A stretch of 64,000 nucleotides of DNA. Origin: Clavelina lepadiformis (taxonomy: Eukaryota > Chordata > Ascidiacea > Aplousobranchia > Clavelinidae). The notes beneath the pieces are model-generated. The model did no database searches. It was not told the DNA's origin and saw nothing but the letters and a program-made list of their open reading frames with translations. Every line of letters starts with the position of its first letter. Within the stretch, counting starts at the first letter, position 1. Below are positions 1 through 64,000 of this stretch, piece after piece. The translations under genes and the position numbers were made by a program. The DNA is taken from assembly GCF_947623445.1 (NCBI RefSeq), contig NC_135242.1:4278001-4342000 (forward strand), read 5' to 3'.

Positions 1-167
1 GAATTTCTTTTGCACTATTCATTTTGAAAAGTTGTTATTGTACTACTAGTTGTATTCCCAGGGTCAAGGAATAGATTCTTGTAAAGGTTCGAATAAACAA
101 ATTGAAAAAACATTTAATGCCCCATACTGTCAATAATTGTGAAACAACTTCGTCTACCACAAAAACA

Positions 168-258
168 CGGAAATAAGAAATTATGGAAATAGAGAAATAC
201 GGAAATAGAGAAATACGGAAATAGAGACATACGGAAATAGAGACATAGGGGAATACGG
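168..258. repeat. 16-bp minisatellite
   Basis: About five to six tandem copies of a unit close to GGAAATAGAGAAATAC, with drift to GGAAATAGAGACATAC at the distal end. This is purine-rich simple repeat DNA. The minus-strand open frames over it are repeat artefacts. Confidence 0.85.
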
Positions 259-1235
259 AAAATACGATTAAGGGATAAGAAAGTGTCACACAGCTGCATA
301 GTTCGTATAATAACACATAAAGAAACAAGCTTAAGCTTACAAAAGTTGATAGAAAAAAATTAAAGTTAATCTTTGAGCTGCTTCGTTATTCTGCTATTGC
401 TTTTATACTATAATACTGCATAGGTCTACTGTAAATTTCATGCATTTGCGGTGGTCATGGTGCCACCGCGCGGTGATTCTGTCATTTGGACATATCACTT
501 TAAATTGTGTCCGCGTTGACTACTTTTATGCGTGATATTTGATATTTGTTATGCGTGATGTATATAATTATATATATATATATATTTGGTGCGTTCTTGT
601 TATTCCAACAGACGAGATCAACAATACAAGTTGGATTTGTTTACAAGTAGGTTACCTTCGTGACAGCTCGTGCTCACTGGATAAAAACGCAAAATTCCTT
701 TCCTCTTTATCACAGAATCATATAACTTTCTGAGCGCCGCGCAATCATCATTTCATGTTTTTTGCCATCTCTTGGTACACCTGAAGAAGCTTATACTTGC
801 AAAAGCTCGTGTAGAAGAATTAAAAAAAAAGTTTACCCTTTAAAGTGCCGTCTTAAATCTTGATGTTATTTTATTGTAAAATTCAGGTTTATTTGCATTT
901 GCATTTCGCAATACCGGGCTTGCCCGACAGTATTTCAATCAAGAGAAGATTTGACAAACAAATACGTATCTAGAGACTTTGTTGTGAACATGCTTGTTTC
1001 TTTATAAAGGCGTTCGTTTTCTGCTTTACTTTAAATTCTTCAAATGTGTGAGCATTTGTTTTTGATGTTTCCGTGTCTGTTTATTGTATGTAATTATCTC
1101 TTAGGTTTACACTGAAATCCACGTCGATCTGATAACATTGTTTTTGTTTTATATTGTGCTAATTGTCAGTTCTATATTGTTATGCATTAAATTGATGTTG
1201 TCTGAACCGTGTTAACCAAATTTTAAAGTAAAATA

Positions 1236-1465
1236 AGAAACAGGATATAGTTTGGTACTCTAAGGTTAACTTTATATTTTTCGACACGAGTTTTCACAAG
1301 CATAAGCTTGCTTCTTCAGGTGTACTGTGAAATGGCCATTTTACTTCATTTCATTTCATGTTTGCCCATTTCACAGTACAACTGAAGAAGTAAGCTTATG
1401 CTTGTGAAAGCTTGTGTCGAAAAATATAAAGTTAAACTTAGAGTGCCAAACTTTATCCTGTTTCT
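1236..1465. repeat. Fold-back (long inverted repeat) element upstream of gene A
   Basis: The arms 1236-1335 and 1366-1465 are about 95% complementary over roughly 100 bp, with a loop of about 30 bp. Each arm, read outward, contains CTGAAGAAG, then a small hairpin of the GCAAGC/GCTTGT type, then GAAA, then a CTCGTGTCGAAAAATA-like stretch. Single copies of the same motif occur near 789, 18985 and 38565, so it is a dispersed family. The right arm continues into the segment duplicated at 38.5 kb. What mobilises it is unknown. A fold-back or MITE-type transposon remnant is the simplest reading. Confidence 0.75.
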
Positions 1466-1915
1466 AATTTTACTTGCAAATATTAAAGCTACAATTTTTT
1501 CAGAGAAAGAACTTAATTTTTCGACCTGGTGCATTAAACTTAAGGCAAAACTGTCTGCAGAACCAATGTATGCATCTATTTATTTTGTATTTTCGTTGCG
1601 TGAGTATAATGAAAGAAAGACATTTAGCCTACGCAGTGATTTACGAGTGTAGGCTAGTTCCGCGTTTCTGATAAATGTTTTTATAGGCGTAGACTGTTTC
1701 CTGATTGAAACGTAATAACTACCCTTCATTTTTAAACGTAGGCTATGCATGAAAAATATTGCTAAGATTTAAAGTTGAAGTTGTTTCAACTAACTGCTTA
1801 ATTGTTGAAGAAAAAGCTTTAGATTTCGGTTTAACAAACAAAGTCAAGTTTTTGATTTTCTTGCGGTGTCTTCTAGTTAAACAAAGTCAGTAGGTAAAGT
1901 TTTGTGGAAAACAAT

Positions 1916-4900
1916 ATGAACTTGATAATGCTGTTGATTCTTACAACATCGCTTGTTGAATGTCACGGGATTCCAGCAGGTAAGAATAAAAGTTGCTTTG
2001 AAAGAAATCAATCAAAATTGATTACAGGCTGTTAGTAGCCTATAACGTCGTTTAAAATGGTAAAAAAGTGATTTAAATCTGGCACACATTCACTTACCAT
2101 GGGTGTTTGGATTTCGTGTCATCTGACTTGAACAGCTTAACGCTTTAGTTTTTACATCACTGTGTTTAGTGAACTATAATTAGATTACTAACTTATTTAA
2201 AATCAACCAGTCATTGTCATGTTAATCAAAGCAAAGTATCTCATTCCAAGCAAGTCCAACATCATTTCGTGATTTTTATCTCGTTTTCTGGTTGTGTTGT
2301 ATAAGCTGGTTTGTGTGGGCGTTTATTGAGGCCTGAGGTATTTTCAGGTAGCTTACCATACGTCCCGTTTCAGCCCGGGGTTTCGTCTCGGCGTCCCAGT
2401 CAGTCAACCAAGAACTCTCGCTTTGGCATTAAGTCAGCCAGCATTGCCCTACAATACACGAATATTAGCATGCTGTGATTGGTCTGTTTAGCCAACTTGC
2501 TGAAGAGTGATACCTGATGCGTGTCTATGTTTCGTTGTGTTAAATGTGAAAGTTGAAAGTATTTGCTACGTCATTGTAGCGGGTAATTGGTCCGGTAGTA
2601 GGTTAAATTTTAGCGCATTCACTAGTTTAGTAATAATAAGCTAGTAGGAGGAAGTTTTCTTTTTGCAGTTAGGTTATTGAAAGAACTTATTTCAAAGAGG
2701 AACTTGTTCGCATTTCCTTCTGCAAAAACGACTATCTGATAAGGCTATTAAGACTGATTAGACTCGTTGTTCTGAAGCGTCCCAAAAAATATAAATCACA
2801 AAAATGTAAATAGGGTAAACTGGTAAATAGGGATTGCTTTTGATTGGCAAAAAAGAGCGTGAAAGCTGTGAAGAATTATAGCCGTAAAGTTGCAAATAAA
2901 TGGCTACATCTCGCAATAGAGGAAACGTGTCAAATTTCAGCGCAGAAAAACGAAACAAAATAAAATCAGCCAACAGAAGAGTGGTCTAACAAAAATCCAT
3001 TTTACAAAAACCTGAAAGAGGCTCAGCAAAAAGACTACTTAATAACCCAGGAGTTGACAAAACGGGATGTCTCAAACCGAAAGAGAGAAACTTTGGTTAT
3101 GTGGCCTTACAGCAGGCATGCACAACTCAAAACAGTACACTGGCTGTTTTAGCGAAAAAATATTCTTCGCGGGCCGCGTGCTAACGTTGTTGTAACTAAC
3201 GTGTAGCCTACTTTATATAATGTGACCGATTAACCGTTGAATAAGAGATATCGTTGAGAAGATGATTACTGTCAGGAGACGGTTGCCTCTCGCACTACAG
3301 TATCTAGTTGTTTTTAACGCTTAGTGGCGGTAAAGCATCGGATTCGTTGATTATGTAACTGTAACCGTGGAGAAAATGCCTGAATGAGCGAAATCACGGA
3401 ATACCTCGTGGGCCGCATGCGGCCCGCGGGCCGTATGTTGTGCATGCCTGCCTTACAGCGTTAATTCAAATTTAATAAGGAGAATCATCACTAAAACTTT
3501 TTGGCAATTTTTTCAATTCGTTGTGCAGTTTTCTCGAACTTATCAAAACTTTCAAATTTATACGTATATTGAAATATTTGATAATTTTTTATGTTTAAAA
3601 ATGTTCCTGTTCAGTGGACCTGTTGGACAGTTTTCAATTCTAGCAATACTGTATAAAAATTCAAAAAAAAAATGTATAACAATCGAAACTTGTATAAAGG
3701 CTAGCTCGGTAACCGGGGATCAAGTGATAAGGAATCATCAACAAATTTAAGTCGTGCAAAGAGGTTATCCGGTGGGAGAATAAAGATTATTGTACCATAT
3801 CATACCATTTCCACAACAAAATAATTTAATCGGTAATTTTTTATTTAGGGGAAACCCCATAGTAGAAAACGAAGTGTTTATTTTCAGATTACCAGACTGA
3901 AAGAATTTTGTACGATAATACGATTTAAGCTCGGCGTCGGCGATGATTCTTCATCGCTTGGGTTCCAGTTACCGAACTTGCGTGTAGTTTCTAATGGATA
4001 AAGCGATTTTTCTTTTTTTCTTTTTAGTTGTAGTGTTTGTAGTCTTGCACAAAATGGGGAAGTGCTCAATGCTCACTAGTCACAAACCCTGTTAAAAGTT
4101 TGCTTTTAGTCGCTTTGATATGCAGTATACGCTAATAAATCCTATGCCAAAATATGTGCCACGACCATGTAGATTAATATCTATAACTTGGAATATGTAG
4201 TATGATGGCAAATTTTTTTGATAAATTGGTGCTTTAGCCAACTCTCTGCGACGAGAAATCTGGCGCATTATACAAATTTTCCAGTAGAGCACACATCAAC
4301 ATCAGCAAGCATCATTAATGTTTTGCCTGAGAATATTTTAATCAATGTGAAACTTGTGTTTAGCACCCGCTTCACTAGCAATCAGTGATGTCACATCGGA
4401 GTCGTTTACAGCAATCTTTGACTCAGTGATTAGCGCAACGTCATATGAAGTGTCTTATACTGCTCAGCATGACTCAACAAATATGGAAACTGTGAATGTC
4501 ATTGCGACAAGTGCAACGGTAACGTAAATATTTCAAAATAAGCTTTGCATTTGATTCCAGCCATAGGTTAAAGTGCAAAAACAGCAAAGTCACGCTGTAT
4601 ATACTTGAGGTCACTCCTCTACCTGTTATAACGATAGCTGCTTAATTTTTCTATTTTTGAACTCTTTTAGATCAGATTGACATCTCTTAATCCTTGTACA
4701 AGTAGTTTAAGTTTTTACTTTTAACCAATTGTCAGTGGTGTATTGGAAGGGACCGCCGTACCCCCACTCTTTTTTGACAGGGGATCGCAATCTCTTCTTG
4801 CTTTGTTCCATTTTATCCCCATTTTTATATATATTTAGATACAATAACTTACCTGCTTGACAGCAAACCCCAACTTCCTGTTTTAGGAATACACCAGCCA

Positions 4901-7900
4901 ATACCGGGAATAAAATAGCTTATTGTAACATTGCAGCTTTAAAGCAAGTCAAATTCAAGCTTAATCTTACAATATTACTTTTTATAAAGATTACCAGTCT
5001 TGCGTCAAATCTCAATTATGATGTCCGGGTTCGAGCTTTTCAAGATGCAGTGGCTGGAAATTACAGCGCTGTTATGCGAGCACGAACAGGTATTCATCTT
5101 TAAACTTCAAGTAGCATTTAAACAAAAAATTATTATGTCTTGTTGTAACATTGCAACACGCTTTTAGGTAATTTTAACAATGCAAAGTTTTCATTGCTCA
5201 AATAAAATCATTTAATTTCATATTATATTTAATTTGTATTTTGTTATGAAGTATAGTTTGATTTTCTCATTAAATTCAGGTTTAAAATTAAATTTTTTGT
5301 CATATTTTTAGCACCATCTGGTTCTTCAATCTTGCAAGTGATCACAACACCAACTTATATAACCGTATTTCTTGAGGAAACACCGGGAGCAACTAAATGG
5401 GAGGTGGAATATTCAGGTGGAGGAAGCACTTCAACAATAATTGTTCCTGATGATGTTCCATCTATGACTAATTACATAGCAATGTAGGTTGACATTCTTA
5501 AAAAAATAAATAAAGACAACTGTTTCCACAAGAAAGTTTAAGTTTAATTGTTTAAATAGATTTTCTTTACTTGCAGAATCACTTCACTTTCACCTAATAC
5601 AAGTTATACACTGAGAGCAAGAGTAAGTCAGATAAATGGTGACACAAACTACAATGTTGCTCAAAGTCCTTATGGAAGTCCTACTGAAATAACAACTGGT
5701 ATATTTGAATATGACGTTTTTGCAAAATGTTTTATATTTTTTTTGAAATAAGGAATTACTTTTGGCTTAATGTGTCATACATATTGTTGCAAATGTTAGT
5801 GAATTGTAAAAATACTTTAAGTTTGTAGTCGCAGTAAATAGCCATACTAGAAACTTGGCTACTGTGTTTGCAAGTACTATTTCTCAGGCAAGATCAGTGC
5901 ATTTGGACGTGTCCTGTTGATAACTCGATCTTATACTTCAACTGACAACATCAACACAGCACTGAAGACAGAGATTGCAACAGAATTGTTGAACACTTAT
6001 CAGAGTGTTGCAAGCAATGTTGTTGATGTCTCTGTTGTTGAGCTTGAGAATGACGGATCAGGAAATATTCTTTGTCATTATGAGATTGTGTTGAATGACC
6101 AAACTTCACCCCCAAATATATCTGCTTTAACTTTGAGTAATGCAACTTTGTACAATGGCAGCTCCGTAAGATTTGATGGTAAGTTTTAAAGGCAAATCTG
6201 TTTTATAGTTGTCTTTTATATTCTTTTTTAAAAATGTTAACATAACTATTGGATTAGAACTGAATGGAAATTTAAGTCTGTAAAAATAGGTTTTCTTGAA
6301 GTTGCTAAACACTTTTTTAAATTTCAAATTATTTCCTTCGATCTGGTCATTGTTTGACAGCGGGAGAAAGTATCAATCTGGGAACGTCTGGAGAAAATTT
6401 ACTTGATAAATAAACACTTAATCTTTTTTTTTGTTTCACAGTGGGAAAAAGTTTCAATGTGGAAAAGTTTGGAGATGATCTTGATATACAATATGCTGAT
6501 GGAACACCCTGCCCAGGCTCTTTATCACTATCCAGAGTTTGGACATTATATGATAAAAATGGAAACATTTCTTCAACTGAATTACCAAACGCCGATAACG
6601 TTATAGATGGTGTAAGCACTGTGACCTTTGCAAATGCAGGTATCAACCAGGTGTTTTAAACAGTAATTTAGATTAGAAATCCCTAAGCAAGCCCAGGGAA
6701 TCCTTGGTCATCGACTGGATTGTGCAAGGGTTCAATAAATTCCTGGTAGTCAAAAGAGGTCAAATGGTTGGGATAAAAAACACAGGATATTGTTCACCAT
6801 AGTATACAAAACATTCATAGCATACAAGGATCAGCACACACATAGGCTTTTTTCTAAAATAAGGCAGGTTATGACCCAATGAAAGATGTTTTATACCATT
6901 GGAACATTTTTAGGAAATCCACTACCTATATAAACTGTAGTTTTAAATTCTTGCTAATTCTAATTCATTATTATTTTTGAGAGGGTGAAAGTGGTTGTAA
7001 AAGATTATAGAATTGGTTTTGGTGGCTAGTTGTTGAAAGCATTTAACTAAAAACAACACAATCATTCCACATCATTTGAAAGCTGTTTATGATGTTCCAT
7101 AGCTTAAGACTGAGCAAAGGGTCAATGAACTCGTAAAGTTGAAAAAGAAGCAATTGGTTGCAATAAATGAAAAAAATAATTTTTAACAACGCACATGTTA
7201 TAAAGAGCACCACACACATAGGGTCTTTTCTAAGATAAGACGTGTTATTGCCATTTACCAGAAGTTAGATATAGAGTCTATTTTACAAACATGTATTTTA
7301 CCATTTTTAGTTTATTTACCATTCATAGTAACTTTCTTAAAGTTAAATGAAGAGATTGATGGTGAGCGCTTTACAACTTTTTAATGCATTTGAAAAATAA
7401 TTGTCTATATATTTAGTATTTATTCAGTGTATATATATTTATTTATTTTATATTCAACATGCAGAGGTTGATTTGATATCAAGGTTACTACGATTGATAC
7501 CATTTTTGGTCTATGGTTTAGAATTTTAGATGAAAAATAGCCTAACTAAGTTATTCAAGATTTTACAAAAATAGTTTAAGCTTTGGTTGTCTGTGTTGTT
7601 GAGAGATGAAGATGCCCGAAACAATGGAGGCTGTACCTGACTCCAAATGTTGTTTAAGGTTACAAGTTCATCTCGGCATTGCTCGTTGCATTACTCATTG
7701 CTCTTGGCATTGCATTGCTCGACAGAACAGCCAACAAATGAAAAACCTACGAAACTTTGTTTCGAACTGACAAAAAATAATCTAAAATAAGTTACTTGGT
7801 AGTCAACAAAGTTGGAAACGCAAGGTTATATAAAGAAAAATCATCAACGCAAGAATGTAAATTGAGGAGGAAAACATAACCATAAAAGAAATAGTCCAAA

Positions 7901-10900
7901 GTGTGGCGCTTGCCGCCACAAAGCTATTTTCTTTAGACTTAAAATAGAGTTAGTACTTCTTTGTTTTCCATAATTAAAATGTTTACAAATTGCCTTCATA
8001 TTTTTTGTTAGTTATCGCTGATAGTTACTAATCATTTTTATGTTGGTTTTAGGAGTGACTGCTTCTTCTACCATCTTGCTTCCTTTCTCTCAAAACACCA
8101 TATATGGAATAAAGCAAGAATACCTGATCAAAACTTGTCCTGATGGTGATGATTCTACTTTGTATTACAACAGAGTGCATGGCGCCAATGGTGCATTCAC
8201 AAATGTTGAAGCTAACAAGTACACAATCATACACACAACAGGTTAGTAGATAATCATGTTTTTTCATCAATATACTAAAGGTTATTTCATACCATATTCT
8301 ATCAAATTATGAAGAGCTAAACCAAATGTAATTAAAAAGCTGTTGATAACGGCATGACGTGTTTATATGTTCCAGACGTTCAATCAATTGGTTCTATCAC
8401 GTACACCAGAGCAGCAAGTGGAACTGAAGTGACTTTGAATGTCCCAGCCAATTTAATACAAAGAGCGTTTCAGTATACTTTTGATGTAGCTGGATCTGTC
8501 ACTACTTTGTCACAAAGTGACTTAGATAGTTCCTCTACATATTTGGTAGGACATCTGACAATTTATATTTGATGATTAAATAGTCTTGCTGCTTACACCT
8601 GTTGAATTAAATAGTATTTTCATGAAGCATTTTTAAAAAGATTAAAATAAGTAAAGCTATCTCGTGCACTTGCCATGCGTAGCGCATTCCTTATTCTTAT
8701 GCTGTTTGCTACACAACTTCTTGTGCATTAAATGCCACAGTAAGCGGCAGGTCTCAGTGTGTTTACCCTCTTTGTTTGTTTATTTTTTAAATGTCGAATG
8801 CAAAATGAAAAAGTCACAAATTCCATTTTTAAAGTCTTTGCTGAGTCTGACTGAGGAATCAAACCAGAGTTTCTCGAATAGAAGGCAGATACTCACTTGA
8901 TATTACAGCATGCCACAGTTAAATCGAGTAACTCGGTTTAGTTATACTTTGTGTTAGTTAGCATACTTTGCTTGCTTAATTCAGTGTACATGCCTTTGAG
9001 GCTTGTAATTACAACTTGTTTCATTTTTCTTCTTTGCTTTCCCTTTTTTAATTTTTTTTTGTCTTTTTTCACTTGGTTCAATTTAGACTTTTAAGATTTA
9101 CCACTACATTTTCTTTTAAATAGATTATGTTTCAATTTTCTTTGCCCTCAGGTGTTTTTAACCGGCTTACCCCAGGATGCAGACTCAGATGTTACCATGG
9201 AAGTGAGAGCCAGAGGTGCCAATAGTTCCATTTCTACTGCAAGCAGAATTGTTACAGTCACCACAGGTATTGAAACTAAGTATAACTTAGCTATGGAGTT
9301 GCAGCTGACATGTTCTGCGACTCTACAACAAACTTTAATTTTTGTGTGAGGTTTTTTTTTTTAATACTATAACATATGGAAACTTTAGTAGCAAAGTGTA
9401 GAGATTGTTCACGTCATCCAAAGATTAGACTTTAGAGCCAAAAAACTATCGATTATTTTATTTGCAGAAACTTTAAGTTTTTTGAACTCATTATTATCAA
9501 TGCAAATTGGGCAACCTAAGAAATGTATATTATTTGTATAATGTTGAACAAATAAATAGAATTAATGGCTTATGTTATTTACATGGAAGTGTGGATGTTA
9601 AAAACAGTGCATGTCTGTACAAGAAATACATGTTCACAATTAAAATTTATTATTCAATACTAATATTGGATCTTATAAATGTAATAACATTTTAATGTGA
9701 TGATTTATGTTTTTTATTAATTTATGTTATAATTTCTTTTTTATAAATGCCATGACATAAGAAAACTTTAGTGGCAAAGTGTGGAAAGCTTCAGGTTATC
9801 TAAAGATTAAACTTTAGAGCCAAAAACTAGCAAATCGTTTTATTTGCAAAAGCTTTAAGTTTTTTGAACTCATTAATTTTCAATGCAATTCGAGCAACCA
9901 AAGAAATGTATGCTATTTGTATGATGTTAAACAAATGAAAAGAACGATGCCTTTTTTGTCGTAAAATAACGTAAAAATGTGCACGATAAAAGCAGTGGGT
10001 GAGAGCAAATACATGTTCACAATCTAACAGTATTGCTCTATATTCAGTCACTTTCGCAACAACTTTTCGATACCTTACACCTGCTTTACAATCTTATCAC
10101 TTAACTTATCTTATCTTAACCACCACCTGTTATTTTATAGTTCGGCGAATTATGGGTTTAAGTTCAATTCATCTATTCTTTTCCTTATATTTTTTCATCT
10201 CTAAAGTGAAATGGTTAATTATACCGGTAATCTATATTTTCTGATTTATTTTTGACAAACTTATCATAAATTTATGCTATTAAAATAAAAACAACTTCAT
10301 TTTAACTAAAAATTGCATCTATATTTTACCTTACTTTTCAGTGTATGTTAAACAGGAATGTGAGTCAAGCAACATGTGTGCTCTTAATTACGTGTGTGCA
10401 ATGGTACCACTTGCAATGGCAATGTGTGCAATGGTACCACTTGCAATGATGTTGATGAATGCACCATCATGATTGATAAATGTCATGAAAATGCCACTTG
10501 CACTAATACTGAATGAAGTTACACTTGTACATGCAATGATGGATATACTGGGAATGGTACATCATGCAATGATATTGATGAATGCACCAACATGATTGAT
10601 AACTGTCATGAAAATACCACTTGCACTAATACTGAAGGAAGTTACACTTGTACTTGCAATGATGGATTTACTGGCAATGGTACCACATGCAGTGATGTTG
10701 ATGAATGCACCATCATGATTGATAACTGTCATGAAAATGCCACTAGCACTAATACTGAAGGAAGTTACACTTGTACATGCAATGATGGATATACTGGCAA
10801 TGGTACCACTTGCAATGATGTTGATGAATGCACCATCATGATTGATAAATGTCATGAAAATGCCACTTGCACTAATACTGAATGAAGTTACACTTGTACA

Positions 10901-13900
10901 TGCAATGATGGATATACTGGGAATGGTACATCATGCAATGATATTGATGAATGCACCAACATGATTGATAACTGTCATGAAAATGCTACTTGCACTAATA
11001 CTGAAGGAAGTTACACTTGTACATGCAATGATGGATATACTGGCAATGGTACCACTTGCAATGATGCTGATGAATGCACCAACATAATTGATAACTGTCA
11101 TGAAAATGCTAATTGCACTAATACTGAAGGGAGTTATACTTGTACATGCAATGATGGATTTACTGGGAATGGTGCCACATGCAATGGTATTGATGAATGC
11201 ACCAACATGATTGATAACTGTCATGAAAATGCAAATTGCACTAATACTGAAGGAAGTTACACTTGTACTTGCAATGATGGATATACTGGGAATGGTACCG
11301 CATGCAGTGATATTGATGAATGCACCAACATGATTGATAACTGTCATGAAAATGCTACTTGCACTAATACTGAAGGAAGTTGCACTTGTACTTGCAATGA
11401 TGGGTATAGTGGGAATGGTACCATATGCAGTGATATTGATGAATGCACCAACATGATTGATAACTGTCATGAAAATGCAAATTGCACTAATACTGAAGGA
11501 AGTTACACTTGTACATGCAACGATGGATTTACTGGAAATGGTACCATATGCAGTGATACAGATGAATGTGCCACGATCACAGATAACTGTTATACCAATG
11601 CCACTTGCACTAATACTGAAGGAAGTTACACTTGTACTTGCAATGATGGATATAGTGAGAATGGTACCATATGCAGTGATACAGATGAATGTGCCATGAA
11701 CACAGATAACTGTCATGCCAATGCCACTTGCACTAATACTGAAGGAAGTTACACTTGTACTTCCAATGATGGATATAGTGGGAATGGTACCACTTGTAAT
11801 GATACAGATGAATGTGCCATGAACACAGATAACTGTCATGCCAATGCCACTTGCCTTAATACTGAAGGAAGTTACACTTGTACTTGCAATGATGGGTACA
11901 GTGGAAATGGTACATCATGCAGTGATACAGATGAATGTGCCACGATCACAGATAACTGTCATACCAATGCCACTTGCACTAATACTGAAGGAAGTTACAC
12001 TTGTACTTGCAATGATGGATATAGTGGGAATGGTACCATATGCAGTGATACAGATGAATGTGCCATGAACACAGATAACTGTCATACCAATGCCACTTGC
12101 ACTAATACTGAAGGAAGTTACACTTGTACTTGCAATGATGGATATAGTGGGAATGGTACCACTTGTAATGATACAGATGAATGTGCCATGAACACAGATA
12201 ACTGTCATGCCAATGCCACTTGCCTTAATACTGAAGGAAGTTACACTTGTACTTGCAATGATGGGTACAGTGGAAATGGTACATCATGCAGTGATACAGA
12301 TGAATGTGCCATGAACACAGATAACTGTCATGCCAATGCCACTTGCACTAATACTGAAGGGAGTTACACTTGTACTTGCAATGATGGATATAGTGGGAAT
12401 GGTAGCGCATGCAGTGATATTGATGAATGCACCAACATGACTGATAACTGTCATGAAAATGCCACTTGCACAAATACTGAAGGAAGTTTTACTTGCAATT
12501 GCGCTTCTGGATTTTCGGGGGGTGGAACAATATGCACAGATGTTGATGAGTGTTTGGATGATATTTTGAAGAGTTGCCATGAAAACGCTGCTTGTATAAA
12601 TTTAGTTGGCAACTTTCATTGCACTTGCAATCGTGGTTTTTCAGGAGATGGACTTATCTGCAGGGACATTGACGAATGTGATGTTTTCTCTGATAGTTGT
12701 CATGAAAGTTCCAATTGCTCCAACACTTTTGGTGGTTTTGGGTGTTACTGTGGCAACCGCCTTTTAATAAGCAGCTTCAATTGTTTGGATGCTATGGATT
12801 GTAACAACTACACCTGCGAAAGTAGAGCTGGTGTGATGTTTTAGCTACAGTATGTTAATTTTTACCAAATTGGATTTAATTGTAATTGTCTTTATTCTAA
12901 AATATTTTACAGAGAGATCTCTTGCTTGGATAGCTGCCATTGTTGTTCCAGTTCTGGCCATTATACTTATTGTGATTATTATTATTATATGTCGTAAAGT
13001 GGTAAGTTTTTTTAAGTTGGTGCTTTTCATGAAACTAAAGCAATTATGAAATGAAATTGAAATTGAAATTATGAAGCTCATGAAATTAAAGCAAGAATTT
13101 TTCTGTAAAGTAAGTGTTCATTCATATTTATTTATTTTTCTAGAAAGGTGCATATGATCCAAAACAAGTGAACAAAAATACGACATTAGATATGTCAACT
13201 CTTCAAGCAAATGAACAAAATTCACAAAATACAAGATCGAATGTGGTAATATAAATGTTTCTTTATTGTTATCATTTGTAATTTACATCTTATTAAGGTT
13301 TTTCATAAATGTAACTTACATTAATGTGTATCTGTTGTCATGATTTTTAGTATTACTATATGATAGAATTTGTAGTTTCATTGCAAAGTCTGATTCAAAA
13401 CCATATGTTCTGTTAAAACCATAAACATATGATACTTGATTTTAATATGATAAACTTTCATTTTAAATCTACACTTTTAAAGTTATAATTTTTTGTTTAA
13501 TACTCAGAAAGGATTCTATGACCTGGTTGATGCACAAAAACAACTAGATTCGAATGCTGGTCAATATTGTTCTTCTGTGCAAGGCAATGATGCTGATGTT
13601 GAGGCAAACTCTCGTCATTCCAAGGTAAATTTATGAGCAACATTTTATTGTGAATCTTTGTTCGTATGACATCATTAACATGCATGAAAGCTCTTTAGGA
13701 GACCAAGTTTTTTCCATTTTATTTCATATCTAACATCAGTCCTTATTTACTGATGTGACTCTATATAGTTTTGCAATATCAAACCGTGGTGTCACACATT
13801 TATTTGGATATGATCATTTTGTTAATCTAATTGAGCAACAACTACTGTATTTTCTGCATAACAAAATTAAGACAAGTTGTAATTATATGCATAATTAATA

Positions 13901-14424
13901 AGGAAAACCTTTATCGCACAAAACCTTCGACCTGGCAAAAACAAACTGTTACAAAGCAACCTTAGTCTGGCATTTACCGGTACTACTAAATTTTGACATA
14001 TTTGCTACAGAAAGGTTCTTATGATCTGGTCGAAGCACAAAGACAGTTTGATTTAAATAGAGGAAGATATGAAACTTGTCTGGAAGATTTTGATGCGGAT
14101 GAAAAAGCAACATCCCCCAGCTTCAAGGTTATTTTGTTTTCAGTTCACTAAATATTTTTTAATGGAGTTTAAAATGAATCTTATTGGCATTGATGCTAAA
14201 ACGTTATTGGAAGTAGCTAAACATTAACGGCAAAAGATTTATTTTGATTTGTTGTTAACTTTTTATTAATGATGAAATATGTTGGTATCATTTAGGATAC
14301 TCTTGATAGTGGTGTAGAAAATCTTGCTTTTTATCGAGCTGATGAGTCATTGGATTCAGGAAGGGAAAGTGAGCAAAGTGATGAGTCATTGAGAAATTCC
14401 AGCCGAATAAGCAACATAATTTAA
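1916..14424 (+). CDS. Gene A: SP-FN3-SEA-EGF(n)-TM receptor-like protein, frame damaged
   Basis: Predicted type I membrane protein of about 1,536 codons in 16 exons: 1916-1979, 4364-4518, 4990-5089, 5312-5483, 5577-5698, 5888-6178, 6442-6639, 8053-8241, 8376-8545, 9152-9266, 10342-12821, 12913-13001, 13144-13245, 13508-13624, 14011-14127, 14296-14424. All introns are GT-AG with phases matching gene B. Exon 1 encodes a signal peptide (MNLIMLLILTT...). Exons 2-5 read as FN3-like strands (YDVRVRA, YTLRARV). Exon 6 is SEA-like (VSVVELENDGSG then ILCHYEIVL). Exons 9-10 again look FN3-like. Exon 11 holds about 19 EGF units of calcium-binding type (DxDEC start). Exon 12 is a membrane helix ending CRK, and exons 13-15 repeat KG-aromatic-D motifs with YDLV sorting-signal-like cores. 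In exon 11 the entry frame and the array differ by one base (near 10395), and units at 10454 and 10823 share an identical TGA. From about 10.96 kb the array is open to the helix. One unit (near 11757) has lost a cysteine. A decayed gene, a polymorphic allele or assembly error are all possible. The ligand is unknown. Confidence 0.82.
3113..3450. mobile_element. hAT-type MITE in gene A intron 1
   Basis: A 338-bp element with terminal inverted repeats CAGGCATGCACAAC / GTTGTGCATGCCTG. It is flanked by a perfect 8-bp target duplication CCTTACAG (3105-3112 and 3451-3458), the hAT hallmark. It is non-autonomous, with no coding capacity seen. The intact target duplication suggests a fairly young insertion. 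Confidence 0.93.
3895..4015. repeat. Short dispersed repeat with two hairpins, copy 1 (gene A intron 1)
   Basis: About 110 bp homologous to 46735-46850 upstream of gene B. It contains GCGATGA-TTCT-TCATCGC, which folds as a hairpin, followed by a second arm pair around GTTC...GAAC. The second copy keeps both hairpins, with GCTCGG-TTA-CCGAGC as the better one. The class is unknown: it may be a short SINE, a MITE fragment or a structured regulatory element. Confidence 0.55.
6700..7270. repeat. Degenerate direct repeat in gene A intron 7
   Basis: Two diverged copies (about 6715-6900 and 7090-7265) share the order GTCAATGAACT-like, CAATTGGTTG-like, then CACACACATAGG-like, CTTTTTTCTAA-like and a TAAG(G/A)C(A/G)GTTAT core. 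The rest of this 1.4-kb intron (6640-8052) shows nothing I can name. Confidence 0.45.
9365..9990. repeat. Direct repeat pair in gene A intron 10
   Basis: About 230 bp near 9367-9600 is repeated near 9752-9990, about 85% alike. Both copies contain AACTTTAGT(A/G)GCAAAGTGT, TTTTATTTGCA and TTTAAGTTTTTTGAACTCAT. No coding content or terminal inverted repeats were recognised. The spacer is AT-rich. Confidence 0.75.
10454..12821 (+). repeat. EGF coding minisatellite of gene A (123-bp unit, 369-bp higher-order unit)
   Basis: DxDEC starts recur exactly every 123 bp from 10454 to 12545, then one step of 126 bp. Each unit encodes one 41-residue EGF module with six cysteines and NxT/NxS glycosylation sequons (ENAT, GNGT). 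Blocks of three units (369 bp) are themselves repeated. Units at 10454 and 10823 are near copies, including the same TGA after CTNTE. Units starting DECAMNTDNCHANATCL recur 369 bp apart in the distal half. The last two units (from 12545) are diverged, typical of an array edge. Confidence 0.93.
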
Positions 14425-14611
14425 AAATTCAGAAATTGAAAATGTGCATTTGTTATGGTGATAGCAATATTTTGGTATAAAAAAATAGAATAGAATACAA
14501 AGTGATAAATCAATGAAAATATGATACTATGCTTTAAGTCCAGAAGCGATTTCTTTGATTGAAAACTGAAAACCAAAAACTAATTGCTAACTACTTACTT
14601 TGTTATTTCAG

Positions 14612-14645
14612 TAAGGTTCATATGATCTACTTAAAGCATCCTGAC
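14612..14645 (+). pseudogene. Vestigial extra copy of the gene A tail exon
   Basis: After the gene A stop, a good acceptor (TTATTTCAG) is followed by TAA GGT TCA TAT GAT CTA CTT AAA GCA. This reads stop-GSYDLLKA, matching KGSYDLVEA of the previous tail exon, with the lysine codon changed to TAA. It is a decayed or alternatively terminating fourth copy of the phase-0 tail exon, now in the 3' UTR. Confidence 0.7.
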
Positions 14646-14999
14646 AACAAAGATGTTATCAACGCTTCTACAGAACTTTTCCTGTTTGCTTCTGGTGATT
14701 ACTGCAAGCAGATTACTCCCATTGTTATGATATTTTGTTTAGCTGTCTATTAGCAACTGTATGTTAATAGCAAATTGATGATTAATTGTTTATTGATGTT
14801 GTAACTTGTTTTATTCGAATGATTGTAAAATTTATGCATTAGCATTGGATCACTTGAATTAGAGATTACTCGTTGAACTACCTTGAAAACTTTTATAGTC
14901 ATTGCATTTACAACTTATATTATTTCCTGTATTTTTTCGTATCTCTTATCTCTGTCCATCGTCATTTTTTATCTATCACGGTTGATATATATTGCACTT

Positions 15000-15005
15000 A
15001 ATAAA
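15000..15005 (+). promoter_or_regulatory. Candidate polyadenylation signal of gene A
   Basis: AATAAA lies about 575 bases after the gene A stop, followed by a GT/T-rich stretch (GCTGTTATTTTTTGTG). It is the best canonical signal before gene C. Confidence 0.5.
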
Positions 15006-15750
15006 GTACGCTGTTATTTTTTGTGCTTATGAATAATTTTCGATTTTCAATCTGAGTTTATGAAGTTGCTCTATTTTGTCAGTTTTTTTAAACGCAACCA
15101 CATTGATTCTGCAAGTTTTGTTATCCGTTGATGCAGTTTCTTATATTTTTACAACCATATTCACACCATGCCGATGACGTTATTATTAGTGACGTACTGA
15201 CTGATACACTTCTACCTATATTCATATGTATATTAAGGTTTTACTTCATAAAAAGTAAGTTATGTTGTTTTACTAAAAATAAATCAGTTTTAAAGTATTA
15301 AGGAAGTGTTTTTATTAGTGACCGGTTTGTTGTTTGATTTCGAATACAATGTCAGCGCGTAGTCGTTACTAGAGCTATCTTATTGTTATTCTTCTTGTCA
15401 TCCCAAAGCTCTAAAACGCGGCTGTTCATTTCTAAAAAATTTGCAGAACACTGTATATCCTGTTTTTATTCAGCACATCGTGCACATTCCACATTAAGCA
15501 AATGCACCCTTGCACAAATGCTTTCACGATTGCTTTCCTGTTGCTGGCTAAATATTGGATAGTAATGTGTTTGTTTAGCCGAAAACATGTTTGTCTGTAA
15601 ATATTTGATTTTTACAACAACATTCATACTCCCATCATTATGTCAATAAACGTATTGATATACTTCGCGCTGTGATGCGAATTTTGTTTAACGAGCAGCA
15701 AATATTTAATATCGGTCATATCGAACAATTGATGGAGAGGGGTTGAAAGC

Positions 15751-15757
15751 TATAAAA
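15751..15757 (+). promoter_or_regulatory. Candidate TATA box of gene C
   Basis: TATAAAA stands about 165 bases before the gene C start codon. The spacing allows a 5' UTR of about 130 bases. It is unproven, because AT-rich DNA gives such matches by chance. Confidence 0.35.
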
Positions 15758-15919
15758 ATTAGATTATATCTTCCCCACTTACAATTAACCATTAACTTGC
15801 AACGGGTAGGGATGGAGTGAGGACACAGTATTTTACTTCAGATACTGCTATAAGCTTCAGAACGCGGAATCATTTTCTTGGAGATTTTGATTTAAAGAGC
15901 TGATTTCAACGCAATTAAC

Positions 15920-18910
15920 ATGGATATTGACGAATTTCAAGAAGACATAGGAGGAATAACAAGATATCAAATTCTCATCATAGTCTTCACAGGTTTTCTC
16001 ACATTTGGTTCAGGATTTACACCGCAAGCTGCCATTTTTCTAAGCGCTGTACCGGACTTCAGGTTGGAAAACTTTGCACGTCATTATGTCAGTGAGTTAT
16101 TAACTGACGTGGAAAGGTTTAAGATGAAAGTTAACTTTTTAGTAGACATCAAAGTTTGTTGTTTGGTTATGAAAACATTTCATTACATTTGTAGGTGTTC
16201 GGTGTCGCCTATCGATAATTCCACGTTGTATCCTAACTTAACTGAGGAAGATATTGAATCCTTGACGATTCCTTATGACAGCAAGCAAGGGGTATTTGCT
16301 TTATTGTGTTATATAGCTATGAAAGAGTTGAAATATTATAAAGTTTTTTTTAAAATCATTTTACTAGGATTACGATTCATGCAATCGCTACGACTACAAT
16401 CTGAGCTCCTGCGAGGGAGATGGCAACTTGAGTTGCGTCACTTCCGATGAAGATCCCAGAACAATTCCATGTGACCAGGGATACTATTATGACCGAACCT
16501 ATTACGACGAGACAACTGTAACCCAAGTAAGCAAATCAGAAATGGCAAAGTTTATAACTTACAATTAACCATACAAATATGTTTCTACTTCAGTGGGATT
16601 TGGTATGCGACAGACAGTATCTGGATTCTTTGGCAAACACTTTGTTTTTCTTCGGATTTTTCATTGGTTCAGCTTTTATAGGACCACTTTCGGATTGGTA
16701 ATATTTCTACCAATAACATCTAATTTAAACCAAACCTATAGCTTTTGTCATAATAATCAAAACGGCTTTTGCATAAATCGATTACCTCTAGAGGTCATTA
16801 AAATGAAAAGGATATGTGGCAAATAGGTTCGGTCGGAGGGTGGCGCTGATTGTAGTGTGTTCAGGTCTGGTAGCCTGCAGTGTTGGTTGTGCATTTGCAC
16901 CTACTTATGAAATTTATACTTTCGTTCGTGTGCTCTGTGGAGCTTTTGGCATCACTTGCTTCATTGCATATTTCACATACGGTAAGCCGAAACTTAAGTT
17001 GTTTGATTCTGTACAAAGATGGCAAGCAGATAATGATACAAAGACAAAAAACTTTGTTTACTTCATGGTTTTTGTAAATGTTGATTTAACGCAGCGACTG
17101 AAATCTCTCCTACAAAGTGGCGAACTGAAACCTGCGCATACGTAAATATGACTACCGCTATTTGTCATACTATCTTTCCATGGATAGCATATGGGCTGAG
17201 AGACTGGCACTACATTCAATTAACGATAGCCCTCGTACCGGCAAACTTTTTCATCACGTTTTTCTTTATACCAGAATCGCCAAGGTATGTTGTTGTACAG
17301 TATGTATAATGATATCACAAACGCTGTCATAATCGCTCTGTGCACCTTTTTGATGCAGATGGCTCTTACGGATGGGAAAAACAGAAGAAGCCAGAAAAGT
17401 ATTGGCAAGGTACGCCAAAAGCAAGGACAAAGAGCTGACAGATGAAAAATGGAACAGTATCGTCGAATTTGAAGAAAAGAAGGTAAAAACTAAAGCTTTG
17501 GTTTCAATAGCATTTGCTGACTGGTACTTGATTTATTACAACATTGTATAATTTTACCTGAGAGCAAGGTGCAGTAAAACAAAATAAAATCTTAAAATAA
17601 TTGAGTAATTAAAAATGATTGATTTATTTATTAATGTTACACGTTCTGGAGAAACTGAGAAAAGCACAAAAAGCGAAATGTATTTTACTGCACAATAAAT
17701 AATTATGCATCGGTATGACTGATTCATCAGCTACAGTAGTCATTACGTCATTCATTTCATGTACGGTTACTAGAGGGCGTTAAGTGAAGAAAAACAAGAA
17801 ACTGCGAAAAGAGTCCGAGTTTGGGATTTATTCCGACGCCCCCTAATGAGACTCATGTCATTCAACGTTATGATTTCCTGGTTCACCGTCAGCATGGTCT
17901 TTAACGGTCTTGCCCTTAATGGTGGCAACTTAGCCGGTACAATTTACACGATAATTTTCGATTCATCATGTATAGTGACATTGCATTAAGTCGGTTTAAT
18001 GGTTCTTTTCCAGGCGACCCTTTTGTGAACACGACTCTGAATGCAATGGCTGAAATCGTTGCCTACGTTATTGTTTATTTTTCAACGAGCTTCGGTCGAA
18101 GACCGGTGTTCAGTGCAAGCTACATCTTAGCTGGAGTCGTCTGCATTGCCTCAATGTTGTTCGACTTGTACGCCAATGGGAACCAAGGTTTGTAAACTGA
18201 AATGATTAAAAAGTCAACATGTGTAATACATAATTATCGCTTTTCGACAGGGCTTTTCACAGCCAGCACAGCGATGGCAATTACGGGAAAGTGCTTCGCT
18301 TCTATTGGATTTGCGCTTGTTTACTCGGTAACCTCTGAAATATTTCCGACTAACGCAAGGTAAAACACTTTTGCAGAAAAAATCGTTTGACTTAGATGTA
18401 CAAATATAACACAAAACAATCTTTGGCACAGGGCTACTGGTCTGAGCTTGGGTTCTATGTCGGCTAGGGTCGGTGCTATGATATCACCTTTTGTGCTGCA
18501 ATTACAAACGACTATACCGTGGTTTACTCAGGTAGGTGCACACTTTTGGAGAAAACGTTAAGATTTGGCAATTGATATAAGGATTTGCTTGTAGCTAAAC
18601 AATTGCTATAAGTTGTATTTAGTGTTTAACGTAACTCCAATGCCGTGTTTTCAAACATACGCATTTGCACATTTCCGAACTACTTTATACCTTTGCACAA
18701 ATCTCCCAAGACAAAACCTCGATTGATATCTTTCGTTTGCAGACGGTTTTTGGAACTTTGTCGATAATAAGCGGATTTCTGGTTTTGTTATATCCCGAGA
18801 CCTCTAAAACTGAATACATGACGACGCTAGACGAGGCCGAAGACTTTTATTGGGAGAATATAAAAGCTCTAAAGTGGTTTGGAATGAAGAGGTTAGTTGA
18901 TAGCACTTAG
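15920..18910 (+). CDS. Gene C: SLC22-type (organic ion transporter-like) MFS protein
   Basis: Twelve exons sum to 1,686 nt (561 aa): 15920-16062, 16195-16291, 16368-16526, 16594-16697, 16827-16981, 17095-17284, 17359-17482, 17774-17936, 18014-18187, 18251-18359, 18432-18531, 18743-18910. All junctions are GT-AG and the phases close. Family marks: an N-terminal helix, then a large cysteine-rich extracellular loop (about residues 48-132), WDLVC after the loop, LSDW-FGRR (about 165-172; MFS motif A), PESPRWL (about 279-285), VWDLFRRPLMRL, and YPET with EYMTTLDEAE near the C-terminus. SLC22 proteins are 12-helix plasma-membrane carriers of organic cations, anions or carnitine. The substrate cannot be told here. 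Exon lengths are identical to gene D except the last. The C-terminus is as read to the first stop; AAGAG|GTTAGT could instead be a donor. Confidence 0.92.
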
Positions 18911-20873
18911 AGGGGACCTTAGATTTCTTCATTTAACTATGAAATCAAAGTTGATGGTGGCTGTATCAGGAAAAAACTTGTGAAATTTTATGAAGCAAGC
19001 TGATGCTTACGAAAGTTTGTGTGGAAATAATAAAACAAAATTTAACCTTAGAGTGCTGTCAAAGATTCTGCTTTCCCGTTTTATTTTATTACGTAATCAA
19101 AGTGATAAGTACAGTACAAAAATATCGTTATGCATAGATCTGCAAAGGCCTCTTCCGAAGCGACCAAGGAATTCAAAGTCAATCCAGTCTTCACTGACAT
19201 TTCTGAAGAGTCCGAGTCAACAAAGTTTTAAATTATTATGCTAACGTACTTTGACATTAATAGGTTAAATTTAACCTTTAAAGTGTGTAAGACGGCATCA
19301 CGTAAATTCACAAGTACATTGCAAACACTTGTAATGCTCTTAAAGTCTTTTATTTTCCACTCCCCCTTTCTTCCCACTTTTGATCACTCCCATTTTCCCG
19401 CCTCCTTATGCTCCCTACAGCGTAAAGTTAATGCTGTTTTATGTGGAAATTATCTGGTAGAGATTGTATATTTTGTATGTTTATATAATGTATTATGCAT
19501 ATATATTTTTGATATGAAGATATATATCACATAGCTTATGGGTGTATTAGAGAAATAAAAATCACAAAAAGTACTTAGGCTACTAGAAAGAGAAGCGGTT
19601 AGTAGCCAATCAAGAAAGTGCCTGAAAACTAAGAGAGTGTTTGTTAGTTTAAATATGTGTCTAAATATTTATTTGAACTATACACAGACCTTTGCTAACG
19701 TTTTACTACCCTTGGCTACATCTCATGGATACTTCTCTAAATGCCACAATAACAACAAGAAATTATAAAATTAATATCAACTAAATACTTTTCCGCAGAA
19801 AGTTTTAAACTTCACACTGGTATTAAACTCAATTATTGAGTACATGTTGTTAAAACGACTGGAAAATCTAATGGTCCAACATTATACGCTCAAATTCTTA
19901 TGCTGGGTGCTTAGTTACGAGAGTGCTTAACTTCAAAAGGTTGACTCGTTTTAAAGGTTGTCAAAGGTTAAAGATTGTTTATTTCACGAGGAACCAACAA
20001 AGCGCGGACTAGACTTGACACTTTATTGCGCCAACAATAGTAAAATCTTTGCAACTTATTTCCATGCACAAAAATATATTTTCCATATCTGTGTCGATAA
20101 GGTGCCGCTCTGTTTTTAAAAAGTCCCACGACAACCCATAGCGCCTTCCTTGATACAGAAATATTTAAGCACGCACCAAGTGTGATGTAGGTTGAGAATT
20201 TAACAGTCTTTTCTGTTTATGTTGATTCTACACACAGCGATATTGTGCTCTCAATGCTATTATTACGTTTCTTTAATGTAATTATTAAAAAAAGTTTTTG
20301 GATACTGACTGCAAATTACTCTGCTTATATTAAAACATTTTAATAGTGACCGAGCAGCAAACACCATGGAGAGAGTCAGTGAATGAAATATTTTGCGTAT
20401 AATGCTTCATGTCTTAGTTACTGGTGAATAACCTTTCCTCCAAAAATTCACGCAGTCATATTGTACGTTGTAGGTTACTTGCATGTAAACAATTATAACA
20501 CTATGCACACATCGTTGATTTTAATCATTGACTTCTATAGAACCAGTCGATTGTTTTGACCTCTGTTGTTATTTGATAAATTTGATTAATTTTGTTTGAA
20601 GAATGCTTTAGCAGAATACAACAAAGAGATTAATGTACATGAACAGCTATTTCAGGAGTTAAGCCCGATAGCTTGTAGGTGGCAAATAATTGACTACTAC
20701 TAAACCGACTGAGTAGATTAGCAAGAACACCAGCCCCAAATTAACCATTAACTCGTACTAAACCAATTAAGTCGCCAGCAGCCACAAAATATTTTTTACT
20801 GCCTAAAACAGAGCACCATTCTCTGGCATCTTAATTTATTACTGAAGTCATTGGGTTCAATAGCTTTATCCTC

Positions 20874-20960
20874 ATGCATATTGACGGATTCCAGGAGGAA
20901 ATAGGAGGAATCACAACTTACCAAGTTGACAAGTTCTCATTATTCTTTTCGGAGGATTGC
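20874..20960 (+). pseudogene. Truncated first exon of a gene D-like transporter
   Basis: ATG followed by codons matching the gene D N-terminus (I-D-G-F-Q-E-E-I-G-G-I-T-T-Y-Q-V). The match then continues only as broken similarity (TCTCATTATTCTTTTCGGAGG) and stops. Residue 2 is His instead of Asp. No downstream exons follow, so this is a gene remnant in the left arm. Confidence 0.88.
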
Positions 20961-21754
20961 ACTCACCACTCACAGTTTGTGAAGCCCTGAGGTAGAGCTC
21001 ATGGATGAACTTAAAAATTTTACTTAAACATTAACTTAAAAAGTCATGTTTGAATACTGTGGCACTGATGTTTTGTTTTTTGAAAAATCTTGTTTATACC
21101 CAACACAAATTATGCACAATTTCTACCAATATAAGCAATTTGTGTAATGTATCTCACACATTTATGAAACTGGAATCGCCATTCGAAGTTTTTTAAATCG
21201 TTTGATTTAATGCAAAACGGTTACAATATTCCAATTGTTTTCAACTCATTGACACAATTTTTATAAATTTGTGAAAAAGGCTTATTTTGGTTACACTTTT
21301 AGCAAAAAGTAATTAAAGAAGCTGCTTGATATTTTTCAGTTCAAATCAGTTTTGGATTTATTTAACCTATTTACACTAGGTATGACTTCTCCTGCACACA
21401 GTCACAGGAAAACGTTGCGTACGTTGCGCATTGTTGGCTGTATAAATTTGAAATTTGGTGACTTTTCCTAAAAAATCTTCAGCTATCTGTCCATGTTTGT
21501 TTTATAAAGTTTAATTTTGTAAATAAGATAATATTGTACTTGTGCAATTAGAGCACATCAGTGCTTTTAACATTCGAATTGTGGTCAACTTTATATGCGC
21601 AGTTCTCTTCTCCTTTCTTGTTCAAGTTAGATTTTGATGACGTTTTCCTAAACAAAAGCTTCATTTACGACATTTACCAGAAGACAAAAAGACAAATTGC
21701 TGGTTATCTTTATCGCCAGCGTCAAGTAAAACTTTTTAAAACTCCGATTAACGT

Positions 21755-21897
21755 TCTTTGAGCCACTTCAATATCGGAACATTTTCTCTGTAAAAGTTCT
21801 CCGCTTGGTCGAGTGTTGTCATGTATTCGGTGCTGACAGTTTCAGGATAGAACAGAGTAAGGCCACCGCATATGATGGATAAACTTTCATAGACGGT
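21755..21897 (-). pseudogene. Isolated last exon of a gene E/F-like transporter
   Basis: The minus strand matches the final exon of genes E and F (TVF/Y...LSIICGGLTLFYPETVSTEYMTTLDQAE, given here as a pattern), preceded by a CAG acceptor at 21898-21900. The flanking 21555-21755 also mirrors the DNA after gene E (26882-27062). No other exons of this copy exist nearby, so it is an orphan relic. Confidence 0.88.
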
Positions 21898-22115
21898 CTG
21901 TGTAAACAATGAAAACTTAAGTTTATATCATGACAAAGGTAGAGGCCTACAATCCGCTACTACCTATCCGCTCATCTACATGTTTCCGGTAGGCCATATA
22001 AGAATGGGCCATTTTGAAAGAACAATGAATGAGTTTTGTTATTCGTACCAATCCGAATTGAATTCAGATTTGAATTTGGCATTTTTATGGTGCAAAGAAG
22101 GCAAGCGATGAATTA

Positions 22116-23539
22116 CACTGGACAACAGCAAAATTATTCCTCAAATGAAAATAAACTGCCTAGACTAACTTTGGGACGCTGATTCCAAATCTGAAATCAG
22201 AATTGGTCTATCACGTCAGGTTTTCAAGATATGAAAATTCACGAAATTCGGATTTTGCATTGATTGGCACTATATTATAAGGTTCTACAGTACAAGGTAT
22301 TGTGCAATTTTCTTTCCCAGCGAATTGTTGGTCATATTATGTCACAATGCATGTTATGTAAGATTAATATTGACATTATTTTGTAAATGCAATGTTCTAT
22401 CTTTTCACAATTAATGCATTCTTGAATGTTCTTGGCCATGACTATAGAGGGGGTGGGGGGGTAGGGGTAGGGGGGGGGGGGGAACATATGTGGAGACCTT
22501 AAAGTTGTGTCACTTTTGCTCGGATTGCAGTTGGGTTACACCAAGCATATGTGCTTTCTCTGTTTGTGGGACAGTCGAGACGATGCAAACCACTATGACA
22601 CAACTGAATGGCCAATGAGAACGGACTACATTGTTGGAAGATATAATGTTAAGTGCCAACCCCTAATTGATCCGAGCAAAGTGTACTTGCCACCACTTCA
22701 CATTAAACTGGGCCTGATCAAACAATTTGTGAAGGCAATGGATTTCAATGGAGATGGATTCCTGCATATAAAAGAAAAATTTGGTGCAATACCAAGTGAT
22801 GCTAAACTGAGAGCTGGAATATTTGTTGGCCCCCAAATACGTGATTTGATCCGTGACCCAGTATTTCCATCCAAGCTTAATTCAATTGAATTAAAAGCCT
22901 GGAATGCATTTGTACAGATTGTACAAAATTTTCTTGGGAAGTACAGGGCAGAAAATTACTCGGAACTAGTGGACAATTTGCTGGAATCATACCGCGAAAT
23001 GGGCGGCAGAATGTCGGTTAAACTGCATTTTCTTCATTCACACTTGGAATTTTTCCCGCCAAACCTGGGTGATGTGAGCGACGAGCATGGGGAAAGATTT
23101 CACCAAGACATCTCTGTGATGGAATCGCGGTATAGAGGTCGATTTAACCCAAACATGATGGGGGACTACTGCTGGTTTCTTCAGCGTGAAACTGACACTG
23201 AACATACTCGAAAGAGCAAGTGTATAAAGCACTTTTGAGGGAATATAATGTTATTTTTGTCTGATTTAATTATCCTGGGTTGTGTTAAATTGTGCAGTAT
23301 GATAATGCTGTTATTTTCAATAGAAATTACTGGGTTGATTACATGTAATGTTTTGTTCCGCTCAGCCAAAATTAGCCAAAATCACAGTTATGGGTTGTCG
23401 TGAGCATATATCATATCTCAAAAACGTGACGTGTTAGAAAAAATCTAAGACCAGATTTGAATTCAGCATTGCAAAATTAGTCTAGGTAAACTTGAAATGA
23501 GCGAGGAATAAAAAATAAGTTGTAAATTGTTGTCCAGTG
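22116..23539 (+). mobile_element. CACTG-ended DNA transposon with long terminal inverted repeats
   Basis: A 1,424-bp element starting CACTGGACAACA and ending TGTTGTCCAGTG, flanked by TTA on both sides (22113-22115, 23540-23542). Similarity between the ends extends inward over about 100 bp with gaps (CCTAGACTAA, ATCTG, AAGATATG-type blocks on both arms). CACTG ends with a 3-bp target duplication point to the CMC (EnSpm/CACTA-like) group. A G-rich tract at 22447-22483, able to form a quadruplex, abuts the coding part. The internal protein is only the C-terminal half of its family, so this looks like an internally deleted, non-autonomous copy. Confidence 0.85.
22507..23238 (+). CDS. C-terminal half of a transposon-borne protein (GYTK...CFLC...WDSR family)
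   Basis: An open frame of 243 codons ends at 23238. It begins in the G-rich tract without a convincing ATG; GTG 22507 is nominal, and in-frame GDLKVV lies upstream. Marks include LGLQLGYTK, CFLCLWDSR (CxxC-type), YLPPLHIKLGL, GIFVGPQIRDL, HFLHSHLEFFP, SDEHGERFHQD and DYCW. From memory this matches a family of 'uncharacterised' proteins common in insects, cnidarians and molluscs, which I regard as transposon proteins. The catalytic role is not known to me. The SDEHGERFHQD block with conserved acidic and His residues is a candidate active-site region. The N-terminal half is absent. Confidence 0.7.
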   Translation: MSLLLGLQLGYTKHMCFLCLWDSRDDANHYDTTEWPMRTDYIVGRYNVKCQPLIDPSKVYLPPLHIKLGLIKQFVKAMDFNGDGFLHIKEKFGAIPSDAKLRAGIFVGPQIRDLIRDPVFPSKLNSIELKAWNAFVQIVQNFLGKYRAENYSELVDNLLESYREMGGRMSVKLHFLHSHLEFFPPNLGDVSDEHGERFHQDISVMESRYRGRFNPNMMGDYCWFLQRETDTEHTRKSKCIKHF

Positions 23540-23609
23540 TTATTAAACTTACCGCAAAATGTCGCCAGTAAGCGATAGCCATCCGGTTAAGCGTAATTAG
23601 CTCTTTTAG

Positions 23610-23616
23610 TATAAAA
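23610..23616 (+). promoter_or_regulatory. Candidate TATA box of gene E
   Basis: TATAAAA stands 34 bases before the gene E ATG, followed by a pyrimidine-rich TCCAGTCTCTCAG. This implies a very short 5' UTR of under 10 bases, or trans-splicing/initiator use as known in tunicates. Moderate support only. Confidence 0.4.
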
Positions 23617-23649
23617 ATAGTTCCAGTCTCTCAGCACTTGTTCATTGCG

Positions 23650-26600
23650 ATGGATTCTGAAAAGATTCAAAATGAGGTAGGTGGTTTCTCTCGTTATCAA
23701 GTTGTGGTAATTACAACGGTGGCTTGGCTGGCTTTCAGTGCTGGATTCGGCACTCAGTCTGCCGTGTTCATCAGCGCTATCCCTGAATACAGGTAAGCAC
23801 AAATAGCTTCTTATTTATGTAAGCGAAGTTTCTGGGTATTTTTTGAAAAAACATAATTTCAGAAAAGGGGTTATCAGACATTATAGTTTATATAAATTAA
23901 TTTGACAAATGAAGTTTTGAAAATAAGATTATGGAGGATTCTCTTGTTTAGATGTGCAGTTCCACCCATTGACGATCCTGACGTTTACCCCAGCTTAGAC
24001 GAAAGCGACATAAAAAACTACACAATTCCATATGACTCCGCAACAGCTGTAAGTTACTCCATTTGTGTCGTCCTGTTTTTTTTAGTTCAGCTAGAGATCC
24101 AGAAAACCGTAAAGATTTTTCCAAAGAAGCAATAAAGCATATCACGTTGATGCATGGACAGTAAGACACATGTATTCGGAGTCGCGTTGATGTAGTCGAC
24201 ATTAATGCTGTGAAAAAGTAATAAGCATACCTGTGCATCTAGCTTTAAATACCAATATATGAACCAAACATATTACCAAACAGGAATACGATTCCTGCAA
24301 TCGCTACGACTACAACTTGAGCTCCTGCCAAGGAGATGGCGATCTAAGTTGCGTCACCTCCGATGAAGATCCAGGAACAATTTCATGTGATCAAGGATAT
24401 TATTATGACCGGACATATTACAAGGAGACCACAAGAACTCAAGTATATACCTACAAGTTTCTACTTTAATTTGTTTGCTTTAAATTACTCATTAACTACT
24501 GCATTGCATTGCCGAACGTGAGTTGTGAGGTGCGTTTCTTTTGTTTCTAACAATGATTTTTATGTTACAGTGGGATTTGGTTTGTGAACGTCAATATTTG
24601 GACTCACTAGCAAACACATTCTTCTTTTTCGGCTTTTTTGTGGGTTCTCTCTTTATTGGTCCACTTTCCGATTGGTGAGAAACATGACATAATTGCCAAA
24701 TTAAACACTTGATATGGCTTGTAATAGGCCTACAATAGCTAAAAGAACTCCGACGATAGAAGTTTAAGTTAAAGGAGTCAACCCGGTAATTACGGGCATA
24801 CTAGACCGCCATTGGTAAATTTGTTTAGGTTTGGTCGCAAAACAGCGATGCTGGTGACATGCGTTGGAATGGTGGCCAGCTGTGTCGGGTGCGCTTTTAC
24901 ACCAACCTATGAGCTCTTCGTCTTCGTTCGAGTTATAAATGGCGCTTTCATTATTACTTCGTATATTGCAGCCTACACTTACGGTAAGTAATGTGCTTTG
25001 TAAAGTGTAAAGTAAAGTGATGAGCTTTAAAAAAGACCTTTCGCCTCCAAAGTCATTGCTCATAATATTTAAGGAACCCACATCACGAACCCTGGTGAAA
25101 ATAACGCCATTTTTTTCAAACCTGCCAGACAAAAAAAATCTGTGAATTTGTTGAGCAGAAGTATTAACTCAAGCGGTAACCTGAAAAGAGCACATGTGTT
25201 GGCATCCTTTGATGCATTCGAGAATTACATCTTACTGTTAATGAACTTCAGATTTTATATCTAGCAATTGAAATATCGTCGACGGAGTGGAGAACTGTGG
25301 CGGGAGCAGTCGTAGGCGTTTCTATATCCTTATCTCATGTCGTGTACCCAGGCATAGCCTACGCTTTTAATGGCGACTGGCGACGAATACAACTTGTGAT
25401 TGCTTTAATACCGGCTCCATTTATCCTAAGTTACTTCTTCATACCGGAATCGCCAAGGTGAGTTGCGGAAATCATCTGGAATCGAACATCTGTTGACTTT
25501 CCACAAATTACGGTTTGATAATTCTCAAAAGATGGCTTTTACGGACTGGAAAAATGAAAGAAGCACGCAAAGTTTTCGCTAGATATGCAAAAAGCAGGGG
25601 AAGAGAGCTTACTGATGAAACTTGGAACTTACTTGTACAGCATCAGAATGTAGCTAGCCTATACTTTATTTTTTGCTTTAAAGCACTTTCATCGATTAGA
25701 TAATTCGAAATTAATTCTTTATTGTAGAAACAATTAAAAGTTTATCCTTAATATGTATCGTTGGTACAGTAATTCTTTCTCACTGCTCAATTTGAACAGG
25801 AAGAGAAAAACAAAGAAGAAAGCGACAAGAAGAAATTTGCTGTGTGGGATCTCTACCGACGACCCATCATGCGTCTGATGTCTATCAACGTTCTTATATG
25901 CTGGTTTACTGTCAGCATGGTGTTTTATGGCCTGGCGTTAAACGGAGGAAACCTGGCAGGTTATAGCTGGCTAAACCAGAAAAACTAAGCCTGCGCGTTA
26001 CTAATGTTATCACGTAAATATTGAAACTACGTATTCACCGATATTCATTCCAAAAGATGTTGTTTTCAGGTGACCCATACGTCAATAATACTCTAAATGG
26101 AGCTGTTGAAGTCGTGGCGTACGTTCTTATTTATTTTTCCAAATATGGACGGAGGCGTGTGCAGAGTCTAAGTTTTACTTTGGCTGGTGCTTGTTGCATT
26201 GTTTCTATGCTACTGGATTTGTATTCAAAAGGGAACCAAAGTAAGCAGCAACATACATGTCTGTGTGCTGATGTGAACGTACAAAACTATAAAATTTAAA
26301 ATCTCGAAAAAAAATTTTATGACGCAGGTATGTTAACCGGGAGTACAGCAATGGCTTTGATTGGAAAACTTTTTGCCTCCATGACTTTTGGCATGATATA
26401 TTACATAACCTCAGAACTCTTCCCAACCAACGTTAGGTGAGAACCGCTTATCTGCTGGCTTTATATTATCCAAAACGTTTAACAACTATCTTACTTTTCA
26501 ATTTAATTGTCATTTCTAATTCTTCCTCAAAGGACCACAGCCTTAAGCATGGGATCGTTGGCGGCAAGAGTGGGTGGCATGGCCTCACCATTTATCCTTC

Positions 26601-26881
26601 AACTGCAAGCAACCATACCATGGCTTACTCAAGTGACTATTTTGATCCAATTACTGTATAGCTTCGTACCCTTCCCTGATTCATGATATGAAATAAAAAT
26701 ACTTCTATTGTTTACACAGACCGTCTTTGGAAGTTTATCCATCATATGCGGTGGCCTTACTCTGTTCTATCCTGAAACTGTCAGCACCGAATACATGACA
26801 ACACTCGACCAAGCGGAGAACTTTTACAGAGAAAATGTTCCGATACTGAAGTGGCTCAATAGAAGGTTAATAGGATTTTAG
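23650..26881 (+). CDS. Gene E: SLC22-type transporter
   Basis: Twelve exons, 1,671 nt, 556 aa: 23650-23792, 23952-24048, 24284-24442, 24571-24674, 24829-24983, 25265-25457, 25532-25649, 25800-25959, 26070-26240, 26328-26436, 26533-26632, 26720-26881. All are GT-AG with closing phases. It starts MDSEKIQNEVGGFSRYQ. The extracellular loop carries paired cysteines (SCNRYDYNLSSC and SCVTSDEDPG). WDLVC, LSDW-FGRK, PESPRWL, VWDLYRRPIMRL and YPETVSTEYMTT follow. Exon lengths equal those of gene F except the last, so E and F are the closest pair; both lack two codons in exon 7 relative to C/D. It lies tail-to-tail with gene D, about 800 bp apart. Substrate unknown. The CDS ends LNRRLIGF at the first stop; splicing after AGAAG is possible. 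Confidence 0.92.
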
Positions 26882-27682
26882 AAAAGTTTTACTTGACGCT
26901 GGCGATAAAGATAACCAGCAATTCGTCTTTTGTCTTCTGGTAAATGTCGTAAATGAAGCTTTTGTTTAGGAAAACGTCATCAAAATCTAACTTGAACAAG
27001 AAAGGAGAAGAGAACTGCGCATACGAAGTTGACCACAATTCGAATGTTAAAAGCACTGTGCTCTGATTGCACAACTACAATATTTTCTTCCAGCAAATCT
27101 ATAACCCTTGTATAGTTAAAAATTGCAATCGATTAATTTGAAAAATAGCAGCTTTTATGATCAAGTTTTGCAAAAATTAGAATGAAAATAATTTTTTACA
27201 AATTTACAAAACTTATATTGATGAGTTGAAAATGATTGGAACATTTTTGCATTAAATCTAACAAGCTAAAAACTTTCGACACGATACATTTAGAGGTGAT
27301 CCAAACTCATTTCGTACCAAAAATGTGAAATACATTACGCAAATGGTTAAAATGAGAATTGTTAACACGATAAGAATTACGCACAATTTTTTCTAGGCTA
27401 TAACCATGCAAGGTCTTCCCAAAACCAAAACAACAGTGCTACACCATTTAACGTGATTCTTTACATTAGTTAGTATATACTCCATCCACCAGCCGTATAT
27501 AGTTTACAATTTAGTAGCTGCCAACTCATCCAAAGTTCCATTGAAAGAAGGATTGGCTTTAGATTCCATGTCTAGCTTAGAGGAAGATTTTTCCGGCCTA
27601 AATGTCGAAAAACATGGTCAGTTTTATCAACTTTAATACAACGAACCACGAGGAAGTTTTAACTCGGTGCCGTATATAAACT
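26882..27682. repeat. E-D intergenic region, right inner arm of the inverted duplication
   Basis: No gene here. 26882 to about 27480 is mirrored at 21755-20960, including the block around AAAGCTTCATTTACGACATT on the minus strand and the TGTAATGTAT(C/T)TCACA segment. The remaining 200 bases before the gene D stop look unique and carry its 3' end. Confidence 0.75.
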
Positions 27683-30600
27683 CTATGCTAACCTTTTCAT
27701 TCCAATCCACTTTAAAGCTTTTATATTCTCCCAATAGAAGTCTTCGGCCTCGTCTAGTGTCGTCATGTATTCAGCGTTAGAAGTCTCAGGGTATAACAAA
27801 GTTAGGAGTCCAGAAATGATAGACAAAGTCCCAAAAATAGTCTGTAAAATAACGTTTGTAGTTGTTAGCGTTATATATGAAAAAAATGTCAAGGAAACCA
27901 CCTTTCAAATATCCTCCTATCCAACAATGAGCACACTAGAACCCAGCATCCATTCTTCGACGTAAAGTGACAATACAAGTTAATCTGCAAAACTTTATCG
28001 AATTGCTAAATCATTCAAAAGTCGAGCAAAGTTATCCCAGATAACAAATATTCTTTTTTATTGAAGGATAAATCAGAAATAAAACATGGCTCGTGTAACC
28101 CACCTGTGTGAACCAGGGTATGGTTGTTTGCAGTTGCAAAACGAATGGTGCAATCATACCCCCCACTCTCGCAGCCATGGAACCTAAACTCAAGCCGGTG
28201 GTCCTGTCAAGACAAAATTGTGCAGACAACTTTTTAAAGTTTCAGGAAACTCTTTTTGTGGTAAAACCAACAATTAACAACAATTATTAAGAAAACCGAA
28301 TTTGACACTTACCTAGCGTTTGTGGGAAATATTTCTCCGGTGACGGAGTAAGCAAGAGCGAATCCAATAGAAGCAAAAAATTTTCCAGCGATCGCCATTA
28401 CTGTGCTTGCCGTGAAAAGTCCTGTAAAACAGCGATTGGAAGAAATAAAACTTCTAAGTTTCTTTCCATAAATTTAATGCAAACCTGGGTCCCCGTTGGC
28501 GTACAAATCGAACAACATTGAGGCAATGCAGGAGATGCCAGCTAAGATGTAGCTTGCGCTAAACACCGGTCGTCGACCGAGCTTGGTTGAAAAATAAACA
28601 AAAACGTACGCGGCAATTTCCACAACCGCGTTTAAAGTTGTATTCAAATAAGGATCGCCTAAAAAGTGCAAGACAGTTTTCGCATAGCGCTTCGTAAAAA
28701 TTAACGACAGTAGCTTATGGAAGTAACTTTAGAGCTACCATTGTACCGGCTAAATTTCCACCGTTGAGGGCAAGACCATAAAAGACCATGCTGACAGTGA
28801 ACCAGGAGATCATGACGTTGAATGACATGAGTCTCATCAGGGGACGTCGGAATAAATCCCAAACTCCGATTTTATTCGCAGTTTTTTCTTCCTCTTCTTT
28901 CAACGCTTCCTGAAGAATTTGGATCCGTAAAATCATTAAATCATCTTTATCTATAAGTGTAAAATATTTCAGCATAAAACAATATCATTTCACACGTCGC
29001 ACCTTCTTCTTCTCAAACTGGACGATGCTATTCCATTTTTCATCAGTGAGCTTCTTATTCTTGCTTTGAGCGTACCTTGCTATTATTTTTTTAGCTTCTT
29101 CTGGCTTACCATTCCGCAAAAGCCATCTGCGCAACCAGAACGCATTGCTGTGATCATCTCACGTAAACAGTTAACACGTGATTACTCGGCCGAATACCTT
29201 GGTGATTCTGGTATGAAAAAGTATACAACAAAAAAGGCGGCTGGAATGAGACCAATAGTTAGCTGAATGTCGTGCCAGTCTCTAAGAGCGTATGCTATCC
29301 ACGGGTAGACGGTATGAGCTATAGCTGTTGTCATTTGCGCGTAAGCGCCAGCTTCAACCCGCCAGTTTATAGGACAGATTTCACTTGCTGCAGAAAAGGT
29401 TTGAGTTGGATAAGGTTCAAATCAACTTTTAAAGCTAGTGTAATCACCACGTCTGTCAAATTACTTAGCTGATAAGTTATAAAAAAAAACTTAAAATTGA
29501 CGTGTTTTTCATTGTGTATTGAACTATAATATCAGTGAATTTCTGTAAAAACAAAGCGACCTTTAGGCTTACCGTATGTGAAATAAGAGATAAAGCAAGT
29601 GATGCCAAAAGCTCCACAGAGCACACGAACAAAAGTATAAATTTCGAAGGTCGGTGCAAATGCACAACCAACACTGCAGGATACCAGACCAATGCATAAC
29701 ACAATCATAGCCAACTTCCGACCAAACCTGTTTAACAATATGAGACTCAAAACACCTTAATATAGAGAAAAACAAACAATGTTACATCTAGTCACCAGTC
29801 AGAGAGAGGTCCAACAAAAGCCGAACCAATGAAAAATCCCAAGAAAAACAGAGTGTTTGCCAAAGAATCCAAATATTGTCGATCGCACACCAAGTCCCAC
29901 TGAAATTAAATACAGAAGTCACCATTGAAACAATCGGATTTTTAAAACATTTTTGATCCACTTAAATTTTAATACGACGTTAACTTTATTTACGTCAAAC
30001 TATGCACATCTTCTAATTTAAAGCGTGTTGCTGATAAGTTTTTGTAGCATTCTCTCCAACATTTTCTACATCCTAAGTTTTACCTATATATACTTTTAAC
30101 AGCGCGATTTTGTTGTTAATTTCCGTTTCATGTCAATTCTTATTCTTACGCATTTACTTGAGTTATTGTGGTCTCGTCATAATAGGTTGGGTCATAATAA
30201 TATCCTTGATCACATGGAATTGATCCTGGATCTTCATCGGAAGTGACGCAACTTAGATCGCCATCTCCTCGGCAGGAGGTTAAGTTGTAGTTGTAGCGAT
30301 TGCAGGAATCGTATTCCTGTTTGTTATGGAAAATATTAATATATTGATATTGATTTATTTATACATTAGTATTTAAGCAAGTTACACTGGCATGCTTTCT
30401 CCTTTTTCAAAGCGTTAATGTCGACAATAGGCCTACATCAATGTGACTCCAAATCCGTGTGTCCATGCATAAACGTAATGTGACATACTAAATAATGCGC
30501 TATTGCTCCTTGGGAAAAATCTTCAAGGCTTAAGTTTTGGTGTCTCTAGCTGAACTGAAGAAACGCAGGACGACACAAACGGAGTAACTTACAGCTGTTG

Positions 30601-31019
30601 CGGAGTCATACGGAATAGTGTAGTTATTTATGTCGCTTTCGTCTAAGCTGGGATAAACGTTTGGATCGTCAATGGGTGGAACTGCACATCTAATTAAAGT
30701 AAAATACAATCTTCAAAGACAAGCGAAAGTGTTTTTTCAAAAAAATCTGTACAAACAAAAAAGTGATTCAACATTGAAGGATTTTTTAAATCAGCCGGTA
30801 GCGGCTTTTACGGTATTTAATCTAAGAAAAATAGAGATTTAAACAACCGAAACTGCCTATAGCAACTATAACTAACCTGAAGTCCGGTACAGCGCTCAGA
30901 AAGACTGCTGCCTGAGATGTAAATCCTGAACCGAAAGTTATCAATCCTCCGAAAAGAATAATGAGAACTTGGTAAGTTGTGATTCCTCCTATTTCCTCCT
31001 GGAATCCGTCAATATCCAT
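27683..31019 (-). CDS. Gene D: SLC22-type transporter
   Basis: Twelve exons on the minus strand, 1,677 nt, 558 aa: 31019-30877, 30689-30593, 30316-30158, 29899-29796, 29727-29573, 29387-29198, 29126-29003, 28909-28747, 28658-28485, 28421-28313, 28203-28104, 27841-27683. All are GT-AG. It starts MDIDGFQEEIGGITTYQ. Marks: ESCN-type loop cysteines, WDLVC, LSDW-FGRK, PESPRW, VWDLFRRPLMRL, YPETSNAEYMTTLDEAE, ending MKRLA. Eleven of twelve exons have the same length as gene C, so C and D are sister copies. The 5' flank is the right arm of the inverted duplication, and a truncated copy of exon 1 survives on the other arm at 20.9 kb. Confidence 0.92.
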
Positions 31020-33245
31020 GACGATAAAACTGTTGAACTCAACTACTTCGGTAATAAATTAAGACTCCAGAGAACGGTGCTCTGTTTTATGCTGTAAAAA
31101 ATATTTTGTGGCTGCTGGCGACTTAATTGGTTTAATACAAGTTAATGGTTAATTCGGGGTTGGTGGTTATCCTGTTCTACTCAGTCGATTTAGAAGTACT
31201 GCAGTTAATTATTTGCTACTTATAGCTTATCAGGCTTAATTTTTCGAATAGCTGGTTCACTTTGTTGTATTCTCCAAAGCATTCTTCAAACAATCCTATC
31301 AAATACCAACAACAGAGAGTAAACAAAAACCATTGATCCTTCGGATGACATGATTAAAATCAACTTCGTGCATAAATGTTTGCATTCAGTAATCCATGCA
31401 TTCAAGTATAGACTATAGGCCGTTTTTCGGAAAGATTATTTATTTGTTACTAATTCATAACACGCGTTAGTATTTCATTGACTGGCACACTCCATGGTTT
31501 TTGCTGCTCGGTCACTATTAAAGTTTACTAATATAAGCAGAGTAATTGGCAGTCAGTGTCCAAAATCCATTTTTATAGTTACATTAAAGAAACGTAATAA
31601 TAGCATCAAGAGCAATAAAAAACACCGCTGTGTGTAGAATCAACATAAAGAGCAAAAAATGGTAATATGTCAACACTAGGTGCGTGCATATATATTTTTC
31701 AATCGCAAGGAATGGGACTTTTAAAAACAAAGTGGCACCTTATCGACACAAATAACGAAAATATCTCGGCAATTCACAATTACTTCAAAACACAAAAAAT
31801 TCTGTCAATGGTATTTCAGTTGGAAATTTATGAAGTAAGCTTGTGATCGTTACGTCACAAGTCATGAGTTGTTTTGTAAATGCTGAAATTTTGTTTTGGT
31901 ATCTTGCAATTCAGTTGCTGACCAAGCTTAAATTCTCCTTAATGACGTTCAGATAAATTACCTCGCTTGAACTGGTGTGCCACATATAAATACCGGTTTA
32001 ATGTTTGCAATCTTTCCTTTTAATTTTCCCTTTCACTTGTTACTACTGCGCAATGTAACATTCAGTAATATTTGCCCAAAGGTGTAAGCCTTTGTGTCTG
32101 ATAATAAAGAAAAATGGGAACTTTATCTATTATTTCTAAATTTTAGAAATATGTATAGACAGATTTCAAGCAACTAAACAACATTAGTCACGCCATTTGA
32201 GAAATGAGAACTCATATCATCGAGTCAGAAGCAAAACATGTTATCAACTATCAATCGTCCTCGCTCATATTGTAACAATAGCCGCCAGTGTACGCGGTCT
32301 TTATGGCGAATATGTTTGTTGTGTAATACTTCACACACGTAATACACAAACGAAATCTTTATTTGTCATGAGCTGCACATCACATTGAAGTTAAGCGCTG
32401 TCGTAACAAAGTGCCCAGCACAAGGCCTTTGGCCTACGCTGAAGCAAGTGTCCAAAACCAGTTTGTACCTTTCCTTATAGCGCTCCTTTTTATTGCACCA
32501 CTAGATTTTCCGGTCGTTTTCTCAACAAGTGTTCACTGATTTAGTTTTAAAACTTCTGTGAATTTCGTAACTTTCTGCGGCATTATATTCGTCTGATTTT
32601 AATTTTATAATTCCTTGTAGGTCTACTTATCGTGGTTTTTAGGAAAGTACCTACAAAATATAGCCAAGGAGTAGTTCGACGCCAGTAGAGGTTTGTGTGT
32701 TGTTCATGTAAATATTTAGAGTCGATTGCAAGCACATTCTTTATTTTCAAGTAATTCGTTGATTGGTTTCTCTTTCTGAGAAGTTTTATGTACTGTTTTA
32801 TTTTTCTAATACAATCATTTGCTGTGAAATACATCATTGTATTGAAAGTACACATGTACATTTCTCTACCAAATCTTTTCCAATAAGAATAAAAACAGAA
32901 TTAACTTTACGCTGTAGGGAGCATAAGGAGGCAGGAAAACGGGAGCGATCAAAAGTGGGAAGAAAGGAGGAGTGGCAAACAAAACACTTAAGAGCGTTAG
33001 AAGTGTTTGCAATGCACTTGTGAATTTACGTGATGCCGTCTTACAAGCCCTATAGGTTAAATTTAACTTATTAATGTCAAAGTATAGTAGCACAATGTTT
33101 CTTTTGTTGTCCAATAGCTTTCAGAAATGTCAGTGAACATTTTTTCGCTTCGGAGAAGGTTTTCAGATGTACATAACATTATTTCTTTGTCCCAAAATCA
33201 CTCTGATTTCACAAGTTAACAAAGAAATTTAAGGTTCCCTTTAAA
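31020..33245. repeat. Right arm of the inverted duplication (gene D upstream flank)
   Basis: Inverted counterpart of about 20940-18985, recognisable at several points along the arm. Identity is patchy, roughly 75-90% where I compared. It contains the gene D promoter region near 31.02-31.2 kb. The small open frames (for example 32.2, 32.6-32.9 kb) are not conserved as coding between arms. No gene was recognised. Confidence 0.82.
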
Positions 33246-33293
33246 TGTTTGCAACTAACTTCTTTATTCTCGGTCACATAAGTCTCGGTTTTT

Positions 33294-34871
33294 CTAAGCT
33301 GAAGGCTGATGATGAAGTCTATCAACCAGCATATCAATTCTTGGTTTTGTTTCGCTCAAAGTACACCGAAGGTCATGTTGCACATCACGTCTATCAAAAA
33401 AGTGTGATTCAATATACAAAATTTTTGAGAAAGCAGCCTCACAGGAATGAGTTGATGCAAAAGGCAGCAGGTGACGTAAAGCTAAGTTAATCAACTTTGG
33501 ATACGAAACTGCCATTGATGGCCAAAATACTGTGAGAGATTCAGTTTCAAACTTCATTTTGGCCGCTGTATCTTTCTGAAGTGCCAGCAGCTCGGTCTGG
33601 CCATCATCATGCATGCATGTCTCTGGAGCAGTGAAGGGAAACTTTACAATCAGAGAAGTTTGGCTTTCGATGTCTGGGATGTACCTTTCTAATTCCTCCA
33701 CCAAAGCTTGAAGATGTTGAACAATGAAATTCTTTACAGCAGTATCACACTGTTGTGTAATGTCTGACATTGTTTCGAACATTGCCAAGTTTCCTATTTC
33801 AACTTCCTGTCTCCAATTCTTCATCCTACGAATGAAAACTTTGATTTTGTCCACAAAATCAATTATTAAAGTTCCTTTACCTTGCAGCTCTAGGTTGAGT
33901 GTGATGATGTGTTGAAATATATCAACAAGGTAAGCTAGCTGTATTTCAAAGCCATCAGCGCACCATGCCGACAGCAAATCTTGTTGGTCTTGTGCTTCAA
34001 GGAAGACTCTGATCTCCTGTTTGAGCTCAAATATACGCTGGAGTATATTTCCTTCGAATAACCAGTGAACTTCTGTGTAAAGTAGAAGAATTTCATGAGT
34101 TGCATTTATATCCTGGCAGAGATCCTTGACAAGACGTGTCTCATGAGCAGTTTCTTTTAAAAATTCAACTGTCTTTATAATGGTGTTCAGAGTTTTCTGT
34201 AACTCTGAGGGTAGGGTTTGTGTAGTAAGACCTTGTCTGTGGATCATGCAGTGAAGTGGGATAGCATTTGGCGATTTTTGAAGAACTCTTGAAACAAAAC
34301 CTGACTTAGAACCTAGCAAGGCTGAAGCCCCATCTGTGCATATCGAACAAAGGTTTCCCCAGTCGAGACCATTTGCTTCAAAGAATTCCGAAAGTTTCTG
34401 AAGTACATCATCACTTTTCGTAGATTCTTCGAGAGTTTCACAAAACAAGAAATCCTCCTTTATATCACCACTATGAACATACCTAACAAAAGCCACAAGT
34501 TGTGAGCAACACTGGATTTCAGTGGACTCATCGAGTTGGATACTAAACAATCCAGCTTCTTTAAGTTGCTGTATCACTTGTTCTTTGATATCATCTGACA
34601 TTAGAGATATTTGGCGTTGAACTTTATCACTTGAGAGAGATAGACCAGCCATCTTTTCAGCACTTTCCTTATCTAAAACATGCTCAGCCATAATTTTGAT
34701 ACATGGCAAAATGACCTCATCGCCAATGGTGTAAGGTTCTTTTTCTTTTGCTATTAGAAGGGATAACACAAATGATGCTTTCTCTGATTTAGCATTTTCT
34801 TGGTGAATCAAACTGCTAGAATCAAGTCGTTGTCTCTTCATATTTAGTTTCAGGGAAGCAGAAAATAGCAT
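33294..34871 (-). CDS. hAT-superfamily transposase (ZBED5/SCAND3-like, BED domain not included)
   Basis: An uninterrupted 525-codon frame. It matches the catalytic part of Charlie-type hAT transposases as I know them: QLDEST, ICTDGAS, HCMIHR (the CxxH-type zinc-coordinating block), LLYTEVHWL, and the C-terminal dimerisation region LPFASTHSCEAAFSKI. DDE/RNase-H-fold acidic residues are plausible at the D of QLDEST and of CTDGA. Codons and frame look intact, so it is either recently active or domesticated. The usual N-terminal BED zinc finger is absent here, but a matching BED segment lies on the same strand at 36428-36646. Terminal repeats for this part were not found at its 3' side. Confidence 0.85.
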   Translation of the reverse strand: MLFSASLKLNMKRQRLDSSSLIHQENAKSEKASFVLSLLIAKEKEPYTIGDEVILPCIKIMAEHVLDKESAEKMAGLSLSSDKVQRQISLMSDDIKEQVIQQLKEAGLFSIQLDESTEIQCCSQLVAFVRYVHSGDIKEDFLFCETLEESTKSDDVLQKLSEFFEANGLDWGNLCSICTDGASALLGSKSGFVSRVLQKSPNAIPLHCMIHRQGLTTQTLPSELQKTLNTIIKTVEFLKETAHETRLVKDLCQDINATHEILLLYTEVHWLFEGNILQRIFELKQEIRVFLEAQDQQDLLSAWCADGFEIQLAYLVDIFQHIITLNLELQGKGTLIIDFVDKIKVFIRRMKNWRQEVEIGNLAMFETMSDITQQCDTAVKNFIVQHLQALVEELERYIPDIESQTSLIVKFPFTAPETCMHDDGQTELLALQKDTAAKMKFETESLTVFWPSMAVSYPKLINLALRHLLPFASTHSCEAAFSKILYIESHFFDRRDVQHDLRCTLSETKPRIDMLVDRLHHQPSA

Positions 34872-35234
34872 TCACTTACTTTACCAATGTTTTTTTTTCA
34901 AAAACAGATGACTTATATATGCTTTATATAGCTTAGCCTAGTGACGTTTCATAACTAAACTTTCCTAACGTTTTAAAAAAATAAAAATTCTTTATGCATT
35001 ATTTTTAAGTGGTTCACAATAACTGCACAATGAGCAATTGAAAGGAAAAAAATTTGAGGTTATTAAACTCTTTAAAAATAAAGATATTTTGTGGACTGTG
35101 CAAACACATCTTAATATAGGCTACCTCAAAATGCAAGGTTTACTTAGGCCTATCATTAAATTGGTATTGATAGTGGTTTAAGTTCCAATAAGACTAAAAT
35201 ATTCCAATAACGCTAAATATAAGTTCGAAAGATA

Positions 35235-35370
35235 TAATGGTTGTGGTAATGTTTGAATGAAATTGTTATTGCTGATGTGTCGGTCGCTGTTGTTGCCCCG
35301 GTAACTGCTTGACCCAGCCTCGTCATCACCTCCCTAACCGTTACACCACCTAATGGGGAAACAGCATGCT
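35235..35370 (-). repeat. Possible tRNA-derived SINE fragment
   Basis: On the minus strand GGTGGTGTAACGGTTAGG resembles a tRNA A-box region, and GGCTGGGTCAAGCAGT could be a worn B box about 30 bases on. No tail repeat or target duplication was identified. The rest of 34.9-35.9 kb holds no gene I can support. Confidence 0.35.
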
Positions 35371-35925
35371 TGAATTTAATTGCCCATAAATTATTACATG
35401 TTGTTACCTTTAATCTTGCGTGGTAATGGTATCCTTCTGATTGCCTGACAAAGATCATTCGATGAAACTAACAGGTACATGCACGCTGTGTGTGAGCTTG
35501 TACTAAATCATACAATTGGAAGTTACATCGGTCTAACACAAGCTTGAATTTATTGCAATGGTTATGTTCGAGTGATTTTGAGCTTATGGGCAGGCAAGCT
35601 TTTTGAAACATTTTTCCAAAGTTTGAAAGGAGAAACCTACTCTCACATTTCAAGGATAATGAAGGCTCTACCACACATGACACATGTTCCCAATTGTTGC
35701 CACTTAAAGGGTTTCCCAAAATCAGTGAAATAATTATATAGATTTAACGTAAACACCATATTTATATTATACACTACAGTATCTATGAAGAGATGAAACT
35801 GCGTGAATTAACATTATTAATGAAGTTTTATGTATACGTTGGGAGATATCATTATTTTTGCCTAGATAGTCAAGCATATTGACTCCAAAAATAGTAAAAA
35901 AGAACAACCGGCCAACACAGTAAAT

Positions 35926-37135
35926 CAGTGGTTTCCAACCTTTATAGGCTCACGGCACCCTACAATTAAAAGGGAAAAATATTTTGCGGCAACTCGTTTT
36001 GCAATCAACGGTCATTGGCTTCGACTGCAGCAGGTTGTTACTTCAAACAATTTTTCTAGTTGTGCCATTAGGAAAGGCACTTACTTAGTAGTTACACATT
36101 GAAAAATCAACATAACATAGGCAACACGGAAATTTTACTTGGAGTTTGAACGTTACTTTGAAAATGTATTTTGAAAAACAAACTAAACTGTATTGACAAT
36201 TTATTCAAAACTCAGTGTGAAATTTGACCTTGGTTTATCGTGCAAAACCCCTTAATATTTGGACGCATTTTCGATAAAGCTACCTTCATTTCTCCCTCGA
36301 TTAAGTTATAAGTAGCCTTTCGTTTTTTGTTTTGATATTCGTTAAAACTGAAAATCTAATCTCGCATTAGTATGAGATGTAAAACTGTAGTAAAATCTTC
36401 ATTGCCTTTTCTCCGAGGCAAGGAAATTCATTTTGAAGAAAGATGACCATGTTTACTTGTAAAGTGTCTGGTCAACTTGCTTGGGACCACGGCTTCATTT
36501 GACAATTTTGCGTTACAAATAAGACAATTTGTTATGGGTTGCGTTTCTTCACCACCCCAAATAAAGTCTGTATTTAAAAAACTGTAGCAATAAAGGCAAG
36601 TTTTCTTTGCTTTCTTTTTTTTTGTACTTCCAGTTTTAGCTGTCACAATATCGCTCTGATCGACATCACTTGATCTTTTCTTGTAATAAACTTCTCCATC
36701 ACAAATAATATGAAACTAATTATCTGTAACACACACAATTATCTGTAACACACACTCTCCTAATAAGACACAATGAGAAACATCTTTTACAAACACAGTA
36801 TTCACTTTACACTTGTTCACTAGACTGAAATAGAACCCATGATCAGCAGAACTCGTTCAGATATTGTATGTGATGCCACAAAACCACAATAATCCAAGTG
36901 TGCTACATTAAAAAATCATGAGTTTTGCATTAAAGCAGCATACGGTAAAATAAAAATTGTCCTAGTGATGTAACAAAAACAATTGTCAATAAAAATTGTG
37001 TCGGCAACAGTAAACCTATCTACAGTTAGTTGAAAACGTCATAGATAAAAACGAATAATAGGACTAGCTTGCGGCACTCCTGTGTATCGCAAATGGCACA
37101 CCAGGATGCCGCGACAACCAGGTTGGGAACCACAG
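35926..37135 (-). mobile_element. hAT element with BED-finger segment
   Basis: Ends CAGTGGTTTCCAACC and GGTTGGGAACCACAG, inverted repeats with 13 of 15 matches. They are flanked by CAGTAAAT and CAGTAGAC, a worn 8-bp target duplication (6 of 8). Subterminal CACGGCACCC / CACACCAGGATGCC sequences are typical of Charlie-like hATs. It carries the BED finger on the minus strand but no catalytic domain between the ends. The catalytic frame at 33.3-34.9 kb may be a separate insertion, or the left end of one larger rearranged element. Confidence 0.75.
36428..36646 (-). CDS. BED zinc-finger segment of a hAT transposase
   Basis: A frame of about 72 codons with CLYC-YSFL, GGEE, QPITNCLICN, LSNEAVVPSKL and RHFTSKHGHL. 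This is the C-x2-C...H-x-H BED finger that begins ZBED5/SCAND3-type hAT proteins and binds the transposon ends. The nominal start is GTG and the frame continues upstream, so the true start is uncertain. It ends in a stop at 36428 rather than joining the catalytic part directly. Confidence 0.75.
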   Translation of the reverse strand: MTAKTGSTKKKKAKKTCLYCYSFLNTDFIWGGEETQPITNCLICNAKLSNEAVVPSKLTRHFTSKHGHLSSK

Positions 37136-37724
37136 CAGTAGACACACATTCGATCTAACGTGCAACGTTAAAAACTTACTGGTAGTGTTGGACAGTCATG
37201 TGGATGGATTCATATCCTATCATATCTTTTATTTATCGTCATTAACTGTGTGGAGCGAAAATTACAACGCTAACAATTACACGGTAGTTATGGCATGATA
37301 AAATATCGCACGCGTGATGAGAGAAATTTTTGTGATGACATTATCGAAAGGTTTGACTGACTTTTAAATTACTTGGCTTCAATTGCCACTCGCCACATTT
37401 ACAAACCTTCAGCTCATACCTTGGATTTTACTCCATGATTCTTCTGAAAGTTCTGGGAGTATGGGAACTACTATCCTCTAGGCTACTCTGGCTATTAAGT
37501 TATTTAAAAAATATACACAAAACGGCGATTTTTTCTGAGCCGGATATATCGAAGCCAAACCCAATTTTTGCCAGACTGAGCAAACAAGTTACATAAAAGC
37601 GTTTTAAGCTTTTGTTTTACTGTAAAGCTTGGTATGGGCTACATAAACGTGTTATCATGACGCTTTAGATTCAATCATAAATTAGTTCTTCAAAGTACAA
37701 TAGTTGGTTGTTGGACTAGAACAG
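37136..37724. other. Spacer, nothing recognised
   Basis: AT-rich sequence between the hAT element and the transporter fragment. No coding, repeat or RNA feature is supported. Confidence 0.5.
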
Positions 37725-38540
37725 TATAGCCTACAGTTAATATTAATAGTAATGTTAAAATCTTTATGTTTTACAATCACGGCCACTTTGGTTAAAGACT
37801 TTGTAATGGAAAATTTTGTACACATCAACTAACAACCTAAGTGGGCTAACTAAATTATGTTATGCCAGAAATTTTGATATTATTGTGGATTGCTTTTTCT
37901 GCTATTTCTGTTTTAAGAATACTTCATAGAATGTTTATGTTTTATTTTCTATTCGTGTTTCTATTAAAACGTTACAAATTGTAACTGAGAAGTTTTGCAT
38001 AAATTATTTTCTTAACAAATAATATTACAAAGTGAAGCAGAACATACGACCCTGCCACTAAAGTCTTAGAACATGGTGCCACTGGATTTGAAAGCAACGT
38101 CAGTCTCGTATGCATAATTCTTCTTCCCATTCATATCTAGGTCGGTTTTTGAAGACATTTTCCTGAACACAACGTTTGAACGATTAGTAGGCTAATATCA
38201 ATGCCTAGAAATGAAATCAAAACAAACTTCTTCGTTATTAGCGTGTTGTCATCAACAGCAGTTTTCTTCTTATTGAGCCACTTCAGTATCGGAACATTTT
38301 CTCTGTAAAACTTCTCCGCTTGGTCGAGTGTTGTCATGTATTCGGTGCTGACAGTTTCAGGATAGAACAGAGTAAGGCCACCAATATGATGGATAAACTT
38401 CCAAAGACCGTCTGTGTAAACAATGAAAGCGATTTAACTTTACGGAGTACATCAATCCAAAATTTAAAGAAGCAAACAGTTTTCCAATTAAAGCCATTGC
38501 TGTACTCCCGGCCAGCATACCTGCTTCAGATAAAGGTATT
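37725..38540 (-). pseudogene. Partial duplicate of gene F 3' end (exons 10 and 12)
   Basis: 37725-38408 is about 97% like 39972-40664: gene F last exon with its 3' flank. Just upstream on the minus strand, 38435-38525 matches gene F exon 10, with about 320 bp deleted between, removing exon 11. A one-base loss (CCACCAATATG versus CCACCGCATATG) breaks the exon 12 frame. The copy therefore cannot encode a transporter. Confidence 0.9.
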
Positions 38541-39945
38541 TCATGTTTGACCATTTCGCAGTACACCTGAAGAAGCAAGTTTTTGCTTGCGAAAACTCGT
38601 GTCGAAAAATATAAAGTTGACCTTAGAGTGCCAAACTATATCCTGTTTCTTATTTTACTTGCAAATATTAAACCTGCACTTTTTCAGAGAAAGAACTTAG
38701 TTCTACGACCTGGTGCATTAAACCTCAGGCAAAATTGTCTGCAGCACAAATGCATGCATCTATTTATTTTGTATTTTCGTCGTGTGGGTATAATGGAAGA
38801 AAGACACTTAGCCTACGCAGCGATTTGCGAGTTGCGCGTTTTTCATAAATGTTTTTATGGGCGTAGACTGTTTCCTGATTGAAACGTAATAAATACTCTT
38901 CATTTTTTAAACGTAGGCTATGCATGAAAAATTTTGCTAAAATTACAAGTTGAAGTTGTTTCACCTAATTGCTTAAGTGTTGACGAAAACGTTGTAAATT
39001 CCGGTTTAACAAACAAACTTAGATTTTGATTTTCTTGCAGTGCCGTCTAGTTAAACAAAGTCAGTAATTGGCAAAAGTTTTGTGGAAAACAATATGAACT
39101 TGATAGTGCTGTTGATTCTTACAACATGGTTTGTTGAATGTCACGGGATTCCAGCAGGTAAGAATAAAAGTTGCCTTGATAGTCGTCAAAATTGATTACA
39201 GGCTGTTAGTATAACGTCGAATTAAATGGTAAAAAGTGATGTAAGTCTGGCAAACATTCACTTAGCATGAGTGTTTAGATTTCGTGTCATCCGGCGTGAA
39301 CAGCTTAACGCTTTACTTTGTATGTTTAGTCAACTATCGGTAGGTTACTGTTTCAAATCATCCAGTCATTGTTATGTTAGTCAAAGCAAAGTATCTCATT
39401 CCAAGCAATTCCAACATCAGTTCGTGATTTTTATCTCGTTTTCTGGTTATGTTGTAGCTTGTTTGTGTGGGCATTCAGTGAGGCCTGATGTATCTTTAGG
39501 TGGCTTACCATACGTCTCGTTTTAGCCCGGTTTTTAAGGTTGTGTCTCCGCGTCCCAATCAGTCAACCAAAAAGCCCCGCTTTGTCATTTAGTCACCCAG
39601 CATTGCCAGCATACACTACACCAATATTAGCATGCTGTGATTGGTCTGTTTAGCCAACTTGTTAAAGAGTGATGCCTGATGCGTGTTCTTGTTTATTTAT
39701 GTTAAATGTGAAGATAATTGTTACGTCATCGTAACGGGTAATTGGTCCGGTAGTAGGTTGATTGTTAGCGCATTCCTTATTTTAGTAATAGTAAGCTAGT
39801 AGGAGGAAGTGTTCTTTTTGCAGTTAGGTCATTGAAAGAACTTAACTCGTAGGGAAACTTGTTCGCATTTCCTTCTGCAAAAACATTATCTCATAAGGCT
39901 ATTAAAACTGATAAGGCTCATTGTTCTGAAGCGTCCCGGTTTTCA
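38538..39945 (+). pseudogene. Orphan copy of gene A promoter and signal-peptide exon
   Basis: About 1.4 kb, roughly 88-92% like 1354-2785. It includes the fold-back arm, the upstream region, an intact 64-nt exon 1 at 39094-39157 (MNLIVLLILTTWFVECHGIPA) with its GTAAG donor, and the first 0.8 kb of intron 1. None of exons 2-16 follow. It lies between the two direct copies of the gene F 3' end, opposite in strand to gene F. If the promoter still works it would make a transcript running antisense into gene F. Confidence 0.92.
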
Positions 39946-40387
39946 ATCACAAAAGTATGGTATGCCTAACTAAAATAGCATACAGTTAATATTAATAGTA
40001 ATATTAAAATCTTTATGTTTTACAATCACGGCGAATTTAGTTAAAGACTTTGCAACGGAAAATTTTGTACACATCAACTAACAACCTAAGTGGGCTGAAA
40101 ACTAAAATATATTATGCCAGAAATTTTGATATTATTGTGGATTGCTTTTTCTACTATTTCTGCTTTAAAAATACTTCATAGAATGCTTATGTTTATTTTT
40201 TATTCGTGTTTCTATTAAAACGTTACAAATTGTAACTGAGAAGTTTTGCATAAATTATTTTCTTAACAAATAATATTACAAAGTGAAGCAGAACATACGA
40301 CCCTGCCACTAAAGTCTTAGAACATGGTGCCACTGGCTTTGAAAGCAACGTCAGTCTCGTATGCATAATTCTTCTTCCCATTCATAT

Positions 40388-44595
<4,208 letters not shown>

Positions 44596-45584
44596 CACGA
44601 GGAATTTGTCTTTCAAACACTCAATCAAAATCTGTCTCGTACCGGAAAAGCGTTTTTGTTGTAAAGTATTTCGTTTTCTATAACAGGTACGTTATATCAC
44701 CTCAAGAATTAGATATGAGCTTTGCGCAAACGAGTGCGTAGAATAGGTCATCATTCATTTACTAGCGTTTACCGAGGTTAATGACGTCAATACAATGTAA
44801 TCAAAACAAGTTTGCTTCATAAAAATCTCAACCTAAGTCACTTCAGTGTTTCATAAAGAGCTCATGATAAAATTTACTGTTCTGCCGTAACACGACAAAG
44901 TGCTGAGTATAGTGACACGGGCATTTACCTTGTGGTGTCCAATGCATAGACTGTGATTAATGAAATATTATCAGTGATGTTTATTTTAATGAGCAGTACA
45001 TAAAACATAAAGTTCATAAACATTAAAAACAAAGCACTAAATGAAAATATTAACGCTAAAAACACTGCTTCATCTTGTGCTTTACAACGATTTGAACATG
45101 CCGTTTCCTAAAAATGTTTTTCACAGTCTGGATTGAGTTCGCGTTTTTCGCGGGATATCGCTGTCGATGTCGATGAAAATCTACCGCAGTGTGTAGGTTA
45201 ATGTTGTACAAAATAACAGACTTACTCTATGGAACAAGAGCACACCCAAGTGGATATTGTTCCTGTTATTACTGTCCGCCAGAATGCGTTGATTTAGATT
45301 GCACAAGTGTGGAACTTATCATTTTTCACATTGCTGCCTTTTTCGAAGTTTTACGTTTCACTTTTTTGCAAGGTCTTATATTTAACGCATTGGAATATGA
45401 ATGCTATAAGCTAAAATGCCCTTTTTTGGCATTGTGGTGTATTAGACGTTTAAGTTCGATACGACGGGGTATTTAGTTCGTTCTTCGGCGTCACACTCAC
45501 AGGACGTAGAGTGAGTCTCTTTTCATTTGTGAAACGTTGAGAGTCATCTACCCACGTCAGCATCGATCCTTGGCAGCAAAAGTC

Positions 45585-45690
45585 CGGTATTGTCAGTGTC
45601 AGGTATTATGTATTATCCAGTGTCCGGTGTATTATCCGGTGTCCGGTGTATCCGGTGTATTATCCGGTGTATTATCCGGTGCCAGGGATG
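45585..45690. repeat. GTGTCCGGTGTATTATCC minisatellite
   Basis: Six or so imperfect copies of CCGGTGTATTAT / GTGTCCGGTGTATTATCC units. Simple repeat DNA of variable unit length. Confidence 0.8.
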
Positions 45691-46734
45691 AAATTACGAA
45701 GTCTAGCAGCTGGGTATTTCCGCCATTCCTTATTCAATTGGATATTCGCCCAACGGGTTACACTGATGGCTCTTAGATGTCCGCGTGTTTCTAAATCAGT
45801 GCAGTACAAATCAGTTTTTAAATTTCTTACGCAGTGTTGCGTCCGTTTATTGTAGCCGGATGCAATTTTAGGAAAAAGATTGTATCAATTCATTCACGTG
45901 CTATATAGATAGCATTCAACAGATCCTGAATTATTTTTTTCATTCAGTGGTTGCAATTGCATGGTTGTAATTTTTTGAACGCTACTTACAAGTCTTTAAA
46001 TTCATGCCGATGGAAATTTAACCTAAGTAAGTTACAAAATATACTAAACGTGTAGTTAATGCTTAAACTTTTATATTCAATATGGCGACGACATAACACT
46101 TTTATATTTTGAAACAAGTATTTTTAACTTTCCTGTTTCTTTTGATCAAGTTGGTATATTTATTCGCACTTGAGTGTATATATCGGCATAAAAAGTGTCT
46201 GTTCTAGAAGTTTAATTTTTTTCTCACCTTACCTAATGTCTAACTTAACACTTTTTGGTAGCTTAAACATTTAAACGAAGTAGCATGTGCGAAGTTAAAT
46301 CAAACGTAGCCAGCTCAACAAGTAACAATGAGGAACCTTAACGGTCTGTTTCACAGGTTCTGCCGTATAAATGGGCAAACAAACATACAAAAATTCATTC
46401 GCTTTAAACGTCTGACAAGTCTAGAGGCAGCAAGAACACTCGTGCTCGCTAACTGCAAACGCAAAGGAGGTTATTAAACTTATAAGAGTAGACTATTTCT
46501 TGTACCGCAACCGTCAAGTTAAAAATAATTTGCAAATATGTTTTAAAGTAGTGACGAGTTAATAAAGCGAAAAATGTTTTTGATTTCAAACAAAAAACAA
46601 ACGATTCACGATCAGTCGATCGAGTTCGAGGTGAGCGAATCAATGTTAAGCAAAAAACCAAAGTCGAAAATGAAAACAAGTCTATTTAGACCTAGTAGAT
46701 GTACTTGTATATGGTATTATAATCTTTATCCGCG

Positions 46735-46850
46735 GACTGAAGAAAGTCTTTGCTCGACTTAAACTCGGCGATGATTCCTCACCGCACGGGCTCGGTTACC
46801 GAGCTTGTCTTTGTTCAAATTCCAATGGATGACCTACACAGCTTTTGACT
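46735..46850. repeat. Short dispersed repeat with two hairpins, copy 2 (upstream of gene B)
   Basis: Homologous to 3895-4015. It keeps CTCGGCGATGATTCCTCACCGC and GCTCGG-TTA-CCGAGC (a perfect 6-bp stem), then CCAATGGATGA in place of CTAATGGATAA. The class is unknown. Confidence 0.55.
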
Positions 46851-47562
46851 TTTAACTTATTTGACTTTTAATTTTTTATTTGCTATACTATCTTAATTTG
46901 AAATTGATTACTAAAACCACTAAACATAAACAAGCGTTGTTTACTCTTTGCTTAAGGGTATTAGGCTACAACGGCAGCGAAACTGGGAATCTAACACGGT
47001 TCGAATTTTTACGTGTCAGACACGTTATAGACCTAACTGCTCCGACACACGTCCACCGATATCCCAATGAAAGTTGTATTTTAAAACTATTGGATTTGCA
47101 TCCTTACTACAGTGGTAGACTAAGCCTTTTCTGATTTCATCTAAGCGTTTTAAGCATTTTACCATTGTGCAAGTCTGTATCACGTACATGTATCATTGAC
47201 AAAACCGACCAACGAAGACGTTGTTGTTTAAGATAAATAGTAATGGCATTAGACAACACAAATGCCAACGTAAGCCACATCAGTGAGTTAAAACTCAATG
47301 TAATTTTTGTTTTCTGAAAAGTTGAGTAAAAAACTTGAATCACGTTGAAACTTGTCAATTTCATATTTTCAGATTACAGGATTTTGAAACTTTAATCCTG
47401 CTCTTTTGATTGTAGCTAAAACCTAGTTAGATGCCAAAAGGTGAGGAAGAAGCAACTGAAAATAAACTGAGTTGTGTCTGCAAAAAATTCTTCAAACTAA
47501 TTTAAATTTCCTGTATTTTATCAAACAACTCTAAGTAATTGGCCAGCGATTACGTCAGTGGT

Positions 47563-50500
47563 ATGAAACGCCATTTTTCTGTCGCCGGGCTAACAATAGC
47601 TGTTCTGCTTTTGCATTCATGCGCAATTGTATTAGCAGGTAAGCGAAACAAAATAATGCTGAGTGTCTTGTTTACAGTTCTGTTCTTAGTTTCCTGGGGT
47701 GGGGAAAAGAGATTAGATTACGGCGTAATGAATGAGAAAATCAAATTACTTTTTTAGATATATAAGATTATTCCTTGTTGTGTTGTTTCTACATTACCCA
47801 CGTAAGGTCATAGTTATTCAAGGGAGAACTGCATAATTATAATTAAAATTTTAAAGTGCTGCGTCATTTACAGGATAAACAAAAACCGGAAAAAAAGGTT
47901 GCAAATATGTAAAGTCAACGCGGGAACGAAAAACCAAAGACCATGAGAACAAAACCAAATTCTTTAACATTTCAATCAAATTGGTATAGATTTAAATCTA
48001 TTCCCAAATACGTGTTTTAATCAATAACATTGGTTTGATTCTTTTTCGATGTTTAGGATACCGTCCTATATTTTACAATGACGAGCTGAGTTAACTACCT
48101 TTTATTTGGAGTGGTAAACTTTTAATGATGGTTAGTTTTTAGTCTTTAAAGAAAAGCTTTTTTTATTGCCAAATTTTAATTTTTTGAATAATCAAGATGG
48201 GTTCGCCGGGTTATTCCGGATAGGCTAGCATCCGCAAAGTTATGTGATCTCTTCCTTTATTGATAACGTTTTTTATAAGAAATTACTTTGGGGAAAAGCC
48301 CGTTCATGAGACCAAGTTTTGTAAGTGGGTACCACTCTGCACGTCCATAGTAACATTTTAACAGTTGTTACCATTACGTGCTCAATGATAAGGCCATTTC
48401 CCCCTTCAGTATAAATTTTTAATAAAATTTATTTGTTTTAATATTTAGCCCAGCCCAGTCTTAACCTTACTGATATCACATCTTTCGGATTTCGTGTCAC
48501 CTACAACAATGTTACCGACGCGGCGTTTTATGAATTTTCTGTCACCGCCTTGCACAATGACACTGACCATGTTTCCTTCGTTCAAGCTGACACCACTGCT
48601 TCGGTTTGTATTATGTTGTTTTATAAAGAGATTAGCATAAAGTTTTTATAATGGGCGGCTGCAAATTATATCACACAGTTTATTGCAATGATCAACACCA
48701 TGTGATTGACACTGACTTTGATACATAATAAGTTAATAAGCAAGATTTTATTTCGGTAGTGCAACACACTTTTTTCAATACCACTTGTTGTTTTGAAATA
48801 TTGTCATGGATCTGGCTTTTAGCCTCTGGCCTATCTTTAGCAATGGAGAATCGCAATACTTTTACTGTGTCTTTGAAACAACAAGATAAATTATATAGAG
48901 GCATCATAATGAGTTTTTGTATTTATAACAAAGGCTAATTGTAAACAAAGACTAACCAATTATTACATCTATTATTGGAAACTTTTATTCTATTTAATCA
49001 TCGCTGCACCACTGCAACATACAACTCTGCAAATATCTGCTATGTTCTACACAACTTTTAATGTGTTGCAAATAAAGTATTATAAAAAACAACAAGGCAA
49101 CAAAATTAAATAGCTCGAGTGTATTTCTAAAGCCCTATGCTATATTCTGAGTAAATGTATTTGTATTTTTGTCTTTAAACTAATTGCGATTGGTGAAAAT
49201 GTTAAAGAAGTTTGCAGTGTTCTGTTGTTGAAGATAGGCGAGAGCCATCCTTGTGGGGACTAATGTGGAAGTCCACAACTACGTGATGCATTTGTATACT
49301 AGACCTCTGCAGCCCACATTGTGATGTCAGTTGGTTGTGAACTTGAATCAGTTCATGAATGAGTCAGTTGGTTGTGAACTGCCCCAAGCCCTATTTTTGC
49401 ACCTATAGTGCTTTATCATTATGGCAGATGGCAGTATAAAAAAGTTTATTAACTTCGATTATTACATGATTGGATTGATTGTAGGTTTTACAGAATGTGG
49501 CATTGAATCTTTCAGTAGCAGTGCGTGTTTTGTGACAGCCAGTTGGGTTAGAACAGGAGACATACAGAAAGTTACTCGTAAATTTTGTTTTTGTTGCAGT
49601 AAGGTTTAAATGGTACAATGGGGTAAGTTTGAGGTTAGTGTATGGTAGCCAACAATTCAGTGAGAAAGAAAGACTTGTACAAAGACTACAAATTTACTTT
49701 TGGTTTTGGCTATTACTATTGTAATGGAAAAATTTTTGACAATGATTTGATGATTATTCTTTTATCTAACTTAAAGCAAACCTAACATAAATTTCTTTTT
49801 AGAATAAAATTTTCTTCATTTAGTCTAACGAAAATAAAGTTTTATTTCTTTTTTAACCTAGTTGTCTTATACAATGGGTTTCTTGTCCGGATGTGGTAAA
49901 ATAATCACCCTCAAAAAGGAAATTATGTGTACTTGCTAATTTAATCTATGCATTAACTATTTTATTGTGGTTTTATGTCATTTCAAACAAATAATTTATA
50001 ATTTTTATCCAATTTATTTTTTAAAATTGGTTACAAAGGACATTTACTGATTAAATTATAATAATTGTGTAGATTAGTGACCGAAGAAGCAACATAGTTT
50101 ACATTGTCACAGTTAAATCTCTTGATGCAAACAATGTGACAGGAAATGAAATCACAGGCCGAGTAAGAACAGGTAATAATCTGCAGCACTGTGACACTGA
50201 CCATCTAACAATGTGTTTTGTTAGAATGTCGACGCATTTGGTATTGTGATAAATAATATGAAAACTTACAGTAAAATTACGATTTCATGTTTAATGTAGA
50301 TGTAATGTAATGAAATGAAATTTAATGTTTGACATTTAAAATTATGCTTTGCGTTTCTTTTGGTGGTGTGAAGACCACAAACATAGGCACAGATACAACT
50401 TTTAAAAATATTTCAGCTCCCGTTGGTGCATCCATTCTCCAAGTAATCACAACTCCAACATTTCTGACTGTGTTTTTGGAGGAAGTACCCGGAGCTATTG

Positions 50501-53500
50501 CTTTTGAAATTGAATACAACAACACTGAAACCGGAGTCAGTAACAGAAAGATTGTACCGGATGAAGTTCCGTCAGAAACTTTTTATGTTGCAATGTAATT
50601 ATGTTATGGTTTATTTTATAATTAGTGTTTTTATTTTTACCGTCAATACTTTAAGAAAACATAACCAGCAATAAACAAAAAATCAGTTGCCCGTACAAAC
50701 TTTTGCGATACCATTGGCATTGTGTTAAACTGAGGTAATGCTGATAATTGAGTTTTTGTAATTTCACTGTATGCACTTTATAATTGTAATTACTTGGTTT
50801 AAAGAATTGAAGCATTGATGCCAAATAGCGAATATACGTTGCGAGCCAGAGTCATGGAGGTAAATGGGACTAATTACAATCCTGAACAAAGTCCGTATGG
50901 GTCTGCCACGCATATTACGACAGGTACATTTGATTTGGTAGTCACTGTTCTTAGCAATTTTTGTTCCTTAATCCTTGACTCTGTGTTTTACCATAAATCT
51001 GTTTTATCATACCTCAAAGCATAATTTCAGGCAACTGTTTGTTTTAGACAAGATCTCTGCATTTGGACGAATTCAGTTGATAACCAGGAACATCACATCG
51101 TCTGTTGATGCAAGTTTAGAAGCAGAAATCGCTGCAGAATTGCTGAGTGCTTATAGAGGCATCATGACTAATGTGTCAAATGTGTCTGTTGTTGAACTTG
51201 AAAACGATGGATCGGGAAAAATTCTTTGTCATCATGAAATTATCTTGGATGATAAAATATCAGCATCAGATGGGTTTTTATCTGCGCTAAGGTTGAATAA
51301 TTCTACTTTTTACAATGGAAGCTCAGTGCGGTTTGGAGGTAAATTAACATAGATCGCTTTTATTTGTAGATCCACTCATACTGACTCCGTTTGCTACACA
51401 GTATCTTGTTTGTTTTCAGTATGTCTTTATTTAAACCTTCATGTAAATCTTTATTTCAGTTGCTCACGATCCTGGCTATCAGTACACTCGCCTCAGTGAC
51501 TTAATTTCGCTGCAATATGCTGATGGTCTGTTTTGTCGGTCTAGCTCAACAGATCAAAGATCTTGGACTTTATACAGCAGTAACGATGTAGCAGTTTCAG
51601 AGCAAATTCCCACAAATGGTGATGGGTTGGCAGACTCAATAGTAGAACTCATCCTGAATGATGCAGGCAATATTTTATAAAACAGTTTCATCAGAATGTT
51701 GTGCAAAAATCAATTATTCCAAAATGTTTTTAAGTCAAAGTTTGTCCAATTTCATCCAAACTATGTTATGCAGTATGCCTTGTTTAGAAATACTAATTGA
51801 AGTATTCAAGTACATGGTTTTAACATTTTTGAAAGTAATTTGTTTCTAATCTCTACAGAAATCATTTTGGTGACTGATTCACTTTCTCTGACTGGCCCTA
51901 GTTTGTTCTCCCTGAATTCAAGCACAATATATGGAATAAAACAGGAATATTTAATAAAAGCTTGTCCAGCTGATGAAAGTTCTACACTTTATTACAACAG
52001 AATTTATGAAGCTAAAGATTCGTCAGTCAACTCTGATAAATACACTATTTTTCATACAACAAGTATGTGAAATTTTTATGATCGTTTATGGTTATGGATT
52101 ATGTAGTAATGCTGTGTAGGTGCTTGGCTCAAAGTGCTCACTTAATAATATCGGTTTTAAGAAACTTAAAATGTGAGTTAATGAATTTCACTGTTGTTTA
52201 TTACATAGGAATGAAGTTATTTTTCATTGATCATTAGATGTAAAACATTGGAAAGGAACTAATCAGGGATAAAATCTTGTTTCTATGTAGGTCCTGCATC
52301 AGTGGCATCTGGAAGATTAAGTTCTCAAACTTTAGAAAGCAACACGGAAGCAGTTATTACAATTCCATCTACCTTGATACCACGAGCAGAGTCATATTCC
52401 TTTACTGCAAATGGTTTTACTACTACATTAAGTGAAGCTGACATTGACAGTTCTGCATCATTTAAGGTACTGGTATTTATGGTATTGCTTGCTTGTTTTA
52501 AAAAGTTACACCTTACACTTTTCGTGATGTAACATCTTCACTTGAAAAAAAAAACAGTTTTATCTAACATCACCAACTTGCATATAAGTTAAAAGCAATA
52601 ATTTTCTACTCATTTAAATATGTTTTTATTTTTTAAAAGTTGCTTTAGAAAAGACCACCTTGAACCATAAAACTATCTAATTTCTGATTTTGCTGGAATA
52701 GGTTCTGTGTTATGACATTAGGAATTCATCGCAAAAATTACCTCTAATCTAACCGCTATCTTTGCTTTTATTACTGACATTTAATTTCCTACTGACAGTA
52801 ACTTTAAAGCATAGGTCGGCAACCCGCGGCTCTTTCATGTCTGTGTTCTGGCTCCCACGACTCAGAGCCAACGAGCTCATTTAGGAAAACTTTATGTGAA
52901 TAAATAATGGTGTTTATTAATGTCACAATGTAATAACTTAATGCATTTGTCTGATTTTTCAGAATGTTTTATTAGGACGTGGAAAATTTTATATAAATAC
53001 TACACAGTGATTTTCGCAGACATAATACGCATGACTGCTTGCCACTCATGTGATCTTAAGTTTGTTTTAGTCCGAGGTCGCATGTCTTGGATTTTGGTCT
53101 TTGTTTGGTGACTATGCGGATTGTCATCGTTGTAGTGAGAATTTTGTGACAATAACTACTGAAGTTTTTACGTGTAACTGTCAAGCATTAGTTTGAATTA
53201 TATAAGTAGCGTTAGGTTTTTTGTTTTAAGTAGTCAATTAGGTGTTGTGGCTCAGAGTAGGTTTTAGTTTGACGGACAGGAGACCAAATGGCTCTTTCAA
53301 TGCTAAAGGTTGCCGAACCTTGCTCTAAAGTGACTCCGAACCAATCACACTTGCAGGTATCACCAACTTGCATATAAGTTAAAAACGATAATTTTCTACT
53401 CATTTAAATATGTTTTTATTTTTTAAAAGTTGCTTTAGAAAAGACCACCTTGAACCATAAAACTATCTTATTTCTGATTTTGCTGGAATAGGTTCTGTCT

Positions 53501-56500
53501 GATGACATTAGGAATTCATCGCAAAAATTACCTCAATTCTAACCGCTATCTTTGCCTTTATTACTAACTGTTAATTTCCTACTGACAGTAACTTTAAAGT
53601 GACTCCAAACCAAATATGCTTGCAGGTAACCCTGCAAAACCTGACCGTGAATGCCGACAATGTCATTGAAGTGCAGGCTCGTTCACGCCGAGCAAATGGG
53701 AACTTGCAGTCTACTTTCTTTACAAGAACAGTTTTCATTGGTACGGCTATGCGCTATTTTATCCTTGTTGTTTGTAATGGACAGAGCTGGGTAACCACTC
53801 TCTTAAATGAAGATTCGCTCGACTCTTCGATTAAAAAAGAGTGTTGCTTGTGCTTTTGCTTTTCTATAAATAAGGAGTGCCCTCATTTTGTCTCTTCCAC
53901 TCTCCCTCTTTCTAACAATTCAAAGATATTTTCAATTTGCCACATTTTCGAAAACCAATCGCCTTCGTTTTTTGCAAATTTGCAAGTAGCTTTTGTGTTT
54001 AACTGTAGCCTAATAAATGTTATGAAATTTCATAGAAACCAATGTTAAAGAGTTTTGTTTTCTTCACAAATGATCAATAAAGAAGTAGATTAGAACCTTG
54101 AATTATTGATACCCACGTTCATTAATTTAGTAGGGTATTACTCTTTTTCAAAGCATACTCGTATATCGCTTAAATCATAAAAATAACGGCAGTGTCAAGC
54201 AAATTATTGCTTTACCGTCGTTAGTAAAATGTGTAATCATTGTTGTAACAGATAAAATTAGTCTCAAAGAAGTCAAAAAAACGTAAAGGTTTGTCTTTTT
54301 GTCCAACTACTTTTATCCATTTTGTGCATGCAGAAATTTGTTTGTGCAAAAATGAAGAGCAAATAGTCATTAGAAAAGAGCACTATTGTGGTTTCACACC
54401 TAGTTTGAAATAAAACGTAGCTCTCGAAGTTCCCCGTAAAACAAGGCACATGCTCATGCCCAGCTCTGGTGATGGATATATTCTAACATACATGAAATAA
54501 TTTTTTTTTCATTTAATTGCAGATCTTAATGAATGTATTAATGAAACCTTTCCATGTGATGGTAATGCCAAATGCAGCAATTTCCCTGGAGGTTTCAATT
54601 GTTCTTGTAACTCTGGTTATAATGGAAATGGTTCCATATGCACTGATATAAACGAATGTGAGAATGAAACCTTTCCATGTGATAGTAATGCCAAATGCAG
54701 CAATTTCCCTGGTGGTTTCAATTGTTCTTGTAACTCTGGTTATAATGGAAATGGTTCCATATGCACTGATATAAACGAATGTGAGAATGAAACCTTTCCA
54801 TGTGATAGTAATGCCAAATGCAGCAATTTCCCTGGTGGTTTCAATTGTTCTTGTAACTCTGGTTATAATGGAAATGGTTCCATATGCACTGACATAAACG
54901 AATGCGAGAATGAAATCTTTCCATGTGATGGTAATGCCAAATGCAGCAATTTCCCTGGTGGTTTCAATTGTTCTTGTAACTCTGGTTATAATGGAAATGG
55001 TTCCATATGCACTGACATAAACGAATGTGAGAATGAAACCTTTCCATGTGATGGTAATGCCAAATGCAGCAATTTCCCTGGTGGTTTCAATTGTTCTTGT
55101 AACTCTGGTTATAATGGAAATGGTTCCATATGCACTGACATAAACGAATGTGAGAATGAAACCTTTCCATGTGATAGTAATGCCAAATGCAGCAATTTCC
55201 CTGGTGGTTTTAATTGTTCTTGTAACTCTGGTTATAATGGAAATGGTTCCATATGCACTGACATAAACGAATGCGAGAATGAAACCTTTCCATGTGATGG
55301 TAATGCCGAATGCAGCAATTTCCCTGGTGGTTTTAATTGTTCTTGTAACTCTGGTTATAATGGAAATGGTTCCATATGCACTGATATAAACGAATGTGAG
55401 AATGAAACCTTTCCGTGTGATGGTAATGCCGAATGCAGCAATTTCCCTGGTGGTTTCAATTGTTCTTGTAACTCTGGTTATAATGGAAATGGTTCCATAT
55501 GCACTGATATAAACGAATGTGAGAATGAAACCTTTCCATGTGATGGTAATGCCAAATGCAGCAGTTTACCCGGTAGTTTCAATTGTTCTTGTAACTCTGG
55601 TTATAATGGAAATGGTTCCATATGCACTGATATAAACGAATGTGAGAATGAAACCTTTCCATGTGATGGTAATGCCGAATGCAGCAATTTCCCTGGTGGT
55701 TTCAATTGTTCTTGTAACTCTGGTTATAATGGAAATGGTTCCATATGCACTGATATAAACGAATGTGAGAATGAAACCTTTCCATGTGATGGTAATGCCA
55801 AATGCAGCAATTTCCCTGGTGGTTTCAATTGTTCTTGTAACTCTGGTTATAATGGAAATGGTTCCATATGCACTGACATAAACGAATGCGAGAATGAAAT
55901 CTTTCCGTGTGATGGTAATGCCAAATGCAGCAATTTTCCTGGTGGTTTTAATTGTTCTTGTAATTCTGGTTATAATGGAAATGGTTCCATATGCACTGAC
56001 ATAAACGAATGCGAGAATGAAATCTTTCCATGTGATGGTAATGCCAAATGCAGCAATTTTCCTGGTGGTTTTAATTGTTCTTGTAATTCTGGTTATAATG
56101 GAAATGGTTCCATATGCACTGACATAAACGAATGCGAGAATGAAATCTTTCCATGTGATGGTAATGCCAAATGCAGCAATTTCCCTGGTGGTTTCAATTG
56201 TTCTTGTAACTCTGGTTATAATGGAAATGGTTCCATATGCACTGACATAAACGAATGTGAGAATGAAACCTTTCCATGTGATGGTAATGCCAAATGCAGC
56301 AATTTCCCTGGTGGTTTCAATTGTTCTTGTAACTCTGGTTATAATGGAAATGGTTCCATATGCACTGACATAAACGAATGTGAAAATGAAACCTTTCCAT
56401 GTGATGGTAATGCCGAATGCAGCAATTTCCCTGGTGGTTTTAATTGTTCTTGTAATTCTGGTTATAATGGAAATGGTTCCATATGCACTGACATAAACGA

Positions 56501-59500
56501 ATGCGAGAATGAAACCTTTCCATGTGATGGTAATGCCAAATGCAGCAATTTCCCTGGTGGTTTTAATTGTTCTTGTAACTCTGGTTATAATGGAAATGGT
56601 TCCATATGCACTGACATAAACGAATGCGAGAATGAAATCTTTCCATGTGATGGTAATGCCGAATGCAGCAATTTCCCTGGTGGTTTCAATTGTTCTTGTA
56701 ACTCTGGTTGTAATGGAAATGGTTCCATATGCACTGACATAAACGAATGTGAAAATGAAACCTTTCCATGTGATGGTAATGCCAAATGCAGCAATTTCCC
56801 GGGTGGTTTCAATTGTTCTTGTAACTCTGGTTATAATGGAAATGGTTCCATATGCACTGACATAAACGAATGCGAGAATGAAACCTTTCCATGTGATGGT
56901 AATGCCAAATGCAGCAATTTCCCTGGTGGTTTCAATTGTTCTTGTAACTCTGGTTATAATGGAAATGGTTCCATATGCACTGATATAAACGAATGTGAGA
57001 ATGAAACCTTTCCATGTGATGGTAATGCCAAATGCAGCAATTTTCCCGGTAGTTTCAATTGTTCTTGTAACTCTAGCTATAATGGAAATGGTTCCATATG
57101 CACTGACATAAACGAATGCGAGAATGAAATCTTTCCATGTGATGGTAATGCCAAATGCAGCAATTTTCCTGGTGGTTTCAATTGTTCTTGTAACTCTGGT
57201 TATAATGGAAATGGTTCCATATGCACTGACATAAACGAATGCGAGAATGAAATCTTTCCATGTGATGGTAATGCCAAATGCAGCAATTTCCCTGGTGGTT
57301 TCAATTGTTCTTGTAACTCTGGTTATAATGGAAATGGTTCCATATGCACTGACATAAACGAATGCGAGAATGAAATCTTTCCATGTGATGGTAATGCCAA
57401 ATGCAGCAATTTTCCTGGTGGTTTCAATTGTTCTTGTAACTCTGGTTATAATGGAAATGGTTCCATATGCACTGACATAAACGAATGCGAGAATGAAATC
57501 TTTCCATGTGATGGTAATGCCAAATGCAGCAATTTTCCTGGTGGTTTTAATTGTTCTTGTAACTCTGGTTATAATGGAAATGGTTCCATATGCACTGACA
57601 TAAACGAATGCGAGAATGAAATCTTTGCATGTGATGGTAATGCCAAATGCAGCAATTTCCCTGGTGGTTTCAATTGTTCTTGTAACTCTGGTTATAATGG
57701 AAATGGTTCCATATGCACTGATATAAACGAATGTGAGAATGAAACCTTTCCATGTGATGGTAATGCCGAATGCAGCAATTTCCCTGGTGGTTTTAATTGT
57801 TCTTGTAACTCTGGTTATAATGGAAATGGTTCCATATGCACTGACATAAACGAATGCGAGAATGAAATCTTTCCATGTGATGGTAATGCCAAATGCAGCA
57901 ATTTCCCTGGTGGTTTCAATTGTTCTTGTAACTCTGGTTATAATGGAAATGGTTCCATATGCACTGATATAAACGAATGCGAGAATGAAACCTTTCCGTG
58001 TGATGGTAATGCCAAATGCAGCAATTTTCCCGGTGGTTTCAATTGTTCTTGTAACTCTGGTTATAATGGAAATGGTTCCACATGCACTGACATAAACGAA
58101 TGCGAGACTGGAAACGGTAGCTGTTCTAATAATGCAGCTTGCGTTAACTTCCCAGGATCATTTAATTGTTCTTGTGATTCTGGGTTTGCTGGTAATGGAA
58201 CTTACTGTTTAGGTAAATATAGTTAGAGGGACCTGTGTAGTAATGTTTATATTAATTAACAAAATGATGTAATATTTTTTTTATCATTTTTGTGAATTGT
58301 AGTAGTAATTATATATTGGCGTTATCTCATTATTGAAAATTGCTTTCTAGTCATTAAATTTTTTTTTGCAGAAATTCCCCAACTTTCAGCTTTCATTACA
58401 AACATTACTTCAGTTTCATTTGTACTGGTTCTTAATGTGATGGAACCCACACTTTTCTATGAGGTATTTTATTTTAAAATGATGAGGGTTTTAATTTTGA
58501 TGAACAGACTTTTGTTATGGTCATTGCAATCTGTATAATAAGGTTAAGATAACTAGGTAATAAAATCTATATTATTTTTCTTTATTTAGATGTGTAATTT
58601 TGTTTAAATGCGCTTTTTAGCGCTACACCAGAAGCAAAAAAATAGCGAAATGTATTTGTTGTTTTCTTTATCTTTATAGACTGTTGTGACCAACCTTGAC
58701 ACAACAGAAGCTATTGTTTTACAAATCAACAACCCTGAGCTGGTCATTAAAAATCTTACCGAAGGAACAAATTACTCTGTAATGGTGGTTGTTAGACATT
58801 CTGACGTTTCACTCAACCTCTACCAAGTAACAAGTAAATACCAACGTATCGTAAAACAGCGAAGATTTTTTATATGTGTATTTCATTAAATTGAACGGTA
58901 TGTAAATATCAGTTTCATAGCTCCTATGTAGCGAAACTTTATTGCATTGTAATGCTATGTTAAGCACCTGGATTGCCATCTGGTTTTCAACCTGAAAACG
59001 TTGAAACAAACTTTGCAACGTTTTCTTGGGATTCTCTAAAAGGAGCTTCATATTACATTATCAGTGCATTTTTAAGAGATACCAGAAGACAAAGACAGAC
59101 ATCTACTGATGACGTTGTAAGAAAGTTTTGTAATAGTTGATTAAACCTGCAAGTGTTGTAAGCCATACGTGTTCATACATGCAACTGTTTTAAGTCAAAC
59201 TTCAAAAGAAACCAAAACCTTTGAAAACGTGCATGCATATCCTCTGTACTTTACAGGTTGTGGCTAATGTGACAGACACAACATCAGGTGCAATAAAGGG
59301 ATTTCGTTCTGGCAGCAATTATCAAATTTCGTTTGCAGGCGGAAATGTTGGCGGTTTGGGCCCTTCCGTGTATACCTCTATTGTTACAAGTGAATAATCT
59401 TGCAATGCACATTTAACATTTTAAGCCAAATGGACTCTTTTCTGATAGTAATCACTTGTTCTACTATCAAATTGCTTCTTTCAGGGCCAGCCGCAGTTAT

Positions 59501-61461
59501 GCCGGTAGTTGAAGCATACAATGGCACATTCGTGAACATAACTTGGCCTTTGCCAATGGGAGCGGTTAACTACACTGCCACGATCTATTCCAATGATACT
59601 GTAACAAGCGTTGTGCACACAGAAGGTAACTTTGTTTGAATAAATTTTTTTATTATGTAGACATTTTAAAGAGAATGAAGTCACATGATCTCATCGTATA
59701 ATGAACATTGTTTACCCTAAATGGGCATATTGCAAACTTGGAAATTACAAAGTAAAATCTATTGATGACTATTTATTAAAAGTTCAACGTACATATGCTT
59801 TAAACTGACGTTTGGTGTCCGAGTTTTAGTTTAGTTTCTATGTACATGGAATAAAGCTGCACAACTTCATAACAGTGATCTTGTTCTTTTAGACCTTTAT
59901 GCTGAAATCGAAAATCTAAACCCTGTATTGGACTACAGAATAGAAATTTATGGCTGCAATACTGAAAATTTATGCAGCAATGCATCAACCCTTGTTTTAG
60001 AAATAGGTTAGTCATGAACAGCTGTGAATTGGCTTGTCCAGTCTACACAAGTTTGTTCTTACACATACATTTTCCCCATTTCTTATTTGCAAAACCATTA
60101 GAGTTTGATATATCAATCTTGTAGTTGTGTATTGTTGAATTGTTTTGTTGCCCCTACAAACTGGCCTTTGTATTTTCCAGATGAATGTGAAAACGCAAAC
60201 GCACTCTGTAGTGTTAATGCTAGCTGTACTAACACGGTAGGTAGCTTCACTTGCCTCTGTGAAAATGGCTTTGCTGACAACGGTACCCACTGCGTTGATG
60301 TAGACGAATGCGCCGCTAGTAGCTGCGATGCAAATTCCAGGTGTACCAATGGCGAAGGCAGTTTTTATTGCACCTGCAATGTTGGATTCACTGGAAATGG
60401 AAAGACGTGTGTCGAAGACATGGATGAATGCGCTTTGGATTCACATAACTGTCATCTAAACGCCCGTTGCAACAGCACCAACGGCAGTTTTACCTGCACC
60501 TGCAACCCTGGATATACCGGTTACGGTGTCAATTGCACGGATATCGACGAGTGCGAAATAGGCACGGCTGGTTGTCATCCCCAAGCCAACTGTGAGAACT
60601 CAGAAGGAGGCTATCAGTGTACTTGCTTGTCTGGATTTTCGGGCAACGGTGTAGTTTGCAACGACGTTGATGAGTGTTTGAGTAATGGAAGGATTTGTCG
60701 TGAAAACGCGTTTTGCCGCAATTCGTTTGGAAGTTTTGCTTGTATCTGTAGCCAAGGATTTGTTAGTGACGGGATTGTTTGTCACAAAAATGGTAAGTAC
60801 TTATCGAGTGCGTAATCCGATGTGTAGTGATCGTATTAAAGCCTCTTTAATCTTTGACATTTCGTGTTGAAATCTTACTTTCGCGTATGTAATGTTGCCA
60901 ATTATGTTTATTATGCGGCCAAATGATAAACGAGTGGTGTCTGGCAACATGTATTATGCTGATTTGATCTCGCCGATTAACCTTTATGGGAAAATGATTT
61001 TTGTTTCTTTTTCAGATTTTATTTGGTGGATACCAGTTTTGGTGGTGATCATGATAGCGGTCGCAGTAATAGTCTTTGCTGTGATTGTTTACAGACGAAA
61101 ACATGCCACTGTGAGTTAATATAGAATAATCGCCTGGTCTTAAACACACGCAGTGCGAATATATTTAAGTCAGGGATAATTTCAGAGCAAATTTGTTTTG
61201 ACAGTCAGTTTTGACTATAATGTTTTTTAAGTTTATTCATACTTTTTACCAAAAAATGTATCTTTACTTTTTTGAATCTTAAATGACATGCTTTTAATTA
61301 CTGTTTTAATCTTTCAGAAAAAATATGTTGTGAACGGAAGTAAAGAAGGAAATGACGCTCACCACCAAAGCTTACAACATAACCATAACAACGAACTTGA
61401 AAGCAACAGAGTGGGAAAAGGGGAGAGAACTGATGTCGAAATACGAGTTGACAATTTGTAA
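47563..61461 (+). CDS. Gene B: intact SP-FN3-SEA-FN3-EGF(30)-FN3(3)-EGF(5)-TM receptor-like protein
   Basis: Twenty exons, 6,948 nt, 2,315 aa: 47563-47638, 48449-48603, 50073-50172, 50417-50594, 50805-50923, 51048-51338, 51460-51666, 51859-52062, 52291-52466, 53626-53740, 54523-58212, 58372-58463, 58680-58833, 58965-59116, 59257-59389, 59485-59625, 59893-60006, 60181-60792, 61016-61110, 61318-61461. Phases close throughout; intron 7 appears GC-AG. Order: signal peptide (1-25), FN3-like modules (about 26-209), SEA-like (210-306; VSVVELENDGSG, ILCHHEIIL), a linker with conserved cysteines shared with gene A (IYGIKQEYLIK), FN3-like (444-540), 30 EGF units (541-1770), three FN3-like modules (1771-2032; TFSWDSLKGASYY), five EGF domains (2033-2236; DxDEC, calcium-binding type), one membrane helix (about 2240-2262) and a 50-residue polar tail. 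It is most likely a cell-surface adhesion or recognition protein; the ligand is unknown. The ATG chosen is the one directly before the hydrophobic leader. Confidence 0.92.
49230..49440. other. Gene B intron 2 segment with short repeat
   Basis: The 1.47-kb intron 2 (48604-50072) has no second gene. A GTCAGTTGGTTGTGAACT block occurs twice (near 49325 and 49362). Small open frames on both strands are unsupported. Confidence 0.4.
52567..53625 (+). repeat. Tandemly duplicated splice-acceptor segment, interrupted by a hAT MITE
   Basis: A 269-bp unit (53357-53625) ending in the exon 10 acceptor TTGCAG is preceded by another copy (52567-52809 plus 53331-53356), about 95% identical, ending in its own ACTTGCAG. 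Only the first copy contains the transposon, so duplication came first. Use of the upstream acceptor at 53356 would add VSPTCI and a stop. Confidence 0.9.
52810..53322. mobile_element. hAT-type MITE in gene B intron 9
   Basis: A 513-bp element with ends CATAGGTCGGCAACC and GGTTGCCGAACCTTG, imperfect inverted repeats of hAT type. It is flanked by CTTTAAAG (52802-52809) and CTCTAAAG (53323-53330), an 8-bp target duplication with one change. No transposase inside. It differs from the element at 3113-3450. Confidence 0.9.
54523..58212 (+). repeat. 30-unit EGF coding minisatellite of gene B
   Basis: Twenty-nine units of exactly 123 bp from 54523 to 58089, then one diverged unit, in a single 3,690-bp exon with no stop. 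Consensus: D-I-N-E-C-E-N-E, (T/I)FPCD(G/S), NA(K/E)CSN, FPGGFNCSC, NSGYNGNGS, ICT. Variation is confined to a few sites, mostly synonymous, plus T/I, G/S and K/E swaps. Single oddities are a Y to C (near 56709), P to A (near 57627) and G to S (near 57075). The start is DINEC or DLNEC rather than DxDEC. The unit has almost no methionine, so ATG-based gene finders miss this exon. Confidence 0.97.
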
Positions 61462-62879
61462 TTCTAAGGAAGTTTTAACTCAAGTTTCCTTGTTATGTTG
61501 TTGTGTAGTACACAAACAACTGAGTACGTTCTTGCTGCCAGGTTTGAAACCAGTTTTACATCGACCCATCGACGATTTGGGCTTTGATTTTAGTAATTGT
61601 TTGTTATTTCGTTTGCAAAACGTGAGTAGAAGTGAAAACATTTTTTTAATTACACACTAATCATTGGACAATAAATTTGTTTTCATGAAATTAAACTATG
61701 TTTAAAATATCGTTTGCTTTGTTACAGCATTTTTTATAGCCTATGTTGTAATTGTTTTTTCTTATACCCTCCTTTGTATTAATTGTGCTTGGAATAAAAT
61801 TTCTTCTTCTACTACTTCAGGCACTTGTCAATAATAAAATTTAACTGTATGCCATCTTGGACGGTATGTTTTGCCGAAGAAGCTATTGTTGACTTGGTTG
61901 GTATTAGAATATTAGCTACGTAAGCTGATTTTTAAGTTTTTGATTGGTAGTGCTTTATGTCAAGTGCAAGGTTACGAAGATGTTTCATGTGACCGGCCTC
62001 CATGTTTTGTTGGTTTTGAAGTTGGGTTCTCCGTACCCTACTCCCGCGCGGAAATTTGGAATTTGGAAAAAAAGTCATAAGCAGAGCTGTTGCACTTATT
62101 CCATACAATGTAGCCTAGATCGCTTTTATGCTTTTTTTTCTAAATAAAAAATCTAGTTTTTCTCTAGTATCCCGTAAAATATAGACTGGTTAAACCAATT
62201 GATTAAGCCGGTTCCAAATGTTTAATAAGAGTTCAGAAAAAAATTTAAAAAGAAAACGTATTGAATGATTAGAAACAAAAATAGATTGTTTTACGCAAGC
62301 AAAAAGGGAAAATACGTTGTTGGCAAAATTACTGGCAGAAATTGTGGCCAATTCAACTTAAAGAAAAGCTAAACTTAACCTAAGTTTATAAACCGCAGGA
62401 AACTTTGAATTAATTTAAGCATGCGTTCAATATTCATTATAGCGTTTATAAATGAAGTGGCGTCGCGGTTTTTTGGTTCAAACAACGCACACGTTGGACA
62501 TAATCCCGGTATAAGCTTAATGAACCGAAGAGTAAAGTTGCGCAATTCGCAACAGACCTTTTTGCGTTACTAACGCGAACCTCATTCAGTAGGTAAGTCC
62601 TCAGAGCAAGACATTGAACGCTAGGTTCTAAAAATTCGAAATCTGATAAACACATTGCTTATTAAGAACATAGCCAAGGCTCGAACCTAAACAACGTTTA
62701 CTAAAGTTTATTCGTGTTGTTTCAAGGGAGGTTGTGTTGTCTAATCATTGCATTTTTTTTATAAGTCGTAACATGTTAAGAATTTAAAATGAAAACATTC
62801 GTTGTTGTTATATGATTTGCGAACGAAGCCAAATCATCAAGTGCAATAGCCAAATGGTTTGGTAGACACCAACAGCATA
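61462..62879. other. Gene B 3' UTR and spacer before the third paralogue
   Basis: Contains the polyadenylation candidates and AT-rich DNA. The open frames near 61.35-61.66 and 61.94-62.15 kb overlap exon 20 out of frame or lack support. No gene recognised. Confidence 0.55.
61793..61798 (+). promoter_or_regulatory. Candidate polyadenylation signal of gene B
   Basis: AATAAA lies 332 bases after the gene B stop, followed by a TTTCTTCTTCT tract. A second AATAAA-type site lies near 61831. Confidence 0.55.
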
Positions 62880-63882
62880 ATGGTAAAAGCTAAGAGATTC
62901 ATCAAATTACTCTTTGTGGCATTTGAGTTGTCAATCTTAACAGGCTATGCCCAGATTTCAGGTAATGTTTTGAACTAAATGTTAATCTCAAACAAAACCT
63001 TGCGTAGATTTGTGTACTACTAATCTAACTGGTATGCATCAAGCACGTCATATTAACAACTTGATTTAAGTGTCGATGTTTATTTGTAGCTAATATCCTA
63101 ACAATTTCAAATTTTACTTATAAAGTAATTTAGAGTTAAAACATGCACTAAAAATAAATTTTTGGTTTTTAAAATATATAAGAAAACATATTTAAGCAGT
63201 AATAGTCATAAAAATATTTTATTCAAAACGTTTTTAACACAAAATATAATTAGTAACTACCTTGGGTTTTCCCCGTAGACAAAACGGTCACTTTGGTACT
63301 TCGTGGAGAAGGTTTGTTGCGAGTTTGGTATGGTAAGGTTAATAATAATGTTAAGTTTAAGATTCCGCTCAGAATCTTTATCCTCGAACTGAGTATAATT
63401 AATTATTTAATTAATCCTCGAACTTAATAATAATTAATGATTCCTTTTATCAACTGTCACTCAAACAACGACGTTTGCTCCGTTTGTTTATCATAATCTA
63501 TTACAAATGTGAAACAAGCTTGCGTTCAGTTTGACGTGCCACGATTTCCAGTACAGGGTTAAAGACTCGTGGTTTAAGAAACTCTCCTTTGACCTGTTAA
63601 ATAAACGTTGTTGTAACATTTCTAAATCCCTAATTCAAAAAATCTTTCTCTCAGGTAAAAGTATTTGATTAAAATTAACCACTTGCTTATGTAGTCTTGT
63701 GTTAGTTTTTTAAATTTCTGCTTTTAGCCCCAGCTATCGTCAGTGTGGGTGAAGTTAACTGGACTTGATTTGTGATAACATACAGAGCTGTTCCTGACCC
63801 TGTGGCATTTGAAATTAAAGTAACAGCACACCATAACAGTAGTGATGTCCTGAAAGATATTACTACTTCAACTAAATTAGAA
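62880..63882 (+). pseudogene. Third A/B paralogue, first two exons, in-frame TGA in exon 2
   Basis: Exon 1, 62880-62961, encodes MVKAKRFIKLLFVAFELS..., a signal peptide, and ends in phase 1 like genes A and B. Exon 2, 63728-63882, is exactly 155 nt with an AG acceptor and GT donor in the same phases as A and B. It reads as the first FN3 strand set (FVITYRAVPDPVAFEIKVTA). TGA at 63766-63768 interrupts it after GEVNWT. The gene continues beyond the window, so it could be a decayed copy, an allele or a sequencing error. Intron 1 (62962-63727) shows nothing else. Confidence 0.65.
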
Positions 63883-64000
63883 GTAGCCTAATCTATTTGT
63901 AAGTAAGTAAATTTTGTAGGTTATTTTAAATCATTTCTTTTAACTTTATGATATGAGTTGATTTTTTTATAAGCTTGGTTAATATAACTGTAGTCATGTT

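What the first reader, a model, noticed from the sequence alone, without database searches (positions are those of the whole stretch)
54523..58212. A 30-repeat EGF exon hidden from ATG-based gene finding
The largest coding exon in the window (3,690 bp, 1,230 codons) encodes 30 EGF modules. Because the repeated unit has no Met it gives no plus-strand open reading frame starting at ATG. The 29 units are nearly identical at DNA level, which implies recent expansion or ongoing homogenisation of a coding minisatellite, so copy number probably differs between alleles.
Basis: partly seen in the sequence, partly recalled or inferred. Interest (0 to 1): 0.8.

Follow-up and report, generated by a model that had tools for sequence, protein, structure and literature searches.

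The report
Thirty-EGF single-exon coding repeat array
A sea-squirt gene carries one giant exon made of thirty almost identical EGF modules, and its neighbours carry the same kind of exon with about 1 to 91 modules, so it looks like a protein stalk whose length changes quickly in evolution.

Summary
Window 54523-58212 is one 3,690-bp, phase 1-1, stop-free exon of exactly 30 x 123 bp, encoding 30 calcium-binding EGF modules with no in-frame ATG. Units 1-29 average 96.2% DNA identity; unit 30 is diverged. The exon fits a 20-exon gene model (47563-61461; 2,315 aa): signal-peptide-like start, FN3s, a SEA-like domain, 30 EGFs, more FN3s, 5 EGFs, a transmembrane-like segment, a short tail.

The species is Clavelina lepadiformis: an NCBI protein of that species matches the neighbouring paralogue (window 1916-14421) at 708 of 709 residues. 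It omits that paralogue's EGF array, which has lost the acceptor seen in other paralogues and has two stop codons.

The gene is one of eight related loci clustered on one chromosome. EGF-exon unit counts at seven are 91, 46, 2, 5, about 1, 19 (dead) and 30. Four of these differ by only 0.06-0.10 synonymous changes per site in a flanking exon, so unit number changes fast. Two more giant arrays (about 106 and 92 units) lie 2.4 Mb away. Units look homogenised within genes. Allelic copy-number difference is likely but untested; expression of this exon is unproven. 'Hidden from ATG-based finding' is true but ordinary.

The parts
54523..58212 (+). Gene B exon 11: the 30-EGF array exon, 3,690 bp, phase 1-1
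54525..58091 (+). EGF units 1-29, 123 bp each, mean 96.2% identity
58092..58212 (+). EGF unit 30, diverged edge unit
47563..47638 (+). Gene B exon 1: start codon and signal-peptide-like sequence (recognised by eye)
48449..50923 (+). Gene B exons 2-5 (48449-48603, 50073-50172, 50417-50594, 50805-50923): N-terminal FN3 region
51048..51338 (+). Gene B exon 6: SEA-like domain; seven paralogous matches in the cluster
51460..53740 (+). Gene B exons 7-10 (51460-51666 with a possible GC donor, 51859-52062, 52291-52466, 53626-53740): no Pfam match in this part; exon 10 looks FN3-like by eye
58372..60006 (+). Gene B exons 12-17 (58372-58463, 58680-58833, 58965-59116, 59257-59389, 59485-59625, 59893-60006): FN3 domains (3 stretches)
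60181..60792 (+). Gene B exon 18: five membrane-proximal EGF modules
61016..61461 (+). Gene B exons 19-20 (61016-61110, 61318-61461): transmembrane-like segment (by eye) and short tail to the stop codon
1916..14421 (+). Gene A, tandem paralogue; NCBI LOC143450535 isoform X2 maps here at 708 of 709 residues
10388..12844 (+). Dead EGF array of gene A: 19 units, two TGA codons, no splice acceptor at the site used by paralogues; absent from the NCBI protein (junction 9265|12912)

Best explanation
The exon is a coding minisatellite. A 123-bp (41-codon) calcium-binding EGF module has multiplied in frame inside one phase 1-1 exon of a single-pass membrane protein gene of Clavelina lepadiformis. SHOWN: the open 30-unit exon, a phase-consistent gene model, unit homogeneity within the gene, and a paralogue series with about 1 to 91 units in the corresponding exon. 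INFERRED: units are gained, lost and homogenised by unequal exchange and gene conversion, which any whole-unit step leaves in frame. INFERRED: the protein is a cell-surface adhesion or recognition molecule in which the EGF array is a calcium-stiffened, N-glycosylated rod holding the FN3-SEA head away from the membrane (some 80-90 nm for 30 units at about 3 nm each, a recalled figure), so unit number sets reach. PREDICTED: copy number differs between alleles.
Against: No RNA or protein evidence for this exon. Two protein searches with the gene's N-terminal 540 residues did not return its own database entry (candidates limited by length and to the 7,993 sharing most words). No allele or second individual could be examined. 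This array's longest exact repeat is not clearly longer than its units give by chance (18 of 300), so very recent change is not shown here. The SEA exon is not recognised by Pfam. The best Foldseek E-value is weak (0.016). The PHI-like test is only nominal. The rod function rests on general knowledge of tandem calcium-binding EGFs; no ligand is known.
Confidence: 0.75

Rival explanations
1. The units are kept alike by gene conversion alone and the number 30 is fixed: concerted evolution without copy-number change.
For: Moderate unit divergence (mean dS 0.13), no significant long exact block in this array (18 of 300 shuffles reach it), and mosaic columns.
Against: Unit number differs strongly among paralogues that are 0.06-0.10 dS apart in a flanking exon. 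A 12-unit exact block duplication is seen in G1. Neighbours in this array are more alike than shuffled.
Confidence: 0.17
2. The exon is an alternative cassette that is mostly or always skipped, so the array contributes little protein.
For: Phase 1-1 exons can be skipped in frame. The NCBI model of gene A joins 9265 to 12912 and omits its array region.
Against: Gene A's array lacks the paralogues' acceptor and has two stops, so its skipping is explained by decay. Gene B's exon keeps both splice sites, 0 stops and dN/dS 0.14.
Confidence: 0.1
3. The array is an assembly artefact or a decaying pseudo-exon.
For: Long tandem arrays are error-prone in assemblies in general; a neighbouring array in the same window is a decayed one.
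Against: HiFi fragments of 12-20 kb at 117x and QV 67.4 against an array of 3.7 kb. Units are distinguishable (24 distinct of 29). No stop in 1,229 codons and purifying selection.
Confidence: 0.04

Closest known systems
PRDM9 C2H2 zinc-finger array (coding minisatellite)
   Same: Tandem near-identical domain units in frame, array size differing; PMC3890296 (passages seen, abstract text included) describes allelic diversity of copy number and a minisatellite structure.
   Different: Nuclear DNA-binding domain varying mostly at DNA-contact residues; here an extracellular EGF array with dN/dS 0.14. Allelic variation is not tested here.
LPA kringle IV type 2 repeat of apolipoprotein(a)
   Same: Near-identical extracellular disulphide domains in copy-number-variable tandem; PMC11462820 gives 5.6 kb per unit and 1-40 units per allele (start of abstract seen in the listing).
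   Different: That unit is 5.6 kb and includes introns (the latter recalled); here the unit is a 123-bp intronless module inside one exon.
Tenascins
   Same: EGF-like repeats encoded on a single exon; PMC1578592 (passages seen). Also carry FN3 domains.
   Different: Fibrinogen-related C-terminus, matrix proteins; the near-identity of units seen here is not described in the passages I saw.
Fibrillins, LTBPs, NELL2, Notch (tandem calcium-binding EGF proteins)
   Same: Same EGF_CA module family. Solved tandem EGFs found by sequence include NELL2 (E 1.3e-27), uromodulin, Notch and fibrillin-1.
   Different: No TB domains found in the parts scanned. Exon borders of EGF repeats are enriched in the linkers between modules (PMC1553488, section 11 read), unlike this intronless array; the exon layout of these particular proteins is recalled, not checked.

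Membership tests
Calcium-binding EGF (EGF_CA, PF07645) | Match above the Pfam gathering score with six Cys and the D/N-x-D/N-E/Q-C motif | tested here: met
   731.8 bits against cut-off 27, 30 stretches; motif in 29 of 30, the first split by an intron (motif recalled); 29 of 30 units with six Cys
Coding minisatellite | Head-to-tail near-identical units of equal length, in frame, inside one exon | tested here: met
   30 x 123 bp, mean 96.2% for units 1-29, 0 stops
Coding minisatellite | Unit number varies between alleles | not testable with these tools
   One haplotype held; the array was found at one place in the 95 contigs. Paralogues vary from about 1 to 91 units
Coding minisatellite | Exon is expressed and translated | not testable with these tools
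   No RNA reads here; RNA run ERR10908613 exists
SEA domain | Curated sequence-profile match | tested here: not met
   No PF01390 match with E up to 1 in the gene B head, P0121 or the G2 SEA exon (HMMER's filters drop most matches above about 0.1)
SEA domain | SEA fold | tested here: met
Fibrillin/LTBP family | TB (8-Cys) domains between EGF blocks | tested here: not met
   No PF00683 among matches of the parts scanned (exons 19-20 not scanned)
Tenascin family | Fibrinogen-related C-terminal domain | tested here: not met
   Gene model ends with EGFs, a transmembrane-like segment and a short tail; no such Pfam match in the parts scanned

The most novel reading that the evidence does not exclude
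A colonial chordate has a chromosome-3 system of surface receptors whose stalk length is a hypervariable, rapidly evolving trait. Single-exon EGF minisatellites of about 1 to 106 units are gained and lost almost at allelic time scales, so individuals or colonies differ in receptor reach or mechanics, with possible roles in adhesion or self/non-self recognition.
Probability: 0.15. Interest if true: 0.8.

Novelty: new member of a known kind. Interest (0 to 1): 0.5.

Why it matters
EGF repeats are thought to grow often by duplication of one-module exons. A survey of repeat proteins (PMC1553488, section 11 read) found repeats of ten or more domains in one large exon for zinc fingers and leucine-rich repeats, and says other families always have them spread over several exons; tenascins (passages) are an EGF exception to single modules per exon. 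Open exons or frames with 30, 46, 91, about 92 and about 106 EGF modules on one chromosome are therefore unusual. A set of near-identical paralogues with very different unit counts makes the rate and mechanism of domain-array growth, and the effect of stalk length on a membrane protein, directly measurable with data already deposited.

Tried and rejected
Antisense reading: minus-strand open frames of 350 and 863 aa cross the array. One minus frame of the 123-bp unit has no stop, so it stays open by repetition; rejected as a gene.

Fibrillin, LTBP or tenascin membership: considered and not met (see membership table). Among the 120 rows listed of 2,204 hits, identity is at most 53%; I read these as matches of the EGF modules only.

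P0121 single-sequence model: mean pLDDT 37.7, not used. The 37-row alignment of exon pieces was too scattered (mean column identity 6%) and not used. Edge-unit comparison: the first units of G2 and G5 are alike (78%), but the last units give no clear signal.

A single block-duplication event explaining this array: not supported.

Allelic divergence as a yardstick: I looked for a figure. The Clavelina genome paper has no mention of heterozygosity (term search), and passages of PMC1868934 speak of extreme heterozygosity in Ciona savignyi without giving me a number. So 'allelic time scales' in the novel case is inference. PMC12373286 (passages) has no mention of EGF.

Second giant cluster (about 106 and 92 units, 6.746-6.793 Mb): described only; its genes were not modelled. 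The EGF_CA genome search scored 150 of 1,485 candidates, so there may be more arrays.

Literature on such arrays: searches showed none in Clavelina, but two lists were capped (20 of 717; 20 of 30,288), and apart from the papers named as read in passages or sections I saw listings only.

Rows dropped before counts: only units of exactly 123 bases were compared (B 29 of 30, G1 91, G2 45 of 46, H1 104 of 106, H2 92 of 93); of gene A's 19 units, 18 were used and the first 16.

Full report
WHAT IS THERE. Window 54523-58212 is one open exon of 3,690 bp, exactly 30 x 123 bp. It starts after ...TTGCAG and ends before GTAAAT; both boundaries are phase 1. It holds 1,229 whole codons with no stop and no Met; none of its 259 plus-strand ATGs is in the coding frame. 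Pfam finds 30 EGF_CA stretches. Units 1-29 differ at 24 of 123 columns and average 96.2% identity. Unit 30 is an outlier: its best match among full-length units of nine arrays is 65.8%.

SPECIES. The window is G000:C3:4278001-4342000 in a 209-Mb, 95-contig genome. An NCBI protein labelled Clavelina lepadiformis LOC143450535 isoform X2 (P0121) maps exon by exon onto window 1916-14421, 708 of 709 residues exact. The published assembly is 210.1 Mb in 102 scaffolds with chromosome 3 at 25.74 Mb (PMC10884593, passages); C3 here is 25,734,561 bases. The small differences are unexplained.

CLUSTER. The SEA-like exon has eight matches in the genome, all on C3 between 4.201 and 4.344 Mb; one contains a stop. 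I call them G1, G2 (minus strand), G3, G4, G5, gene A and gene B (in the window), and G8. Their EGF exons hold: G1 91 units in an 11,223-bp exon, G2 46 in 5,658 bp, G3 2, G4 5, G5 one unit and a fragment, gene A 19, gene B 30. G8's EGF count was not established. Exon borders for G1-G5 come from a home-made predictor. G1 and G2 arrays have no stop. One of 91, 5 of 46 and 1 of 30 units in G1, G2 and B lack the six-Cys pattern.

DEAD ARRAY IN THE WINDOW. Gene A's array (10388-12844) has TGA codons at 10514 and 10883. Where G1, G2 and G5 have a splice acceptor gene A has none; an AG further upstream would meet a stop in the array's frame just before 10388. The NCBI protein joins 9265 to 12912 and omits the array. 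So one paralogue appears to have lost its array while the rest of the gene is kept. I did not see isoform X1.

HOMOGENISATION AND TURNOVER. Mean identities: G1 95.5, G2 91.3, A 82.1 (18 full-length units), B 96.2; B against G1, G2, A and G4 58-62, and against the two distant arrays 59.6 and 56.4. The nearest neighbour lies only within the same array for 29 of 29 units in B, 88 of 91 in G1 (2 more tie), 44 of 45 in G2, 12 of 18 in A (4 more tie), 98 of 104 in H1 (1 more ties) and 92 of 92 in H2, but for none of 4 in G4 (1 ties). Within-array dS/dN: B 0.130/0.019, G1 0.107/0.034, G2 0.166/0.077, A 0.284/0.106 (16 units). In the SEA exon B is at dS 1.5-2.9 from G1, G2, G4, G5 and A and saturated against G3, while G1, G2, G5 and A are 0.06-0.10 from each other. 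So four very close paralogues carry 91, 46, about 1 and 19 dead units. That is the strongest evidence for fast change in number. Exact in-register repeats against 300 order shuffles each: G1 1,537 bp (0 reach it; maximum 528), H1 785 (0), G2 381 (0), B 296 (18), A 179 (40), H2 839 (51). So B, A and H2 show no block that must be very recent. Adjacent units are more alike than shuffled in all six arrays (0 to 2 of 300 shuffles as low; B 1). Column incompatibility in B is 32 of 66 pairs, PHI-like p 0.027 (G1 0.011, G2 0.047), nominal hints of exchange between units.

BEYOND THE CLUSTER. A G1-type unit search found two more arrays on C3: 6746431-6759603 (H1) with an open frame of 4,391 aa and 106 units (104 of full length, mean identity 84.5), and 6781264-6792714 (H2) with 3,817 aa and 92 full units, mean identity 98.2. 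In an EGF_CA search that scored 150 of 1,485 candidates, the only open frames above 144 aa were the arrays of 1,945, 3,755, 3,817 and 4,391 aa; B's exon was not among the 150.

FUNCTION (inferred). Nearly every unit keeps the calcium and hydroxylation motifs; B has 80 N-glycosylation sequons (motif rules recalled). Tandem calcium-binding EGFs form stiff rods (recalled; solved relatives NELL2, Notch and fibrillin-1 found). The array lies between an FN3-SEA-like head and a membrane-proximal FN3-EGF part, so a stalk or spacer role is the simplest reading. A role in colony recognition is speculation; the one search aimed at ascidian allorecognition with EGF and FN3 found no paper.

JUDGEMENT. A real coding minisatellite, one of at least five open large EGF arrays on this chromosome (B, G1, G2, H1, H2). 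It is unusual in size and in having a paralogue series, but the kind (PRDM9, LPA KIV-2, single-exon tenascin EGFs) is known.

Noticed in passing
window 10388-12844 and 1916-14421: Paralogue gene A carries a dead EGF array (two stops, no acceptor at the paralogues' site); an NCBI protein of the gene omits it. The two stop-bearing units lie three units apart and have the same translation, so the stop seems to have been copied with the unit.
   Followed up: yes
L018-L019 (G000:C3:4182918-4194140, minus strand): Paralogue G1: an 11.2-kb exon with 91 EGF units and an exact 1,537-bp internal repeat at 12 units.
   Followed up: yes
L034-L035 and L037-L038 (G000:C3:6746431-6759603 and 6781264-6792714, minus strand): Two further giant single-frame EGF arrays, about 106 and 92 units, 2.4 Mb from the window.
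   Followed up: partly
L027:4052-4213 (gene G5): A paralogue whose EGF exon is down to one unit and a fragment, as if most of an array had been deleted.
   Followed up: partly
window 33294-34871, minus strand: Open frame of 525 aa with only sub-threshold matches to DUF4371 and the hAT dimerisation region; probably a hAT-like transposon gene.
   Followed up: partly
window 15896-18907: Several frames of what looks like a solute transporter gene (Sugar_tr match for one of two frames scanned, E 1.3e-05).
   Followed up: partly
window 41533-41694: Perfect GATA microsatellite, 40.5 copies.
   Followed up: no
window 22471-23238: Open frame of 255 aa without a Pfam match.
   Followed up: no
window 63769-63888 and L028: Probable start of another paralogue (G8), whose SEA-like exon beyond the window contains a stop codon.
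   Followed up: no
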